From: Phycisphaerae bacterium | GTDB taxonomy: Bacteria; Planctomycetota; Phycisphaerae; Phycisphaerales; SM1A02 | Assembly: GCA_016795065.1 (NCBI GenBank) | Contig: JAEUIU010000021.1 | Location: 62,001-126,000 of the forward strand | Direction: 5' to 3' | Length of the DNA stretch: 64,000 nucleotides | Shown here: positions 1 to 64,000 of the stretch, in pieces | Position numbering within the stretch: position 1 is the first letter of the stretch | How the letters are laid out: each line of letters starts with the position of its first letter | The notes under the pieces: model-generated | What the model was told of the DNA's origin: nothing | Database searches by the model: none | The model's input: only the letters and a program-made list of their open reading frames with translations | Position numbers and translations under genes: made by a program

Positions 1-1
1 C

Positions 2-1933
2 GAGGCCCTGCGCGATCGCGACCTTGCCCTCCCCGGCCTCGTTCAACGCGTGTGGACCTCGTGGCGTGACCTTCTCCTTGCCGCCTCGAAGAGCTTTGAG
101 GCCGAAACCGGCGGCGTCCTTCCCGCCATCGGGGCGGCCCTCAGCGACGAGGAAGCGAGACGGCTGCGCGATCGGATCACGCAGGGGTGCTCCACCGAGG
201 CCGAGGCATGCCGATCCGCGCGGCAGCGCGTGCGTGAACTTGATCGAAAGACGATCGATCGGATCATCGCAGCGATCCCCGCTTCCGAAAGCGCCGAACT
301 TCGCCTCAGGCTCCTCTCTGCCCGTGGCGTTTCGATGTCGTCCCTGGTCGTCAACGTCGAGGCGTGCTATCGCTGCGCGCGACGGCACTTCGCCGAACCT
401 CACCCGCTCGCGTCTGCGTTGGAGACCTCCTACCGCGGCTGGAACGACGCGTGGACGAAGCTCGCCGCCGAGGACCTCGCAACCCGCGACGCGGCCCAGG
501 ATCGCGGCATCCTCGAGCCGAGCAGGTTCGGCGATGCCTTCATTGATGGGTCCGAGGACGTTCATCGGGTCTCGCTCGCGCTGCTTGCCGAGACGAATCG
601 AGCGCTACGAGAACTCGCCCTCATGCTGCAGCCTTTCGCGGACACCCTGCGCGGGAGCGGCGTGTCCCTCCGGCTCGTCACGACCACCAGTGCCGACGGC
701 TCGGTGAGCGAGGTTCCTTGGGTCTCCTCGACCGGATGGCAACGAAGTGCGTCGGCGTCGTTTGCGCGCACTCCGGCGGAAGTCGCCGCGGCGGAGCGGT
801 CTGCATCCATCCTTATGACGCGGCGCGGCGGCATAGCGCCTCCCATGACCCGCGAGTGGATCGCGTCGCGGCTCCCGAAGCTCATCGACGCCTCGACGCT
901 TGAGCGCTGGGAGGCCGCGATGGTGCGCCATGTCGATGAGGCGAAACGCGACGTGGAGGATCCGCTCCGCGCTGTGATGGACGACGCCCTGGGAATTCGC
1001 AACCGCGTCGGAGGCGACGGCGCGGAGTCAAACGAGGACGGCATTCGGCAGTGCATCGCCCGTCGCGATGACCTCTTCTTTGTGAGCGAACGCCTCGATG
1101 AACGGCTCTTCCAGGAGCTCGTCGATGCCCTGCCGCGGGGGGCGGATCGTCGGGCCATCGAGGATGCCCGTGCGGAGCGAGCCATCGACCGCGAACTTCC
1201 GTGCGTGCAACTCATGATGCTCTCGACCGCCAATCCCTGGACGGCCTTGCAGGACACGGACCTCGAGGCTCCGGCGGCTGAGCGCATCCGAGAGACCCTG
1301 CGCGATGCGATGCGTTGGTTCATGCCAGACCTTCGCCGATCGCGCGCTGCGGAATTCGCCTCGTCGTCGGCAACCGATGTCGCCATCATCCGCTCCGGAG
1401 TCGGCGTCGCCATGACGCACAGCGAGTCGTTGGCGCGGGCCTCCTACGAAGCCGACCGGCTTCTGGAGCGGTCGTTCGAATCGCTGCTGAACTCACTGCT
1501 GGAATCGGCCAACGAAGCACGTGAACTCTTCGCCGCCAGCTACGCCCGGCTCACGATGCTCCCCGAAGCGCCATGGAGTCCGGCGACCCAAGCGATCATC
1601 AACGGTATCGGCGGGCTGGGCATCGCGGACGATCGAATGAGAGAATGCCACGGACGAATCGCGGCGCTCGCTGCCGATGTGAACCGCTCGTCGCTTGAGC
1701 GGGCCATGGTTCGCGCCGGCGTGAAGTCCGTCCGCAGCCGTAGCGATGAGGCCGCCCGACTCGATCGACTTCGACACGCGATCGACGACCAACTGCGCAC
1801 TGAGTTGCTCGGACTCCTGAAGAGCGAAGAACGCCGCATCCTGACCGCAACGGATCAGCTCGACCGCCTGCTTGCGTGCGATGAGGACGTTGACGAGGAG
1901 TCCCCCGCCGCGAACGATCCGGCCTCGCCCTGA
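2..1933 (+). CDS. Large alpha-helical protein of unknown function, 5' end outside the window
   Basis: The reading frame is open from the first bases of the window, so the true start lies upstream. The first possible internal start is the GTG at 50, which would give 627 residues. The product is rich in Arg, Glu, Ala and Leu with few glycines, which suggests a mostly helical soluble protein; I see no signal peptide or membrane segment. A Cys pair (CYRC) lies near residue 105 counted from the GTG, too little to claim a metal site. The tail is acidic (DEDVDEESP). I do not recognise a family. It ends 44 bases before the acetyltransferase gene on the same strand, so the two may be co-transcribed. 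Confidence 0.7.
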   Translation, partial: EALRDRDLALPGLVQRVWTSWRDLLLAASKSFEAETGGVLPAIGAALSDEEARRLRDRITQGCSTEAEACRSARQRVRELDRKTIDRIIAAIPASESAELRLRLLSARGVSMSSLVVNVEACYRCARRHFAEPHPLASALETSYRGWNDAWTKLAAEDLATRDAAQDRGILEPSRFGDAFIDGSEDVHRVSLALLAETNRALRELALMLQPFADTLRGSGVSLRLVTTTSADGSVSEVPWVSSTGWQRSASASFARTPAEVAAAERSASILMTRRGGIAPPMTREWIASRLPKLIDASTLERWEAAMVRHVDEAKRDVEDPLRAVMDDALGIRNRVGGDGAESNEDGIRQCIARRDDLFFVSERLDERLFQELVDALPRGADRRAIEDARAERAIDRELPCVQLMMLSTANPWTALQDTDLEAPAAERIRETLRDAMRWFMPDLRRSRAAEFASSSATDVAIIRSGVGVAMTHSESLARASYEADRLLERSFESLLNSLLESANEARELFAASYARLTMLPEAPWSPATQAIINGIGGLGIADDRMRECHGRIAALAADVNRSSLERAMVRAGVKSVRSRSDEAARLDRLRHAIDDQLRTELLGLLKSEERRILTATDQLDRLLACDEDVDEESPAANDPASP

Positions 1934-1977
1934 CCGGCCGACTTGTCAAGTGGCGTGCGGCCTGCGAGGCTTGCGGC

Positions 1978-2811
1978 ATGTCCACCGCGCCCCTCCTCTC
2001 CCTTGCCGATGTCGCTCGCCTTGAGGAACGCCGCGTTGCGGTCGGCATCAGTGAGATCGCCTCGGAGTGCAGACCCTTCGGCGGTGGCATGGCGGCCCGC
2101 GATCGCCCCGGGAACTTCACGAACGCAGCGGTCGGCGCCGGTCACGATGGCCCCGTTTCGCTGGATGAGGTTCGGGACCTTGTTCGCTGGTACGCCGATG
2201 TGGGCATCGAACCGCGCATCGAGGTCTCGCCCTACGCCCATCCGACGCTGGTGGAACATCTTGGCGCCGAGGGCTTTCGCGTGCGCTTCTTCGAGAACGT
2301 CTTCGTGCGGGAGCTCTCGCCGAACGTCGCGATCGAGCCACCCTCCGCGGCGCCGCCCGACCTTGTCCTTCAGCGGGTCGACCCGACCAGCGAATCGATG
2401 ATCGACGCCTTCGCCCGCATCGTCGCCTCGCTTTTCACACCCGACGACGTCGGCGCCGCCGAGGCCCACATTCCGACCGTGCGGCGCATTGCGGTCCATC
2501 CGCGCACGACGTCCATCGTCGCGATCCGCAATGGGGTCATCGTTGGCGGCGGGTCAGTCGAGTTCAGCGGCGAACACGCCGGGCTCTTCGGACTCGCGGT
2601 CCATCGCGAACACCGCCGCCAGGGCATCCAGCAGGCGATGATGGCGTGGCGTCTCCGATATGCGGCCGCACAAGGGGCACGTTTCGCCACCATCAGCGCC
2701 CGCCCAAACGTTGCCACGGAACGCAACGCCCGTCGCATGGGTTTCACCGTTGCCTACACGAAAGTCGTCCTCGTGCGGCCAGCGCCGGGACTGGTCGCCG
2801 TGATCGAGTGA
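1978..2811 (+). CDS. GNAT-family N-acetyltransferase
   Basis: A 277-residue protein whose C-terminal half carries the GNAT fold signatures: a beta strand HAGLFGLAVHREHRR followed by the acetyl-CoA pyrophosphate-binding turn RRQGIQQAMM (R/Q-x-x-G-x-G/A type) near residue 210, then RPNVATERNARRMGF, the usual Asn-x-x-Ser/Thr...Y/N-x-x-x-G-F element. The N-terminal 120 residues are less typical and may hold the substrate-binding part. The ATG at 1978 has a GAGG about ten bases upstream. It probably transfers an acetyl group from acetyl-CoA to a small-molecule amine or a protein N-terminus in the cytoplasm. The substrate cannot be told from the sequence. Confidence 0.8.
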   Translation: MSTAPLLSLADVARLEERRVAVGISEIASECRPFGGGMAARDRPGNFTNAAVGAGHDGPVSLDEVRDLVRWYADVGIEPRIEVSPYAHPTLVEHLGAEGFRVRFFENVFVRELSPNVAIEPPSAAPPDLVLQRVDPTSESMIDAFARIVASLFTPDDVGAAEAHIPTVRRIAVHPRTTSIVAIRNGVIVGGGSVEFSGEHAGLFGLAVHREHRRQGIQQAMMAWRLRYAAAQGARFATISARPNVATERNARRMGFTVAYTKVVLVRPAPGLVAVIE

Positions 2812-2945
2812 GCGACGGCGAACACGCCTGTTGTCACGCTTATCGATCTTGCGTTGGGCGAAGAACGGCGAAAGCGGTCGGTCCTCGGGGATTCTCTCTC
2901 ACACTGGACCTGCGCAGTGGTATTGCTATGCCAGAGGAGAATCCC

Positions 2946-4475
2946 ATGCTGTCCCCGTCGCGCGTTCTCGTGTCTTCGATCGCGGCTGCACTTGTGAGCC
3001 CCACGCTCGTGGCCTCGAACCACGTCTGGGTCAACCCGGCGGACGGCGCGTTCGATGCCCCACATGTATGGTTGGGTGGAGTGCCCGGGCCTGCGGATGT
3101 GGCGGAGTTTGGCTTGCGTGCATCAACCGTCCCCTTCTTCGTGACCGTCGAAAGCGATATCGAGATAGGCGGACTGATCGTCGAGGATCAGCGTCCGTTG
3201 TTGGACCTCCAGGCCCATGCATTCGATGTGGGCGGATCGATTGCGGTCGGCGGATTCTCGACCTTCCATCCGACCCTCGTCCTGTCGAATGGGCTCTGCC
3301 AGGCATCCGAGGTGAAGGTCGGCGACCGCCCCGGCAGCGCATCATTGACCGTTGACTGGTCAATCCTTGCGGTCGATGTCGGTGAGGGCGATGTCCTCAT
3401 GGCGACGGATGCTCTTGCCGACGCGACGCTTACCATCACGGGCTTCGACTCTCCCTTCGGCGTTCCGGCGACGCTGTATGCCGACAACGTGACCGTCGGC
3501 GCGCTTGGTCAAGGTTCCCTCCTGGTGGATGACTCTTGTTACGTGGAGTGCAACGGAAGCCTCATCCTTGGCGCCGCAGCGTCCGGCGACGGGTTGTTGG
3601 AGGCGCTGCAGGGCGCCAAGGTCGTCGCAAACGCGATGCGCGTGGGTGAGGAGGGGCGTGCGGAAATGGCGCTCGCCGGCGCCGTGGCGATCACCAACGA
3701 TGTCACGCTTGGAGGAACTGGGTCGTCGCTTGCCCTCTCCTTTGGGGCCTTCCTCGCGAGCGAGACGCTGACCATGAAGTCCGAGGGCGAGAACGTCCTC
3801 TCCGCCACGAACAGCGAAGTGCTCATCGGGGATGTCGTCATCGATGCGTCCGGACCCGCCATCATCGACCTCTCCGATTCGTTCTTCTACGTCGAACGGA
3901 GCCTGGAACTCATGCAGCAATTCGGAGGCCCGCCACCCGAGTTGCGCGTGCGCGGTTCGGGCTCCCGAGTCCTTGGCGAAGGCAACATCACCAGCGGCCT
4001 GAACGGCCAGTCGATCGTGAGCATCAGCGACGGCGGACTCGTCGTCGTCAGCGGCTCCGTTCAGTTCGGCATCGGTTCCGAGCTTCAGCTCACGATTGAG
4101 CAAGACCAGTCCGCCTTCATCGAATGCGGTGCCTTCACGGCCGACGGCCACCTCTCGCTGGCACTCGCTCCAGGAGTGACCTTCGGTCCGGGACAGACCA
4201 TTCCGCTGGTCACGGCCGGCAAAGTCACCGGCTTCTTCGGCGCCGTCTCGCTCCCTCCGGGTGTCGTCGGGAGTGTGGTCTATCACAGCAACGAGATTGT
4301 TCTCACCACGACCGCCGCCCAGTTGGGAGATCTCACCGGCGACGGCGTGGTGGGCGCCGCTGACCTGAGCTTCCTTTTGGGCGATTGGGGCCTGCACGGA
4401 TCTCCGGCGGACCTCAACAACGATGGCGTTGTCTCGGCGGGTGACCTCGCAATCCTGCTTGCCGAATGGGGATGA
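2946..4475 (+). CDS. Secreted beta-rich protein with paired dockerin-like C-terminal repeats
   Basis: A protein of 509 residues. The start at 2946 is chosen over the in-frame ATG at 2928 because AGAGGAGA sits just in front of it. A signal peptide ([24 protein letters not shown]) is followed by a long run of short strand-turn units in which 'V.G..G.GSL.V..' and 'G.....ATNSEV.IGDV' motifs recur, as in the passenger-like beta-solenoid proteins of Planctomycetes. The last ~50 residues carry two Ca-binding-loop-like segments, [12 protein letters not shown] and [12 protein letters not shown], each ending LL..(E/D)WG. This dockerin-like tail recurs in five other proteins here. It is probably an exported surface protein; its function is unknown. 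Confidence 0.75.
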
Positions 4476-4635
4476 GATCCACGGGGCGCTCTTCAGCGGC
4501 AACATTCACTGGTGCCACGAGCATGTGGCGTGGCCGATGTCCCGGACGGCAACTGTCCGTCAACGGCTCACGGCGAAGGGTCCAAGGATCCGTTCCTGCG
4601 TAGATTCCCTCAAGGACGCGGACACTGACGCCGAC

Positions 4636-6753
4636 ATGCGACCGACGGCGCAACCGCACAACGCGCTACGTGCCGTCTTGCGAGACCGCATGATGCAGAC
4701 GAGCGCCAACCCCGGGTCAATCAAGACGCGTCCCTTCCCTGTTCCCTCGGGGTCCCGTGCCTCACACTGGCCGTTGACCGCCACGATTTGCCTGGGGATC
4801 GCCGTCGTCACGACCTTGGCGGTGACCGCGCTTCAGACCCGTCATGTCAATGATCTGGCTGCCGTGAGGGACGTCTATCGGGCCGAGTCCTCGCACGATG
4901 CCTCCATCGTGCGCGACCATCTCGAACGAACGATTCTGAGCATCTACAAGGGTCTCACGATCATTTCGGCCATCCCGAGCGTTCGCTCGATCGGGAAGGA
5001 CCTCACCCGTTTCGAGGTGGAAGGGCACGGAACCGTCCAGGGCGTCTACAACGTAACCGGCTCCGAGGTCAGCCTCTCCGAGGTCTACATCGTGCCGCGC
5101 GATCTCGATGCCGATGCGAGCCCCGGCGCCGGCGTGCACACGACGCCGTTCGTGACCTTCGACGAACTCATTGCTGATCCGGCGTCCGGCGCCGCCCACG
5201 TCGCTCGGGACGCGGCAGCCAAGTCCGATGAGGATGAGGCCAAGGAGGAGCTTGAGGAAACCGAGATCTACGAGTACCGGCTCATGCGAGCCCAACTCGA
5301 TGCATTCGCCCGTGCCTATCCGACCATTGCCTCGATCAACCCGAGTGCCCCTCCCCTGATGAGCGGTTCGGAAGTGGTTACCTGCGACAACTCGCGAATC
5401 CAACTGGAAGACCGACGGGATGCCGACCGCTCCGGATTTGTCTTCTCCGTACCGCTCTACGACCTCACGGGTGAACTGACGGGATGCGTATCAGGCGTGA
5501 TCCTCTCCAACGCACTCCGTGACCAACTTCCGTCTGGCGACTATGCGGTGCTTCCGGCCGTCGGCAACGCCTTGCTGCACTCCAGTGACGGCCAGGCCAT
5601 GCACTCCAGTGAGTGCATTGCCCAAGGGCACAAGGACGAGAGGCTCGTTCACTCCGACGTTCTGGACGTACCGGTAGAAGACCTGGCTGGCGAATGGCGC
5701 CTGTGGGTCGGCCACGCCGAATCATCGTTCACGGATCGCGCCGACTATCGAAGCGCCGTCGCCTTCCATCGAGCCGGCACGGGCATCGTCGTCGGTGCGG
5801 GAATCCTCGGCTGTCTGACGACGATCGCATTGCGTCGGCAATCCGCAGGACGGAAAGCTGCGGCTGAAGCTCTGCGGGCCCGCTTCGCCGACGAGGAACG
5901 CCAGCACGTTTCCGGCATTCTCGCCGCCGTCGACGCGGCCGCGTCCGGCGACCTCGGTGTCGATGTGCCGGTCGAGGGCGAGGGCGCGGTGGCCCAGCTT
6001 GCCGGCGCGTTCAAGAGTTTCCTGGGAAGCGTGCGCACGACGGTGGCCGAGATTGCCGACACCAGCGATCGCCTAAGTTTGGCGGCGAACAACCTCTCCG
6101 ACGTGAGCCGGACCCTCACGCGGGCGTCCGACGGGAACGAGGAAGACTCGACGAAGCGCGTGGGCGTTGCCGACGTCGCCTCCCACATTGCCGACATCCG
6201 CAGCAATGTCGGGCGCATCTCCAACGCCGCAACCTCCTCGACCGAAGTCGCGGCTCAAGCCGTCGCGGCGGCAAACCAAACCAGCGCAAGCGTGAACGAA
6301 CTCACGCGAGCCGCTTCAGCGGTCTCCGACCTGCTCTCACTCATCAGCCAAATTGCCTTCCAAACGAATCTCCTCGCCCTCAACGCCTCGATCGAGGCGG
6401 CACGGGCAGGCGAAGCCGGGCGCGGATTCGCTGTTGTCGCCGGTGAGGTCAAGCGATTGGCCCTCCAGTCCAGCACGACCGTGGAGGACATCGCCCCGAA
6501 GATCAATGCCCTTCAGCGTGGTTGCACCGACGCGACGACCTCGATCTCCGAGATCGGCTCGATCATCCGTCGCATCCACGAGCAGCAGGGCGACATCGCT
6601 CGCAACGTGCAGTGTCAGGTCGAGGTGCTTGAGCCCGTCTCCGACGCGGCCCAGCGCTCGGCATCCGCGGTGGTGACCGTCGACCGGATCACCGCCGAAC
6701 TGACCCAGGCGGCGCAGGCCATGGCTGGCCTCACCGCGCGCTTTCACACGTAA
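4636..6753 (+). CDS. Methyl-accepting chemotaxis protein with large periplasmic sensor
   Basis: About 705 residues from the ATG at 4636; an ATG at 4690 is an equally plausible start because neither has a strong ribosome site. The first membrane segment is at about residues 45-66 and the second ([19 protein letters not shown]) at about 380-400, enclosing a ~310-residue sensor with an acidic stretch ([15 protein letters not shown]) near 195. After the second segment comes a HAMP-like helix pair, then the signalling coiled coil with the highly conserved hairpin [20 protein letters not shown] near residues 571-590. The receptor would pass ligand signals to CheA/CheW. No che genes lie nearby. The signalling domain is shorter than in enteric receptors and no CheR-binding pentapeptide is seen at the end. 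Confidence 0.88.
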
Positions 6754-6791
6754 CGGTCGAGGCGACGGGCCCATGGTTTCGCGGGAACCGA

Positions 6792-7346
6792 TCAGGTGGC
6801 GCACGCCATCTTCGCACCCGCAGCTAACGTTTCGCCCGCCTCGCCCGCCCGTTGGTTGAGCTCACGGAACTTGGCCGGGACCCGGGCGGTGATCGCCCGC
6901 ATCAGAGAGTCGCGCGAGACCATCGGGACGACCGTGTTCATGGCGCAGAGCGCGACGGTGTTGGCGACCACCTTGCCGCCGATGCGCACGGCCGCATCGG
7001 TGATGCCCAGTCGGATGATCCTCCCCGGACTCGGGATGTCGGCCGGGACGTTGCTCGCATCGACGATGACGATCGTCTCGGGACTGACCTTGGCGAGGTA
7101 CTTTCGCGCCGCCTCCTGCGACATGCACAGGAGGACGTCCGGCGTCGTCACCTCGGGATAGGCGATCCGCCCCTTGGAGATGATGACCTCGGCCTTGCTG
7201 GATCCCAGACGGGCCTCCGGTCCGTAGGTCTGGGTCTGGACGACATTGAGGCCGTCCATCATTGCCGCCTCGGCAAGGATGACGCCAGCGGTGATAAGCC
7301 CCTGTCCGCCGGCACCGGAGAAGCGAACCTGAATCGGATCCTTCAT
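6792..7346 (-). CDS. korC: 2-oxoglutarate:ferredoxin oxidoreductase, gamma subunit
   Basis: A 184-residue protein of the 2-oxoacid:ferredoxin oxidoreductase gamma family, recognised by the N-terminal FSGAGGQGLITAGVILAEAA, the segment QTYGPEARLGSSKAEVIIS and the C-terminal NTVALCAMN. In this family the gamma subunit helps bind CoA in the reaction 2-oxoglutarate + CoA + oxidised ferredoxin to succinyl-CoA + CO2 + reduced ferredoxin, which is reversible. It is last of the operon; its ATG overlaps the korB stop (ATGA), which implies translational coupling. The 2-oxoglutarate assignment rests on the order korA-korB-korC and on overall resemblance to Kor rather than Por. A copy of the dispersed motif CTAACGTTTCG lies near its 3' end at 6824. 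Confidence 0.85.
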   Translation of the reverse strand: MKDPIQVRFSGAGGQGLITAGVILAEAAMMDGLNVVQTQTYGPEARLGSSKAEVIISKGRIAYPEVTTPDVLLCMSQEAARKYLAKVSPETIVIVDASNVPADIPSPGRIIRLGITDAAVRIGGKVVANTVALCAMNTVVPMVSRDSLMRAITARVPAKFRELNQRAGEAGETLAAGAKMACAT

Positions 7347-8236
7347 GACGCACCTCCCCGCCCGTTGCGCGCGGCCACGGCGGCTTCGAGCTTTCGCATG
7401 TAGAGCGTTCCGTAGTCGGTCCGGGCTTCCTCGCGGAAGACGCCGGTCGGGCTGAGTTCGACGCCTAACTCTTCGGCGAGCTGCTCGGCATGCTCGTGTT
7501 CGTGATCGGTCTCGCAGGAGTGCTCGCTCTTTCGGCAGGTGCAATCCTGCATCGGCGAGGTGGTGTCCCGCAGGTAATGGACCATGTCATAGGGTTCGGC
7601 GACGTCGTTCATGCGCCCGAAGTAGGTCGGGCAGGAGGTCATGATGTCGACGACGGAGAAGCCCTTGTACTGGATCGCCCGCCGGATGAGCGACGTCATC
7701 TGCTTGTGGTCAAACGATGTGGTCCGGGCCACGAAGCCCGCCCCGGCCCCAAGAGCCAATCGCACGATGTCAAAGGGAGGTTCGATGTTTCCGGCCAGCG
7801 ACGTGGTGCTGCGCTTTCCGGTCGGCGTGGTCGGGGCAAGCTGGCCGCCGGTCAGCCCGTAGATCCCGTTGTTGAAGATGAGTGCGGTCAGGTCGATGTT
7901 GCGGCGGCAGGCATGGATGAAGTGATTTCCGCCGATCGCCGACGCATCGCCGTCGCCCATGATCACGATGACGTGCAGCCCCTGGTTGGCGAGCTTGACG
8001 CCGGTCGCGAAGGCCACCGCCCGGCCGTGGGTCGTGTGCATCGTGTTGAAGTCGAGAACGAAGGGCGTGCGTCCCGAGCAGCCGATGCCGCTCACGACCA
8101 CGACCCGGTCCTGCTCGAGCTTCAGGTCCTCAACCGCCTGAAGGAATGCCTTGACGATGGTGCCGTTGCCGCAGCCCGGACACCAGACGTGCGGAAGCTG
8201 GCTGGCTCGAAGGAACTGTCGATAGGTTTCGCTCAT
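7343..8236 (-). CDS. korB: 2-oxoglutarate:ferredoxin oxidoreductase, beta (thiamine diphosphate) subunit
   Basis: A 297-residue protein with the thiamine-diphosphate/Mg signature GDGDASAIGGNH...IFNN at about residues 94-120 and a proximal Cys motif WCPGCGNG at about 18-25, which with later Cys holds the [4Fe-4S] cluster next to the cofactor. SGIGCSGRTP and THGRAVAFATG are family signatures. The start overlaps the korA stop (ATGA). The C-terminus is odd: DCTCRKSEHSCETDHEHEHAEQ is a Cys/His/Glu-rich stretch not expected in the core enzyme and could bind a metal. The protein forms the active site together with KorA in the cytoplasm. Confidence 0.9.
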   Translation of the reverse strand: MSETYRQFLRASQLPHVWCPGCGNGTIVKAFLQAVEDLKLEQDRVVVVSGIGCSGRTPFVLDFNTMHTTHGRAVAFATGVKLANQGLHVIVIMGDGDASAIGGNHFIHACRRNIDLTALIFNNGIYGLTGGQLAPTTPTGKRSTTSLAGNIEPPFDIVRLALGAGAGFVARTTSFDHKQMTSLIRRAIQYKGFSVVDIMTSCPTYFGRMNDVAEPYDMVHYLRDTTSPMQDCTCRKSEHSCETDHEHEHAEQLAEELGVELSPTGVFREEARTDYGTLYMRKLEAAVAARNGRGGAS

Positions 8237-9429
8237 GAGTGGACCGTCCTTTCGGAGCAGCAGGTTCCGCATCCGATTGGCCGCTGGCCGGGCGAACCGT
8301 CCGCTGCCAGCGTTGCCTTGGCCGCCTCTACGATCTGGGCTGGCGTGAGCAGGTGCCCATCGATACGGGTGCAGGGCTGCACCTCGCATCGACCGCCGAC
8401 CGAGCGGGTGATCTCCCGCACCATCTGTCCCATGTTCAGTTCGGGAACGACGATCCGATCGACCCGATCGGCGACCTCGCGCACGAGGTGGTCGGGGAAC
8501 GGCCAAAGCGTCTTCAGGTCAAGCAGTCCCGCCCGGATGCCTTCGCTGCGGAGGATCTCGACTGCGGCCGCCGCCGGACGGCTGGTGATGCCGTAGCTGA
8601 TGATCCCCAGGGTCGCGTCGTCGAGACGCAGCCGGTCGAACATGGCCAGCTCGCGGACCTTGCTCTGGACCTTGCCGACCATGCGACGCAACTCGCGGGC
8701 CGCGGCCTCATCGCCAACGGTGAACCCGTCAGCGTTGTGGGCCAGGCCCGTCACATGGAAGCGGGCGCCGGCCCCAAACGGCAGGAAGGTGTTGTTCTCG
8801 AACGGCTTGAAGCCCTTGGCCGAAGCGGGACGGGCCCGATCGACCACCGGAATCTCACCCGGCTCGGGCCAGTCGATGTTCTCCCGCATGTGGGCTAACA
8901 CTTCGTCCAGGAGGAGGATCACCGGCACGCGGTGCTCCTCGGCGAAGTTGAAGGCCTTCACGGTCATCTCGAAGGCGTCACGCACGTTGGAGGCGGTCAG
9001 CACGATCACCGGGTGATCGCCGTGCGTTCCCCAGATCGCCTGCATGACGTCGCCCTGGGCGCCCTTGGTCGGCTGCCCCGTCGACGGTCCCCAACGCTGG
9101 CAGTTGACGATGACGCAGGGCGTCTCGGTGATTGCCGCATAGCCGATCCCTTCCTGCATCAGCGAGAAGCCGGGACCGCTGGTGGCCGTCAGGGCCTTCC
9201 CACCGCCCCACGCCCCGCCGATGATCGCCGAGATCGAGGCGATCTCGTCTTCCATCTGGATGAAGGTGCGGCCGCGGGCCGGCATCTCGGTCGAGAGGAT
9301 CTCCATGACCTCGGAGCTCGGCGTGATCGGGTAACCCGCGTAGAAATTGCACCCGGCGTAGAGAGCCCCGTGGGCGCAAGCCTCGTTGCCCTGGATCAGC
9401 CGTTGCGGACGCTTCGTTGACGTACTCAT
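8233..9429 (-). CDS. korA: 2-oxoglutarate:ferredoxin oxidoreductase, alpha subunit
   Basis: A 398-residue alpha subunit with the YPITPSSE motif near residue 33, the pyrimidine-domain run TFIQMEDEIASISAIIGGAW and the TSGPGFSLMQEGIGYA signature. The C-terminal half contains the transketolase-C-like domain (SYGITSRPAAAAVEILRSEG). It binds the substrate and the pyrimidine side of thiamine diphosphate. Both ends overlap neighbours by four bases, so it is part of the same messenger as the flavoprotein upstream and korB downstream. The gene carries the dispersed motif at 8895, where it supplies a rare TTA leucine codon. Related enzymes for other 2-oxoacids exist; 2-oxoglutarate is the best guess because a clear pyruvate-type enzyme is encoded in the same operon. 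Confidence 0.9.
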   Translation of the reverse strand: MSTSTKRPQRLIQGNEACAHGALYAGCNFYAGYPITPSSEVMEILSTEMPARGRTFIQMEDEIASISAIIGGAWGGGKALTATSGPGFSLMQEGIGYAAITETPCVIVNCQRWGPSTGQPTKGAQGDVMQAIWGTHGDHPVIVLTASNVRDAFEMTVKAFNFAEEHRVPVILLLDEVLAHMRENIDWPEPGEIPVVDRARPASAKGFKPFENNTFLPFGAGARFHVTGLAHNADGFTVGDEAAARELRRMVGKVQSKVRELAMFDRLRLDDATLGIISYGITSRPAAAAVEILRSEGIRAGLLDLKTLWPFPDHLVREVADRVDRIVVPELNMGQMVREITRSVGGRCEVQPCTRIDGHLLTPAQIVEAAKATLAADGSPGQRPIGCGTCCSERTVHS

Positions 9430-11141
9430 GACGCAGCCACCTCCTCCAGTTCCACGGGACGGGCCCGCGGAGCCTCACCCTTCACGATCCAAATCGCGAA
9501 GTCCGGACATCGCGCCTCACACAGCCCGCAGAAGACGCAGGTGTTGGGGTCCTTCACCTCGATCTGGTTCACCGAATCGAGCTTGAGCGTGTGGGTCGGG
9601 CAGCTCGTCACGCAAACGTTGCAGCCCTTGCAGAGTTTCGGGGCGGTCGTGAGCCGGTAGTCGAGCTGGAAGTGACGGATGGTCCCCTCCTCCGACTCGA
9701 CCCTCGCCGGCGCCGTTGCCTTCACCCGCGGCGGCGCTTGCCCGAGCAGGAATCGGGCGATGGCCTTCGCGGCCTTGCGCCCGTCGCTGACGGCCTGCAC
9801 GACGGTCGAGCCGCCGTTGATGCAGTCGCCGCCGGCAAAGACGCCCGGTGCGGATGTCTCCATCTCGTCCCCGGTCCGTACCACGCTGCCCTTCATCTCG
9901 ACGCCAAAGAGGGCGAGGAGTTCGCTGTGCGGCTTCTGGCCGATCGCCTTGATGACCGTCTCGACCTCAAGCGTGAACTCCGAACCGGGAATCGGCTCGG
10001 GCCGCGGCCGTCCCGACGCGTCGGGCGCGCCGAGCCGCATTCGTATGCAGCGGACACCGGTCACGCGATCGTGGCCGAGGAACTCGATCGGGGCGACCAG
10101 CGGCACGATCCGGACGCCCTCGTCTTTCGCCGCCGTGATTTCGTGGGCGAAGGCCGGCATCTCCGACTCGCTCCGCCGATAGAGCATCATGACCTCGCGG
10201 GCTCCAAGCATGCGGGCCTGTCGCGAGACGTCGACCGCGGTGTTGCCGCTGGTGACCTCGGTCGTCCAGAGCATCGCGGCCTCACGAGCCACGTCGATCG
10301 CCGTGTTGCCGCCGCCGATGACGGCGACGCGCGGCCCGACGTGCAGCGAGCCCGGGTTGCCGAGCTTCAGTTCCTCAATGAACTTGAGCGACTCCCAGAC
10401 GCCCGGCAGGTTCTCACCGGGGATCTTGGCCGGCATGTCATCACCCATGCCGACACCAAGGAAAATGGCCTGGTGCCGAGATCGCAATTCGTCGACGGTG
10501 ATCTCCCTGCCGACGGTCACGCCGAAGCGGACGTCGACGCCGAGGGCCCGGATCTGCATCAACTCTTCAGGCAGCGGCTTGTACTGCTGCTTGTAGGGAG
10601 CGATGCCGCGGGTAATGAGTCCGCCGGGGTAGTCGCGGCTTTCGTAGATCGTGACCTGGAACCCGCGCTGAGCGAGCTCCGCGGCGCAGCCGAGGCCCGC
10701 CGGCCCGGCCCCGATGACCGCGACGCTTTCCTTCCGTTGGACCGCACCCCGATGCACCAACGGCTCGGCGACGTCCAGCGCGGCATCGGTGGCGTGGCGC
10801 TGCAGCCGCCCGATCTGGATCGCCCGCCGACCTTCCTTCAGGAGGACGCAGGATCCCTCGCAGAGAACCTGCACCGGACAGACACGGGCACAGGTCCCAC
10901 CGAGGATGTTGTCCGCGAAGATCTTGCGGGCGGCCTCGACCGGTTGGTGCTCGGCGATGTCGTGGATAAACCCCGGAATGTCGATGCCCGCCGGGCAGGC
11001 CCGCACGCACGGCGCGGCTGCACAAGGTCCGCCGCACTGCAGGCACGCTTCGGCCTCAAGCACCGCTTCGGCAGGGAGCATCGGCGGATGTGCGTCGTGG
11101 AGATTCGGACCGAGTTGGGGTACTTCGGGAATGTTGGTCAC
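9426..11141 (-). CDS. GltD-like iron-sulfur flavoprotein oxidoreductase (Kor-associated)
   Basis: A 571-residue fusion protein. The N-terminus has a Cys-rich domain like that of GltD and dihydropyrimidine dehydrogenase (Cys at 33, 36, 40, 45, 49, 84, 88, 94, 98). An FAD-binding GAGPAG follows at 144-149, an NAD(P)-binding GGGNTA near 275, then a second FAD contact (GVFAGGDCINGG). A C-terminal two-cluster ferredoxin domain (CKGCNVCVTSCP and CVFCGLCEARCP) completes it. Such proteins move electrons between NAD(P)H and ferredoxin-like clusters; here it probably serves the downstream Kor enzyme. The NAD(P)-binding helix is duplicated in tandem: GNTAIDVAREAAML, seven linker residues, GNTAVDVSRQARML. 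It overlaps korA by four bases. Confidence 0.85.
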   Translation of the reverse strand: MTNIPEVPQLGPNLHDAHPPMLPAEAVLEAEACLQCGGPCAAAPCVRACPAGIDIPGFIHDIAEHQPVEAARKIFADNILGGTCARVCPVQVLCEGSCVLLKEGRRAIQIGRLQRHATDAALDVAEPLVHRGAVQRKESVAVIGAGPAGLGCAAELAQRGFQVTIYESRDYPGGLITRGIAPYKQQYKPLPEELMQIRALGVDVRFGVTVGREITVDELRSRHQAIFLGVGMGDDMPAKIPGENLPGVWESLKFIEELKLGNPGSLHVGPRVAVIGGGNTAIDVAREAAMLWTTEVTSGNTAVDVSRQARMLGAREVMMLYRRSESEMPAFAHEITAAKDEGVRIVPLVAPIEFLGHDRVTGVRCIRMRLGAPDASGRPRPEPIPGSEFTLEVETVIKAIGQKPHSELLALFGVEMKGSVVRTGDEMETSAPGVFAGGDCINGGSTVVQAVSDGRKAAKAIARFLLGQAPPRVKATAPARVESEEGTIRHFQLDYRLTTAPKLCKGCNVCVTSCPTHTLKLDSVNQIEVKDPNTCVFCGLCEARCPDFAIWIVKGEAPRARPVELEEVAAS

Positions 11142-11197
11142 TGGTCACCTCGCTCGCGAGCGGTCGTTCCCGCCCGCGGGACGTTCTGAACGAATCG

Positions 11198-12838
11198 TTA
11201 GATGTTCTCCGGTTCCATGCGAATCGCGCCGCAGGGGCATTCCTTGGCACACATGCCGCAGCCCTTGCAGTAGTCGTAGTTGAAGCGGAACCGATTGCCG
11301 GGGCCGAGCTTGATCACCGCGTTGTCGGGGCAAACCCCGTAGCAGTTGTCGCACTCGAAGCAGTTGCCGCAGGAGAGGCAACGCCGGGCCTCGAAGAGGG
11401 CGTTGGACTCATCAAGTCCGCCGACGACCTCGTCAAAGGTCGATGCACGCCGGGCCCGATCAAGCTCCGGCTGCACGGTTGCCGGAGCATCGCTGTAGTA
11501 CCAGGTGTTGAGGCGATCGAATCCGGCGAGCTCATGCTTTGGGGCCGGAACGTGTGTCGTTCTCCTGAGGAACGCATCGATGTTGCGGGCGGCCTTCTTG
11601 CCGTGGCCGATGGCGACGGTCACCGTGCGCTCGGCGGGAACCATGTCTCCGCCGGCAAAGATGCCTTCGTGACCGGTCATCATCGACGGGCCGACCTCGA
11701 CGACGCCGTCCTTCACCGACAGTCCCGTCACCTTCGAAAGGAAGCTGAGATCGACGTCCTGACCAAGCGCCAGAACGAGCGAATCGGCCTTGATCTCCTC
11801 GAACTCGCCGGTCGGCTGCGGGTAGCCCTTCTCGTCGAGCTTCATCTTCTCGACGGTGAAGGTGCCCTCGCCGCCCGGACCCTCGGTCTCGGCCTTGATC
11901 GTCGAGAGCCACTTGAACAGGACGCCCTCATCCATCGCCTCCTGGACCTCGAAGCCATGGGCGGGCATCTTGTCGCGTGTGCGCCGATAGACCACGATCG
12001 CCTCGCTGGCTCCGAGGCGCCGAGCGCTCCGGGCCACGTCCATCGCGGTGTTGCCGCCGCCGTACACCAGAACGCGCCGGCCAAGGAGCGGCTGCTCGCC
12101 TGACTCGATGCCGCGCAGCACCGACAGCGCATCAAGGATGCGCGAGGTGTCGCCGGCCGGGATGTAGGCCCGCTTGGCCAAGTGGGCGCCGACCGCCAGG
12201 AAGGCCGCGTCGTAACCGCCTTCGCGCATCGTGGCGTCGAGATCGCTGACCTTGCTGTTGAAGCGGAAGGTCACACCTAACGATTCGATGCGCGATACCT
12301 CGGCGTCGAGGATCTCACGCGGAAGGCGGTACTTCGGAATGCCGAATCGCATCATGCCGCCAGCGGCCGGACCGGCGTCCATCACCGTGACCGAATGTCC
12401 GAGAAGGGCCATGTGATAGGCACACGAAAGTCCAGATGGGCCGGCCCCGACGACGAGCACTCGCTTGCCTGAGGAAGCGACCTCGACCTTCACGCTCCAC
12501 CGCCGCTCGATGGCGAGGTCGCCGATGAAGCGTTCGATCGCGTGAATGCCAACGGCCTTATCGAGATGGGCTCGATTGCACGCCCCTTCGCAGGGGTGGT
12601 AGCAGACGCGACCCATCGTTGCGGGCATCGGGTTGTCGCGCATGATCTGGCGCCACGCCGCCTCGTAGTTTCCTTCCTCCGCGAGGTAGAGCCATTGCTG
12701 GATGTTCTCCCCCGCCGGGCAGGCGTTGTTGCACGGCGGCAGCCGGTCGACGTAGACGGGCCGCTCGGTGCGCCAGGATCCGGTCTTGTTCGCGAGGCTC
12801 GAACCGACGTCGAGCGTGATGGCAAAGGGCTTATTCAT
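11198..12838 (-). CDS. GltD-like iron-sulfur flavoprotein oxidoreductase (Por-associated)
   Basis: A protein of 546 residues with the same plan as the flavoprotein downstream: an N-terminal Cys domain (CNNAC at 36-40, CYHPCEGAC at 79-87), FAD site GAGPSG at 131-136, NAD(P) site GGGNTAMDVARSARRLGA, a second FAD contact GIFAGGDMVP, and a C-terminal ferredoxin domain (CLSCGNCFECDNCYGVCP, CKGCGMCAKECP). The start at 12838 overlaps the porB stop (ATGA), so it is translated with the Por subunits. It probably replaces the small delta ferredoxin subunit (PorD) of four-subunit enzymes and links pyruvate oxidation or synthesis to NAD(P)H. The stop codon lies inside a copy of the dispersed motif (11191-11201). 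Confidence 0.85.
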   Translation of the reverse strand: MNKPFAITLDVGSSLANKTGSWRTERPVYVDRLPPCNNACPAGENIQQWLYLAEEGNYEAAWRQIMRDNPMPATMGRVCYHPCEGACNRAHLDKAVGIHAIERFIGDLAIERRWSVKVEVASSGKRVLVVGAGPSGLSCAYHMALLGHSVTVMDAGPAAGGMMRFGIPKYRLPREILDAEVSRIESLGVTFRFNSKVSDLDATMREGGYDAAFLAVGAHLAKRAYIPAGDTSRILDALSVLRGIESGEQPLLGRRVLVYGGGNTAMDVARSARRLGASEAIVVYRRTRDKMPAHGFEVQEAMDEGVLFKWLSTIKAETEGPGGEGTFTVEKMKLDEKGYPQPTGEFEEIKADSLVLALGQDVDLSFLSKVTGLSVKDGVVEVGPSMMTGHEGIFAGGDMVPAERTVTVAIGHGKKAARNIDAFLRRTTHVPAPKHELAGFDRLNTWYYSDAPATVQPELDRARRASTFDEVVGGLDESNALFEARRCLSCGNCFECDNCYGVCPDNAVIKLGPGNRFRFNYDYCKGCGMCAKECPCGAIRMEPENI

Positions 12839-13866
12839 GCGTTCACCTTCTCGGCCGTTCGAGCGCTCATGAGGCCGAAGCGGGCGATGTTGCGGTCGGC
12901 GATCGCCTGCATCTGGGCAATGCGGGCCTCGTCGCGGCCTCCGAGGTGTCGTGACGAGAAGAGATGGGCGAATCGCGATTGCGTCCTGAGATAGTCGTCC
13001 ACCGGAATGCGCTGCCGAAGCTCGCGACGTCCGATGATCTCGCCGTATTCCGCCTCGACGATCGGGAAGAGCCCACACTCGACCGCCATGCGGGCGACCT
13101 TGATCGTGTCGCTGGTCGGCGTGCCCCAGCCGAGCGGACATGGCACATGGACGTGCATGTACCTCGCTCCGCGGAACTCCATCGCCCTAGCGACCTTGTA
13201 TTCGAGGTCCCGGAGGTCGGCGACGCTCGCGGTGGCGACATAGGGAATGCCGTGGGCCATCGCGATGAGCGGGACGTTCTTGCCCTGCCCGAAGACGTTG
13301 CCCGGCTCCGGCCCGACGGCCGGCGTGGTCGCGGTCCGGGCGGCCGGCGGCGTCGCGCTTGAGCGCTGAACGCCGGTGTTCATGTAGGCCTCGTTGTCGT
13401 AGCAGATGTAGAGGACGTCATCGTTTCGCTCGAACATGCCGGAGAGGCAGCCGAAGCCGATGTCGACCGTTCCGCCATCACCGCCCTGGGCAACGACGCG
13501 AACATCGGTACGTCCCTTCACCTTCATCGCCGCCGCCATGCCGGTCGCCACCGACGATGCGTTGGCGAAGAGCGAGTGCAGCCACGCGACGCGCCACGAT
13601 GACTCGGGATAGGGCGTCGAGAAGACCTCGAGGCAACCGGTCGCGTTGGCGACGACCAATTGGCCGCGTGCCGCGTGCATCGCGGCATCGAGGGCGTAAC
13701 GGGCGCCGAGCGCCTCACCGCATCCCTGGCAGGCACGGTGGCCTGAGTTCAGCGAGTTGTGGCGATCGGCGTCCGATTGGATGCTTCGTACGGATATGTC
13801 GAGCAGACGGTTTCCGACCGTGAAGGTGCCCGTCTGATAGAACTTGACTCGTTGTGGACCGCTCAT
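12835..13866 (-). CDS. porB: Pyruvate:ferredoxin oxidoreductase, beta subunit
   Basis: A 343-residue thiamine-diphosphate subunit: HRACQGCGEALGAR near residue 43 supplies cluster Cys ligands, NATGCLEVFS follows, the thiamine/Mg motif GGDGGTVDIGFG...DNEAYMNTG lies near 128-160, and VPCPLGWG near 230 is typical of pyruvate-type beta subunits. The ATG at 13866 is preceded by GAGGAG. It catalyses the reversible reaction of pyruvate, CoA and oxidised ferredoxin to acetyl-CoA, CO2 and reduced ferredoxin with PorA. It is third in the operon, 25 bases after porA, and overlaps the flavoprotein gene. Confidence 0.92.
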   Translation of the reverse strand: MSGPQRVKFYQTGTFTVGNRLLDISVRSIQSDADRHNSLNSGHRACQGCGEALGARYALDAAMHAARGQLVVANATGCLEVFSTPYPESSWRVAWLHSLFANASSVATGMAAAMKVKGRTDVRVVAQGGDGGTVDIGFGCLSGMFERNDDVLYICYDNEAYMNTGVQRSSATPPAARTATTPAVGPEPGNVFGQGKNVPLIAMAHGIPYVATASVADLRDLEYKVARAMEFRGARYMHVHVPCPLGWGTPTSDTIKVARMAVECGLFPIVEAEYGEIIGRRELRQRIPVDDYLRTQSRFAHLFSSRHLGGRDEARIAQMQAIADRNIARFGLMSARTAEKVNA

Positions 13867-13891
13867 GGTGACTCCTCGGCGGAACGCTTTC

Positions 13892-15145
13892 TCACTTGAT
13901 GCCCGCAGTGACCCCGCCGACGTCCCGGAGGACCGATTCGGCCACCGGACCGCTGCGACGAACCAGCCGCTCTCGCTCAAGCTGACGATCGACGATCTCG
14001 TGATTGAGATCGAGGAAGTGCAGCGGCTCGAGCCGGTCGTCCATCGCCTCGCGGAAGACGCGATCGAGACTGACGCGCGTCACCGCCCGTCCGCCGAGAC
14101 CGGCGATCACGGTGTACATGCGCACCTGGGGATTCTGGATGGCCATGCGCAGGTTGTGGGAGACATTGCCCCCGATTCCGACCGAGAGGCTCTTCTCGAT
14201 CGTGATGACCCGCTTGGCGTGGGCTAACGCGTCGTGCAAGGCCTGCGACGGGAAGGGCCGGAACGAGATGAGGCTCACCGCTCCGATGCGGACGCCATCG
14301 GCCCGCATCGCATCGACGACATCCTTGATCGTGCCGTTCACCGAACCGAGCGCGACGACGATCGTCTCGGCGTCCTCGGTTCGGTAAGTCCGGATCAGCC
14401 CGCCGGAGTCTCGCTGGAACTTGGCCTTGAACTCGGCAGCCAGTTCGGGAATGAGTTCGAGAGCCTGCATCTGCTTCGCGTGGGCGAGGTAGCGGACCTC
14501 CATGTAGGCCTCGGGACCGACCATCGCGCCGATCGTCACCGGCTCGTCTGGATCGATGACCTGACGGGGCTCATAGGGCGGCAGGTAGGCGTCGACGTCG
14601 GCCTGCGAGGGCACATCGACCCGCTCGTAGGCATGGGTCAGGATGAAGCCGTCCACGCACACCATGACCGGCATCGAGAGCGCCTCAGCGAGCTTGAATG
14701 CCTGAATGTGCAGGTCGACGGCCTCCTGGTTGGTCTCGGCGAAGATCTGGATCCAGCCGGCATCGCGCAGCGCCATGCTGTCGGTGTGGTCGTTCCAGAT
14801 GTTGATGGGTGCGCCGATCGCACGGTTGCCGACCGTCATGACGATCGGAAGTCCGAGGCCAGAAGCGTTGTAGACCGCTTCCGCCATGAAGAGGATTCCT
14901 TGGCTGGCGGTCGCCGTGTATGAGCGAGCCCCGCAGGCCGAGGCTCCGATCGCGACCGACATCGCCGCGAACTCGCTCTCGACGTTGATGTACTCACAAT
15001 TCGTCAGGGCCCCGCTCTTCACGAGCGAACCGAGTCCCTCAACGATGTGGGTCTGCGGCGTGATCGGATAGGCGCAGATGACCTCGGGCCGACAGAGTGC
15101 CACCGCCTCGGCGATGGCGACCGATCCTTCACACTGCTTCAGCAT
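13892..15145 (-). CDS. porA: Pyruvate:ferredoxin oxidoreductase, alpha subunit
   Basis: A 417-residue alpha subunit with CAYPITPQTHIVEGL at about residues 24-38, NVESEFAAMSVAIGASACGA near 55, the TASQGILFMAEA signature and the pyruvate-type middle region APINIWNDHTDSM. The C-terminal domain includes KSLSVGIGGNVSHNLR. The protein forms half of the active site with PorB. The start at 15145 lies inside the end of porC (17-base overlap), pointing to coupled translation. Confidence 0.92.
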   Translation of the reverse strand: MLKQCEGSVAIAEAVALCRPEVICAYPITPQTHIVEGLGSLVKSGALTNCEYINVESEFAAMSVAIGASACGARSYTATASQGILFMAEAVYNASGLGLPIVMTVGNRAIGAPINIWNDHTDSMALRDAGWIQIFAETNQEAVDLHIQAFKLAEALSMPVMVCVDGFILTHAYERVDVPSQADVDAYLPPYEPRQVIDPDEPVTIGAMVGPEAYMEVRYLAHAKQMQALELIPELAAEFKAKFQRDSGGLIRTYRTEDAETIVVALGSVNGTIKDVVDAMRADGVRIGAVSLISFRPFPSQALHDALAHAKRVITIEKSLSVGIGGNVSHNLRMAIQNPQVRMYTVIAGLGGRAVTRVSLDRVFREAMDDRLEPLHFLDLNHEIVDRQLERERLVRRSGPVAESVLRDVGGVTAGIK

Positions 15146-15755
15146 GACGCTTCGCCCCTTCCGCGGTGGTTACCTGTTGGGTGCCTTGTCCGCCACGGGC
15201 CTCGCTCACCATGGCGAAGGCCTCGCGGGCCGCGGCGATGTTCCGCTCCGCGACGGCCGTCGGGAACTTCTTCCGGATGGCCGCTTCAACGCTCGCCAGC
15301 CGGATGCGTCCGGTGACGGCACAGAATCCGGCGAGGAGCACCGCATTCGGCAGTGGTCGGCCAACGTGCTTGATGGCCAATTCGGTGGCCGGGATCGCCA
15401 TGACGTTGGCCGCTGGCAACCCCGCGAGGAACTCGGCAATGCCAAGCTCCGCAAGGCTCCGCTTGGAGTTGATCAGGACGTAGCCATTCTTGGCCAGGCC
15501 GTCGAAGACCTTGACCTGATGGAGGAGCGTCGGATCCTGGATGATCAACGCGTCGGGCGTGTTGACCGGTTCCCGGGAGCGGATCTCTCGCTCATCGAGT
15601 CGACAGAAGGCGGTGACCGGGGCCCCCATGCGCTCCGAGCCGAAGCTCGGAAACGCTTGCGCCCACAGCCCCTCCGTGAATCCGGCGATCGAGAGCATCT
15701 CGGCAGCCGTGACGACACCCTGTCCTCCGCGGCCGTGAATTCGTACTTCAAACAC
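15129..15755 (-). CDS. porC: Pyruvate:ferredoxin oxidoreductase, gamma subunit
   Basis: A 208-residue gamma subunit starting FEVRIHGRGGQGVVTAAEML, followed by AQAFPSFGSERMGAPV, both hallmarks of Por gamma chains. The start is taken as the GTG at 15755 because GGGGAGG lies six bases upstream. It is the first gene of the por-kor transcription unit, which runs without a clear break to 6792. A perfect hairpin lies about 125 bases upstream at 15879-15900. Confidence 0.9.
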   Translation of the reverse strand: MFEVRIHGRGGQGVVTAAEMLSIAGFTEGLWAQAFPSFGSERMGAPVTAFCRLDEREIRSREPVNTPDALIIQDPTLLHQVKVFDGLAKNGYVLINSKRSLAELGIAEFLAGLPAANVMAIPATELAIKHVGRPLPNAVLLAGFCAVTGRIRLASVEAAIRKKFPTAVAERNIAAAREAFAMVSEARGGQGTQQVTTAEGAKRHAEAV

Positions 15756-16251
15756 CGATGCCTCCCCATGTCGTTGACCGGTCGGATGACCAGTCGAATG
15801 CCTGCGTGGATGGCGTGAATCGGCGATGCCCCAACTGCTTCGGGGAGCAATCACCGAGCGATCGGACGGAAACGAACGCAGCCGCGCATCGGCGCGGCTG
15901 CGAAAGTCGTTCGATCCGAGTTGTCTGCGAGCCCTCGACCGCTTCCGATCGTGCGCTCGCCTTGGCGTGCGTGGCATGGATGCCCCTATCACGGGGATCC
16001 TGTTCGCTGGTCAAGGAGACCCTTGCCGTATGGGCGACGGTCTGTCGCTGTGGGTCGGATCTGCCGATGCGAGCCATGGCCGGATCGTATCACCGATACG
16101 CGGGTCTGGAATTCGGCAGTTCCCTGATTTCGCGGTCGCTTTCGGCCCGCTGCTCCTCAAACCCTGTGAAGAGCAGGGCTTTCAACATCGTCGCGTATCC
16201 CGGACCTTTGCTCTGCGATATTCGCTGGAGGAGGCGAAACGTCCCCACCTA
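15756..16251. other. Intergenic region upstream of the por-kor operon
   Basis: About 500 bases between porC and the 3' end of the tryptophanase gene. The reading frames here lack ribosome sites or recognisable motifs, so I call no gene. It should contain the promoter of the nine-kilobase operon. The only clear structure is the hairpin at 15879-15900, listed separately. Confidence 0.5.
15879..15900 (-). promoter_or_regulatory. Perfect hairpin in the presumed leader of the por-kor operon
   Basis: CAGCCGCGC, a four-base loop, then GCGCGGCTG: a perfect nine-pair GC-rich stem. On the minus strand it is followed by CGTTCGTTTCC, only weakly T-rich. It could be a leader attenuator, or a terminator for a transcript entering from upstream. 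The structure is seen; the role is inferred. Confidence 0.35.
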
Positions 16252-17682
16252 TCAGCGGGTAGCAGCGGCTACCTGCGTCGGCACGGCAGCAAACAGGCCC
16301 GGTACCTTCGGTTCGAGCTTGGCCATGAAGTGCCGCAACACCGGTGGCGACTGGGTGATGCGCATACCGCCGATGCGATCCCGCTTCGCGTGAACGCGCA
16401 TCAGCACCTCGGCCACGTAGTCGACGTGGCTCTGGGTGTACACCCGTCGTGGAAAGGCCAACCGCACCAGCTCGCGCGCTGCTGGCCGCTCGCTTCCGTC
16501 GGGCTGCTGTCCAAACATGACCGAGCCGATCTCGCAGGTCCGAACCCCGCCCTCAAGGTAGATCGCCGCCGACAACGCCCACGCCGGATAGTCGCTCCAC
16601 GCCAGATGCGGAAGCATCGCCGCACCGTCGAGGTACAGGGCATGTCCGCCGGGAGGCGAGATCATCGGGATGCCTGCTTCGGCCAGACGGTCGGCGAGGT
16701 AGGCGATGCTCCGGATGCGGTAGCGAAGGTAGTCCTCCTCAAGCGCCTCGTATAGCCCGACGGCGATCGCCTCAAGGTCGTACCCGGCAAGTCCGCCATA
16801 GGTCGGGAAGCCCTCGGTCAGGATGAGCATCGTCCTGCATCGCCCAACGACCTCCTCGTCGTTGAGGGCGAGGAACCCGCCGATGTTGGCCATGCCGTCC
16901 TTCTTCGCGCTCATCGTGCACCCATCGACCAGCGAGAACATCTCGCGGGCGATGTCAATCGGCGCCCGCCCCCCTTGCCCCGGTTCGCGCATGTGAATGA
17001 ACCAAGCGTTCTCGGCGAAGCGGCAGGCGTCGAGGAAGAACGGAACGCGATGGCGATTGCAGATCTCACGGGCTGCGCGAATGTTGGCCAGGCTGACCGG
17101 TTGCCCCCCGCCGGAGTTGTTCGTCACGGTGATCATCACCAGCGGCACACGACCGGGATGTTCCGACAGCACGCGTTCGAGCCGTTCGAGATCGATGTTC
17201 CCCTTGAAGGGCGCATCGGCCCGGCGCATGCCCTCGGCACAGGGCAGGTCGAGGGCCTCGGCGCCGCGGTACTCGATGTTGGCTCGGGTCGTATCGAAGT
17301 GCGTGTTGTTCGGGACGATGTCGCCGCGGTTGACCATGGCCCCGAAAAGGATTCGCTCCGCGGCCCGGCCCTGGTGGGTGGGGATCACGTAGGCAAGCCG
17401 GGTGATGTCCTTCACAGCGGCCTCGAAGCGGTAGAAGGAATCGGCGCCGGCGTAGGTCTCGTCACCGCGCATCATCATGCCCCACTGATTCGCGCTCAAC
17501 GCGCCCGTCCCCGAATCGGTGAGGAGGTCGATGAGGACGTCCTCGCCGCGCAGGGCGAAGAGGTTCCACCCGGCCTGGCGGAGGGCCTCCTCCCGCCGTG
17601 CCCGCGTCGTTCGGCGGAGCGGCTCGACGGTCTTGATGCGAAAGGGCTCGATGATCGTTTGGAACGGGATCTCGTCACTCAT
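16252..17682 (-). CDS. tnaA: Tryptophanase (tryptophan indole-lyase)
   Basis: A 476-residue PLP enzyme of the tryptophanase / tyrosine phenol-lyase family, splitting tryptophan into indole, pyruvate and ammonia. Family signatures: EPFRIKTVEPLRRTTRA at the start, VLIDLLTDSGTGALS, the PLP-lysine motif TMSAKKDGMANIGG, and FPTYGGLAGYDLEA. It is called tryptophanase because the active-site region reads RTCEIGSVMFG like TnaA (EIGS) and not like the MERG region of tyrosine phenol-lyase, and because SAKKD rather than SGKKD holds the lysine. Start ATG at 17682; an in-frame GTG at 17754, overlapping the stop of the upstream peptidase gene, would add 24 residues that tryptophanases lack. No tnaC-like leader is apparent. 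Its pyruvate product could feed the Por enzyme. Confidence 0.87.
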   Translation of the reverse strand: MSDEIPFQTIIEPFRIKTVEPLRRTTRARREEALRQAGWNLFALRGEDVLIDLLTDSGTGALSANQWGMMMRGDETYAGADSFYRFEAAVKDITRLAYVIPTHQGRAAERILFGAMVNRGDIVPNNTHFDTTRANIEYRGAEALDLPCAEGMRRADAPFKGNIDLERLERVLSEHPGRVPLVMITVTNNSGGGQPVSLANIRAAREICNRHRVPFFLDACRFAENAWFIHMREPGQGGRAPIDIAREMFSLVDGCTMSAKKDGMANIGGFLALNDEEVVGRCRTMLILTEGFPTYGGLAGYDLEAIAVGLYEALEEDYLRYRIRSIAYLADRLAEAGIPMISPPGGHALYLDGAAMLPHLAWSDYPAWALSAAIYLEGGVRTCEIGSVMFGQQPDGSERPAARELVRLAFPRRVYTQSHVDYVAEVLMRVHAKRDRIGGMRITQSPPVLRHFMAKLEPKVPGLFAAVPTQVAAATR

Positions 17683-17750
17683 CGGTAAGGTCGTTTCTGG
17701 TGCGCGAATCGTTAGGGAGCGGGAAACGGGGGAAACATCGTTGGTGCTGA

Positions 17751-19733
17751 TCACTTCGCGCCGGGACCGACGACGGGAATGCGCCGATCCGGCTCATGAA
17801 CACGGCGCTCGACCACGCGCTCGCCCTCCCAGATGATGGAGGTGTCGCGCGTGTAGAAGCGAACCATTCGCAGCCGGCTCCAGCCCGCCTCGCCGTTGGC
17901 GTGGAAGACGGTGATGTACCGGCCGGGACGATCCGGGTGATGCATCGTGTGGAGGACCGTGTTGACCGGAACGCTCCAGCGCTTGCCCGCCAGCGTAAAG
18001 CCCTCGGCATCCACCGCAATCGGGTCGGCGCACCGGGCTAACAGTTCGCCATGGTCGGCAATCGCCTGGCGGCCGATGAGGAGGAGATTCTCGCCGCTGT
18101 CGACAGCCTGGAGTTGCGGCATGTACGAGGTGACTTCACCGCGCGTCTCGGCCGAGGTCACCTTCAATCCGCCGGGCCCCGTCGAACCGGCGATCGTCGG
18201 GACAAGCTGGGCGGCAGGCAGCACCCGATAGAGCCGGAAGTCCGGATCGATCTCGATGTTCGTCTGACGTTCGTCCATGATCACCTGCGGAGGCACCGAG
18301 GAACCGCGCGGGAACTGGGCGGCAAAGGCCTCTCCCGCGTCCTTCGCGTTGGGGACAACCGTCTGTGGCACGGGATGCGATCGCACCCAATGCTCGAAGA
18401 ACCCGTCCAGCCAGCCGACAGGCCGATCTGGCACCGCCGCCTCGCAGGCCCGTTGAATGTCCTTCCAGGTAGCCGGCTTCCCAAGTCGGTCCGCCGCAAA
18501 TCGTCGTAGCGCCTCCCAGAGAACGGTCTCGCGAGCGTCATCGCTCCTTCCGGCCGCCTTCGCGAGGAGATCGCCAAGCATGAAGAAGACGAACGCGCCC
18601 TTGTCGTAGCCGACGAAACGATCAGGCCCGGGCACCGCGGGATTGGCCGACCCGAACTGGCCGAGCGGACCGTCATCGAAGGTCGCCGGATCGGTCGACA
18701 ACTTCATCAGGAGATCGCGTCGGAATCCCCTTCCGGCCTCCGGGCCTTCGTCAGCGACGCGCCGCCAGTAGTTCGCGCCGTAGCTCGTGAGGGCTTCACA
18801 CCAGTTGCCGTCGGAGGGATCGACGTAGACGCCGTTGCCCCACCAGTTGTGCAGGAGTTCGTGATCCAGGTAGCCCGGGGCGAGCGAGCGCGGCGCCATG
18901 CCGACGACCTGCGGTCCTAACACCGTGAAGCCTGGGTAGGCGAAGCCCGACGAGAAGAAGTTCTCGACGATCGAGAAGCGTCGGTAGGGGAACGCGCCGA
19001 GAAGCGGGACGTACAGGTCGAGGTACTTCGTCGCGGCCGAGAGATACATGTCGGCGATGGCAGCATGCTCGTTGGGCACATGCATGACGATCTCGACCGG
19101 ACCGGCACTCGTCGCATGAACCAGTCCGTGCAACTCGTGGCGGTTGCCCACCAAAGCCAAGCCGTCCACCGGCCGCTTCGTCGTCCACGACCAGCAGGGC
19201 TTGTCGAGTGGGCCGTCACCCACCGGGTCACCTGAGGCGACGAACGCCCATCCGTCGACCGGAGTCAACTCGATGGCGATCTGATGCAGGAGCGGACGAC
19301 CATCCGCACCCAGCGGCCGTGGACACCACGCAGCACCGTCGGAGAGAAAGACGCCGTCCGGTCCGATCGTCGCATCCACCGAGAAATTGTGGATCTGGCC
19401 GGGCTTTTCCCCTGCCGCCACATCCTGTTCGAATCGGCCGTGGGCCGTCAGCACGAGGGCTCCCTTCGCCGCGGTCGGATCGAAGCTGATGCGACGTCGC
19501 CCATCCCGCGCCTCTGCGGCGTGAAACGTCAGCGTCTGGTTCCCGCATCGGGCCTCGTCGATGACGACCGACGCGCTCAGGTCAAGGACCAGCGAGCCGA
19601 TGTCGTCGACCGAGAGCGAACTGGTGTAGCGAATCGCGTGCGATGCGGGATCGATCGTCGCGCTGATCCGCTGGTTGTCGACGGTTGTTCCGAGACAGAC
19701 GAGGGCAATGGCAGTCGCAAGCATGGACGCCAT
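17751..19733 (-). CDS. Secreted M1-type (gluzincin) metallopeptidase
   Basis: A 660-residue protein with a short signal peptide (MASMLATAIALVCLGTTV). The zinc site is clear: DHELLHNWWGNGV gives the HExxH pair followed by the N-W-W-G typical of M1 aminopeptidases, and the third ligand Glu comes about 18 residues later in WCEALTSY. The N-terminal beta-rich region resembles the M1 N-terminal domain; the usual GxMEN substrate-binding motif is not obvious, and SIVENFFSSGFAYPG stands near its place. It probably cleaves peptides outside the cytoplasm. It lies upstream of tnaA on the same strand. A copy of the dispersed motif (18038) supplies a TTA codon. Confidence 0.8.
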   Translation of the reverse strand: MASMLATAIALVCLGTTVDNQRISATIDPASHAIRYTSSLSVDDIGSLVLDLSASVVIDEARCGNQTLTFHAAEARDGRRRISFDPTAAKGALVLTAHGRFEQDVAAGEKPGQIHNFSVDATIGPDGVFLSDGAAWCPRPLGADGRPLLHQIAIELTPVDGWAFVASGDPVGDGPLDKPCWSWTTKRPVDGLALVGNRHELHGLVHATSAGPVEIVMHVPNEHAAIADMYLSAATKYLDLYVPLLGAFPYRRFSIVENFFSSGFAYPGFTVLGPQVVGMAPRSLAPGYLDHELLHNWWGNGVYVDPSDGNWCEALTSYGANYWRRVADEGPEAGRGFRRDLLMKLSTDPATFDDGPLGQFGSANPAVPGPDRFVGYDKGAFVFFMLGDLLAKAAGRSDDARETVLWEALRRFAADRLGKPATWKDIQRACEAAVPDRPVGWLDGFFEHWVRSHPVPQTVVPNAKDAGEAFAAQFPRGSSVPPQVIMDERQTNIEIDPDFRLYRVLPAAQLVPTIAGSTGPGGLKVTSAETRGEVTSYMPQLQAVDSGENLLLIGRQAIADHGELLARCADPIAVDAEGFTLAGKRWSVPVNTVLHTMHHPDRPGRYITVFHANGEAGWSRLRMVRFYTRDTSIIWEGERVVERRVHEPDRRIPVVGPGAK

Positions 19734-19742
19734 GGTAGCGGT

Positions 19743-19817
19743 CCCGCTGGCGTCTTCACGTTGGAGAGGGCCGCGCGGGAGGCGACCCGGTACGATCGGA
19801 GGCGCGACGCCAGCGGG
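19743..19817. repeat. 12-base perfect inverted repeat between divergent genes
   Basis: CCCGCTGGCGTC at 19743-19754 and its exact reverse complement at 19806-19817 enclose 51 GC-rich bases between the divergent peptidase and beta-helix genes. It could be a cruciform, a shared operator or a hairpin in both leaders. The repeat is seen; function is unknown. Confidence 0.6.
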
Positions 19818-19858
19818 CCCTCCTCCGCCGCGCGGTCCTTTTCCCGGAGATTCCGTCG

Positions 19859-21016
19859 ATGATCCACGTTGCGGCCATCTCACTCCTCGTCGCCACCGCC
19901 TCCGAAACGACCGTGACCAACAGCGCCGCGCTCCGCGAAGCGCTTCGCCTTGCCACGCCCGGAACCACCATCCGACTTGCCGCCGGGCGCTACGAAGCGA
20001 TGTCGTTCGAGGGGCTTCGCGGCGAGGCAGGGCGACCGATCACCCTACGAGGCGAGTCGTCGGCATCCCCACCCACGATCGCCGGGATCCATCTCTCGGA
20101 TCCCGAGCATGTCGTCCTCGAGGATCTGGCGATCCGCGGCACCTCATCCAACGGCATCAACGTGGACGATGGCGGCACCTTCGAAACGCCGGCCCGCAGC
20201 ATCACCTTGCGGCGCGTCTCGGTGGCTGATTGCAAGGCCCGAGGCAACGTCGACGGGATAAAGCTCTCCGGTGTCGAGAGCTTTCTGGTCGAGGAGTGCA
20301 CCATCGAGCGTTGGGGTCGCGGGGGATCGGCCATCGACATGGTGGGCTGCCGCGATGGCCGCATCGTCCGGTGCACCATCCGTGACTCCGAACAGGATCC
20401 CGCCTCCAACGGCATTCAGACCAAAGGCGGCTCACGATCGATCCGTATCGAGGAGTGTCGCTTCGAGCACGCCGGGCAGCGGGCCGTCAACATCGGCGGC
20501 TCCACAGCGCTGGCCTATTTCCGGCCAAAGCCCGAAGGGTACGAGGCCAAGGACATCACCGTCGAGCGCTGCACCTTCATTGGATCGATGGCTCCGATCG
20601 CCTTCGTTGGCGTCGACGGCGCAACCGTGCGACGCAACGTCATCTTCAGGCCCAGCAAGTGGTTCATGCGCATCCTGCAGGAAACCCGCGAGCCAGGCTT
20701 CGCTCCATGTCGCAACGGCGTGTTCAGCGAGAACCTCGTCGCCTACCGCAGCGACGAGGTCGTGACTCCCGTGAACATCGGGCCTGGCACCGCGCCCGAG
20801 ACCTTCACCTTCGAACGCAACTACTGGTTTGCCATGGATGCCCCGGGCCGGAGCATCCCACGCCTCCCCAAGCCCGAGGTCGAGCCTCGCGGCGGCTCCG
20901 ATCCTCTCTTCGCGGACCCGGAGCAACTCGACCTCAGGCTACGGGAAGGCAGCCCAGCGGCCAACGTGATTACGCCTGCCACGCCCCCAGCAGGATCGCC
21001 AGATCGGACGCGTTGA
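19859..21016 (+). CDS. Secreted right-handed parallel beta-helix protein
   Basis: A 385-residue protein with a weak signal peptide (MIHVAAISLLVATASE). It opens with AALREALRLATPGTTIRLAAGRY, the typical entry to Pfam beta-helix / pectate-lyase-like folds, then repeats short rungs such as VEECTIERWG, RIVRCTIRDSE, RIEECRFEHAG and TVERCTFIGS. The end (DPLFADPEQLDLRLREGSPA) is common in planctomycete beta-helix proteins. It probably binds or cleaves a polysaccharide; no catalytic residues can be assigned. A GGAG lies upstream of the ATG at 19859. Its 3' end overlaps the convergent metzincin gene by 47 bases. Confidence 0.8.
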   Translation: MIHVAAISLLVATASETTVTNSAALREALRLATPGTTIRLAAGRYEAMSFEGLRGEAGRPITLRGESSASPPTIAGIHLSDPEHVVLEDLAIRGTSSNGINVDDGGTFETPARSITLRRVSVADCKARGNVDGIKLSGVESFLVEECTIERWGRGGSAIDMVGCRDGRIVRCTIRDSEQDPASNGIQTKGGSRSIRIEECRFEHAGQRAVNIGGSTALAYFRPKPEGYEAKDITVERCTFIGSMAPIAFVGVDGATVRRNVIFRPSKWFMRILQETREPGFAPCRNGVFSENLVAYRSDEVVTPVNIGPGTAPETFTFERNYWFAMDAPGRSIPRLPKPEVEPRGGSDPLFADPEQLDLRLREGSPAANVITPATPPAGSPDRTR

Positions 21017-23876
21017 CCACGCCGCTCTGGTCCAAGTCTGCGGCCTCGTTGGCGGTCCCCCACGCACCTAGCAGGATGGCCAGGTCGGCGGCGTCCACGT
21101 CGTCATCGTGGTCGAGGTCTCCGAGGATGGGCCGCATCGGATTGGGCTCGAATCCGACGCCATCTGCCCAAAGGGTGAATCCGTAGCCCCAGGTGTCGGC
21201 GTGCATCTCAAGGCGATGCACCTGCGTGATGTCGGGGGAGCCGATCTCCGTCCGTTGCCACTGACCGTCGCCGGCCAACGGCACCGTGACGTCGATCCAC
21301 TGCCATAGCGCTTCGTTCAACAGCTCGCAGCAGCGTAGGTCAATGAGGCCGCCGGAACAGACCAGCCGGAACCATGGGCTCTGGTCCTGGAAACCGAAGT
21401 TGGGATTCTCGGCGTAGAACTTGGCCCGAATCTGCTCAACGCCCGAAAGATCCCACGACGCGACGAAACTCCCGCCGTTGGGATCAGGGAAGCTGATGGC
21501 GTTGTCGAAGCCGCCGGTCACCTCTGCTTTGAGCGCGGTGACACCCACTTGTGCCTTCCCCGAATCATCGGAGAGTGTGATTGCTCCGTCGCCCGTGGTC
21601 CAACCCCAGTCCGCCGCGTTGAGCTCGGTGAGTTCCGCCGGAGGATAGTGCTGGATGTCGCCCCCGATCGCGACGTGGCGCTCAAAGATCGCCACACCGG
21701 TCGTGCCGGCGAACCAGGCGTTGTTGCATTCGGTGATGTCCAGCCAAACATGCTCGGTAAAGCCGTCCCGAGCGACCTCGATGAGGAAGAGCCCGTTCGT
21801 TCCGACCACGGCGACGTAACCGAAGGGATTTGGTCCCAGCGTGTCGCCAATCAGCGTTGGCGGAACGAGCGAGGTGTTGAGCGGCACGTTAGGCAGCATG
21901 AAGATCCCCTGCCCGTCGGTCGTGCCCTCGAACTTCACCTGATTGGTGATCACGTTTCCGAGGTTCGGTCTCTCGGCCTTCTGGTAAACGCGCACCGTTG
22001 CACCGTCCAGCGGCTCACCGTTGGCGCCGACGATGCGAAGGCCAATCTCCCCAGGAAGCCCGTAAAGGTACTGGCCGTAGTAACCATGAGCCACATGCAG
22101 CCAGTGGTCCATGGCGTTGGCGCTATGCAGGGAGAGGAAGTGCGATACCCCATGCATGAGGCACGGCACGGCTGAATAGGCCTCGCCGTTCACCTGGTTG
22201 GCGTCGGAGGGCAGGTCGAGCTGATAGATATCGATCAGTCCCAACTGGTGGGCAAGCTCATGCAGCAATCCATAGTCCAGATCGTCGGTGGGATCGTAGT
22301 AGCCGCTCAACCGAAGCGAACCATCGCCGGCCCGGTAGCGGAAGGGGAAGATCCCGAACTCGATCGTGTTCACCGAGGGGTCGGGCGCTTCGTCGTCCAA
22401 CATCTCAAGCACGTCGTAGTGAACTCGCTTCCCACAATCAGCCTCAGCGAACATGAGATTGAAGCGGTCCATGTGGAACTGGACCCAATCGAAGAGGTCG
22501 TCGGAGATCATGCCTGCGACGTCGGCGCTCGACTCCCGGAAGTTTTCGATGTAGGTGCGATCGGCGAAGCTCAGGAATGCCACCGAATCGCTCGCGATGG
22601 AGCGTCGGTCGTTGACGTCCCGGGCGTCTTCGATGTCGATTCCAAAGTCGACGACCACCGGCTCCGTCGGCCACGGCCGCACCAGGCTGACCGTGGTCGT
22701 CTCTCCCGGCGCAAGAGTCGACGATGGGAGGAAAACAGCCGACTCGACGCCGTCATAGGTCCAGGTCGCGGAAATTGGGGCGGTCCACGGGTTGGTGCCA
22801 CGATTGCGGATGGTCGCGACATACGTCACCGGGTCGCCAACCAGCGGGAATCGCTGCGTGTTCTCGTTCTGGCCAAGGTCCAAGCCCGTGGCCGCTGAGA
22901 ACCAATAGGGCCCGAACCCGTTCGGCTCGGTGATGAACTGCCCGGTATAGCTCGGCGCGTAGCGCGGGTAGCGCGGCGTGCGGGCGATCGAGACCACTTG
23001 CAGGTCCGTCTCGTCCCGCGGCGTGCGGGGCCCGACCGACTCGACCTCGACGGTCTCGCCCGCCGGAGTGACCGCGGTCACTGCATAGTGATAGCGCACA
23101 TCATTCAGGGCCGTCGCATCCACGTGCGCTGTCGAATCGGGAGCGAGCGTTGCCAACGGAGTCATCCCCGCCACGTTCGTGATCGGCGAAAACGATCGAT
23201 AGACGTTGATGGCCTGAGCCGGGTCGAGATAGGACTTCCATTGCAACGTCACGACATGGTTTCCCGCGTACGCGCGCAGCCCCTCGGGCGGCTGGATCGG
23301 CACGTCAAAGGAGAATCCGTCGAACCAAAGTGAGAAGCCGGCTTCCCACGTGTCAGCATGGATCTCAAGGCGGGTCACGGCAGCGAGGTCGGGCGACCCG
23401 GTCTCGCTGCGGAGCCACTGCTCGTTCCCGGCAAATGGAACGACGCACTCAATCCACTGCCCGATCGCCTGGTTGAGCACCTCTTCTGCGCAGTGAAGCT
23501 CGACATAGGAGTCGGTCCCGCTGAAGAGGCGAATCCAAGGCGAATTGCCTTGGAATCCGCAGCAGTTCGGATTCTCGGCGTACACCCAGAATCGCAGCCC
23601 ACCCGAGGCCGACAGGTCCCAAGCGTTCCGGCGGCCGCTGGTGGTCCAGAGCCATGTGTCAAACGGACCTCCGGTATCGAAGCGAAGCGACGATGCACCC
23701 TCCGCGACTCGGGAAGTGTCATCATCGAGCGTGGCCCAAGAATCGTCGGCGGCGCCTTGCCATTGAGAGGCACCGAACTCGGTGAGCGCATCAGGCCCGG
23801 GCGGAGGTGACGAGAACGCAGCGCAGGACACAATCGCGGCCAGCGATGCGGCAACGGAGCGAACGAACGTGTGCAT
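20970..23876 (-). CDS. Large secreted metzincin-like metalloprotease with duplicated beta-sandwich domains and dockerin-like tail
   Basis: A 968-residue protein starting at the ATG at 23876 behind AAGGAGA, with signal peptide MHTFVRSVAASLAAIVSCAAF. Domains: a beta-sandwich (about 35-175), a fibronectin-III-like stretch (about 180-260), a catalytic region with HELAHQLGLID near residue 538 (HExxHxxGxxD, metzincin type) followed by PCLMHG, a plausible Met-turn, then a carboxypeptidase-regulatory-like segment, and a second copy of the first domain (about 770-910). The two copies share FxVYAENPN-type and GSPD...RLE(I/M)HADTW motifs. The last 50 residues hold two dockerin-like repeats ending LLGAWG and LLGAWQA. 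It probably degrades extracellular protein or glycoprotein. Confidence 0.78.
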   Translation of the reverse strand: MHTFVRSVAASLAAIVSCAAFSSPPPGPDALTEFGASQWQGAADDSWATLDDDTSRVAEGASSLRFDTGGPFDTWLWTTSGRRNAWDLSASGGLRFWVYAENPNCCGFQGNSPWIRLFSGTDSYVELHCAEEVLNQAIGQWIECVVPFAGNEQWLRSETGSPDLAAVTRLEIHADTWEAGFSLWFDGFSFDVPIQPPEGLRAYAGNHVVTLQWKSYLDPAQAINVYRSFSPITNVAGMTPLATLAPDSTAHVDATALNDVRYHYAVTAVTPAGETVEVESVGPRTPRDETDLQVVSIARTPRYPRYAPSYTGQFITEPNGFGPYWFSAATGLDLGQNENTQRFPLVGDPVTYVATIRNRGTNPWTAPISATWTYDGVESAVFLPSSTLAPGETTTVSLVRPWPTEPVVVDFGIDIEDARDVNDRRSIASDSVAFLSFADRTYIENFRESSADVAGMISDDLFDWVQFHMDRFNLMFAEADCGKRVHYDVLEMLDDEAPDPSVNTIEFGIFPFRYRAGDGSLRLSGYYDPTDDLDYGLLHELAHQLGLIDIYQLDLPSDANQVNGEAYSAVPCLMHGVSHFLSLHSANAMDHWLHVAHGYYGQYLYGLPGEIGLRIVGANGEPLDGATVRVYQKAERPNLGNVITNQVKFEGTTDGQGIFMLPNVPLNTSLVPPTLIGDTLGPNPFGYVAVVGTNGLFLIEVARDGFTEHVWLDITECNNAWFAGTTGVAIFERHVAIGGDIQHYPPAELTELNAADWGWTTGDGAITLSDDSGKAQVGVTALKAEVTGGFDNAISFPDPNGGSFVASWDLSGVEQIRAKFYAENPNFGFQDQSPWFRLVCSGGLIDLRCCELLNEALWQWIDVTVPLAGDGQWQRTEIGSPDITQVHRLEMHADTWGYGFTLWADGVGFEPNPMRPILGDLDHDDDVDAADLAILLGAWGTANEAADLDQSGVVNASDLAILLGAWQA

Positions 23877-24021
23877 GAGGGTCTCCTTCCCTGTGGTGCA
23901 CCCATCGTATTGATTGTCCTCCCCTGATTGGTGCCCTCCTCCCTGCGCATCGAGAAGCTGGACAAACCCATTGCGCCGCATCTCACAAGTCGGAACCCGC
24001 ATCCCGAATCGTTGTCGCGGG

Positions 24022-24241
24022 CTAGTCCGTCTCGAACGTCTCGCCCGCGCGGGGACCTTCCGGAATTGGCATCGCCTTGCTCGAACAGCGCGGTGCCGAG
24101 CGCCCGCTCCACCTTCTGGACGTGAGCAGCGTGCGTAACCTGGGCACGTCGAATCGACTTGGCAGCAAGGCCCAAGTGGCGAAGGGCGGCGACGGCGATC
24201 GCCGCCCGGAGGTCCGGCAAAGGGAGGTCGCTGGCATCCAT
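24022..24241 (-). pseudogene. Remnant of a LysR-type regulator next to the catalase gene
   Basis: From the ATG at 24241 on the minus strand the frame reads DLRAAIAVAALRHLGLAAKS then AQVTHAAHVQKVERALGTAL and FEQ, which follows the LysR/OxyR helix-turn-helix pattern (x-A-A-x-x-L-x-V-(S/T)-x-x-x-x-S-x-x-V-x-K-L-E-x-x-L-G-x-x-L-F-x-R). The usual continuation L-T-x-A-G-E-x-F appears as PRAGETF in a frame shifted by one base, which then hits a stop at 24022. The ~200-residue effector domain is missing. It looks like a decayed OxyR-like gene divergent from katA. The alternative is chance similarity in a GC-rich frame. Confidence 0.45.
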
Positions 24242-24362
24242 CGGAGATTCCGATCGCTCCCTTCGGTGCTTCCTGTTGGACAGATGGATCGAGAATCGCC
24301 ACAGTGTGCTCGACATCCCCACGGCATCAAGGCCGTTTCGAATCACGGGAGCCTCACCCCCC

Positions 24363-25889
24363 ATGCAACAGAATTCCTCCGCCGATCACGGCACGTGTCC
24401 CATCCTCACTACTGCCAACGGCGCGCCGATCGGCGTGCAGCAGGCGCTCACCGCCGGTCCGCGTGGACCGGTCCTCATGCAGGACGTGGCCCTGCTCGAG
24501 CAGATGCAGCACTTCAACCGTGAGCGCATTCCGGAGCGCGTCGTGCATGCCAAGGGCAGCGGCGCGTACGGAACGTTCACGGTGACCGGCGACATCACCA
24601 AGTACACACGGGCCTCGCTCTTCTCGAAGCTCGGCAAAAAAACCGAAACCTTCCTGCGCTTCTCCACGGTCGCCGGTGAGCGAGGTGCCGCCGACGCCGA
24701 ACGTGACGTGCGCGGCTTCGCCCTTCGTTTCTACACCGACGAGGGCAACTGGGATCTGGTCGGCAACAACACGCCGGTCTTCTTCGTGCGGGATCCCTAC
24801 AAGTTCCAGATGTTCATCCACACCCAGAAGCGCCATCCGCAGACCAACCTGCGCGACATGGACATGCAATGGGATTTCTGGTCGCTCTGCCCCGAATCGC
24901 TGCATCAGGTCACGATCCTCTTCTCCGACCGCGGCATTCCCGCGTCGTATCGCCACCTACATGGCTTCGGGAGCCACACCTTCTCGTTCACGAACGCGGT
25001 CGGCGAGCGGTTCTGGTGCAAGTTCCACCTGAAGACCAAGCAAGGGATTCGCAACCTCTCCGACGAGGATGCCGCGAAACTCATCGGCACCGACCGAGAG
25101 ACGCACCAGCGCGACCTCTTCGACGCGATCGCCCGCGGCGACTTCCCGAAGTGGCGCGTCTGTGTGCAAATCATGACGCAGGCTCAGGCAGCGTCGTTCC
25201 GTTGGAACCCCTTCGACCTGACCAAGGTCTGGCCGCACGCCGACTTCCCGCTGATCGAGGTCGGCGAACTCGAGCTCAACCGCAACCCCGAGAACTACTT
25301 CGCCGAGGTCGAGCAGGCCGCGTTCAAGCCCAGCGCGTTCGTTCCGGGCATCGGACCGAGCCCGGACAAGATGCTCCAGGCACGGCTCATGTCCTACGCC
25401 GACACCCATCTCCATCGTCTCGGCGCGAACCATCACCAGGTGCCGGTGAACAAGCCGCGTTGCCCGGTGATGAACTACATCCGCGACGGGCAGGCGACCC
25501 TGGGCAGCTATGGCGCCGCGCCGAACTACTGGCCCAACTCGATCGAATCGGCGCCCAAGCCCGATCCCTCCTTCGCCGATCCGGCGTGGAACCTCGGGCA
25601 GACGATCGTCGACCGTTTCGACTCGACGGTCGACCATGACGACTACACCCAGGTCGGCAACCTCTACCGGCTCTTCGACGAGGGCCAGCGCGATCGCCTC
25701 ACGCAGCGCATCGCCGGTGGCCTCGGCCAGGCCCGGCTTGAGGTCCAGATGCGGCAGCTCTGCCACTTCTTCCGCGCCGACGAAGACTATGGTCGCAGGA
25801 TTGCTGGCCACCTGAAGATCGACCTGTCGTCCATGCGGCAGCATGTCGAACTGAAGGGGCAGGCCGCGGTCCCCGCACTCACCCGCTGA
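24363..25889 (+). CDS. katA: Catalase (small-subunit, clade 3 type)
   Basis: A 508-residue haem catalase converting hydrogen peroxide to water and oxygen. The active-site His is in RVVHAKGSGAYG (His62), RFSTVAGERGAADAERDVRG follows, the distal Asn is in WDLVGNNTPVFF, and the haem-ligand Tyr is in RLMSYADTHLHRLG near residue 344. The N-terminus (LTTANGAPI, LTAGPRGPVLMQD) is typical of the short clade. No signal peptide, so cytoplasmic. The ATG at 24363 fits the family start. A strong terminator follows at 25915. The decayed LysR-like gene upstream may have been its regulator. Confidence 0.95.
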   Translation: MQQNSSADHGTCPILTTANGAPIGVQQALTAGPRGPVLMQDVALLEQMQHFNRERIPERVVHAKGSGAYGTFTVTGDITKYTRASLFSKLGKKTETFLRFSTVAGERGAADAERDVRGFALRFYTDEGNWDLVGNNTPVFFVRDPYKFQMFIHTQKRHPQTNLRDMDMQWDFWSLCPESLHQVTILFSDRGIPASYRHLHGFGSHTFSFTNAVGERFWCKFHLKTKQGIRNLSDEDAAKLIGTDRETHQRDLFDAIARGDFPKWRVCVQIMTQAQAASFRWNPFDLTKVWPHADFPLIEVGELELNRNPENYFAEVEQAAFKPSAFVPGIGPSPDKMLQARLMSYADTHLHRLGANHHQVPVNKPRCPVMNYIRDGQATLGSYGAAPNYWPNSIESAPKPDPSFADPAWNLGQTIVDRFDSTVDHDDYTQVGNLYRLFDEGQRDRLTQRIAGGLGQARLEVQMRQLCHFFRADEDYGRRIAGHLKIDLSSMRQHVELKGQAAVPALTR

Positions 25890-25914
25890 CCGACCCGAGG
25901 TTTCCTCTCCGAAG

Positions 25915-25945
25915 GCCCCGCATGCGGCGACGCGTGCGGGGCTTT
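25915..25945 (+). terminator. Rho-independent terminator after katA
   Basis: GCCCCGCATGCG, a four-base loop, then CGCGTGCGGGGC followed by TTTCCCTT: a 12-pair stem with one G-U pair, 25 bases after the katA stop. Confidence 0.8.
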
Positions 25946-25999
25946 CCCTTGCCCCGATCCGGCAGGTGCGTCGTGGGTTTCCCAACCTGGCTCGGTGAG

Positions 26000-26081
26000 C
26001 ACTACAGCGCCCCTTCGATTCCTCGCGAGGGCGAGCAAGGCCACCGCTCGGCCGCAGCAGAAGCTAGGGGGCGCTGTAGTG
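26000..26081. repeat. 14-base perfect inverted repeat upstream of the FkbM methyltransferase gene
   Basis: CACTACAGCGCCCC at 26000-26013 and its exact reverse complement at 26068-26081 enclose 54 bases that contain a smaller palindrome (CCTCGCGAGG). The right arm ends 13 bases before the ATG at 26095, so the folded RNA would press against the ribosome site. It could be a leader hairpin or a small repeat element; no second copy was seen in the window. Confidence 0.6.
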
Positions 26082-26094
26082 TTAGGATGGCGCC

Positions 26095-27084
26095 ATGTTC
26101 GAACGCCTGAAGACAGCCATCAGCGACACACTGCACAAGAAGAAGCTGGACGCGAAAGTCGCCGTGACCGCGGAGATGACCGGTCTCGGTGAGGCGGCAG
26201 TGCGGGCCATCCTGGCGACGCGGGCCGTCGCCGGCATGCCCAACAAGCCGTTCGACCCGAAGTTCTCCAAGCTCGACCTGAAGTCCGTACGACGCGTGGG
26301 CGACAACCTGATGCGGATCGAGCTCGAACGGGGAAGGACCTTCTTCGGACATCGCTCCGAGCAGAAGCACTATGTCTATCACCATCTCCTGAAGCAGTTC
26401 GCGCCCGAGGCGATCAACGGCGATGCGTACAAGCTCGCGATGGACATCCAGACCCGATATCTCAACGGCCAGCCACCCCGGTTCGTCGGCAAAGGCGCCG
26501 TACTCATCGAAGGCGGCTGCTACACCGGCCTGAAGGCGATTCGCTGGCACGACGCGCTCGAAGGTGACTGCATCATCCATGCAGTCGAGATTGGCGCAAC
26601 CAACGTCGAGATCATGCGGATGAACATCGAGGCCAACCGCCTTGGCAGCCGCATCCTCCCGCTCCACTGCGGCCTCTGGCGCGAGACGGGCACCGGGGAG
26701 CAACTCCACAACTTCACCACCCGGCGCTTCCTCGAGGCAACAGACCGCTGGGAGGGCGATATGGTCGAGACCGAGCCCGTGCGCCTCCTGAGCATCGATG
26801 ACCTGCTCGACGAGCGATCGATCGACGTCGCCGACTTCCTGAACATTCAGGTGAACGGAGCCGAGATCGAGGTGCTGAAGGGTTTCACCAAGCTCGACCG
26901 CGTACGAGTCGTGGGTGTCGCCGCGTACTACGCGAAGGGCGACACGAAGAACGCCGACGTCGTGCGTGAGATGATTCTGAAGCAAGGTTGCACGATCCTC
27001 CACGATCAGAAGGGACGCATCACCTACGCGACGCCCAAGCATGCGGCAGATGTCGCGAAGCAAGTCAAGCGAACCGGCATCTGA
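26095..27084 (+). CDS. FkbM-family SAM-dependent methyltransferase
   Basis: A 329-residue protein. The SAM-binding motif I is LIEGGCYTGLKAI near residue 137, an acidic strand end IHAVEIGATN follows, and the FkbM hallmark (K/N)-I-D-V-E-G-A-E-x-x-V-L-x-G appears as NIQVNGAEIEVLKGF near 250. The first 110 residues are a helical extension with no recognised domain. FkbM enzymes methylate sugar or polyketide hydroxyls, so a role in surface glycan modification is plausible. The gene has its own leader with a 14-base inverted repeat. Confidence 0.8.
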   Translation: MFERLKTAISDTLHKKKLDAKVAVTAEMTGLGEAAVRAILATRAVAGMPNKPFDPKFSKLDLKSVRRVGDNLMRIELERGRTFFGHRSEQKHYVYHHLLKQFAPEAINGDAYKLAMDIQTRYLNGQPPRFVGKGAVLIEGGCYTGLKAIRWHDALEGDCIIHAVEIGATNVEIMRMNIEANRLGSRILPLHCGLWRETGTGEQLHNFTTRRFLEATDRWEGDMVETEPVRLLSIDDLLDERSIDVADFLNIQVNGAEIEVLKGFTKLDRVRVVGVAAYYAKGDTKNADVVREMILKQGCTILHDQKGRITYATPKHAADVAKQVKRTGI

Positions 27085-27142
27085 AGGCTTGACCTCGTGA
27101 CGTGCCTCGCGCCCAAGCGTCCCTAACGACATGGAGTCCCGC

Positions 27143-27880
27143 ATGCGCCTGCTTCTGGGCCTCGGAGCCCTCTCAATCATCTCGATCGTCGCCTCGGGTC
27201 TTCTCGCGGGCTGTAACTCCCCTACCCGCACCTCGCCTAACGCAGCGACCACCTACGTGCTAGTCACGCTGAAGCGAGGCGAGCGTGCGGCCGAGCGGAC
27301 GCAGGAGGAGCGAGTCACGATCCAGGAACAGCACCTCGCGAACATCCGCCGGTTGGCCCACGAGGGCACGCTCCTTGCCGCCGGACCCTACGGCAAGGAC
27401 AACCACGATCCGGCGTCCCGAGGCATCTTCATCTTCGGAGTCGCGACGCTCGATGAGGCGACACGACTCACCAACACCGACCCTGCGGTCATCGCCGGCG
27501 TTCTCGCGATGGATGGTGAGCTCCTGACGACCGGCGCGAATCTCCGCGCGGCGATCGCTGCCGAGCTTGCTCGTGAGGCGGATGAGAAGGCCAGGGGCAT
27601 TGAGCCGAAGATGGGCGAGCACATCCGGCCCTACGCGCTTGTTCGGACGTTGCGCCCCACCGATGCGCGACGAGCGATCGCCCACGCCGCGCCTCACTCG
27701 ATTCTCATCGACGGAACCACTGGCGACGACCGCGGCTTCCTGATCGTCGACGCCAAGGAAACCAAGTCCGTGCGCGAGTGGCTCGGCGAGACGTTCGCGA
27801 CGGACACCACCGTCGACGAGTGGTACGCGAGCGATCTCCTCATTCTCGCCCGCAACGGCATGTGGGAGGTTCACCCTTGA
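27143..27880 (+). CDS. YCII-domain lipoprotein
   Basis: A protein of 245 residues. The start at 27143 is preferred to the ATG at 27131 because GGAG lies seven bases before it. The N-terminus is a lipoprotein signal ending LLAGC (lipidated Cys about residue 24). The body resembles YciI-like proteins: TTYVLVTLKRGE, then NIRRLAHEGTLLAAGPYG and a FIFGVATLDEATRLTNTDPAV segment, the usual 'age-of-product / pay-attention-to-limit' layout. A second, weaker YciI-like half (PYALVRTLRP...) may be a duplication. YciI domains have no single known reaction. The stop overlaps the rmuC start, so the two are translationally coupled. Confidence 0.75.
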   Translation: MRLLLGLGALSIISIVASGLLAGCNSPTRTSPNAATTYVLVTLKRGERAAERTQEERVTIQEQHLANIRRLAHEGTLLAAGPYGKDNHDPASRGIFIFGVATLDEATRLTNTDPAVIAGVLAMDGELLTTGANLRAAIAAELAREADEKARGIEPKMGEHIRPYALVRTLRPTDARRAIAHAAPHSILIDGTTGDDRGFLIVDAKETKSVREWLGETFATDTTVDEWYASDLLILARNGMWEVHP

Positions 27881-29433
27881 TCGAGATGCTCGCCCTCCTC
27901 GCGGCGCTTCTGGCCGGCGCGTCGCTCGTCGTCGGCGTGCTGGTCCTCCGATCGCGTCAAGTCGCCGCCACGCCCGATGACCTCAAACAGGCGACGGACA
28001 TCCTCCGCGCCGAGACGCAACGTGTTGAGCAATCGGCCCGAACGGACGCTGCAGCCCAACGGCAGGAGCTCGCCCAACAGTTGGTTCAACTCGCCCAGCA
28101 GCAGCGGAGCGAGCTTGGACAGCAGCGAAGCGAACTCGACCAGCGTGTCGCCCAGCTCGAGCAGCGATTGGACAGCGCGTTCAACGGGCTCTCGAAGCGC
28201 GTCACCGAACATGTTCAGCAGCTCTTGACGACGACCGGTCAAGCGAACGCGACACAGGCAGCGTCGCTCGCCCAGCTCCAGACCGCCCTACGCGAACAGC
28301 TCGCTCTCACCCGCACTGAGATCACCGCGGCGGTCGCCGTCATGTCCAAAGAGGCGAGCGCGAGCCTCGGTCAGATCGCCGAGCGCGTCACGCAGCAACT
28401 CGCCACCCAGAATCGGGAATCAGGCGAGAGTATGGAGAAACTCCGGTCGACCGTTGAGGTGAAGCTGGCCAGCATTCAATCCGCCGCCGACGCAAAGCTC
28501 GAGCAAATGCGGATCACCGTTGACGAGAAGCTCTCCAGCACGCTCAACACGCGGCTTGGCGAGAGCTTCAAGCTGGTCAGCGACCGGCTCGAGGCGGTGC
28601 AGAACGGTTTCGGTGAGATGCGTTCGCTGGCCGGAAACGTCACCGACCTGCGGCGGCTGATGACCAACGTCAAGACCCGCGGCGTGTGGGGCGAGGTGCA
28701 ACTCTCGAACCTCCTCGACCAGCTCTTCACCGAGGCCCAATACGAGCGGAACTTCCGGCCGCGCCTGCGAAGCGCCGAGAGCGTCGAGTTCGCCCTCAAG
28801 TTGCCCGGACCGGACACCTCGTCCGGACCGGTCTACCTGCCGATCGACAGCAAGTTTCCGATCGAGGACTTCCAGCGGCTGGTCGAGGCGACCGAGGCGG
28901 GCGACGTCGAGGGTGCCAAGGCCGCATCCAAGGCCCTCGAGAACCGGATCTACGGCTGCGCCCGGGACATCCGCGACAAGTACATCAACGTGCCGACGAC
29001 CACGAACTTCGCGGTCCTCTTCCTGCCCACCGAAGCCCTGTACGCCGAGGTCGCGAAGATGCCGGGGCTGCTTGAGACGCTGGTCCGCGACTACCGGGTC
29101 GTCGCCCAAGGCCCAACCAACTTCTCGGCGTTCGCGATGTCCCTCCTGATGGGCTTCAGCACCTTGGCGATCCAGCGGCGGTCGGCGGACATTGCGAAAC
29201 TCCTCGGCGCCGTCAAGACCGACTTCGGCAAGTTCGGCGACCTGCTCGCCAAGGTCGAGTCGAAGCTCGATGACGCGAAGGACAACATCGGCAAGGCCCG
29301 CGAGCGTTCCGTCCAGATCGTGAAGAAGCTCGGCCGCGTCGAGGACCTTCCGCAGGAAGAGGCGAGGCTCCTTCTGCCCGACCCGTCGGGCGACCCCGAT
29401 GCGATTCCCGACGCGACGTCGGAGGCCACCTAA
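27877..29433 (+). CDS. rmuC: RmuC-family protein (DNA recombination/inversion limiting)
   Basis: A 518-residue protein: one N-terminal membrane helix (MLALLAALLAGASLVVGVLVL), a coiled coil rich in Gln, Glu and Arg (about 35-230), then the RmuC nuclease-like domain with TRGVWGEVQLSNLLDQ, YLPIDSKFPIEDFQRL, FAVLFLPTEALYAEV and LMGFSTLAIQRRS. RmuC limits recombination at short inverted repeats in E. coli. The start is taken as TTG at 27877, which overlaps the preceding TGA and has GGGAGG seven bases upstream; the ATG at 27886 is 16 bases from that site. Confidence 0.88.
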   Translation: MIEMLALLAALLAGASLVVGVLVLRSRQVAATPDDLKQATDILRAETQRVEQSARTDAAAQRQELAQQLVQLAQQQRSELGQQRSELDQRVAQLEQRLDSAFNGLSKRVTEHVQQLLTTTGQANATQAASLAQLQTALREQLALTRTEITAAVAVMSKEASASLGQIAERVTQQLATQNRESGESMEKLRSTVEVKLASIQSAADAKLEQMRITVDEKLSSTLNTRLGESFKLVSDRLEAVQNGFGEMRSLAGNVTDLRRLMTNVKTRGVWGEVQLSNLLDQLFTEAQYERNFRPRLRSAESVEFALKLPGPDTSSGPVYLPIDSKFPIEDFQRLVEATEAGDVEGAKAASKALENRIYGCARDIRDKYINVPTTTNFAVLFLPTEALYAEVAKMPGLLETLVRDYRVVAQGPTNFSAFAMSLLMGFSTLAIQRRSADIAKLLGAVKTDFGKFGDLLAKVESKLDDAKDNIGKARERSVQIVKKLGRVEDLPQEEARLLLPDPSGDPDAIPDATSEAT

Positions 29434-29439
29434 CCCGAG

Positions 29440-30141
29440 CTAACGATTCGTTCGACGGAAGATCATCAGGTTCTCCCAATACCAGTTGGCGACGAGTCCG
29501 CTCTCCCTCCAGGCTGCGGCCATGCGCGAGGCGGTCGCTGGATCATGGGCAAAGCCGCGAGCGGCGAACTTGGCGATCCAGTACTCGGCCGGCTGTTCGT
29601 TGACGTGATCGGAGCCACCTTGGCCCGGTCGGGCCGCGGTGAAAACGATGACCGGGGCGAAGGCGGCGAGCAGGTCGACGAATCGGTCAGCGACCCGCTC
29701 GGGCAGGTGCTCGGCGACCTCCATGCTGCTTGCGACGTCAAAGGTCCGCCGCTCACCCAGAGCGTCGTGCTCGAGGTCAAACTTCCGGACGTCGAGCTTT
29801 CGCGAGCGGCAGAATTCGATGCCGGCCTCCGAGTACTCGAGCCCGAAGACATCGCACCCGCGATCGCGCAGGGCGGCTAACAGCGCGCCCGTCCCGCAAC
29901 CGACATCGACCGCGGACCTCGGACCGAATTCGGTGACGATCGAGCTGGCCATGACGGCCGAGGACTTCACCGCGGGTCCTTCGACCGTGCGCTCGTAGTA
30001 CTCGCGGTCGTAAAGGGCGTCGTGCGGAAGGAGCTTCGACAGCCAGACCCGCTTGAACCACATCACCGGCCCCGAATGGCGGATCGCCTTCGGAACCCCT
30101 GCGCGGTAGATCCGCTTCACATTTCCGACGACGGAACCCAT
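29440..30141 (-). CDS. Class I SAM-dependent methyltransferase
   Basis: A 233-residue Methyltransf_23-like enzyme with motif I VDVGCGTGALLAALRDRG near residue 80, an acidic motif II end (FGLEYS), and EVAEHLPE as motif post-II. The N-terminal 70 residues are basic (VKRIYRAGVPKAIRH), perhaps membrane-associating. The H-V-N-E-Q-P-x-x-Y-W-I segment is common among enzymes of lipid or sugar methylation clusters. The substrate is unknown. It converges on rmuC with six bases between stops, and its last codons form a copy of the dispersed motif (29440-29450). Confidence 0.78.
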   Translation of the reverse strand: MGSVVGNVKRIYRAGVPKAIRHSGPVMWFKRVWLSKLLPHDALYDREYYERTVEGPAVKSSAVMASSIVTEFGPRSAVDVGCGTGALLAALRDRGCDVFGLEYSEAGIEFCRSRKLDVRKFDLEHDALGERRTFDVASSMEVAEHLPERVADRFVDLLAAFAPVIVFTAARPGQGGSDHVNEQPAEYWIAKFAARGFAHDPATASRMAAAWRESGLVANWYWENLMIFRRTNR

Positions 30142-30203
30142 GGGCTACTCCTGTTTCGCTGCCATCCTCGCGGTCGCCCAGGCCGAAAGCAAGGGCCGAG
30201 CCG

Positions 30204-31574
30204 TCAGTCGCGGATTTCCCGCGGAACGAGCCGTCGCCACACGAGGTACACCGGGTAGCCCGCAGCAAGCACGCCGATCCACATGAGGGTCGTTGCGGGG
30301 TCGCTGGCGACGGAAAGGACCGTCATCACCGCGCTCGCCGCAACGAACAGTCCGGGAACGATAGGGTAGCCAGGCACGCGAAAGGGCCTCGGCTGATGCG
30401 GACGCCGGACGCGAAGGAGAATCACCGCGAGGGCAGCCAGGCCATAGAAGATCCACATCGTGAAGACGAAGCTGTCCGCGAGGCTCGCGAAGTCACCCAA
30501 GACCACGACCGCCAGGCAGGAGAGGCTGAACTGCACCCAGAGGCTCACCGCGGGCGTCTCAAAGCGCGGATGGATCCGTCCAAGAAAGCCAAAGAGAAGG
30601 CCGTCGCGAGCCTGGGCGAAGGTGACCCGCGCACCGGTCATGACGCTTGCATGACTCGACCCCAACGTCGACACGATGATGATGAGCGTGACCGCCGCCG
30701 CACCCACCGGACCGACCAGTCGGTCGAGAAGGAGCGGGGCCACGGTCGAGGTCGCCCGCATATCGGCCAGCGAGATGTGCCAGAGATAGACCGCGTTCGC
30801 AAGGACGTACAGCCCGATGACCGCAAGCGTCCCGATGATGTAGATCCGCGGGAGCGATCGTTCGGGGTTCTTGACCTCGCCCGCGATCGCCCCGACGTCG
30901 CTCCAGCCGTCGTAGGTCCACATGATCGCGGCCATCACCGGCACGATCGCCGCAAGCAGGGAGACCGGCGGGTCGGTCGGCGCGAAGCCTCCCTCCGGCC
31001 GGACCCCGCCGATAGCCGTGACCACTCCTAACACGATGATCACCAGAAGCGCCGCGAACTTGAGCGTCGTCAACACGATGGCGAACCGGGCGCTCCCCCG
31101 GACACCGAGCACGTTGATCATCGTCAGGGCGAAGAGGGCCCCGCAGGTCAGCGCCTGGGTGTTCCAATCGAGCCCGGTGAGCGAGTTGAAATGCTCGGCG
31201 AAGATGATCGCGATGCCCCCTGCCGCCGAGGGTTTCGTGATCAGCATGTAGGTCCAGCCGAAGACGAAGGCGGTGGGCGACCCGTACCCTTCCTTCAAGA
31301 AGACGTAGATGCCGCCGCTTCGGGGCATCATCGTGGCGAGTTCGGCGAAGGTGAGCGCACCACAGAGGGCGATTCCGCCCGCCAGCAGCCAGAAGGCGAG
31401 GATGAGCCACGGATCGCCGAGGTTCTGGGCCACGGTCGTCGGCGTTCGGAAGATCCCGCTGCCGATGACCACGCCGATCATGACGGCGATCGCACCCCAG
31501 AAGCCGATCCGGCGTGGCAAGTCCATCTGCTGTTGCCGGACGGCCTGGCGTTCGATCGGATCGATCTCGGTCAT
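30204..31574 (-). CDS. APC-family amino acid permease
   Basis: A 456-residue membrane protein with about 12 predicted helices. The first helix carries the unwound substrate motif GVVIGSGIFRTP, typical of APC transporters of the LAT/YfnA type. The second carries FAELATMMPRSGGIYVFLKEGYG, the family signature. It probably exchanges or imports amino acids with protons or sodium. It may supply the tryptophanase and other amino-acid pathways. Start at 31574, divergent from the zinc-ribbon membrane protein 52 bases away. Confidence 0.88.
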   Translation of the reverse strand: MTEIDPIERQAVRQQQMDLPRRIGFWGAIAVMIGVVIGSGIFRTPTTVAQNLGDPWLILAFWLLAGGIALCGALTFAELATMMPRSGGIYVFLKEGYGSPTAFVFGWTYMLITKPSAAGGIAIIFAEHFNSLTGLDWNTQALTCGALFALTMINVLGVRGSARFAIVLTTLKFAALLVIIVLGVVTAIGGVRPEGGFAPTDPPVSLLAAIVPVMAAIMWTYDGWSDVGAIAGEVKNPERSLPRIYIIGTLAVIGLYVLANAVYLWHISLADMRATSTVAPLLLDRLVGPVGAAAVTLIIIVSTLGSSHASVMTGARVTFAQARDGLLFGFLGRIHPRFETPAVSLWVQFSLSCLAVVVLGDFASLADSFVFTMWIFYGLAALAVILLRVRRPHQPRPFRVPGYPIVPGLFVAASAVMTVLSVASDPATTLMWIGVLAAGYPVYLVWRRLVPREIRD

Positions 31575-31626
31575 CCGGTCACCATACCCGGCGCAAGCGA
31601 CGAGTGTCGGCGGGTAGCATTCGGCC

Positions 31627-32460
31627 ATGCCGCTGACCGAGCCGCGCCAGGTAGGAGATCAAGGGGCGGTGAGCCCTCGCGTTGAGGAGGCGATCCCCTG
31701 CGCCGAATGTGCGTACAACCTCATCGGCCAGCCCCAAACCGGACGCTGCCCCGAGTGCGGCTACTTGGTCGACGAGTCGATTCGCGCTGGGGGCTTCTGG
31801 ACGCAGCAGCGCGTCCGGATGCTGCGCATCTCCTGCTGGCTCTTCGCCCTGAGCGTGCCTGCCTGGTCGGTCGCCGCGGGCATCTCGCGCGTCGCTTCAC
31901 CTTCCCCTCTCCTGCGCGGAATTGTCGCGACGCTGGCCGTCATACATGTCGGGGCGCTCCTTGGAGCTGCGTACCTTGGCCTCGGGGCGAGCTCACGACT
32001 TTCTCGCCAGTCCCGGATCATCCTCTTGGTCTGTGTGGGAGTAGCCGTGGTCGCGGTCATGACCACGCCGCTTCTCGTCGTCGCCGGCTTGATCGCCCGC
32101 GCCTCCTCCTCCATGACCGCGGTTCTCGTGGCGGCGAACATCGAGCGGCTGGCCCTCCTCCTCATGAGCGCATGGTGGATCACCTCCGGAACCAAGAGCC
32201 TTCGACCCATGTGGAGCGGGACGGTCCTTTCGCAGCGACTCGCGATGGCGGTCCTCATCGCTGGCTGGTGCCCGCTCGCGATGTCGCTTCTGTTCGGCGC
32301 GGCCAACAGCCCCACCATGAATCCTGCGTTACAGGCCCTGGGCAATGTCGCGGTCACTGCCGAGGCCATTGCCACCCTGCTCTTTGCGTCACTCGGGCTC
32401 GCCGTCAGCTCCTCACTCGGCCGCACGCCCCACCGCGTTTCCTACGCCAGTGAAGGGTGA
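31627..32460 (+). CDS. Membrane protein with N-terminal zinc ribbon
   Basis: A protein of 277 residues. Two CxxC pairs (CAEC at about 25-28 and CPEC at about 41-44, in the context YNLIGQPQTGRCPECGY) form a zinc ribbon of a type very common in Planctomycetes membrane proteins. About six hydrophobic segments follow (for example WLFALSVPAWSVAAG, IILLVCVGVAVVAVM). No enzyme motif is seen. Function unknown. A hairpin at 32463-32484 directly after the stop may end transcription before the tRNA gene. Confidence 0.72.
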   Translation: MPLTEPRQVGDQGAVSPRVEEAIPCAECAYNLIGQPQTGRCPECGYLVDESIRAGGFWTQQRVRMLRISCWLFALSVPAWSVAAGISRVASPSPLLRGIVATLAVIHVGALLGAAYLGLGASSRLSRQSRIILLVCVGVAVVAVMTTPLLVVAGLIARASSSMTAVLVAANIERLALLLMSAWWITSGTKSLRPMWSGTVLSQRLAMAVLIAGWCPLAMSLLFGAANSPTMNPALQALGNVAVTAEAIATLLFASLGLAVSSSLGRTPHRVSYASEG

Positions 32461-32462
32461 CG

Positions 32463-32484
32463 CGGGAGGATCGCCACCCTCCCG
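32463..32484 (+). terminator. Hairpin after the zinc-ribbon gene
   Basis: CGGGAGG and CCTCCCG form a seven-pair stem with an eight-base loop immediately after the stop codon. No T-run follows, so it may be a weak terminator or a processing structure upstream of the tRNA. Confidence 0.45.
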
Positions 32485-32509
32485 GACATCGGGTATCCTG
32501 CCCCGACCT

Positions 32510-32583
32510 GCACCTGTAGCTCAGCGGATCAGAGCATCGGTCTTCGGAACCGAGGGTCGGGGGTTCGAATCCCTCCAGGTGCG
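32510..32583 (+). tRNA. tRNA-Arg (anticodon TCG)
   Basis: The acceptor stem GCACCTG pairs with CAGGTGC. The D arm is TAGCTCAGCGGATCAGAGC, the anticodon stem TCGGT/ACCGA encloses CTTCGGA (anticodon TCG, reading CGN arginine codons), and the T arm contains GGTTCGAATCC. The discriminator base is G and no CCA is encoded. A possible -10 box TATCCT lies at 32494-32499. Confidence 0.93.
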
Positions 32584-32730
32584 TTTCGGCGGGCTGGCCG
32601 ATAGGCCAGCGACGGGGAGAATTCAGGAATTCGTGGCGACCCGAGACGGCAAACGGTGCGGTATGGCTGTCGCCACCGCTCGAGGGTCGAGCGATGGTGC
32701 GACAACCGTTTCTCGACCCAGAGTTCCGCC

Positions 32731-33816
32731 ATGCCGCTTCCAGCCCACTCCACCGTTGCGTCGTTCCTGATGGGAACGGCCGCCGCCGCCATCCAGCCTT
32801 GCCTTCATGCCGAGGTGATGCAGGTGTACTGGACGGTTCCGATGGGCCATTCCATTCTCCGCGTCAATGCCGACGGCACAGGTGTGGGCACCATCCAGAT
32901 CTCGCCAACAGGCGATCCGACGGCGGTGGCGTTCGACGAGGCGAACGGTTCGATGTACTGGCTCGCCGCGAACATCAACGGCCTCGATCGCATCTACATG
33001 GCGTCCATCGATGGCGGGAGTATCGCCAGTGTGACGACGATCGCCACGGCCCTTCACGGCCTCGGATCGGACATCGAGCTCGACCTCGACGCGGGCAAGA
33101 TCTACTGGTGCGTCTGGAGCGGACAATCTCCCGCCGGCGGCGCGATCTACCGCTGCAATCTGGACGGCAGCGGCGAAGAGACCATCGTCACCGGCCTCGA
33201 CCGACCCACCCGCATGGTCCTCGATCCTGCGAACGACACCGTCTACTGGACCGACTCGGGCAACTGGCTCATCCAAAGGGCGAGCACGCTCGGCACCAAT
33301 CTGGGCGTGACGACGATCATCGGCAATCCTGTCTCGCCAGAGGGACTGGCCATCGACTTCACCACCCAATTCGTCTACTGGACCGAGTTCAACACCGGCT
33401 CCATCAAGCGGGCGTCGCTAGGCGGCAACGGCGTCGATATCGAAGTCCTGGTCAGCGAGTCGGACGGTGCGGGACCACCCCGTGACCTTGGCGTCGACTT
33501 CGAAGCGGGAGCGATGTACTGGACCGACCCCGTGCACTCGAAGATCCGCACCTCGAACATCGCGGGTGGTTCGATCAGTTCGCTGGCGAGCCCGGCAAGC
33601 CTTTGCGTCGGCATCGCCCTCCGCTTTGCCCCGCAGCCCCCGGCCTGCGACGCCGATTTCGACCGAAGCGGCGAGGTGGATGGCGCGGACCTCGCCCTCC
33701 TCTTGGGCAGCTGGGGCGTGCGCGGCGCAAGCGCGTGGGATCTCACCGGCGACGGAATGGTCGACGCGGCCGATCTGGCCTCGCTGCTCGGCGCGTGGGG
33801 CGGGTGCACCGGGTAA
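32731..33816 (+). CDS. Secreted YWTD beta-propeller protein with dockerin-like tail
   Basis: A 361-residue protein with a signal peptide (about residues 1-27). The central part holds LDL-receptor class B-type repeats: MYWLAANINGLDRIY, KIYWCVWSG, TVYWTDSGNWLIQRA, FVYWTEFNTGSIKRAS and MYWTDPVHSKIRTS, spaced about 45 residues apart, as expected for a six-bladed propeller. The tail has two dockerin-like repeats (DFDRSGEVDGADL, DLTGDGMVDAADL), each ending LLG.WG. It may bind an extracellular ligand or surface partner. It converges on the kinase gene with 20 bases between stops. Confidence 0.82.
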   Translation: MPLPAHSTVASFLMGTAAAAIQPCLHAEVMQVYWTVPMGHSILRVNADGTGVGTIQISPTGDPTAVAFDEANGSMYWLAANINGLDRIYMASIDGGSIASVTTIATALHGLGSDIELDLDAGKIYWCVWSGQSPAGGAIYRCNLDGSGEETIVTGLDRPTRMVLDPANDTVYWTDSGNWLIQRASTLGTNLGVTTIIGNPVSPEGLAIDFTTQFVYWTEFNTGSIKRASLGGNGVDIEVLVSESDGAGPPRDLGVDFEAGAMYWTDPVHSKIRTSNIAGGSISSLASPASLCVGIALRFAPQPPACDADFDRSGEVDGADLALLLGSWGVRGASAWDLTGDGMVDAADLASLLGAWGGCTG

Positions 33817-33836
33817 GGACACACGGAGGGCAGGCG

Positions 33837-36347
33837 TTACGGATTGCCCTTGAGTGCCTCAAGACGGGAACGGCGCTTGCGGACATCCAAGTCTGGATGT
33901 GCCTGGAGGAGATCGTGCACGGCTTGGACGGTGCCGCCCGCCTCGGCCCCCCTTCCGGCAGCGACCAAGGCTTCGGCCTGACCGAGCATCGCGTCCACCG
34001 TGCGCTCGTGCCCGGCTCCAAAGGTCCGTCCGCAGCGTGCGACAAGTTCCGCAAAGTGACCGGCGGCGGCGTCAAAGCGCTTCGCCCGCAGCTCGGCAAG
34101 CGCCTCCCGTTCGGCGATGCCAAGCGTCACCCGATGCTCCCGCCCGGAGATCACCTCGTGAATCGCGCGGGCCGCGGCGAAGCGCTCGATCGCCTCGTCA
34201 TGGCGATTCGCATCGACAAGCAGGAGCCCCCAGTTGTTCTCGGCGACCGCCGTGTCGCGGGATTGGGGACCGAGCGTCGCAGCAAGCCCGTCGCGGGCCG
34301 ACCGGAACCTCGCATCCGCCTCGTCGAGTCGTCCGAGATCGTGAAGCGACTGGGCCACGGCGTTCTCGGCGATGGCGGTCATCGCATGGTTCGCTCCATG
34401 CACCCGCCTCCAGCCCTCGAACGCCTCGACCCGCAGGGCATGGGCGACATCAAAGCGCCGGTCGCGCCGCAACAGGCCTGCGAGGTTTCCAAGCGTCACC
34501 AGCGCGGAGTCATGGTCGACACCGAGCGCGGCCTGCTGGGCGTCGAGGACGGCCCGGAGCTCCCGTTCGGCGCCGGCCCGATCGCCCCTGCCCTCCAGGA
34601 GAACCGCAAGGTTGTTGCGCACCACAAGCGTCTTTGCGGCGCTGGGCCCGAGCAGCCGCGAGCGCCCCTCGAGGGCACGTTGATAGAGCGGTTCCGCCTC
34701 ATCGGGGCGATTGAGCTGAGCGAGCGACTGGCCGAGGGCGTTGACGCTGTCCAACGTCGCTTCGGAGTCGGGGCCGAGTTCGGCCTCACGCAGCCGCAGC
34801 GCCTCACCGTATTCGACCGAAGCCTCGGGATAGTGCCGCAGGTTGTAGTAGATCGTGCCCACCTCGTTGTGCACCGCGGCGCGCTCGATCGGGCGCTCCG
34901 CAAACGACTTGGCGATCTGCTTCGCCGCGTCGCCCACAAGGGTCGGAATGTCGACGGCCGTACCCCGATTGGGATCGATCGACGAGAGCATGCCGACGAG
35001 GAATTCCGAAACCGCCGCCGATGCCCGCGCCGCGGCGGCCTCGCGGCGGGCCGATGCGCGGGCCTTCTCGGCCTCCCTAGCGTAGAGAACGACGCCCGTC
35101 GCCAGCGCTGTGGTCACGGCGAGCACAGCGGCGACGAGGCCGCGATGGCGGCGCAGGAACTTCCGAAGGCGGTACCCGGCGCTCGGCGGCCGTGCGTCGA
35201 TCGCATCGCCTGCCAGCCAGCGCCGCAGGTCGAGGGCGAGGTCGCGGGCGGACGCATACCGGTTCGCCGGATCACGGGCGATCGCCCTCATGACGATGCA
35301 CTCCAGGTCACGCCCGACACGCGGCGCGACGCGCCGAAGCGAGAGCGCCTCATGATGTTCCATGGCCAGAAGTTGGGCCCTGAACTGGGTCACCATCGAG
35401 CCGCTCGGCGCGTCGAAGGGAAGCCGGCCACTAAGAAGTTCGTAGGCCATCACGCCGAGCGAGTAGACATCCGTGCGCGTGTCGACCGCGTCCGCGCCCG
35501 AAGCGAGCTGCTCGGGACTCATGTATCGAATCGTCCCCAGCATCACGCCCGGGGCGGTGGGCTCATACGCTCGCCCCTCGTCGGACTCGAGAAGCCGGGC
35601 GATGCCGAAGTCGAGGACATGCGGCACGCGGGCGGCATCCACCAGCACGTTCGACGGCTTCAGATCGCGATGGATGACGCCCCGGTCATGGGCGTGCTGC
35701 ACCGCATCGGCGACGTCGGCGATGAGCCGTGCCCGATCGCGATCGCTCCACTCGCCCCGACTCGCCGCTTCGGTGAGCGACTCCCCCTCGACCAGATCCA
35801 TCGCCAGATAGGCGACATCCCGACCTTCGACCGACGCCCGACCGGCGTCGAAGACCTTGGCGATGTTGGGATGCCGCAGGCGGGAGAGCGCTTGGGCCTC
35901 CCGGGAGAGCCGCGAAGCGAGCTCGGGCGAGGCAAGTCCGCCGCGCACGACCTTGAGCGCCACGCGCCGCAAGGGCTCGGACTGCTCCGCCTCGAAGACA
36001 GTCCCCATTCCTCCGGTAGCAATGCGCCGCAGCACCCGATAGCGTCCGACGGTGCGGCCGACGAACCGATCGTCGTCGCTCTCGGGCACGTCAGGCCCCA
36101 TCGCGGGGAGCGCCCCATCCAAGGGCGAGTCCAGGAATCCTGTCGGGTCGCGATCCAGCCGCTCGTGCGCACCTAACAGTCTGTTCACTTCAGCGACGAT
36201 CGCGAGGTCATCGGGGGAAGCGGAACGCAGGAACGCTGCCCGCTCCGACGGCGGACGCTCCAGGGCATCGCCGAACAGTTCAGTGATCCGGTCCCAGCGC
36301 GTGGCCGAAGCGCTCCGACCATCGCTGGCGCCGGAACCTTCACTCAT
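33837..36347 (-). CDS. Serine/threonine protein kinase with TPR-rich C-terminal half
   Basis: An 836-residue Hanks-type kinase: glycine loop IATGGMGTVFEAE (110-121), catalytic Lys in VALKVV (Lys132), HRDLKPSN (226-233), DFGIARL (246-252) and GTIRYMSPEQL. A membrane segment (GLVAAVLAVTTALATGVVLYA) at about 395-415 separates the cytoplasmic kinase from a run of tetratricopeptide repeats of the A-x-x-x-Y-x-x-A-L-x-(I/L)-x-x-x-x-x-G type (TPR_12-like). The ATG at 36347 overlaps the end of the sigma-factor gene by eight bases, so both are made together. Such pairs are typical of Planctomycetes; the kinase may control the sigma factor. Confidence 0.9.
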   Translation of the reverse strand: MSEGSGASDGRSASATRWDRITELFGDALERPPSERAAFLRSASPDDLAIVAEVNRLLGAHERLDRDPTGFLDSPLDGALPAMGPDVPESDDDRFVGRTVGRYRVLRRIATGGMGTVFEAEQSEPLRRVALKVVRGGLASPELASRLSREAQALSRLRHPNIAKVFDAGRASVEGRDVAYLAMDLVEGESLTEAASRGEWSDRDRARLIADVADAVQHAHDRGVIHRDLKPSNVLVDAARVPHVLDFGIARLLESDEGRAYEPTAPGVMLGTIRYMSPEQLASGADAVDTRTDVYSLGVMAYELLSGRLPFDAPSGSMVTQFRAQLLAMEHHEALSLRRVAPRVGRDLECIVMRAIARDPANRYASARDLALDLRRWLAGDAIDARPPSAGYRLRKFLRRHRGLVAAVLAVTTALATGVVLYAREAEKARASARREAAAARASAAVSEFLVGMLSSIDPNRGTAVDIPTLVGDAAKQIAKSFAERPIERAAVHNEVGTIYYNLRHYPEASVEYGEALRLREAELGPDSEATLDSVNALGQSLAQLNRPDEAEPLYQRALEGRSRLLGPSAAKTLVVRNNLAVLLEGRGDRAGAERELRAVLDAQQAALGVDHDSALVTLGNLAGLLRRDRRFDVAHALRVEAFEGWRRVHGANHAMTAIAENAVAQSLHDLGRLDEADARFRSARDGLAATLGPQSRDTAVAENNWGLLLVDANRHDEAIERFAAARAIHEVISGREHRVTLGIAEREALAELRAKRFDAAAGHFAELVARCGRTFGAGHERTVDAMLGQAEALVAAGRGAEAGGTVQAVHDLLQAHPDLDVRKRRSRLEALKGNP

Positions 36348-36930
36348 CGGCACCTAGCCTCTCGATCTCCCCCTTGAGCCACGCCCGCGCCATCGCCCAA
36401 TCGCGTTCGACGCTCCGCTCGGAGCGGCCGGTCAGCTCAGCGACCTGGGCGGTGCTGCATCCGGCAAAGAATCGCAGTTCGACGACGCGGGCCTGCCGCT
36501 CACTGAGCGAGCGCAATCGCTCCAAGGCCGCGTCCAGGGCGAGCAGCTCGTTGCCGCCGCGCTCAAACTCGCTCACCAGTTGGGCAGCGACCGCGTCGAG
36601 CGACTCGCGAGATCGATCCCCTCCGCGCTTCAGCCGCTCCCGGTCGCGGGCGTGGTTGACGAGTATCCGCCGCATCGCCATGGCCGCCACCGCGAAGAAG
36701 TGCCCCCGGTCGCGCCAGTCAGCGTCCCGTTGGCCTACGAGCTTGAGGTAGGCCTCATGTACGAGGGCCGTCGGAGGAAGCGTGTGACCCGCATCCTCAC
36801 GCCGAAGGTACCGCCCGGCCAAGGCCCGAAGCTCGTCATAGACCAGCGGTAGCAATCGCTCGGCAGCCGAGGCATCGCCCTCGGCTGCCGCGCTGAGCAT
36901 GCGAGTCACGTCGCTGGTCGGGTCGGGCAC
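36340..36930 (-). CDS. ECF-like RNA polymerase sigma factor (Sig-70_X6 type)
   Basis: A 196-residue sigma factor. Region 2 includes LPLVYDELRALAGRYLRRED, ALVHEAYLKLVG and GHFFAVAAMAMRRILVNHAR; region 4 includes LRSLSERQARVVELRFFAGC and the helix-turn-helix TAQVAELTGRSERSVERDW. The set matches the subfamily usually coded beside kinases in Planctomycetes. The start is the GTG at 36930, five bases after GGAGG; the ATG further upstream (36972) lacks a site. A six-pair hairpin (GTGCCG/CGGCAC, 36941-36957) lies directly upstream of the ribosome site. Confidence 0.88.
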   Translation of the reverse strand: MPDPTSDVTRMLSAAAEGDASAAERLLPLVYDELRALAGRYLRREDAGHTLPPTALVHEAYLKLVGQRDADWRDRGHFFAVAAMAMRRILVNHARDRERLKRGGDRSRESLDAVAAQLVSEFERGGNELLALDAALERLRSLSERQARVVELRFFAGCSTAQVAELTGRSERSVERDWAMARAWLKGEIERLGADE

Positions 36931-37012
36931 GGTGCCTCCGGTGCCGCAGGGCGGCACTGCGAGGATACCCAATCGATCCGGTCGCGAACAGGCGGCGGCT
37001 CTGCCTGGACCG

Positions 37013-38455
37013 TCATCCGACCGTCAAGGGCAGGAAGTCCCGAACGTTCGCGCATCGGTCCAAAGCCATGGTCGCATTGGCGAGCGCTTCGCACTTCGCC
37101 CGGCCCAGCACCGAGTCGCCTAAAGCGTGGAACTTCACGCTGATCTCCTCTTCGGTCATCGGGTCGCGCGGATCGCCTTTCGGCACGTCGACGCGGGTCG
37201 CGAAGGACCGGCCGTCGTTGAGGACCATGGTCACGCGGCTCGGCTGGAACTTGGGGAAGAGGCTCTCGAACTCGGTGTTGGCGATAACCTTCACCTTGTC
37301 CATGACGCCCGGAAGGCGCGGGTCGCGGATGCGCTCTTCCTTGAACTGGAGCGGCGTCACCATGCCGTCGAGGAGCCCGACCGCCATGCAGTAGGGCAGC
37401 GAGTGGTCCGCAGTCTCCTTCGAGTCGGGACGGTACTTCGCCGGATCACCGAGGATGTCGGCGGCGCGGGCGACGACCTCGACCCGGATCTCGCGCACGT
37501 CATCGGGACGAATCGCGTTCTCCTTCACGCAGCGCATCATCGCCGTCAGCGGAGCGTGGCTCAGGGCCTCGATCGGGAAACTCTTCATGCCGCAATCGAG
37601 AATGCGATAGCGCGCCGCCGGCGTCGAGGGAAGCCCATCCACCAGCATCGCAGTATCGAAGCGAGCCGGCTGGCCCTTGTAGTGAACGTGCCCGAAGACC
37701 GCGTAGAGGCCTTCCTTGCCATCGAACATGTGCTCCGGCCCGGAGTAGCCGTGCTTGGCGAGGAGCGCCGACTCAACACCCATCCTCGTCGCCCACGGGT
37801 CAACGGTGTTCTTCATGTTGGTCAGCTTGCCCGCGGTGACCGCACCGGGCGTGAACGTCCGGCTGGCGCTGATGCCGATCGCCTGCACGGTTTGGTCGAT
37901 TGAGAGTCCTAACACCCTGCTCGCCGCGATCGGCGCGGCGAAGGCGGTCAGCGTCGCGTGGTGCCAGCCGTATTCACGCACGCCGGGCACCCCGAACTCG
38001 CAGAGCCGCTGTTCGATCTCATAGGCGATGATCGTCGCCAGAATCAGGTCTCGACCAGACGCGCCAAGCCATTCGCATAGGGCGAGTGGGCCGCAGATGA
38101 TGTCCGACGGGTGACAGGGATCGGCCTTCCAGTAGATATCGTTGTAGTCCATCGCCCGCACCATGTGCGAGTTCATGAACGCGGCGTCGACCGGATTGGT
38201 CCGGAATCCGGAGACGAAGCAGGTGCATCGCCCTGCCCCTTCCTTCGAGCCGGCCATGTCGCGATGGTGATGCAGGAGAATCTCCGCGTCCTCCTGCCGC
38301 GAGCCGCCCAGCGCGCAGCCGAGCGAATCGAACCAGTAGAGCTTCGCGGCGGTGATCGCCTCGGGGCTCAGGTCCTCGTATCGAAGGGAGGTCGACCACT
38401 CCGCGAGCGAGTGGGAAAGCCAACGCTTGTTACCGGTGGGTGTTGCTGTTGCCAT
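37013..38455 (-). CDS. MmgE/PrpD-family protein (2-methylcitrate/cis-aconitate-type dehydratase or decarboxylase)
   Basis: A 480-residue protein with the family signatures YWFDSLGCALGGSRQEDA near residue 40, DAAFMNSHMVRAMDYNDIYW near 90 (the D-Y-N-D segment of PrpD active sites), HPSDIICGPLAL and GIPGVREYGWHHAT-like text near 160. MmgE/PrpD members act on methylcitrate, aconitate, iminodisuccinate and related acids. Sitting last in an operon with a hydratase, a beta-decarboxylating dehydrogenase and a citrate-lyase-like pair, it probably handles a tricarboxylate. The exact reaction cannot be told. It is separated from the dehydrogenase gene by a 131-base hairpin element. Confidence 0.83.
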   Translation of the reverse strand: MATATPTGNKRWLSHSLAEWSTSLRYEDLSPEAITAAKLYWFDSLGCALGGSRQEDAEILLHHHRDMAGSKEGAGRCTCFVSGFRTNPVDAAFMNSHMVRAMDYNDIYWKADPCHPSDIICGPLALCEWLGASGRDLILATIIAYEIEQRLCEFGVPGVREYGWHHATLTAFAAPIAASRVLGLSIDQTVQAIGISASRTFTPGAVTAGKLTNMKNTVDPWATRMGVESALLAKHGYSGPEHMFDGKEGLYAVFGHVHYKGQPARFDTAMLVDGLPSTPAARYRILDCGMKSFPIEALSHAPLTAMMRCVKENAIRPDDVREIRVEVVARAADILGDPAKYRPDSKETADHSLPYCMAVGLLDGMVTPLQFKEERIRDPRLPGVMDKVKVIANTEFESLFPKFQPSRVTMVLNDGRSFATRVDVPKGDPRDPMTEEEISVKFHALGDSVLGRAKCEALANATMALDRCANVRDFLPLTVG

Positions 38456-38475
38456 GGGAGTTCTCGGAGGGGAGG

Positions 38476-38606
38476 TTCACCGCAGAGATGCAGAGGTCGC
38501 AGAGGCTGACGCAAAGGAGAGGGAGGGAGGGAAGATTGGACAGGTGCCACACACCCCTTTCCTTCCGCTCCTTCTGACCTCCGCGTCCTCCAAACTCTGC
38601 GGTGAA
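38476..38606. repeat. Hairpin repeat element with TTCACCGCAGAG ends
   Basis: TTCACCGCAGAG at 38476-38487 and its exact reverse complement CTCTGCGGTGAA at 38595-38606 bound a 131-base element whose flanks remain partly complementary (GCAGAGGTCGCAGAGG against CCTCCGCGTCCTCC). Elements with CCGCAGAG-type ends occur in intergenic regions of many environmental bacteria; that link is from memory. It lies inside the tricarboxylate operon, between the dehydrogenase and MmgE/PrpD genes. Confidence 0.65.
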
Positions 38607-38623
38607 CAAGCCGTCACACACGG

Positions 38624-39775
38624 TCACGCCGCGTACGCCGCGATGGCCTTGGCGACGTCGAGCGTCGTGTCCTTGCCACCCATGTCGTAGGTGCGGACCT
38701 TGCCTTCGCGGATGACGCGGGCGATCGCCGCCTCGAGGCGCGTCGCTCGCTCGTTCTCGCCGAGCCAGTCGAACATCATCTTGACGGTCAGGAGCATCGC
38801 GATCGGGTTGACCTTGTACTGCCCGGCGTACTTCGGGGCCGAACCGTGAGTCGGCTCGAAGACCGCGTACTTGTCCCCGAGGTTCGCCGAGGGGGCGAAG
38901 CCGAGGCCGCCGACGAGACCGGCGCAGAGGTCGCTGACGATGTCGCCGAACATGTTCTCCGCGACGAGCACCGAGTAGTCCTGCGGGTTCTTAAACATCC
39001 ACATGCAGATCGCGTCGATGTTGGCCTCGTCCGCCCAGATGCCCGGGTAACTCTCGGCCATGTCGCGGAAGACACGGGTCATGAGCCCGCCGGTCTCGCG
39101 CAGGACATTCGGCTTCTCGACCAGCGTCACCCGCTTCCGGCCGTTTCGCTTGGCGAACTCGAATGCCTGTCGGCAAATGCTCTCGCAACCTTGCTTACTC
39201 ATGATGCGGGTGGAGAGGGCGAGATTCTCAAGTCCCTTCTCCTTCCACGCCTTCATCTTCGGATTCGCGCAGAGGGCCGTGTAGATGGCCTCCGGAATCG
39301 GGCGGAACTCGACGCCGACGTAGGAGCCCTCGGTGTTCTCGCGGAAGATCACCTGATCCACCGGCACATCGCCGCCGCCAGGATTGCCCAAGGCCGTCCC
39401 GCGGTAATTCAGCGGGTTCCCCGGGTAGCTCTTGCACGGCCTCATGTTCGTGTGCAGGTTGAACATCTGCCGCAGCTTCACGATCGGGGAGAAGTAACTC
39501 AACCCCTTCGACTTCAGCTCGGGAGCGAGTTCCTTCACCGCGTCGTCCTGCGGCTTGCTCGTGATCGCCCCGAAGAGGCCGCAGGTCGTCGACTGCAGTG
39601 CCTTGACCGTGCGGTCCGGCAACGCGTTGCCCTCACGGCACCAGAACTCCCAGCCGATGTCGCAGGGGACGTATTCGGCGTCGAAGCGCATCGCGTCGAG
39701 CACGAGGCGGGCCGCTTCCATGACATCCTGACCGATGCCGTCACCCGGCATCCATGCGATCGAATACTTGCTCAT
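38624..39775 (-). CDS. Isocitrate/isopropylmalate-family beta-decarboxylating dehydrogenase
   Basis: A 383-residue NAD(P)-dependent dehydrogenase. MPGDGIGQDVMEAA is the N-terminal signature, RENTEGSYVG contains the substrate/NAD contact, AENMFGDIVSDLCAGLVGGLG is the family signature with the metal-binding Asp pair, and FEPTHGSAPKYAG follows. Length and the motif LHTNMRPCKSYPG fit the isocitrate / homoisocitrate / isopropylmalate group; leuC-leuD neighbours are absent, so leucine synthesis is unlikely. In this operon it would oxidatively decarboxylate, or reductively carboxylate, isocitrate or a homologue. It is the gene after the hydratase, 42 bases apart. Confidence 0.85.
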   Translation of the reverse strand: MSKYSIAWMPGDGIGQDVMEAARLVLDAMRFDAEYVPCDIGWEFWCREGNALPDRTVKALQSTTCGLFGAITSKPQDDAVKELAPELKSKGLSYFSPIVKLRQMFNLHTNMRPCKSYPGNPLNYRGTALGNPGGGDVPVDQVIFRENTEGSYVGVEFRPIPEAIYTALCANPKMKAWKEKGLENLALSTRIMSKQGCESICRQAFEFAKRNGRKRVTLVEKPNVLRETGGLMTRVFRDMAESYPGIWADEANIDAICMWMFKNPQDYSVLVAENMFGDIVSDLCAGLVGGLGFAPSANLGDKYAVFEPTHGSAPKYAGQYKVNPIAMLLTVKMMFDWLGENERATRLEAAIARVIREGKVRTYDMGGKDTTLDVAKAIAAYAA

Positions 39776-39817
39776 AGGACTTCCAGCGAAAAAGGAGGCT
39801 TGATGGGGGAGTGGGAT

Positions 39818-41815
39818 TCAGTGGGACTGTGCGGCGATGCGTCGTGAGACCACCGCTTCCGCACCACCGGCGACGACCAGTTCCTGGGCAACCGGCGAGA
39901 GCGGAGCGAAGGGGAACGTACGATCGCCGCAGCGGATGGACGAGGCACGATAGTCGATGGTGATCTCGGGACCGATGCGCGTCGCCTCGGTGGCGCCGGC
40001 CAGGAGCGAGCGAAGGTACTCGACGAACTCGGGGCACTCGAAGACGACGAAGCCGTTGTTGAAGGCGTTGCGCTTGTACGTTTCGCTGAAACTCGTCGCG
40101 ACCACGCAGGGAATGCCGAAGTGCTTGAGCGCCGTGGCCGCCTGCTCGCGCGACGAGCCGGTGCCGAAGTTGCGGCCACTGACGATGATGTCGCCGGGGC
40201 GGGCCGTGGTTGCAAAGGACGGATCGTAGTTTTCGAAGAGGACCCGGGCCATCTCGGCCGGCGTGATCGAATCGTTATAGGTGTGCTTGCCTGCGAAGAT
40301 CCCGTCGGTGTTGAGGTGGTCGCGATCAAGAAGAAGCGCCCGACCCCGCACCACTGGCGGAAAGCCGTCGATCACCTCGACCGCCCCGACCTCGGGCTGC
40401 TTCAGCTCGATGGTTCGGGTTGACCAGCGAATCGCCTCGGCGGAGAAGCGATAGGGCGAGGCGATCTGTCCGGCGATCGCTGAGGCGGCGACCACCGCCG
40501 GCGAGGCGAGGTACACCAGGCCCTCGCGATCGCCCATGCGCCCCTCGAAGTTGCGGTTGGTCGAGGAGATGCCCACTTCGCCTTTGCGGATGAGCCCCTT
40601 GCCGAGCCCGATGCAGGTTCCGCAGCCGGGCGGCAACTCGATCGCCCCCGCGTCGGTGAGGGTCTTCCAGACGCCGCTCTCGCGGGCCTTTCGCTCGATC
40701 GTGGCGCTGGCCGCCGCCAGATAGAACTCGACGCCGGGTGCGACGCGCTTGCCGCGCACGACGTCGGCGGCCGCGACGAGGTCGGCGTAGCGGCCGTTCA
40801 CGCAACTCATCAGCCACGCCTTGTGGATGCGGATCCCCTTTGCCTCAATTTCAGGCAACGAGGTGATGGTCCGGACGTCATTGGGTCCGGCGACGTGAGG
40901 CACGATCGTGCCCAGGTCCAGTTCCAGCTCGATCGCGTAGATAGCGTCGGGATCGGCGGCGAACTCGCGGCGCGACTGCCACCATCCCTCGACATCGGCC
41001 CGCGTATAGCCGCCGTGCGAGGTAGCGATCTTGTCGCCGTCGGCAAGGGCATCGGCACGTGCCAGCAGCCAGTCCAGGAGCGTCGCGTCAAAGGGGAAGA
41101 CCCCGGCGAGCGCGCCCCACTCGGTGGTCATGTTGGCGATCGAGAGCCGCTCGTCGATCGACATGGCCGCGATACCGCCGTCGCCGTCGACAAACTCGAC
41201 GGCATGATTGAGGACCTCGTCATGCGAGAAGAGCCCGCAGAGGGCGATGATCACGTCCTTGCCGACCACGCCCGGACGAAGGTGGCCGCGAAAGGTCACC
41301 TTGGCGACCGGCGGAACCTGCCACCAGGTCTCGCCCGTCGCCCAGACGCTGGCCGCGTCGGTGCGCACGACCGGCGTTCCGAGGGCGCTCAGGCCGCCGT
41401 AGATGTTCGAGTGGGAGTCGCTCCCGACCACCATCGCACCGGGCACGACGTAGCCCTGTTCGATCATGATCTGATGGGCGATGCCCGTGCCTGCCGGAAA
41501 GAAGTCGATCCCCTGGGCCCGGGCGAACTGCTCGATCTTGGCGTACTTGCCGAGGTTCTCGGGGGTCAGGTTCTGGATGTCGTGATCGATCGCGAAGACC
41601 GGCTGTCGCGGGTCACGCACCTTCGCGGGCCGCTCCTTCGAGTCGCCGGCCATCTGCCGAAACTTCGGCATGACCGCCCCGGTGTTGTCGTGGGTCATGA
41701 TGTGCCGCGGCCGGATCATGACGAACGTCCCGCAACGGGCGACCGCGCCAGGACCCAGGCTCGTCGCATAGCGGGTGGCGATCTTCTCGACCAGGGTCAG
41801 CTTCTGGCTCGTCAT
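39818..41815 (-). CDS. Aconitase-superfamily hydratase, fused large and small domains, homoaconitase-like
   Basis: A 665-residue [4Fe-4S] hydro-lyase with the large-subunit signatures HDIQNLTPENLGKYAKIE, GTGIAHQIMIEQGYV, GSDSHSNIYGGLSALG and IANMTTEWGALAG. Cluster Cys are in SCVNGRY (about residue 335, replacing the usual SCTN) and GCGTCIGLGKG (about 397). The C-terminal swivel domain contains SGRNFGTGSSREQAATAL. Several of these strings (THDNTGAV, DAASVWATGETWWQVPPVA) resemble fungal homoaconitase more than AcnA/AcnB, so citrate, homocitrate or another tricarboxylate may be the substrate. The ATG at 41815 overlaps the previous stop by one base (TGATG). Confidence 0.87.
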   Translation of the reverse strand: MTSQKLTLVEKIATRYATSLGPGAVARCGTFVMIRPRHIMTHDNTGAVMPKFRQMAGDSKERPAKVRDPRQPVFAIDHDIQNLTPENLGKYAKIEQFARAQGIDFFPAGTGIAHQIMIEQGYVVPGAMVVGSDSHSNIYGGLSALGTPVVRTDAASVWATGETWWQVPPVAKVTFRGHLRPGVVGKDVIIALCGLFSHDEVLNHAVEFVDGDGGIAAMSIDERLSIANMTTEWGALAGVFPFDATLLDWLLARADALADGDKIATSHGGYTRADVEGWWQSRREFAADPDAIYAIELELDLGTIVPHVAGPNDVRTITSLPEIEAKGIRIHKAWLMSCVNGRYADLVAAADVVRGKRVAPGVEFYLAAASATIERKARESGVWKTLTDAGAIELPPGCGTCIGLGKGLIRKGEVGISSTNRNFEGRMGDREGLVYLASPAVVAASAIAGQIASPYRFSAEAIRWSTRTIELKQPEVGAVEVIDGFPPVVRGRALLLDRDHLNTDGIFAGKHTYNDSITPAEMARVLFENYDPSFATTARPGDIIVSGRNFGTGSSREQAATALKHFGIPCVVATSFSETYKRNAFNNGFVVFECPEFVEYLRSLLAGATEATRIGPEITIDYRASSIRCGDRTFPFAPLSPVAQELVVAGGAEAVVSRRIAAQSH

Positions 41816-42417
41816 CACGCGCCCTTTCCGGCAGCCGCCGCGGCGAGGGCCCGCTTCCCGAGCAGCTTGGCGATGTCAAAGTCGATGAAGTCGGCGTGAT
41901 GGAAAATGATGCTCTCGATCGAACGATCCACCTTGTCACCCTCGTGGCTGTGGGTCGCGACGATGTGCATCACCTCCGCCGGCAGGCCGTGCTTGTAGCA
42001 GAGCGCCACGCCGCTGAAAGGATGACGAAGGAGGTCGCCGAACGCTCCCTTGATGATCTTGCCGTTGGCGTCCTTGTCGAACTCGAGCATCTTGCCCACG
42101 TCGGCCAGGAGCGATCCGGCGAGGAGATGGTCGCGATGGACAGGGACGCGATCGCCGAAGGTCTCCTGAAGGACGTCGGCGATGCGAAGGCACTGCCGAG
42201 CGCAAGAGTTCAGGTGCTCGACGAAGGCCATGCGAATCGGTCCGGCGAGCAGTGTGAAGGGAATCGCCCGCAGCTCGTCGAAGGTCCAGCCCCGCCCGCC
42301 GCAGCCGTTGCGGATGGCGTCATCCCAGACCGCGGCAACCCGCTCCCGCAGGCCCGCATCGCGGATCTGAAGGAGGTCCGGAAAGAGCTGGGCGATGTCG
42401 TTGACGGTGAAGGCCAT
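41815..42417 (-). CDS. HD-domain-like protein with a degenerate metal motif
   Basis: A 200-residue helical protein. HRDHLLAGSLLADVGKMLEF near residue 95 follows the HD-phosphohydrolase layout, but the diagnostic His-Asp doublet is Ala-Asp. Later His residues (KHGLPAEVMHIVATHSHEG, IIFHHADFIDFD) fit the rest of an HD fold. It may be a binding or regulatory relative rather than a phosphohydrolase. It lies between the citrate-lyase-like pair and the hydratase in one operon, coupled to the hydratase by a one-base overlap, so its job is probably tied to this pathway. Confidence 0.68.
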   Translation of the reverse strand: MAFTVNDIAQLFPDLLQIRDAGLRERVAAVWDDAIRNGCGGRGWTFDELRAIPFTLLAGPIRMAFVEHLNSCARQCLRIADVLQETFGDRVPVHRDHLLAGSLLADVGKMLEFDKDANGKIIKGAFGDLLRHPFSGVALCYKHGLPAEVMHIVATHSHEGDKVDRSIESIIFHHADFIDFDIAKLLGKRALAAAAAGKGA

Positions 42418-42460
42418 GGCGAGTGCTCATCCCCTGAAGTTCGAGTCAAGAAGTGCTGAA

Positions 42461-42471
42461 CGAATCGTTAG
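42461..42471 (-). repeat. Dispersed motif CTAAC-NN-TTCG (representative copy)
   Basis: One of 12 exact copies found by eye. Plus-strand orientation: 6824, 7465, 8895, 12277, 18038, 29440, 50784, 51626. Reverse orientation: 11191, 17705, 42461, 52436. In copies at gene ends the TAA is the stop codon; inside genes it creates TTA leucine codons. Function unknown. Confidence 0.6.
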
Positions 42472-44183
42472 GAACCGATGCGGCCGTCGTAGGCGTGTCG
42501 GACCGGGTCGATGCGGCGCATCGGCTTCTCGCGGGTCCGCTCCTCGACCACGTGGGCGACCAGCCCCGGTGTTCGGGCGATCATGAAGATCCCGTTGAAG
42601 ACAGCGGGATCCATGCCGAGGTCGGAGAGAATCGCCCCGATCGCCCCGTCGACGTTGATCGGCAACGGGCGCCCGATCGCGGCGAAGGCCCGCTCGACCG
42701 CCCGAGCCGCCGCGATGGCGGTGGCGCCGACGTCGACCATCCCGGCTTCCTTGGCGAGTTCGAAGAGCCGCACGGTGCGTGGGTCCTTGCTGTGCACGCG
42801 GTGGCCGAAGCCCGAGATGCGCGCCCCTTCCGACTTCACGCGGCTAACCTCGTCGGTTGCAATCTCATCAAGCGAACGTCGCTGCGATGCCGAACGCGAG
42901 AGCAGGCCGCGGAGGTAGAGGGCGCAGTCCTCGATCGCCCCGCCATGATGACGGTTGATGCTCATGATGCCGGCGGCAACGCTGGCGGAGAGCGTTGCCC
43001 CGGTGCTCGCGACGGTCCGCGCGGCAAGCGTGCTCGGCGGCGTGCAGCCGTGGTCGATGCTGGCGACGAGAATCGCGTCCATCAGCCGGGCGACGCGCTC
43101 ATCCGGCAGGCGACCGGTGAGGATCAGGTAAACCGCCGCCCCGAATCCCACCTTGCCCATCAGCGAGGCGACGTCGTGGCCGCGCACCGCGACCTCGTTG
43201 GGACGGATGCGGGTGACGGCACTCGTCCAGACCGCGTTCCGCTCGGCGTCATCCATCAGGCTCTTCGACGAGCGGGCCCGTAACACCTCGACGACCGCGG
43301 TGGGCAGCTCGCCGAACGCCGTGACCACGCGGGCGCCGACGGACTCCAGCGCCGCGACCTTTCCCGCGTGGGTGCCGCGGTTACCTTCGATGATCGCACC
43401 GGCGTGGCTGAATCGAGTGCCGGCCCGCGCTGCCTTGCCGCCGATGTAGGCGATGACCGGCTTGGTGACGCGACCGGAGCGAACCAGATCGGCCAACTCC
43501 TCTTCCTGCGACCCGCCGATTTCGCCGAAGACAACGATCGCATCGGTCGCCGGATCCTCCTGAAATCGCAGCGCCGCGTCGGGGATGCGCACGCCCAAGA
43601 CCGTGTCGCCACCGACGTGAACGATCGTTGAGATGCGAACGCCGGCCTGGCCGAGGTAGTAGCCGGTGCTTGACGCCATACCGCCGGAACGCGAGATGAC
43701 GCCAGCACCGGTGCCACCCTCGAGGGGCGGCTTGAACCACTCGCGGGCCGACTCGGCTCGCCCGCCGATCATGCCAAGGACGGCCTTGCCGGGGCTCGCC
43801 ACGCCGAGCGTGTTCGGGCCGAGCACCGTGGCTCCGCGGGCCTTCGCGGCCTTCATGATCGCCATGGCGTCCCACACGGGAACGCGATCCGCGACAAGGA
43901 CGACGAGTCTGACGCCGGCGTCGATCGCATCGATCGCCGCCTCGCGCACGCCGGCTGCCGGAACGAAAAGCACCGATGCGTCGACCTGGCCGAGCGTCGA
44001 CACGGCGTCCTTCGCCGATCCGAAGACGGGCACGCCGAGCACCGATTGGCCGCCCTTCCCTGGCGTCACGCCGCCGATGACCCTGGTGCCGTAGTCAAGC
44101 ATCAGCCGCGTGCGGGCCTGGCCCTCACGCCCGGTGATGCCGTGGACCAGGACGGTAGTGCGTTCATCGACGAGGATGCTCAT
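42468..44183 (-). CDS. ATP-citrate-lyase-like subunit: succinyl-CoA synthetase alpha fused to citrate synthase domain
   Basis: A protein of 571 residues. Residues 1-290 match the CoA-ligase alpha module: GITGREG and GGVTPGKGG bind CoA, and SHAGAIIEGNRG carries the phospho-His (His260). Residues 320-571 match citrate synthase: NRHHGGAIED (His412/413), SGFGHRVHSKDPR (His461) and NVDGAIGAILSDLG (Asp512) give the catalytic His-His-Asp set. This fusion is diagnostic of the ATP-citrate lyase large subunit, which cleaves citrate with ATP and CoA to acetyl-CoA and oxaloacetate. A citrate analogue is possible. Start overlaps the beta-subunit stop (ATGA). The stop lies in a copy of the dispersed motif. 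Confidence 0.85.
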   Translation of the reverse strand: MSILVDERTTVLVHGITGREGQARTRLMLDYGTRVIGGVTPGKGGQSVLGVPVFGSAKDAVSTLGQVDASVLFVPAAGVREAAIDAIDAGVRLVVLVADRVPVWDAMAIMKAAKARGATVLGPNTLGVASPGKAVLGMIGGRAESAREWFKPPLEGGTGAGVISRSGGMASSTGYYLGQAGVRISTIVHVGGDTVLGVRIPDAALRFQEDPATDAIVVFGEIGGSQEEELADLVRSGRVTKPVIAYIGGKAARAGTRFSHAGAIIEGNRGTHAGKVAALESVGARVVTAFGELPTAVVEVLRARSSKSLMDDAERNAVWTSAVTRIRPNEVAVRGHDVASLMGKVGFGAAVYLILTGRLPDERVARLMDAILVASIDHGCTPPSTLAARTVASTGATLSASVAAGIMSINRHHGGAIEDCALYLRGLLSRSASQRRSLDEIATDEVSRVKSEGARISGFGHRVHSKDPRTVRLFELAKEAGMVDVGATAIAAARAVERAFAAIGRPLPINVDGAIGAILSDLGMDPAVFNGIFMIARTPGLVAHVVEERTREKPMRRIDPVRHAYDGRIGS

Positions 44184-45829
44184 GACGCACCTCCTCGATC
44201 TTCCTCTTGATGATGGTCGGCGTGTGCACCCTTGTGACGTCCGCCTCCGCGGCAAGGACAGTCATGGCAGCGCCCGTCGCAGCCGCGCTCGGCCGCCACG
44301 TAGGGAGCGACCAGCGGGGCGAGATTCGGAATGTCGATCTCGACAAAGAGCCCGTCGATGCCATCGCGGCGGCACTCGACCTCGCAGGCAATCATGTCAC
44401 TGTCCTTCTGGGCGAAGTCGGCGTCCGGCAGCGTTCGGGTCGGCGCACCGTGATCGTCGCGCAGGAGTCCGTTCGAGCGGGCTGCGATCGCCGGACCGTT
44501 GCGGCTCCACGCCGCGCGATCGATCCACAGGGTTCCGCTGCGCAGCGGCCACGAGATGGACTCGCCTCGGCCGACGAACTCGGGCCGACGCGGATGGCGC
44601 GGGCGCCATGGGCCGGCCTTGGATTGAGCCACGAGAGCGGTGAAGCGGGCGGCGATGCGTGCCGGCGGATCGGTCTTGCGATAACCCTCGACGATCGCCG
44701 GCAAGCCGCGTGTCGCCGACTGGAGGATCTCGACCGCCCGATCCTCGGTATTTCCGCCGAGTCGGATCACTGCGGGGATCGAGAGCTCCAATTCCCAGAA
44801 CGCCTTGGCCAGTCCATACGCCGACCAGAACTGCTCCTGGCTGGCGACGCCCGAACCGGAACCGAAGTAGCCGACGAGATCCGGCTGGGCGAGAATCAAC
44901 CGAGCCGCGGCGTATACCTTCGCAGGCGATGGATTGCCGCTGGTGTCGGTGAAGTCGGCGAGCGTGAAACCTTCGGCGCTCACCGCATCCATCGACATCA
45001 TGGAGCCGCCGCCACCCGCGCCGTGGAAGCCAATGAGACCGCGCGAACCGTCCGCGGCGCAGACCGCCAGTTGTGCGAAGTAGAAGGTACCGCGGTGATC
45101 CGACTGCTCGACCGCGTAGGCGACACGCTCGAGTGCCGTCGGGGGATGGTCCAGTTCGCGGGCGATGTCGATCCCAAGGTCGGGATGACGGAAGACCGCG
45201 TAATCGTCGACCGTCACGCGGCAGTCGAGGGCGATGGCCACGCCGTCCTGCGTGAGGGCGAGCGGGTTGATCTCAAGCGACCTCGCCTCGTGTCGACGGG
45301 CGACATCAAAGAGCTTGACGACGAGTGAGCGAACCGAGGATGCCGCAGCCGGTGCAAGACCTAACGACTCGATCGCGGTATCCAGCACGATTGTGTCCGG
45401 TCCTGTGTCCACATCGCAGGCAATGCGGCGGACCGCGGCGGCCCGTTCCTCAACGCCGCTCCCACCGCTGGCGGAAAGGAGGAGGATCGGCGCACGTTCG
45501 CGATCATCAATCGAGAACGAAACAAAGAGCTCGCGTGCAAACGCCAGCCGCTCCTCGATGAGCACCTCGGTGACCGGAAACTGCCCCACCTTCATGGCGA
45601 GCATGCGGGCCGCGTGGTCGCGAGCTTCTTCTGCGGTCTTCGCAACGGCGACTCCGCCCATCGCAGCCCGGCCGGTCGCCCACGCCTGGATCTTCACCAT
45701 GCAGGGGAAGCCGATTCGGGTCGCAACCTTCGCTGCCTCCTCGGGGCTTCGGGCCACTCCCCCTTTGGGGACCGGAATGCCGGCATCGCGGAGAAGAGCC
45801 TTGCCTTGGTGTTCGGCGAGTCGAGCCAT
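44180..45829 (-). CDS. ATP-citrate-lyase-like / succinyl-CoA synthetase beta-type subunit with Cys/His-rich tail
   Basis: A 549-residue ATP-grasp protein: LAEHQGKALLRDAGIPVPKG at the start is the ATP-grasp_2 entry, KIQAWATGRAAMGGV binds ATP, ARSLEINPLAL is the metal-binding strand, and GAGGGGSMMSMDAV plus YFGSGSGVASQEQFWSAY belong to the ligase domain. About 150 extra residues follow the domain and end in CDGRCHDCPCRGGGRHKG and more His, a likely metal-binding tail I cannot match to a family. With the alpha-fusion subunit downstream it forms the ATP-dependent citrate-cleaving pair. It is first in the operon, behind the promoter at 45948. The ATG at 45829 is chosen for family alignment. Confidence 0.8.
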   Translation of the reverse strand: MARLAEHQGKALLRDAGIPVPKGGVARSPEEAAKVATRIGFPCMVKIQAWATGRAAMGGVAVAKTAEEARDHAARMLAMKVGQFPVTEVLIEERLAFARELFVSFSIDDRERAPILLLSASGGSGVEERAAAVRRIACDVDTGPDTIVLDTAIESLGLAPAAASSVRSLVVKLFDVARRHEARSLEINPLALTQDGVAIALDCRVTVDDYAVFRHPDLGIDIARELDHPPTALERVAYAVEQSDHRGTFYFAQLAVCAADGSRGLIGFHGAGGGGSMMSMDAVSAEGFTLADFTDTSGNPSPAKVYAAARLILAQPDLVGYFGSGSGVASQEQFWSAYGLAKAFWELELSIPAVIRLGGNTEDRAVEILQSATRGLPAIVEGYRKTDPPARIAARFTALVAQSKAGPWRPRHPRRPEFVGRGESISWPLRSGTLWIDRAAWSRNGPAIAARSNGLLRDDHGAPTRTLPDADFAQKDSDMIACEVECRRDGIDGLFVEIDIPNLAPLVAPYVAAERGCDGRCHDCPCRGGGRHKGAHADHHQEEDRGGAS

Positions 45830-45947
45830 GGGGTCCAGAGCGGTTTCGATGCCTGAGGGACGAGGGGATATCGCTCTTGCCAAGCCCCCCAGCCGCAGGG
45901 TCTTGCGGGCGCAGGGCAAGTCGGAAAGCGACTCCGAATTCCTGACT

Positions 45948-45975
45948 TGTATATCCGCGTTTCGTCCGCTGTCAA
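45948..45975 (-). promoter_or_regulatory. Sigma70-type promoter of the tricarboxylate operon
   Basis: On the minus strand TTGACA (45975-45970) and TATACA (45953-45948) are separated by 16 bases, with a transcription start expected near 45941, about 110 bases before the first gene. The sequence is a near-consensus match in a GC-rich setting; activity is inferred. Confidence 0.6.
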
Positions 45976-46026
45976 GGCCTTCCGGAACGCGCAGCCCATC
46001 GCGACGAGCCGTCGTGTACCGCAAAC

Positions 46027-46944
46027 TCATCCCGACGTCGGTGCCGGCAACCTGCACTCGGGCTCGTACCCACACTCTCGCATGAGCTGCGCGATCGGCT
46101 CGCAGAGTTCGGCGGCCATGGACTCATCGAGATGGTTGCGCCAGTCTCCAGCGACTCCGCTTCGAAAGAACGCCTTGTTGTCCTGGTCGCCACGGGCCCG
46201 GCCGCCCGACCGCTTCTTGAAACTCCCCGATTCGATGCAGCCCGACATGGACTGGGGCGACGCGTCGACGCCGAGGAAGGAGAGACAGCGGGTGAGTTGC
46301 CCCGGTTCATCCGCAAGCAAGTCCTCGTATCGCACCTCCAGGTAACGATCGGGAAATGCTCTCGCGGCGGCTCGCGACTGGCGGATTGCCTGAGCCCACG
46401 AGCCCTGCATGAACTGGCGGAAGTGTTCCGTCCGCTTGGATTCGTCGCCCTGAGCGAAGTGGAAGTAGCCGCTGGTGGCCGCATCGCGCGGATCGCGAAC
46501 GACGTGCAGGAAGAGTGCGTCAGGATAGAGCTGGTTCAGGAGCGGCAGGCAAACCGAGTGTTGGGGCGTCTTGTCTCCGACGACGCGCACGCGGCTCATG
46601 TCCTTCCCCGTGCCAGAGGCCATTTCGATATAGCGAAAGAGCTGCATGTCCAAGAGCTGACGCATGCACATGAGCAGGTCGACGTCGCGCAGGTGCGTGA
46701 CCGGATCAGGCACGAACTGGGACTGGTCTGCGTTGAACGCCTGAAACCCCTTGCTGATCGCGGGGAACATCCGCCACGCGAAGCGACCCTCACCGTGGAT
46801 CACGATCTCGGGATGCCCGGCGAGCTGGTTCTGAATCCAGGTGGTGCCTGACTTCGGGCAGCCGATGACGAAGAGCTTTCGCAAGCGTCCGACGAGATCC
46901 TGCGAGCGGCGCCAGACGGGGATGAGTTCGGGGACGGTGGGCAT
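46027..46944 (-). CDS. Sulfotransferase family protein
   Basis: A 305-residue protein with the PAPS 5'-phosphosulfate loop VIGCPKSGTTWIQNQL near residue 27, the 3'-phosphate motif HVVRDPRDAATSGYFHF near 150 and VRYEDLLADEPGQL near 205. It would move a sulfuryl group from PAPS to a carbohydrate or other hydroxyl. There is no membrane segment. A second, divergent sulfotransferase follows upstream on the same strand 45 bases away, so the two probably modify the same surface polymer or metabolite. Confidence 0.85.
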   Translation of the reverse strand: MPTVPELIPVWRRSQDLVGRLRKLFVIGCPKSGTTWIQNQLAGHPEIVIHGEGRFAWRMFPAISKGFQAFNADQSQFVPDPVTHLRDVDLLMCMRQLLDMQLFRYIEMASGTGKDMSRVRVVGDKTPQHSVCLPLLNQLYPDALFLHVVRDPRDAATSGYFHFAQGDESKRTEHFRQFMQGSWAQAIRQSRAAARAFPDRYLEVRYEDLLADEPGQLTRCLSFLGVDASPQSMSGCIESGSFKKRSGGRARGDQDNKAFFRSGVAGDWRNHLDESMAAELCEPIAQLMRECGYEPECRLPAPTSG

Positions 46945-46989
46945 GGGATTGCGGAGCTCGGCGGCTGAGAACGTGGAACAACCGGACCG

Positions 46990-47808
46990 TCACCGACGGG
47001 TCGAATCGGAAAGGCTTGCCAGCGCGGCCCACGAGGCGTCCCGCCAACCGTTTTCGTTGTGTCCGCTTGGCTGCGGGAACTGGTGATCGACCTGAAATGC
47101 CAATCGCCGCAGCGCCTCCGCGGTGTCGCGCATCTCGCGGGCAAGTCGTCCCGATTCGGTTGGCTGCTGTTGGGGGATGAGGAGCCTGTCTGCCTCGACA
47201 TCGACACCAGGAACCGCACAGAAGTACCCCTTCAGAAGCGTGAAGAACTGGGCGCCGTAGTGGTTGAAACACTTGTAGTCGTTGCGGACGTGAATCGACT
47301 CCGCCGCGCAGGCCTCGCGAATCCGATCCATGTCCGGCTCGGTCTCGCCCAGGAAGCAGACGACTTGCGTCAACATGGCGACGGGCTCGTCGACGAGATC
47401 GGCATAGTTGACCACAAGCCGCCGGTCGACATGGTCCAGAACCCACTTCTTATAGAAGCGCATCCAGTAGCCGATCTTGTTGATGGCGAAGTTCGTCCAC
47501 GCAGCGGGGGTGTCCGGCAAGCCCGACTGCTTGACATTCAGCTTGAAGAGCGAAACGAGGCTATCGAGCGGGTAACGGATCTGAACGATGTATTGCCGGT
47601 CACTTCGGATCGGCGTGTCGAGGTCGAAGTCGTGGTTCTTCTGGAAGCGCGTCTCTGGATCGAGGTCAAGCCGCCGTTCAGGGTGCGCATACTGTTCGCA
47701 ATAGCGCATGCCTTGCTCGCCGAAGTAGCGCAAGAGCAGCCCCTCGAGCAGGTGATGACCTGAACGCGGGAAGCTCACGCACTCGGTTCGGTGGACGATT
47801 GTCGGCAT
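46990..47808 (-). CDS. Divergent sulfotransferase-like protein
   Basis: A 272-residue protein starting at the ATG at 47808. SFPRSGHHLLEGLLLRYFG near residue 10 is the phosphosulfate-binding loop of a distinct sulfotransferase branch (P-R-S-G-H-H). IVQIRYPLDSLVSLFKLNV near 90 matches the R-x-P-x-x-x-x-x-S 3'-phosphate motif, and VVNYADLVDEPVAML the following helix. The substrate is unknown. It lies directly upstream of the other sulfotransferase gene. Confidence 0.75.
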   Translation of the reverse strand: MPTIVHRTECVSFPRSGHHLLEGLLLRYFGEQGMRYCEQYAHPERRLDLDPETRFQKNHDFDLDTPIRSDRQYIVQIRYPLDSLVSLFKLNVKQSGLPDTPAAWTNFAINKIGYWMRFYKKWVLDHVDRRLVVNYADLVDEPVAMLTQVVCFLGETEPDMDRIREACAAESIHVRNDYKCFNHYGAQFFTLLKGYFCAVPGVDVEADRLLIPQQQPTESGRLAREMRDTAEALRRLAFQVDHQFPQPSGHNENGWRDASWAALASLSDSTRR

Positions 47809-48061
47809 GCGTTGCCTTGAAGCAAACCGATTGCCATCGAGCCGGGGCGAGGGCGAAGCGCTCGACGATTGCGCCAACACCTCCGATGGACTGGTGCCAA
47901 TCAGCGACCTCAGCCGCGGCCTCCCTTTGGGCCAGTACCCGGGCGGCCTCTACCCGAACGGACAAGACTCCCCTCCGGGGCCACCTCACAGCCTCGCAGG
48001 GCAGCAGGCCGCGAGCATCGCGACCGGTTTCGCGGTCAAGAACAGGTGCAGCAAGGTCTGA

Positions 48062-48250
48062 ATGAAGCCCACGTTGGGTCGGTCTGGGTCAAGGTCGCCA
48101 ACCGCGGGGCCGACGCGCTCGCTTCTTGGCCCGAGCGCCGACGCGGCGCGTGGGGCCCCCTGCTCGGGCAAGTGCCCACTCGATCTGGATTGGGACGGCA
48201 TCGTCAACGCGTCCGATCTGGTAACGCTCCTCGCAGGGTGGATCGCCTGA
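48062..48250 (+). pseudogene. Orphan dockerin-like fragment
   Basis: The last 24 codons of this short frame read CPLDLDWDGIVNASDL followed by VTLLAGW, a single dockerin-like repeat, ending in TGA at 48250. The sequence before it (MKPTLGRSGSRSPTAG...) is not recognisable and no signal peptide or second repeat is present. It looks like the surviving 3' end of a secreted-protein gene whose front has been lost. The rest of the stretch 47809-48395 shows no other gene. Confidence 0.5.
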
Positions 48251-48395
48251 GAGCGGACGGAGTTTCGATGGGAAACCGCTGGCCGCGATCCCGTTCGAAT
48301 CCGCGTTGGTGCATTGGACACTTCAGGCACCCCCGGATCCTCGCGGTCGGGAGGTTGCCGCAAGGACCACGCAATGGTGTTGGTCCCACGGGTCC

Positions 48396-49037
48396 TTACG
48401 TTCCAGCGCGAGACATCATCCGGCGGCGAATGGCCACCACTCCAATCAGACCGATGCCCCCCAGAATCAGGGGCGTCGGGATCGGCACGATGATCGGAGG
48501 ATTGCGATGTGATTGGTTGGACCCGCCCCATACATGGAGGGGATCCGGCAGTCGGAAGGGCTTGTAGGACGGAGTCCCCGAATGAGCCGAACGATCGCCA
48601 GCTCCAGACCCTCCGCCATCACTCGCCATCAAGATCGGAGAATCCTCAGGAACGGCGAGGTCGATGGGCAGCGTCAATCTCCCGATGCCACTCTGCGGAG
48701 TGACCACCATGCTGAGGAGATTCGCCTGCAGACGAGCTGATTCGCCGCCAAGGGCTGACCGGGAGACTGCAATGGCGATCCCCGTGACGCACGCGTCACC
48801 CGATGGTCCTTTGGTGTGCCTTGCCCATGCTTCAACGATGCTCGGTTCCGATCCGACATGCTGTCCCGACACCGGAACGTCGGATGGCCATTGGATCCTG
48901 AGATCGCCTCCCCGCGCCCGTTCAACTTGGGCAAGAAGAACTGCGGTTACGGCGAAGGCGAATCGAAACGATCTCGGGCACGTGTTGTGAGTGGCCGATA
49001 GGCACGAAACTACTTCAGCGCGCCTCGTTGAGTGCAT
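48396..49037 (-). CDS. Exported protein with PEP-CTERM-like sorting tail
   Basis: A 213-residue protein from the ATG at 49037. Signal-like segment SFRFAFAVTAVLLAQVERARG at about 22-43. The C-terminus reads VPIPTPLILGGIGLIGVVAI followed by RRR, a proline-led membrane segment with a basic end as in PEP-CTERM proteins, which are thought to be cut and attached by exosortase. The middle (150 residues) has no known domain. No exosortase gene is in the window. It points away from the His-rich operon across a 356-base intergenic stretch. Confidence 0.65.
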   Translation of the reverse strand: MHSTRRAEVVSCLSATHNTCPRSFRFAFAVTAVLLAQVERARGGDLRIQWPSDVPVSGQHVGSEPSIVEAWARHTKGPSGDACVTGIAIAVSRSALGGESARLQANLLSMVVTPQSGIGRLTLPIDLAVPEDSPILMASDGGGSGAGDRSAHSGTPSYKPFRLPDPLHVWGGSNQSHRNPPIIVPIPTPLILGGIGLIGVVAIRRRMMSRAGT

Positions 49038-49356
49038 GACTTTCTCACCCCTTGACTGCGTCAACGGGTCCCCGGGTTGGCCGAAAACTCTGGCTCGTGT
49101 CCTCGCCGAACGACAGCAGGGACCGAAAGCTGGAAACTCCACGCCTTCGCCCCTTTTCCCACGCCTCACGTTGGATCTCGGACCTCCACAACCTACGTCA
49201 CGAGTGACGCGGACGCAAGGCGAACCTCGCGAGCGATTGCAGATCGCTGTTGCGAGAAACCGGTATCGCGCCGACGTTGCGCGACGCTGAGAAACGTCAA
49301 CCACAACGCTTCACCGAACGCTCGCTGTTCCGGAAGCTCGAATCGTGCGTCGGCAA

Positions 49357-49386
49357 TTGACCCGGACCGCCTTCGGTCCGTACATT
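49357..49386 (+). promoter_or_regulatory. Promoter with a palindromic operator between -35 and -10
   Basis: TTGACC (49357-49362) and TACATT (49381-49386) are 18 bases apart, and that spacer is exactly CGGACCG-CCTT-CGGTCCG, a seven-base perfect inverted repeat. A repressor or MerR-type activator bound there would control the promoter. The expected transcription start falls at or next to the GTG at 49394, so the message may be leaderless. Confidence 0.5.
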
Positions 49387-49393
49387 CTGGCCC

Positions 49394-49774
49394 GTGCAGC
49401 GTCTGCTCGCCATCCTGACGGTCATCGCTTACCTCCTGAGCGGGAGCGGCGTCATCGATGCGCTTCACCGCGAAGCCCATGGTCATGCCCATGCCATTGC
49501 GGCGACTGGATTTGCGAGCCACGACCACCGTGGCGGATGCCACAGCCATCACCACGCTCACGACGAGGGTTCCGGCTCCGGTCAGGCAGAGGGCGACGCC
49601 TCGGACTGCCCCATCTGCGTTGCCCTCGCCCTTGCGGGGACGGGGTCGACGCCTCCGCCAATCGCGGCTTTCACGATCGCCCGGGTATCCCACCGCATCG
49701 CGGTGGTCGACGCTTTTGCCCCGGCCCCCTCACCGCTCGGCGCCCTGAAGGCCCGTCCTCCGCCCGCGGCCTAA
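49394..49774 (+). CDS. Small exported His-rich protein with CPIC motif
   Basis: A 126-residue protein with an N-terminal hydrophobic segment (LLAILTVIAYLLSGSGVI). The following region is His-rich (HREAHGHAHAI, HDHRGGCHSHHHAHDE), then SDCPICVALALAG, similar to the D-x-P-x-C-x-x-C pattern of DUF2946-type proteins found beside metal-handling genes. It probably binds a metal at the membrane or outside it. The start is the GTG at 49394; there is no ribosome site, which fits the leaderless promoter. It is the first gene before the prepilin and two dockerin proteins. Confidence 0.65.
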   Translation: MQRLLAILTVIAYLLSGSGVIDALHREAHGHAHAIAATGFASHDHRGGCHSHHHAHDEGSGSGQAEGDASDCPICVALALAGTGSTPPPIAAFTIARVSHRIAVVDAFAPAPSPLGALKARPPPAA

Positions 49775-49932
49775 CCCCCGAATCAAGGTCCTGACCACGC
49801 CCGCTGAGCTTTGGCTTGCCGCGGGGGTCCTGTGGACATGATTCGGACCGAACCGAGCAGGCTCCATTCACCTAAGACGAGTTGCCTCATGTCCCACCCT
49901 CGTGGGAATCGACTTCTCAGGTAGCCCACATC

Positions 49933-50787
49933 ATGGCCATCTTTCCGGTCCGCCACCGGTCCGACTGCGGTCGGTCCCGGCAGCATGACCTCCGATCCGC
50001 TCCGGTCCTCCGGCGGGGATTCACGCTCGTTGAGTTGCTCATCGTCGTCGCGATCATCGTGACGATCATCGCCACGCTCCTGCCAGCGTTCGCCTCGGTG
50101 CGACGCAGCAGTCGCGTGACGGCTGATCTTGCAAACCTCCGCATGCTCCAGGCGGCACACCTTGGCTATGCGACCGACTTCGGCGGATACCTCGCCGACG
50201 CCCGGCTTCCGCATGGCGGTGTCGACCAGGACATCAAGGAGTCCTTCGTCACGACGCTCAAGCCCTATTACGACAGCGCCTTCGCGTTGCGCAGTCCCAT
50301 CGACAACAGCCCACACTGGCCGACCTCGATGGGCGGTGCAAACGTTCCGCTTGCCGGCTCCGCCGATGCCTTTCGTGTCACCTCATACGGGCTCAACAAC
50401 TTCCTTTCCAGGGAGTTCTCGCCGGCCTCGGCCGTCGACCCGTTGTTGGCGACCGATCGCCTCTCAAAGGTGAGCTCGCCCGGCGCAACCGTGCACATGC
50501 TCCTCATGGCCGAAACCGGCGACTACGCCGGATCGGACCACGTCCACGTGGAGACATGGGGCGGAGCGCAGCAGGCGGCCATCGTCGCGACCGTCCAGGT
50601 CTCGACGGCGGCGGCAGGCGGTCTCGAGAGGACCGGCGAGGCGCGGAGCAACTGGAGCTTCCTCGACGGCCACGCGGCAACGCTGCGGTTCGGATCCACC
50701 TACATCGACCAGTCCATCAATCGCTTCGATCCCAGTGTCAGCGGGCTCTTTGACAGCCGCACCGGCGGCACACTGGGCTCGCCCTAA
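49933..50787 (+). CDS. Type II secretion-style prepilin of the H-X9-DG (DUF1559-like) group
   Basis: A 284-residue protein. After 30 basic residues comes the prepilin cleavage and methylation motif RRGFTLVELLIVVAIIVTII (cut after the Gly, Glu at +5), continuing as a hydrophobic helix. The C-terminal SFLDGHAATLRFG is the D-G-H-type end characteristic of the large planctomycete pseudopilin family. The start is ATG 49933. The stop codon TAA is part of the dispersed motif at 50784. It probably assembles into or forms part of a surface pseudopilus; it is followed 35 bases later by a secreted dockerin protein. Confidence 0.83.
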   Translation: MAIFPVRHRSDCGRSRQHDLRSAPVLRRGFTLVELLIVVAIIVTIIATLLPAFASVRRSSRVTADLANLRMLQAAHLGYATDFGGYLADARLPHGGVDQDIKESFVTTLKPYYDSAFALRSPIDNSPHWPTSMGGANVPLAGSADAFRVTSYGLNNFLSREFSPASAVDPLLATDRLSKVSSPGATVHMLLMAETGDYAGSDHVHVETWGGAQQAAIVATVQVSTAAAGGLERTGEARSNWSFLDGHAATLRFGSTYIDQSINRFDPSVSGLFDSRTGGTLGSP

Positions 50788-50822
50788 CAGTTCGTCCCCC
50801 TGCGGACACCCAAGGATACGAC

Positions 50823-51629
50823 ATGTCACAAACCCATCGAATCGCCATGTTGGCGATCGCAGCCTCGTGCTGTTCCTGCGCGCTTGGCCAACACCCGGGC
50901 GACATCAATCCGACGCTTCATCCCGGAGGCGGAGGATTCGCCAAGATCCTCACCGGCGTCATCAACGCTGAAGGAGAGCAGGAAAGCGATGTTCGCGTCT
51001 TTGAATGCGCGTTCGGCGACTCCGGCTTCCCGGAGTTCACCAGCAATCCCGGCTTCGACGCGGTCCCCGGCACGTTCCAGGCCGGAACGCGCGTCGGATT
51101 TCACGTCCCCGACGGGTTCTACCGTTGGGACGGCACTTCACCGTCGCTCGTGACGGATGAGCGCCTCGACATCAGCTACTTCACGCTTGCGGTCACGGTG
51201 GGGCCCGCGCCCAACGAGGGCTTCGACCTCGCCGTGCAGTCCAACGGAGGCTGGCACCGTCATCTGTCCTTCTCCATCGGCAACGAGTCCGGCGGCAACG
51301 CGCCGCCCGGCATCTACGTCCTGCCACTGGTGCTCTACTCCACCGACCGGATGGTGGTCGCGTCCGAGCCCTTCTGGCTCGTCTTCAACTACCTCTCCAA
51401 CCAAACCGAGCAGGATGCGGCTACGGCATGGGTCCATGAGCACTGGGTCAGCCCGTTCTGCATCGCTGACACGGACTTCGACGGCAGCGTGGGAGCTCCC
51501 GACATCGCCAACCTGCTTGGCGCCTGGGGTCCCGCTGCGGCGACGGGCTTCGGCGACTTCAACGGCGATGGCCTGGTCGGTGCCAGCGACCTGGCCGTCC
51601 TGCTGGGCGCCTGGGGCTCCTGCCCCTAA
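50823..51629 (+). CDS. Secreted protein with HxH motif and dockerin-like tail (first of a pair)
   Basis: A 268-residue protein with a signal peptide (MSQTHRIAMLAIAASCCSCALG). AAGGA lies six bases before the start. The middle has GGWHRHLSFSIGN ... PPGIYVLPLVL, an H-x-H-hydrophobic-x-F ... P-G-I/V-Y pattern also present in the next gene and resembling surface proteins of the All3515 / TIGR03769 kind; that comparison is from memory. Two dockerin-like repeats (DTDFDGSVGAPDI, DFNGDGLVGASDL) end it. It probably sits on the cell surface and could bind a metal. The stop codon lies in the dispersed motif at 51626. Confidence 0.72.
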   Translation: MSQTHRIAMLAIAASCCSCALGQHPGDINPTLHPGGGGFAKILTGVINAEGEQESDVRVFECAFGDSGFPEFTSNPGFDAVPGTFQAGTRVGFHVPDGFYRWDGTSPSLVTDERLDISYFTLAVTVGPAPNEGFDLAVQSNGGWHRHLSFSIGNESGGNAPPGIYVLPLVLYSTDRMVVASEPFWLVFNYLSNQTEQDAATAWVHEHWVSPFCIADTDFDGSVGAPDIANLLGAWGPAAATGFGDFNGDGLVGASDLAVLLGAWGSCP

Positions 51630-51674
51630 CACTTCGTTCATACCTCACTTCAACACACCTTGCCACTCTTCACC

Positions 51675-52475
51675 ATGCATACCCTCCGATCCATCACGCT
51701 CCTCGCGAGCGCCATCGTTCTTGCTTCCCCTGCCCTTGCCGGCTCCGAGAAGAAACCACACCTCGACATTTGGCTCCATCCCGAAGGCAAGAGCCTCGCG
51801 GTCGGCAGCATCACCGAAGGAACCCCGGGGGAACCGGTCGATCCGATTGCCCGGGTTTTTGGGGCCGAACTCGGCGAGGATCCCGAGTTCCCGTTCTCCG
51901 CTCCCGAACCGGGCTTCCAATCGCTCCCTGGCCGAGCGACCGCCGGAGCAGCTTTCGGATTCGCCCTCCCCGGGCCCGTCCTGGCATGGAACGGCCTGGA
52001 ACTCGTTCCGAGTGACCATACCTTCACGCTTGAGTATGGACCCGCCAGCGTCACGTCTTCGGCGGGGTTCGTCGACGGCTTCACCTTCACGGCACAGCGG
52101 TCGGGTCTCATGCACATCCACTTCGACTTCACCCTCGCCGGCCCGAGCGGGGACCCGGAACCTGGCGTTTACGCCCTCGCCATTGTCTTCGACGGAGCGC
52201 TGCCGGTACTCGCGCCATCGCCGACCACGTGGATCGTCTTTAACCTCGGCCAGGATGAGGCGACACACGACGAGGCAATCACCTTCGCCGAGCTGTTCCT
52301 TGCCTGTGGCATCGACCTCAACGGCGATGGAGGCGTGGACGCCGCGGACCTCGCGATCCTCCTCGGTGCATGGGGGAGCGACGACGCCTCGTCCGATCTC
52401 AACGGTGACGGCACCGTCGACGCCGCCGACCTGGCCGAACTGTTAGGAGCTTGGGGCTTCACCTGCCCCGCGTAA
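51675..52475 (+). CDS. Secreted protein with HxH motif and dockerin-like tail (second of a pair)
   Basis: A 266-residue paralogue of the preceding gene. Signal peptide MHTLRSITLLASAIVLASPALA; start ATG 51675. It keeps SGLMHIHFDFTLAG ... EPGVYALAIVFDG and a W-(I/L)-V-F-N strand shared with its neighbour, and adds PHLDIWLHPEG at the N-terminus, where the neighbour has INPTLHPGG. Two strong dockerin-like repeats (DLNGDGGVDAADL, DLNGDGTVDAADL) complete it. The pair seems to have arisen by duplication followed by wide divergence. A copy of the dispersed motif lies in its last repeat (52436). Confidence 0.72.
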   Translation: MHTLRSITLLASAIVLASPALAGSEKKPHLDIWLHPEGKSLAVGSITEGTPGEPVDPIARVFGAELGEDPEFPFSAPEPGFQSLPGRATAGAAFGFALPGPVLAWNGLELVPSDHTFTLEYGPASVTSSAGFVDGFTFTAQRSGLMHIHFDFTLAGPSGDPEPGVYALAIVFDGALPVLAPSPTTWIVFNLGQDEATHDEAITFAELFLACGIDLNGDGGVDAADLAILLGAWGSDDASSDLNGDGTVDAADLAELLGAWGFTCPA

Positions 52476-52548
52476 CGACCGCGCTGGTGCGAATCTGACA
52501 GGCTCGCAACGACGACTCAGAGAGCAGGCCGCGTGCCCGTCTCCGGTG

Positions 52549-52562
52549 ACCTCATTTGAGGT
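52549..52562. terminator. Short palindrome in a convergent intergenic gap
   Basis: ACCTCA-TT-TGAGGT is a perfect six-pair hairpin 73 bases after the dockerin gene stop and 61 bases beyond the end of the convergent HD-GYP gene. Without a T-run it is a weak candidate for a two-way terminator or a protein site. Confidence 0.3.
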
Positions 52563-52623
52563 GATATCGGGGGCGAGGTCTCGCGGCCTACTTCTGCGCG
52601 CCTGGCATCCTGAATGACTTTCG

Positions 52624-53901
52624 TCACGGGCTGCTAGGTTCGACGAAGCGACGGCCGATGCGGCGCATCGCCGGGAGCGCCTCGTCAAGGCAGAACACCA
52701 GTTCCGGATCAAAGTGCCGTGCCGACTCGGCGTGCATGTGGGCGACGACCCGCTCCTGGGGCCAGGCGTCCTTGTAGACGCGGGCGGAGCTGAGAGCATC
52801 GAAGACATCAGCGAGAGCGACGATGCGGGCGAAAAAGGGAATCGCCTCACCAGATCGCGTCGGCTCGGTGTCGACGATCGGGTACCCCGTCCCGTCCCAT
52901 CGTGCGTGGTGGAAGAGCGCGACCTCGCGGGCCGCGTCGTCAAAGTCGGTGCGAAGGCCGCGAAAGAGCCCGGCACCGATCGTCGTGTGCCGTTCCATCA
53001 CCCGCCGTTCCCCGTCGGTCAGTCGTCCCGGCTTGGTGAGGATCGCGTCGGGAATGCCGACCTTGCCGACGTCATGGAGGAGGGCTGCGATGTAGAGGCG
53101 GTCGCGCATGCGGGCAAGTTCGCCGGCATCGATCCCGTTGCGGCGACCCCACGCGTCGAGGATCGCGACGCTGTAGCCGGCGACCCGCCGGACGTGGGCC
53201 CCAGTCTCGTGCGGGTCGCGAGTCTCGGTCATCGCGACCATACGGAGAATCATGGTGCGAATCAGCCTGGTCCGCTCGAACGCGAGGGTGGCCACGGTAG
53301 CGATGTGCTGGGCCGTGCCGACCTCCTCCTCGAGAAATCCGGCCCGCGGGCGTCCGTCGAGGATAAGGATGACGCCACGCACTTCACCAAAGGCAACGTC
53401 GGGGCTCGCCAGCGGCAAGGCTAACGCCACGCTCGCGTCGATACCGAGAGCCTGTTGCAACTCCGGCTCGATCGCGCAGCACGCATCGCGGGTCTGGAGC
53501 TGGGCGACACGGCCTCCGCGTACGGCCTCGGCCACGACGCCACCTTCGCCCATTCGAAACGTGGGATGTTCCGCGTGCGACTCCGATGCGTCTGCGTCCC
53601 GGGTCCGATGCGATTCCTCAAGCACCAGCCGGTCCCCGTCGCGTTGGATGAGGGCGGCGGCCTCGGCCCGCGTCACCCGTACGCACTCTTCGAGGACGCG
53701 AGCGACCAGCACATCGAGATCCTGGATGTGCCTCAGCTCGTCGGCGAGCGACTGGATCGCCGCCATCCGACCGCGGCCGGCAACGACCTCGGTCGCGAGG
53801 GCGTCGTTGGCAATCTGGAGCAGGCGGTTCTGTTCGGCCAGATCGAACGTCCGCAGGATCGCCTCGTTCGGATCGGGCGCCTCCGATTCCAGACCGCTCA
53901 C
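52624..53901 (-). CDS. GAF / HD-GYP domain protein, probable cyclic-di-GMP phosphodiesterase
   Basis: A protein of 425 residues. A short coiled coil leads into a GAF domain (about 55-215, with GEGGVVAEAVRGGRV and GVILILDGR). The HD-GYP domain follows: TGAHVRRVAGYSVAI, ALLHDVGKVGIPDAILTKPG, MERHTTIGAGL, HHARWDGTGYP (usually HHExxDGxGYP; Glu is Ala here) and ALADVFDALSS. It would hydrolyse cyclic-di-GMP in response to a signal sensed by GAF. Its start overlaps the stop of the upstream rRNA methyltransferase gene by four bases. Confidence 0.87.
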   Translation of the reverse strand: MSGLESEAPDPNEAILRTFDLAEQNRLLQIANDALATEVVAGRGRMAAIQSLADELRHIQDLDVLVARVLEECVRVTRAEAAALIQRDGDRLVLEESHRTRDADASESHAEHPTFRMGEGGVVAEAVRGGRVAQLQTRDACCAIEPELQQALGIDASVALALPLASPDVAFGEVRGVILILDGRPRAGFLEEEVGTAQHIATVATLAFERTRLIRTMILRMVAMTETRDPHETGAHVRRVAGYSVAILDAWGRRNGIDAGELARMRDRLYIAALLHDVGKVGIPDAILTKPGRLTDGERRVMERHTTIGAGLFRGLRTDFDDAAREVALFHHARWDGTGYPIVDTEPTRSGEAIPFFARIVALADVFDALSSARVYKDAWPQERVVAHMHAESARHFDPELVFCLDEALPAMRRIGRRFVEPSSP

Positions 53902-54890
53902 GATGCTTCCCCCGCTCCCGCGGCGACGGCGCCGGTCACACGCTTGTGCTCGATGCGCCAGCAGCGGTGAATCCGCTCGTTGCGGAAATCCTCGGGAACG
54001 GTCTGGCTGGTGATCTCGCGCGAGTGGAGTGACGCCGGCACCTGGTCAGGCAGGAACTCGAGCCCGCGTGAGTTGGTCGAGAAGAAGAGGACGCCGCCTG
54101 GGGCGAGCCACCGCTCAAGCCACGTCAGGAGCGCCGGCCAATCGCGGTCGATCGCAAAGGAGTCGGCCCGCATGCGCTTCGAGTTCGAGAAGGTTGGCGG
54201 GTCGCAGACAATGATGTCGTAGGACTCGCCGACCTCCGGTCCGCGCGCCAAGTGCTCCAGACAGTCGGTGTGCACCAGGTGGTGGTCGGGACCGAGCGAG
54301 AAGCCGTTCAGGGCGAGATTCCGCTCGGCCCACGCGAGGTAGGTCTTCGACATGTCCACCGTCGTCGTGGCGATCGCCCCGCCAGCGCGGGCATGCACCG
54401 TGAACGCCCCGGTGTAGGAGAAGAGGTTGAGCATCCGCTTCCCCGTCGAGCGCTCGCGGACCATCTTGCGGGTGAAGCGATGGTCAAGAAAGAGACCCGT
54501 GTCGAGGTAGTCGGAGAGGTTCACCTCGAACTTCAGGCCAAACTCCTCCACCACGCGGACGGCGCCGCGCGAATCGAATCGCTCGTACTGGTCGCGCCCG
54601 CCGCTGCCATCCCGCTGTCGGGCCCGGTACTTGATGAAGAGCCGCTCGCGCGAAATCTCCAGACCGGTGAGAATCTCCTGCTCGGCAAGCTTGCGATAGG
54701 CGACCTCACGCTCAAGCGTGTCGTCCTTGGTGCGGTGATAGAACCACGCTACCGCGTCGCCGTCGTACCAGTCGACGATCATCGGGAAGTCAGGGATGTC
54801 CCGCTCGTAGAGCCGAAAGCAGGTGATGCCCTGGCGGCGCGCCCACTTGGAGACGTGGCGAAAGCGATTGGCGAGGCGGTTGGCGAGCAT
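53898..54890 (-). CDS. rlmK: 23S rRNA (guanine-N7)-methyltransferase, RlmK-type
   Basis: A 330-residue protein that matches the C-terminal RlmK half of E. coli RlmL along its length: SKWARRQGITCFRLYERDIP, the VNLSDYLDTGLFLDHR signature, NLFSYTGAFTVHA (SAM motif I), VDMSKTYLAWAERNL and VCDPPTFSNSKRM (catalytic N/DPPF-like motif). It is a stand-alone RlmK without the RlmL guanine-N2 module. E. coli RlmK makes m7G2069; the same target is likely here. It is coupled to the HD-GYP gene downstream by a four-base overlap. Confidence 0.88.
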   Translation of the reverse strand: MLANRLANRFRHVSKWARRQGITCFRLYERDIPDFPMIVDWYDGDAVAWFYHRTKDDTLEREVAYRKLAEQEILTGLEISRERLFIKYRARQRDGSGGRDQYERFDSRGAVRVVEEFGLKFEVNLSDYLDTGLFLDHRFTRKMVRERSTGKRMLNLFSYTGAFTVHARAGGAIATTTVDMSKTYLAWAERNLALNGFSLGPDHHLVHTDCLEHLARGPEVGESYDIIVCDPPTFSNSKRMRADSFAIDRDWPALLTWLERWLAPGGVLFFSTNSRGLEFLPDQVPASLHSREITSQTVPEDFRNERIHRCWRIEHKRVTGAVAAGAGEAS

Positions 54891-55604
54891 GCCGGCGCAT
54901 AGCGTAGCCGATCAGCTCCGCTGGGCCTTCGCCGTCGTGTCGTTGAGACCCTCCTTCAGCGACTCGACCGCGGCGCCGACCGTGCGGGCGATGATCGGGA
55001 CATCGTGCGCCATCGAGAGGACGGGGCGTTGAACTCTCTCAGCCAGCGCGGACGTCCCCAATCATGAAGTGGGAGGTGCAACGAAACGGTATCCGCAGCG
55101 ACCGTAGCGACACGAGCGAGTTTCGCCGACGAAGAAATCGAACATCGTGCTTCTCGATGGCCCATGTGACGTTCGGCACGGGCGGCTTCGCCTGCCATGC
55201 CAACCACGGCATTGAGCGCACGAACCCGCGAACTGACGCCCCCGAAAGGCGATCGCTTGCCACACTCGTGCCACTGTTCGATGGCGCGCGGCACGAACCG
55301 ACCTCCGCCTCGTCTTCCCATGAGACCGCCTCACCCGACGAGCTGCCGCCCCGGCAGCAATCGTCGATCCCGATCCGCTCGAAGGCTCGATCCGTCGCGC
55401 GAGGCACGTGGCAACGGATGTTTCCACAGAGGTCGAGGCGGAAAGGGCTTCGGAACGACGTGCAGGGCGAGTCTGTTGGGGCGATGTTGCGATGTCCGAT
55501 TGTCGATTGGGCGATTTCTTGGCGTCGGGCACTTGCAAACCGCGGCGACTGCCGCACAATACCGGATATTCACGTCCGGATCTCCTGTTCTTGTGGAGCA
55601 ACTC
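54891..55604. other. 714-base intergenic region before the pentahaem cytochrome gene
   Basis: No convincing gene. On the minus strand 54912-55061 a 49-codon frame starting at TTG ends GAAVESLKEGLNDTTAKAQ and has protein-like composition; it may be the tail of a decayed gene, but it lacks a ribosome site and I do not call it. The right end holds a possible promoter for the cytochrome gene, listed separately. Confidence 0.4.
55533..55561 (+). promoter_or_regulatory. Possible promoter of the pentahaem cytochrome gene
   Basis: TTGCAA (55533-55538) and ACAATA (55556-55561) are 17 bases apart, 44 bases upstream of the cytochrome start. It is a fair sigma70-type match only. Confidence 0.35.
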
Positions 55605-57413
55605 ATGTCGACAAGAAATCGCTGGCTCGCTGCCCTGCTCGCCCTCGGTGCCGCGGGAACGCTCTCCGCAACGATCTTCAACATGACGCTGACCGACTTC
55701 CACGTTCCGGGCACCCAAGTCGGCGACGTGGATCAGTGGACGTACATGCCGTCCTCGCTCTGCTCGGTCTGCCACGCAGCCGCCCCAGACCAGCCGCCCG
55801 CTGTACTTCCTCATGACACCTGGTCCGGAAGCCTGATGGCTCAGGCCGGGCGTGACCCCCTCTTCTTCGCTCAGATGGCTACGGCGGAACAGGATGTCTC
55901 CAACGTGGGGTACTTCTGCCAGCGTTGCCATGTGCCGCTCGCCATTGCCAGCGGCCACGCGTTGGTTTCGGACGGCTCAACCCTGGACGGCTTTGACCGC
56001 GATGGCGTCTCGTGTCACTTCTGCCACAGTATGGTTGATCCGGTCTACAAGCAGGGAGTGAGCCCCGCAGAGGACGAAGCCATCCTCGCTGCGTTGACGG
56101 ACGTTCCCGTCCACGTCGGGAATGCGGCGTTTGTGCTTGACCCTGCCGGAGCGCGCCGAGGCGTCCGCACCGACTCGGAGACCACACACGAGTTGCTGCA
56201 CTCACCCTTCCACGAGACATCCGAAATGTGCGGGACCTGTCACGAGGTGGGCAACGTGGCGACACTTCGCCAGCCAGACGGTTCGTACACCTACAACAGT
56301 CTCGACGAGGCCTGCCCGACGACGGACACGTGGCAGCAGTTCCCGCTCGAGCGCACCTACACCGAGTGGAAGCTCAGCGACTTCGCGGACGGCGTGGATA
56401 TGCAAGGTCGCTTCGGCGGCAAGGGCGTGAGCATCGTCTCAAGCTGCCAGGACTGCCACATGCCGCGGATCGCGTCGCAGGCATGCAACTTCGGGCCGGT
56501 GCGGCCGGACATGGCGAGCCACGAGTTTGCCGGCGCGGCAGTCGGTGTCTTGGACATGGTTGCACACCTTCACCCAGACGACCCCGCGGTGCCGCCTCCC
56601 GCGATCGAGGCGGCAAAGCTCCGCTCGATCGAAATGCTGCAGAAGGCCGCTTCACTCGACCTGTCTCAGGAGAACGGCAGTGTGCGTGTCCGAGTGACCA
56701 ATGAAAGCGGCCACAAGCTCCCAACGGGGCACATCGAGGGCCGCCGAGTATGGGTGACAGTTCGGTTCCTGAACAAGCGAGGCAAACTCCTCGCCGAGTA
56801 TGGCGGATACGACGAAGAGAGCGCAACACTCGACGCTGCCTCGACGGAGGTTTACGAAATGTTCGTGGGCCTGAGTCCGACCGCCGCCGCGCTCACCGGA
56901 CTCCCTGCGGGGCCGACCGGACATATGTCACTCGCCGACACGATCGTCAAGGACAATCGCATTCCGCCGCGTGGATTCAACAGCGCCGCATTCGAAGCGG
57001 GAGGGGCACCGGTGGTCGCCCATGGATATGCCGATGGGCAGTACTGGGATGACTCGTGGTTCGCCGCGCCCGCCGGCGCCACCCACGTCGTGGCCAGCGT
57101 CCGCTACCAGAACTTGCCGCGCGAATACATCGAGCACCTGCGCGACGCGAACGTGACCAACCATTGGGGCGACACGCTTCACGACGCCTGGGAGGCGACC
57201 GGGCGCGGCGCCCCGATCGAGATGGCTAGCTCCAAGCTCACCCTGACGGCATTCGTCCCCGGCGATCTCGACGGGGACGGGCACGTGGACGCGTCGGATC
57301 TCGCCTTGCTCCTTGGGGCTTGGAACCAACCTGACAGCCCCGCCGACCTGGCCGCTCCGCGTGGCGTGTCAGCGGAGGATCTGGCTACCCTTCTTGGAGC
57401 CTGGACCGGCTGA
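55605..57413 (+). CDS. Secreted pentahaem cytochrome c with dockerin-like tail
   Basis: A 602-residue protein with signal peptide MSTRNRWLAALLALGAAGTL and TGGAG-type ribosome site before the ATG at 55605. Five CxxCH haem sites: CSVCH (53), CQRCH (105), CHFCH (137), CGTCH (209) and CQDCH (281). The arrangement resembles cytochrome c554-like multihaem proteins. A beta-rich domain (RVRVTNESGHKLPTGH) follows at about 370-560. The C-terminus has one clear dockerin-like repeat (DLDGDGHVDASDLALLLGAW) and one that has lost its acidic loop (APRGVSAEDLATLLGAW). It probably carries electrons outside the cytoplasmic membrane, perhaps attached to the surface. Confidence 0.85.
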   Translation: MSTRNRWLAALLALGAAGTLSATIFNMTLTDFHVPGTQVGDVDQWTYMPSSLCSVCHAAAPDQPPAVLPHDTWSGSLMAQAGRDPLFFAQMATAEQDVSNVGYFCQRCHVPLAIASGHALVSDGSTLDGFDRDGVSCHFCHSMVDPVYKQGVSPAEDEAILAALTDVPVHVGNAAFVLDPAGARRGVRTDSETTHELLHSPFHETSEMCGTCHEVGNVATLRQPDGSYTYNSLDEACPTTDTWQQFPLERTYTEWKLSDFADGVDMQGRFGGKGVSIVSSCQDCHMPRIASQACNFGPVRPDMASHEFAGAAVGVLDMVAHLHPDDPAVPPPAIEAAKLRSIEMLQKAASLDLSQENGSVRVRVTNESGHKLPTGHIEGRRVWVTVRFLNKRGKLLAEYGGYDEESATLDAASTEVYEMFVGLSPTAAALTGLPAGPTGHMSLADTIVKDNRIPPRGFNSAAFEAGGAPVVAHGYADGQYWDDSWFAAPAGATHVVASVRYQNLPREYIEHLRDANVTNHWGDTLHDAWEATGRGAPIEMASSKLTLTAFVPGDLDGDGHVDASDLALLLGAWNQPDSPADLAAPRGVSAEDLATLLGAWTG

Positions 57414-57448
57414 ATGCCTGAACTTCGCCGATCTCTCTGAAGGGCAGG

Positions 57449-59365
57449 TCACCGCGGAGCCGCAGCTTCCAACCGAAATGTGTTGAACAGGGACTCAAGG
57501 CACGCTACCTGCGAGTTGGACTCTTGCGCGGTGGACGCAAGTTCTTCCGCAGCCGAAGCCGTCTGCTGCACCACGGCATCGAGCTGCTCAAGACCTTCGC
57601 ACACGCTGCTCAGTTTCGTCTGCTGCTCCGCGACCAGCGCCGCCACTTCTGAAACCTGCCTGTTCGCTTCTTCGGCATCGCGGACGATTCCTGAAAGCGC
57701 ATCGCCCACCTGGCCGGCTATCGTCACGCCGTTCTTCACGCTCTCCACCGACCGGTCAATCAACTCCGCCGTCTCCCGCGCCGCTGCAGCCGACCGCTGG
57801 GCCAGGTTTCGAACCTCTTCGGCTACCACCGCAAATCCCTTTCCCGCCTCGCCCGCTCGCGCGGCCTCGACGGCCGCGTTGAGAGCAAGGAGATTGGTCT
57901 GGAACGCGATCTCGTCGATCACGCCCATCACTCGGGCAACCTCTCCGCTCCGGGCCTCGATCTGGCGGATCGCCTCGACCATGCCCGTCATCCCTCCCTT
58001 GCACTGCTCCGCGGCATGGCGCGAGGCGTCCGAAAGAGCCTTCACCTTCGTGCCACCGGCCGCGCTCGCCTCTGCTCCATCGCTTACATCCTTCACAGCG
58101 GCGAGAACCGCCTGCAAGGTCGACGCCTGCTCGCTTGCACCGCCAGCGAGACTTTGGCTGGCGCTGCTTACCTCTGTCGATCCGGCTCCGATCTGCAAGG
58201 TTGCCTGGCGGCACTCGCTGATCGCATGCTGCGTCGCTTCAAGGAGGCCGTTGAACGCCATTCCGACGGCTGCGACTTCGTCTCTTCCTCTCACATCCAC
58301 TCGCGCTGCCAGATCCCGAGCCGCGCCAATCTCTGAGACTCGCTGGGCAAGACTGCGGAGTTGCCTTCCCAACCGCACAACGACAACGGCGCCCGCCACG
58401 GCAATGCCAATCACCACCGCCGCAATGCCGGTTGCCAACAGCGCCGCACGCCCCTTTGCTCTCGCAAGCTCCTCTCCCGACCGGGTCTTGAGCGAGTCGA
58501 TGGCATCCACCTCGAGGGAGCGCGCCGCGTCGATGAGTCGGGTCACGTCTTCCAGCCACTGCTTCGCGTCTCCCTCAACCAATCCCGAGAGCGTGCGTGC
58601 CCGCCAATCCGCGACCTTTCGATAGAGGTCGCTCTGAACGACGGCGTCGGCACTCGCTCGCAAAGACTCATCGGCTGCGAGACGGAACTCTGCAAAATAC
58701 GCCTCTTGGGCCGTGACGAGTCCGGCGTATCGGCCGAATCCATCTCCAGCAAACGCCTTCGCGTTCAGCGCTGCAGTCAGCGTCGCTCGCTCCTGCCCAA
58801 GAAACTCCTTGGCTCGTCCGCATGTTGTGATGCATCGAAAGCCCTCCACGACATAGGATTGGTTCGCAGCTACGCCTGTAGCAATGCTGCCCGCATGGGC
58901 CAGCAGTTCGGCGAGCATGGCCGTATGCCGGGCATTCGACTCCAGACCCTTCAGCTTGTCGGCATCGATGTCGGATCGAAGGGCATCATCAGCGGACAGA
59001 ACCCCCGGAATGGAGTCGAAGGCTGCCTTGACGTGCCCACCCTGCTGCTCTCCGAGCACCGCATTGCACTCGAGTGCAGAAACGAGGCCCTCCCGCGCCG
59101 CATCGGTTTCCTCGCGTTGGGCTTCAAGAGCCGCTCTTCTTGATGCGGCGTCGTCCTTCGCGCCAAGGAAGAGCGCCGACCGACCTCGTTCGCGCTGGAG
59201 GGAATGAACGAATCCGGCGATCGCTTCCACGGTGTCGATACCGCGGGCAACGCGCTGTGCCTCCTCGACGGATCGCATCTCTGCCTGGATGAGGTATCCC
59301 GCCCCGCCCACGAGCGCGAGCGTGGGGCATGCCAATAGTACGAGGAGTCGTGTTCGGATCTGCAT
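57449..59365 (-). CDS. Chemoreceptor with NIT (nitrate/nitrite-sensing type) domain
   Basis: A 638-residue methyl-accepting protein from the ATG at 59365. First membrane segment about 8-28; the periplasmic region contains [20 protein letters not shown], the NIT-domain signature. Second segment [20 protein letters not shown] at about 310-335, then a HAMP domain ([20 protein letters not shown]), then the signalling coiled coil with the hairpin [20 protein letters not shown] near residue 480. NIT receptors are thought to sense nitrate, nitrite or related ions. Its neighbours include multihaem cytochromes, which fits a respiratory signal. It converges on the cytochrome gene with 35 bases between. 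Confidence 0.88.
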
Positions 59366-59662
59366 CTTGAAGCCCAGGCGTGGAGTTTGGCTGCGAAGGC
59401 CCGGTGGACACCGGCCGATAAGCACGAGTCGCTCGAGAAGTCCCAACGCTCAGGTACCGTCATCGGCAGGGTTGGCGAGCGGCTGAACCGGCCTGGGGGA
59501 GATTCCCTGCGTGCCCACCAGCTGCGAAGGCTGGCATCACTCATCGTTACGGAGCGTGAGCCGCAGAAGGCGCTCGTGCCCACGCTGAGCGCTTCGCCGC
59601 CATTGCTCGTTCCAGACCAGCATGGCGCGCCTGGTCCCGCGGGGCACCGCGGTGGCCAGTTA

Positions 59663-60775
59663 TCACCCGCCGATCGCGGACATGCTCCGCTCGGGCTGGC
59701 GGAAGCCAGATGCTCCGATCGAGTGGCCGGGCTCTTTCGCCCACGCTGCGTCGAGAAGTCGACCCGCAATCAACGTATCGTCAGCGCCGGATCGCAAGAG
59801 GTCCCGTACGTCCCACTCCGCGGCACCGAAGAGGCAAGGCCGGATCATCCCGTCGGCGGTGATTCGAAGCCGGCTGCACGCACCGCAGAAGGGTGACGTG
59901 ACAGAGGCGATGAAGCCGACGCGCCCGCGCGCCCCATCAGCGAAGGCATACGTGCGCGCGACTTCGGATGCACGATGCCGCTCGCAGGCCACGAGCCGGT
60001 GGCGGCCTTCGACCAGAGCCATCGTCTCGCGGGCCGGCACGAACCGATCTGGCCCCCAACCACGACCGAAGTCGAGCGGCATGTACTCGATGAAGCGCAC
60101 CTCGATATCCAACTCCCGGGCGAGATCGGCCAAGTCCGTCGCCTCGTCATCGTTCACGCCGCGAAGGAGCACCGCATTCACCTTCACCGGCTGGAGGCCG
60201 ATCGCGCAGGCCGAGCGAATCGCCTCCACGACGCGACGAGGAGATCCGGGGGCGCGGGCGATGGACGACCACCGATCCTTGCGTAGGGTATCGAGGCTGA
60301 ACGTGATCCGGCCAAGTCCCGCGTCGCGCCATCGCTTGAGCGATCGCTCATCTGCGAGGGTGCCGTTGGTGATGAGCGACACCTCGACATCGGTGCGATC
60401 GGCGATGCCGCGGATGATCACCGGCAGCTTCGGGTGAAGGGTCGGTTCGCCCCCGGTCAGGCGAACGCGACGAACGCCTAGCGATTCGACCACGCATGCG
60501 AGTCGCACGAGTTCTTCGACGGTCAGGAGGCGTTCGCGGGGCAGAAACCTCGCACCCGGCTCGAGGCAATAGGCACAGCGGAGGTTACAGCGGTCGGTGA
60601 CGCCAAGTCGCAGGTCCTCGATCACCCGCCCGCGGGCATCGACGAGCCGTCGCGCGTCCTGGGCCGCCTGCGGCGCTGGCGGCGGCGCGGCTCGGGATCG
60701 CTCGTCGTCTCTCGCGCCCCATTGGGGGAGCGAGAGGGATCGTACCTGCGATCGCGACCGATCGGATGCGATCAC
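59663..60775 (-). CDS. moaA: GTP 3',8-cyclase, molybdenum cofactor biosynthesis
   Basis: A 370-residue radical-SAM enzyme. The N-terminal cluster motif is DRCNLRCAYCLEPG, VRLTGGEPTLHPKL follows, and the C-terminal cluster Cys are in FCGACSRLRIT and PCLFG. Unlike most MoaA proteins it lacks the final Gly-Gly: the end reads RSMSAIGG, which does keep GG and so may be intact. It makes 3',8-cyclo-GTP, the first step to molybdopterin. The start is taken as GTG 60775, which overlaps the stop of the preceding gene. Its place in the cytochrome/NrfD operon suggests that a molybdenum enzyme partner lies just outside the window. Confidence 0.88.
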   Translation of the reverse strand: MIASDRSRSQVRSLSLPQWGARDDERSRAAPPPAPQAAQDARRLVDARGRVIEDLRLGVTDRCNLRCAYCLEPGARFLPRERLLTVEELVRLACVVESLGVRRVRLTGGEPTLHPKLPVIIRGIADRTDVEVSLITNGTLADERSLKRWRDAGLGRITFSLDTLRKDRWSSIARAPGSPRRVVEAIRSACAIGLQPVKVNAVLLRGVNDDEATDLADLARELDIEVRFIEYMPLDFGRGWGPDRFVPARETMALVEGRHRLVACERHRASEVARTYAFADGARGRVGFIASVTSPFCGACSRLRITADGMIRPCLFGAAEWDVRDLLRSGADDTLIAGRLLDAAWAKEPGHSIGASGFRQPERSMSAIGG

Positions 60776-61212
60776 CGCGATCCCCTCCCGATCAGCCGGT
60801 CGGCGATCGCGCAGAGCGTCGCGTAGTAGTCCTCGACGGCCATGCCGCAAAGCGTCGCGCCGAACGCCTCGGCCTCCTCGGGCCCGACGATGTCACCGTA
60901 GTTGACCGAGGGAATGTAGTAGGCAATCACCAACGGCAGCAGTTCATCCATCGGTCCGAGCAAGGGGTGCACGTGGAGTCGATGGCCATCGGATGGCAGC
61001 GCTCCGAGTGGCTCGAGCCAAGCGAACTCTCCCGCGTCGAGGCCATCCGCATCGATGCCGATCGTCAGGGGATACCGAATCACGTCGCGGTCGGCGACGA
61101 TTCGCTCCACGGCCGCGCGATCGCGAGGTGTTCCGTGACGGGCTCGAGCGTCAAGCGCCTTGCGAAGCACGTGATCGCGCAGCGACTGCTGGGCGGACCC
61201 GGGGGTGATCAT
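60772..61212 (-). CDS. Protein of unknown function in the NrfD operon
   Basis: A 146-residue soluble protein with no signal peptide, no Cys pairs and no recognised motif. Central features are YPLTIGIDADGLDAGEFAWL and HVHPLLGPMDELLPLVIAYY. Both ends overlap neighbours by four bases (nrfD-like upstream, moaA downstream), so it is certainly translated with them. It could be an assembly factor or small accessory subunit for the membrane complex; this is inferred from position only. Confidence 0.7.
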   Translation of the reverse strand: MITPGSAQQSLRDHVLRKALDARARHGTPRDRAAVERIVADRDVIRYPLTIGIDADGLDAGEFAWLEPLGALPSDGHRLHVHPLLGPMDELLPLVIAYYIPSVNYGDIVGPEEAEAFGATLCGMAVEDYYATLCAIADRLIGRGSR

Positions 61213-62447
61213 GGCATCGTCTCCCGCTCGCCCGCGATGGCCTGGGCGAACGACCTCTCGCTGGTCAGGCGGCCGCTGAGGACCGGCACCGTGATGCGCA
61301 CCAGGATCGTGTAGATGAGCAGCCCGAAGGCCCAAATGCCCAACGTGATCAGCGTCTCGTTCATTGTGGGGAGATACTCAACGATCTCGCCAAGGGGCGT
61401 CGGGACGAACGCCGGGATGATCATGCCCATCCCCTTCTCGATCCAAATCCCCGCGATCAGCATGGCGCAGGCCGCCTGGAGCACCGGCATGACACGACTC
61501 CAGGGAAGGAAGAGAAGCACGAGCGCAACCGTGTTCAGAGCGATCGCCGTCCAAATCCACGGCACCAGGGCGTTCCGCCCGTGAAGTCCGAGGAAGAGGT
61601 AGTGGGCGCTCGCGCCGTGGGCGGAGTCGGTGTAGAACTCGGTGAAGGCCTCGGATCCCAGGAGGAACATGTTGATCGAGAGGGCGATCACCACCGTGTT
61701 TCGGAGGGTCATGAACGCCCTCTCCGGAACCCGGTAGCTGGTAAACCGCTTGAGCACCGAGAGCGTGAGGATCAGGAACGCCGGTCCGGCCGCGAAGGCC
61801 GAGGCGAGGAATCGCGGGGCGACGACGGCTGAGTTCCAGAACGGGCGCCCGCCGAGACCGCTGTACAGGAACGCGGTGACGGTGTGGATGCTGATCGCCC
61901 AGACGATCGCCACGAACACGAAGGGAACGTAGAAGAGTCTCGTCGGACTTCGGCGGCGGTACGCGCAGTAAATCAGGTAGCCGCAGATATGGAGGTTGAG
62001 GAGGAGGTAGCCGTTCAGGACCAGTACGTCCCAAGTGAGCATGCTGCTTGGAAAGTTGAATCGCAGGAGCAGGTGATGAAACCGATCGGGCCGCCCGAGA
62101 TCGACCGTCACGAAGAGGAGCGCCATGACGATGGCGGCCACCGCGAAGAGCTCGCCGAAGATGACCAGATCGTGGAGCTCACGGTTTCGATAGATGTACA
62201 CCGGAATCACGAGCATCACCGCGGCGGCCGCCATGCCGACGAGGAAAGTGAAGTTCGCGATGTAGAAGCCCCACGAGACCTGATCGGTCATGCCGGTGGT
62301 CGCGAGCCCCTGGACGAGCTGCCGGCAGTAGGCATGCACGCCGAAGAGGATCATGACGGTCAGGGTGAACATCCATGCGTAATAGCGGCCGTCGCCGACG
62401 AAACTCAGGCGAAAGCACCGCGAGAGGAACCTCAGATACGTGCTCAC
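61209..62447 (-). CDS. NrfD/PsrC/DsrP-family quinone-reactive membrane subunit
   Basis: A 412-residue integral membrane protein with about ten hydrophobic helices and a short charged N-terminus. Signatures of the NrfD group: WGFYIANFTFLVGMAAAAVM, VDLGRPDRFHHLLLRFNFPS, SMLTWDVLVLNGYLLLNL and SGLGGRPFWNSA. Such subunits exchange electrons with menaquinone and anchor an iron-sulfur subunit. The layout with a 16-Cys ferredoxin and multihaem cytochrome upstream resembles DsrJOP, NrfBCD and alternative complex III modules. It overlaps the gene on each side by four bases. Confidence 0.88.
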   Translation of the reverse strand: MSTYLRFLSRCFRLSFVGDGRYYAWMFTLTVMILFGVHAYCRQLVQGLATTGMTDQVSWGFYIANFTFLVGMAAAAVMLVIPVYIYRNRELHDLVIFGELFAVAAIVMALLFVTVDLGRPDRFHHLLLRFNFPSSMLTWDVLVLNGYLLLNLHICGYLIYCAYRRRSPTRLFYVPFVFVAIVWAISIHTVTAFLYSGLGGRPFWNSAVVAPRFLASAFAAGPAFLILTLSVLKRFTSYRVPERAFMTLRNTVVIALSINMFLLGSEAFTEFYTDSAHGASAHYLFLGLHGRNALVPWIWTAIALNTVALVLLFLPWSRVMPVLQAACAMLIAGIWIEKGMGMIIPAFVPTPLGEIVEYLPTMNETLITLGIWAFGLLIYTILVRITVPVLSGRLTSERSFAQAIAGERETMP

Positions 62448-63592
62448 GCCATCCGCCTTCCTGCCTTCGCGTCGTACTCGGCAAGCGCGGCGAGGATCGC
62501 CTGATCAGGCCCGTCAGGGCCGGGCAGCGCGCCGTAGCGCTCGCCCTCCTCGGCTCGGAGCCGTGCGGCAATCTCCTTCGCCTCGGGGTCGATCGAGCGC
62601 GGATAGCGCTCGTCGAAATAGTAGAAGAACCGCGGGAGCGTCCCGACGTCCTCCTTGAGAACGAACACGCGCTTGGTGCGGAGGATTTGCGAGACCTCCG
62701 ACGCCGGATCGAGGAGGTTGCCGAACTTCCGCGCGCCGGTCGGGCATATCTCGGCGCAGGCGGGCATTCGACCCGCGCGAGTGCGATGCAGGCAGAAGTG
62801 ACACTTCTCCATGACGCCGCGCTCGCGCGGACGGTTGGAGAGGTAACTCATCGTCGGGTTGAGCTGTTCCTTCGGGAGGCTCGGCTCAGCGAAATTGAAG
62901 CGCCGCGCCCAGTAGGGACACGCCGCCTCGCAATAGCGGCAGCCGATGCACCAGTCGTAGTCGATCACGGTGATGCCGTCGGGTTCCTGCCAAGTCGCCT
63001 CGACCGGGCACACCTTCACGCACGGCGGGTTCGCACACTGGTGGCACTGAACGGGCATGTAGAAGTGGTTCTCGTCCGGCACCGAGGGGCGGTCATAGTG
63101 GTGGTCGCCGCGCTCGACGTCCATCGTACCGCGCGGCATCTCGATCACCCGAATGTACTGGATCTCAGGCGACCGCGACTGGTTGTTCTCGGCGACGCAG
63201 GCATGCACACACTTGCGGCAGCCGATGCAGCGAGAGAGGTTGAGCGCGTACGCGAACTCAACGCCATCCGCCGGCCGCATGTCGCGAAGCTCCGGCCGCA
63301 CGCCGAAGCGCTCGGCGACCTTGGAGCGGATCCGCTCGAGCGCCTCCTCCATCTCCGCCGGCGACATCTCCTTGTAGTGCTTCTGCAAGAACCCGTCGAT
63401 GTCGGGAACGTCCACCGCAGCGAGTTCGCGAAGCGGGCTGAGCGCGGCGGCAAGCGCAGCCAATCCGCTCAGGGCAGCCGCGCCGGTGCGGAGGAAGCTG
63501 CGTCGGGGAACGGGCGCCATCTGCCCCGAGGGCGAGGCCGATGGGCCATCCCAGATGCGTACGGTCGATCGCTCCGGCGGACGCTCAGCCAT
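62444..63592 (-). CDS. Tat-exported 16-Cys ferredoxin subunit (DsrO/NrfC/PsrB type)
   Basis: A 382-residue protein. Twin-arginine signal PRRSFLRTGAAALSGLAAL at about 30-50. Four [4Fe-4S] binding sets: RCIGCRKCVHACVAEN, QCHQCANPPCVKVCP, WCIGCRYCEAACPYW and KCHFCLHRTRAGRMPACAEI plus CP. It is the electron wire between the cytochrome or molybdenum subunit and the NrfD membrane subunit, on the outer face of the membrane. The start at 63592 overlaps the cytochrome gene by eight bases. The C-terminal 80 residues, rich in Glu and Arg, have no cluster. Confidence 0.9.
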   Translation of the reverse strand: MAERPPERSTVRIWDGPSASPSGQMAPVPRRSFLRTGAAALSGLAALAAALSPLRELAAVDVPDIDGFLQKHYKEMSPAEMEEALERIRSKVAERFGVRPELRDMRPADGVEFAYALNLSRCIGCRKCVHACVAENNQSRSPEIQYIRVIEMPRGTMDVERGDHHYDRPSVPDENHFYMPVQCHQCANPPCVKVCPVEATWQEPDGITVIDYDWCIGCRYCEAACPYWARRFNFAEPSLPKEQLNPTMSYLSNRPRERGVMEKCHFCLHRTRAGRMPACAEICPTGARKFGNLLDPASEVSQILRTKRVFVLKEDVGTLPRFFYYFDERYPRSIDPEAKEIAARLRAEEGERYGALPGPDGPDQAILAALAEYDAKAGRRMA

Positions 63593-64000
63593 GACCGTTC
63601 TCCTGCTCCTTTGGCGCGGCGTGGCGATCCCTGGCGCGGCGAAGCGGGCTCTCCTCCGGAGCGCGCGAACCCTCATGGCCGCGCTGCTCGCCCATCCTCA
63701 ATGTGTTCGGAGGCGGGAGTGGCTCGAAAGGGGGGTATTTCGGAGAGTGCGGATCGTGGCACTCGACGCATTGGAGCCTTCGCTGCTCAGCGCTTCCGGT
63801 TCTCCACGAGCCGAGGGTCTTTCCGTGGACCCCCGCCTGCCAATCGCGGAAGAGCGTGCCATGGCACTGAGCGCAGAGGTTCGGCGAATCGACGAAGGGA
63901 ACCGTCGAACCGTCGCGGAGCGTCAACCGCTCGCGGTCGACCGTGTCGTGGCAGTTCACGCAGCGGTCGTTCATGCCGTGCCGCAACTCGATGCGATGAA
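63585..64000 (-). CDS. Multihaem cytochrome c, C-terminal part (5' end outside the window)
   Basis: The frame is open to the last base of the window, giving 138 residues of a longer protein. Three haem sites are present: CVNCH, CAQCH and CVECH, the last followed by DPHSPKYPPFEPLPPP. The tail is charged and low in complexity (RGHEGSRAPEESPLRR). A signal peptide and further haems are expected upstream. It is first of the visible cytochrome-ferredoxin-NrfD-unknown-moaA operon and probably the periplasmic electron carrier of the complex. Confidence 0.82.
   Translation of the reverse strand, partial: HRIELRHGMNDRCVNCHDTVDRERLTLRDGSTVPFVDSPNLCAQCHGTLFRDWQAGVHGKTLGSWRTGSAEQRRLQCVECHDPHSPKYPPFEPLPPPNTLRMGEQRGHEGSRAPEESPLRRARDRHAAPKEQENGHG

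Follow-up and report, generated by a model that had tools for sequence, protein, structure and literature searches.

A six-gene operon on 64,000 nt of planctomycete DNA (the window) encodes the parts expected of an ATP-citrate lyase together with an aconitase-type hydratase, and raises the question of which tricarboxylate these enzymes handle and in which direction. A sequence-only reading of the window had described the genes as one minus-strand tricarboxylate unit which either completes a reductive TCA route with the por-kor operon or breaks down a citrate analogue. Below, G000 is the genome of the window, and other G and L numbers denote the genomes and loci of its relatives.

A conserved six-gene operon

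All six genes are present at 37013..45829 on the minus strand with open frames, and their domains and junctions agree with the proposed unit. A seventh gene of the window is listed as a possible accessory.

44180..45829, minus strand: GRASP, ATP-grasp CoA-ligase beta subunit, 549 aa (ATP-grasp_2, PF08442, 118 bits)
42468..44183, minus strand: CSL, ligase-alpha/citryl-CoA-lyase fusion, 571 aa (CoA_binding, Ligase_CoA and Citrate_synt)
41815..42417, minus strand: HD, HD-fold protein, 200 aa (HDIG 27.2, just under the cut-off of 27.6)
39818..41818, minus strand: ACN, fused homoaconitase-type [4Fe-4S] hydratase, 666 aa (Aconitase and Aconitase_C)
38624..39775, minus strand: IDH, beta-decarboxylating dehydrogenase, 383 aa (Iso_dh)
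37013..38455, minus strand: PRPD, MmgE/PrpD-family protein, 480 aa (PF03972, 224.5 bits; PF19305, 144.2 bits)
16255..17754, minus strand: tryptophanase/tyrosine-phenol-lyase-like PLP enzyme, possible accessory gene (NF009709, 655 bits, cut-off 285)

Most genes overlap or are separated by short gaps, the junctions being -4 bases for GRASP/CSL, +50 for CSL/HD, -4 for HD/ACN, +42 for ACN/IDH and +168 for IDH/PRPD. The operon recurs in Planctomycetota and Verrucomicrobia. Orthologues were counted in 49 genomes that carry CSL: G113, G107 and those of 47 among the 65 close loci. HD and PRPD were each found in 45 of these, ACN in 44 and IDH in 42, while one genome (G190) lacked all four. Because the four genes accompany CSL in 42-45 of 49 genomes, their co-occurrence exceeds chance and the gene set is not an accident unique to this genome. 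No CSL relative on plasmids was confirmed at E 1e-60. In several relatives an orthologue of the PLP enzyme sits within the operon, and the window copy shares 55% identity with the one in the operon of L010. Thiolase, acyl-CoA dehydrogenase and mutase genes adjoin the operon in some Spartobacteria, and at three loci (L036, L043 and L044) SDH genes come after PRPD. In the portions of the literature on homocitrate, ATP-citrate lyase, citryl-CoA, homoaconitase and planctomycetes that were available to us, we found no published description of the operon.

The ligase/lyase pair lies outside the AclA clade

CSL starts at an ATG at 44183, which places its phospho-His at residue 260 of the 571-aa protein, and its citrate-synthase His-His-Asp set is found in the motifs HHGGA (412), GFGHR (H461) and NVDGA (D512). 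The domain scan and these motif positions bear out the earlier description of an ATP-grasp beta subunit beside a ligase-alpha/citrate-synthase fusion with phospho-His260. The pair shares this ATP-grasp beta subunit, phospho-His CoA-ligase alpha domain and fused His-His-Asp citryl-CoA-lyase domain with AclA/AclB and ACLY, and the fusion had been taken as the mark of ATP-citrate lyase.

The relationships of each part differ from those of ATP-citrate lyase. Among solved structures, the N-terminal half of CSL is nearer SucD (2yv2, 254 bits) and its C-terminal half nearer citryl-CoA lyase (6hxp, 178 bits), compared with 166 bits for AclA (6hxj) across both halves. The best solved relative of GRASP is SucC (3ufx, 151 bits, with the match ending at residue 372), against 101 bits for AclB (6hxj), and the citrate-binding domain that marks AclB (PF16114) is weak in GRASP at 21.1 bits, below the cut-off of 26.8. 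GRASP is 57-65% identical to eight relatives and 22% identical to Sulfurovum AclB; its C-terminal extension is kept in the relatives and mostly missing from Sulfurovum AclB. Two trees of 21 rows each, both lacking a CcsA row and the one of the lyase half having long branches in places, separate AclA from all other rows at 100/100. The ligase half of CSL groups with SucD, and the lyase half, too, is placed beyond the AclA clade. Tree placement of the lyase was the test that the sequence-only reading had set itself, and it came out against the citrate-cleaving AclA clade. We therefore reject a true ATP-citrate lyase, and the fusion does not serve as its mark here.

The pair also resembles the CcsA/CcsB and Ccl system of Hydrogenobacter, which likewise joins a SucCD-like ligase to a Ccl-like lyase; 6hxp and the citryl-CoA synthetase 6hxq are presumably Hydrogenobacter proteins. 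By score, the one measure used for CcsA/CcsB, the CSL ligase half is nearer SucD (254 bits) than 6hxq (156 bits). The ligase and lyase are fused in the window and in most relatives, where they are linked to homoaconitase-type genes. Since G113 and G107 hold unfused relatives, a form shared with the Hydrogenobacter system, the CSL fusion probably arose separately from that of AclA. Taken with the neighboring genes, the pair is likely a homocitrate lyase/synthase, of which GRASP is predicted to be the ATP-linked beta half.

The remaining enzymes point to homocitrate as a probable substrate

Domain matches agree with the earlier assignments of a fused aconitase-type hydratase, a beta-decarboxylating dehydrogenase and an MmgE/PrpD protein. 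ACN, which starts at GTG 41818 or ATG 41815 and carries cysteines C339, C399 and C402, matched the NCBIfam homoaconitase model TIGR00139 with 712.9 bits, above the cut-off of 529.9. All four copies scanned (window, L086, L090 and L094) exceeded this cut-off, and ACN is predicted to act on homoaconitate. Its small-domain loop, compared with those of 2pkp and 3vba, gave no clear indication of substrate.

IDH is below every curated cut-off; its best NCBIfam model is the homoisocitrate dehydrogenase AksF2 (321.7 bits, cut-off 540), and a homoisocitrate dehydrogenase model was best, though below cut-off, in all three copies compared (window, L086 and L090). It is 42% identical to the homoisocitrate dehydrogenase 3asj, which we take to be the Thermus enzyme and in which Arg85 presumably has a role. 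The IDH pocket is mixed, with Val at the position of Arg85 and Lys/Arg one place later. We predict that IDH is a homoisocitrate dehydrogenase.

In PRPD, residues D103, H115, H165, K215 and H300, which we take to be the catalytic residues of the family, are invariant in 10 sequences that include IDS-epimerase and cis-aconitate decarboxylase. PRPD scored far below the cut-offs for 2-methylcitrate dehydratase (90.9 vs 950, 80.9 vs 575 and 57.7 vs 458), on which ground a methylcitrate cycle was rejected. In fungi, homoaconitase catalyzes only the step between homoaconitate and homoisocitrate, and homocitrate dehydration needs a second enzyme (PMC3556520). A job is thus available for PRPD, which is predicted to be a homocitrate dehydratase.

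HD is a near-constant partner of the cassette. The earlier description of it as degenerate holds, as the HD doublet reads AD in 16/16 aligned homologues and the H...HD...D metal motif is thus not intact. Structural matches (Foldseek/VIA) identified the HD fold but gave no function; comparison with PDB sequences gave no informative match, and no relative was confirmed among viral contigs.

Elsewhere, G000 encodes two citrate synthases, an AcnA-type aconitase (925-aa frame) and a TCA-type isocitrate dehydrogenase (490.2 bits, just below the cut-off of 509). The only HMGL-type match in G000 is an HMG-CoA lyase (418.6, cut-off 246), and a standard HMGL-type homocitrate synthase was not found in this assembly, which is 95% complete. 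No LeuA-, LeuB- or LeuC-type proteins were found in G000 and the operon also lacks LeuA; a leucine-type role was rejected.

A lysine operon in one relative carries the same cassette

In the planctomycete G131 (locus L086), genes for LysW, LysX, LysY, LysZ and LysK are followed by a lyase, HD, ACN, IDH and PRPD, all on one strand and with several genes overlapping. LysX (316.5, cut-off 275.6), LysY/ArgC (353, cut-off 233.6), the [LysW]-aminoadipate kinase (341.2, cut-off 223) and the [LysW]-lysine hydrolase (412.4, cut-off 363) all passed. The place expected for homocitrate synthase is occupied by a lone citryl-CoA-lyase-like gene, which scored 150.3, below the cut-off of 245, and shares only some 31% identity with CSL. 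Among the loci fetched, the LysX/Y/Z/K matches and LysW pattern occur only in L086, with none in the window, and the LysW link thus rests on one genome. The substrate is carried from the G131 cassette to the window by orthology at 54-68% identity.

The cassette shares homoaconitase- and homoisocitrate-dehydrogenase-type enzymes with the homocitrate segment of the Thermus AAA lysine pathway. It differs in lacking an HMGL-type homocitrate synthase, where G131 has its citryl-CoA-lyase-type enzyme, in adding HD and PrpD, and in having a fused aconitase rather than LysT/LysU; G000 also has LysA. In the available portions of the literature, nothing was found that joins lysine biosynthesis, planctomycetes, aminoadipate and diaminopimelate.

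In two further relatives (G142 and G065), PRPD has a CitDE fusion and CitF as neighbors in place of GRASP/CSL, with all scores just or well below citrate-lyase cut-offs. This appears to be a second cleavage-type module, related to the citrate lyase CitDEF, in place of which the window operon has the ATP-dependent module. The usual direction of both ATP-citrate lyase and citrate lyase is cleavage.

A saccharopine/lysine-dehydrogenase-like gene of at least 67% identity is present in 13 of 51 genomes, several times inside or beside the cassette, and G000 has a 44% identical copy; 3abi is presumably a lysine dehydrogenase. LysA was above cut-off in 33 of the 51 genomes, G000 included. Within Phycisphaerales, LysA is missing from 9/13 genomes with the saccharopine-dehydrogenase-like gene and 7/30 without it (Fisher p 0.007, with kinship not controlled and some genomes incomplete).

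Substrate and direction

The LysW/X/Y/Z/K link of HD, ACN, IDH and PRPD in G131, the scores of ACN and IDH against homoaconitase and homoisocitrate dehydrogenase models, and a genome that already has its own TCA enzymes but no standard homocitrate synthase that we could find all lead us to read the six genes as the segment between acetyl-CoA plus 2-oxoglutarate and 2-oxoadipate. The co-occurrence of the set, the CitDE/CitF module of G142 and G065, the saccharopine/lysine-dehydrogenase-like gene near the cassette in several genomes and the need for a separate homocitrate dehydratase also count in favor of this reading. Counting against it are the single genome behind the LysW link, the transfer of the substrate by orthology, and an IDH with a mixed pocket and scores under every curated cut-off. 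We give about even chances that the segment runs here as ATP-dependent homocitrate cleavage. IDH would interconvert 2-oxoadipate plus CO2 and homoisocitrate, ACN homoisocitrate and homoaconitate, and PRPD homoaconitate and homocitrate. GRASP and the N-terminal half of CSL would then form homocitryl-CoA from homocitrate, ATP and CoA through phospho-His260, and the C-terminal half of CSL would cleave this intermediate to give acetyl-CoA and 2-oxoglutarate. Cleavage is favored because G000 has LysA and because G142 and G065 carry CitDE/CitF; the reductive carboxylation of 2-oxoadipate that it requires is a point against it. The same enzymes may instead run as synthesis, with GRASP/CSL condensing acetyl-CoA and 2-oxoglutarate, recovering ATP on homocitrate release and feeding 2-oxoadipate to 2-aminoadipate or lysine. 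We consider this rather unlikely, although the cassette lies in a LysW operon in G131, a standard homocitrate synthase was not found in G000, and the ligase most resembles SucCD, whose reaction in the TCA cycle forms ATP. The loss of LysA alongside the saccharopine-dehydrogenase-like gene in Phycisphaerales also tilts toward synthesis, and since G131 has LysA as well, LysA does not exclude it. Weighing against synthesis are the LysA of G000, the restriction of the LysX/Y/Z/K matches and LysW pattern to L086 among the loci fetched, and the citrate-lyase-type module of the two relatives.

A second, convergent ATP-citrate lyase that serves a reductive TCA cycle with por-kor and its own aconitase and isocitrate dehydrogenase is improbable. 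The architecture and active sites of ATP-citrate lyase are kept in GRASP/CSL, three loci have SDH genes after PRPD, and the por-kor genes are real and lie in the same window, but por-kor genes alone do not argue for this cycle. Such a role is made unlikely by the citrate synthases, aconitase and isocitrate dehydrogenase that G000 has elsewhere; moreover, neither CSL half groups with AclA, ACN is of homoaconitase type, the cycle has no place for PrpD and HD, and the cassette is linked to LysW in G131. Of the original proposal, then, a coherent and conserved tricarboxylate operon with a ligase-alpha/citryl-CoA-lyase fusion is upheld, the citrate analogue part may hold, and the reductive TCA part is unlikely. 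Similarly improbable is another tricarboxylate such as 2-methylcitrate or a different citrate homologue. The methylcitrate cycle (PrpC, PrpD, AcnB/AcnD, PrpB) pairs PrpD with an aconitase-family hydratase as the operon does, the IDH pocket is atypical, and acyl-CoA-related neighbors occur in the Spartobacteria noted above. The operon nevertheless lacks an isocitrate-lyase-type PrpB and has a beta-decarboxylating dehydrogenase, which could not oxidize the tertiary carbon of methylisocitrate; the PRPD scores and the LysW link also argue against it.

Implications

More tentatively, and at a probability we hold to be low, the homocitrate half of the lysine pathway may run backward as an unrecognized route in planctomycetes and Verrucomicrobia, in which 2-oxoadipate would be carboxylated to homoisocitrate and then split into acetyl-CoA and 2-oxoglutarate by an ATP-homocitrate lyase convergent on the architecture of ATP-citrate lyase. 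The operon is small, conserved and encodes soluble enzymes, so that the choice between homocitrate and citrate is directly testable. If homocitrate is the substrate, a citrate-synthase-fold enzyme would act as a homocitrate synthase or lyase, and the ATP-citrate-lyase architecture would have a second origin. A ligase/citryl-CoA-lyase fusion alone would then not suffice to infer ATP-citrate lyase or reductive-TCA autotrophy, and genome-based claims of carbon fixation would be affected.

Operon structure and distribution

The operon predicted by the sequence-only reading was confirmed in the window, with six intact genes on one strand:

37013-38455, minus strand: PRPD, MmgE/PrpD-family protein
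38624-39775, minus strand: IDH, beta-decarboxylating dehydrogenase
39818-41818, minus strand: ACN, fused aconitase-type hydratase
41815-42417, minus strand: HD, HD-fold protein
42468-44183, minus strand: CSL, ligase-alpha/citryl-CoA-lyase fusion
44180-45829, minus strand: GRASP, ATP-grasp CoA-ligase beta subunit

Two junctions are 4-base overlaps and the rest are gaps of 42, 50 and 168 bases. CSL keeps the phospho-His260 and the lyase-site motifs HHGGA, GFGHR and NVDGA, and ACN keeps the aconitase cysteines; the metal-binding doublet of HD reads AD in 16 of 16 homologues. The C-terminal part of GRASP (44183-45829) carries an extension with an IACEVECRR-type motif, kept in eight relatives and mostly absent from the AclB aligned with it. 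Directly upstream of the operon lies a sulfotransferase-family gene (46030-47880, minus strand), with a second similar-looking gene beyond.

A scan of species genomes returned 73 loci, eight of which (L066-L073) match the ligase part only, at 37-42%. All six genes occur in the same order and strand at nine loci, closely packed in six (L011, L018, L020, L025, L043, L044) and with larger gaps or inserted genes in three (L016, L036, L062); many other contigs end early. Of the 49 genomes carrying CSL, which represent 47 of the 65 close loci and two class relatives, 45 have an orthologue of HD, 44 of ACN, 42 of IDH and 45 of PRPD (the last at ≥65% identity); G190 is the sole genome with CSL and none of the four. 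HD and ACN are same-strand neighbours, no more than 5 kb apart, in 33/44 genomes that have both; the figures are 28/42 for ACN and IDH and 16/39 for IDH and PRPD. The gene set is patchy across the class: counting the window's own genome (G000; 4.99 Mb, 89 contigs, 95% complete), CSL occurs in 3/150 genomes at E 1e-100 and HD in 10/150 at E 1e-20. Most loci are labelled as Phycisphaerales and other Planctomycetota, or as Spartobacteria, Chthoniobacterales and other Verrucomicrobia; one contig each carries the label Acidobacteria (L076) and Deltaproteobacteria (L046, with just GRASP and CSL).

A search with HD in place of CSL revealed the cassette next to lyase modules of other kinds. G131 (L086) carries, all on the same strand, LysW, LysX, LysY, LysZ, LysK, a citryl-CoA-lyase-like gene, HD, ACN, IDH and PRPD, with overlaps at LysX/LysY and lyase/HD. 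LysX, LysZ and LysK score above their cut-offs, LysY does so as ArgC, and LysW was identified by pattern (C-terminal end EEDWGE). In G142 and G065 (L088, 5404-8222; L090, 11836-15463), a CitDE fusion and CitF of citrate-lyase type follow PRPD; CitF scores 495.8 and 500.2 bits, just below the cut-off of 501.45, and the CitD and CitE parts are also below theirs. GRASP and CSL occupy the place of this module in the window. As three lyase modules stand beside the same four genes, HD-ACN-IDH-PRPD is a core paired with three different acetyl-unit modules, tied in one case (G131) to 2-aminoadipate chemistry via LysX and LysZ. G031 (L089) has the four genes without any of the three modules within the stretch seen. 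L091 and L092 contain remoter HD homologues (37-39%) close to genes of the aconitase family, which in L092 are separate large- and small-subunit frames; this may be a sister system.

Relationship of the ligase/lyase pair to ATP-citrate lyase

Against solved structures, the CSL ligase half scores 254 bits with SucD, and whole CSL 166 with AclA. The lyase half reaches 178 bits with citryl-CoA lyase (6hxp) versus 63 with the AclA domain, and GRASP 151 with SucC versus 101 with AclB. For comparison, a true AclA (Sulfurovum) scores 703 bits with human ACLY. In two trees of 21 rows each, built without CcsA, AclA is split from both CSL halves at 100/100. In the ligase tree, that half of CSL stands beside SucD and the unfused G113 and G107 genes group with CSL. 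The lyase tree, with its long branches to the G131 lyase, 6hxp and one citrate synthase, is poorly resolved around the citryl-CoA lyases and places the nearest sister of the lyase half only loosely. On the structure scores and the AclA split, the pair is not an ATP-citrate lyase by descent, and the label first given to it is not supported.

Predicted pathway and direction

All four ACN proteins scanned exceed the homoaconitase cut-off, and homoisocitrate dehydrogenase is the best model for IDH in 3/3 scanned, below its cut-off. PRPD keeps the family-invariant residues in the family alignment but is not closely related to 2-methylcitrate dehydratase. For fungal homoaconitases, PMC3556520 describes homocitrate dehydration as requiring a second enzyme, a gap that PRPD may fill here. 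Two citrate synthases are encoded elsewhere in G000, as are an aconitase that Pfam and length mark as AcnA-type and a TCA-type IDH scoring 490.2 bits against a cut-off of 509. Given these citrate-side enzymes, the ACN and IDH matches, the fit of PRPD and an HMG-CoA lyase as the only HMGL-type match in G000, the six genes most likely form a homocitrate segment, with GRASP/CSL a predicted ATP-linked homocitrate lyase/synthase. The citrate-side enzymes elsewhere also leave the earlier proposal, a reductive TCA route completed with the por-kor genes, not supported. Those genes, whose presence was confirmed, and a nearby PLP gene are:

7346-15145, minus strand: two 2-oxoacid:ferredoxin oxidoreductases (Kor- and Por-type alpha and beta) and two GltD-like flavoproteins
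16255-17754, minus strand: tryptophanase/tyrosine-phenol-lyase-like PLP enzyme

Only Kor alpha and one GltD-like protein exceed a full-length cut-off; the C-terminal ends of the GltD-like proteins match ferredoxin-type subunits. The PLP enzyme is below the equivalog cut-offs of both tryptophanase and tyrosine phenol-lyase. It shares 55% identity, over 16312-17661 of the window, with an orthologue that sits within the operon at six of the loci examined (L006, L007, L010, L014, L094, L139). Other neighbours are clustered genes for a thiolase, an acyl-CoA dehydrogenase and a mutase, upstream of the operon in some Spartobacteria, a CoA-transferase between GRASP and CSL (L005, L006) and SDH genes after PRPD (L036, L043, L044). 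None of these neighbours settles the substrate.

No LeuA-, LeuB- or LeuC-type protein was found in the 95% complete G000, its two aconitase-family and two Iso_dh matches being TCA-type or the operon's own; the organism is likely a leucine auxotroph.

The same segment could run as synthesis, as suggested by the LysW operon of G131 and by the absence of any other homocitrate synthase among the proteins found in G000. A saccharopine/lysine-dehydrogenase-like gene (≥67% identity) in 13 genomes points the same way, since 9/13 have no LysA above cut-off versus 7/30 others (Fisher p 0.007, kinship uncontrolled; two of the seven carry LysA in fragments, G196 as pieces at the ends of contigs and G188 split in two). 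In favour of cleavage, the module in the window is ATP-dependent, that of two relatives is of citrate-lyase type, and LysA is above cut-off in G000 and in 33/51 genomes overall, so lysine can come from diaminopimelate. LysA and the LysW operon occur together in G131, and G142 and G065 gave no LysA match at all. The best-supported reading is a homocitrate operon whose ATP-lyase would be convergent; it stands at roughly even chances and becomes quite probable when both directions are counted together. For G000 we lean weakly toward an operon that would run as homocitrate cleavage.
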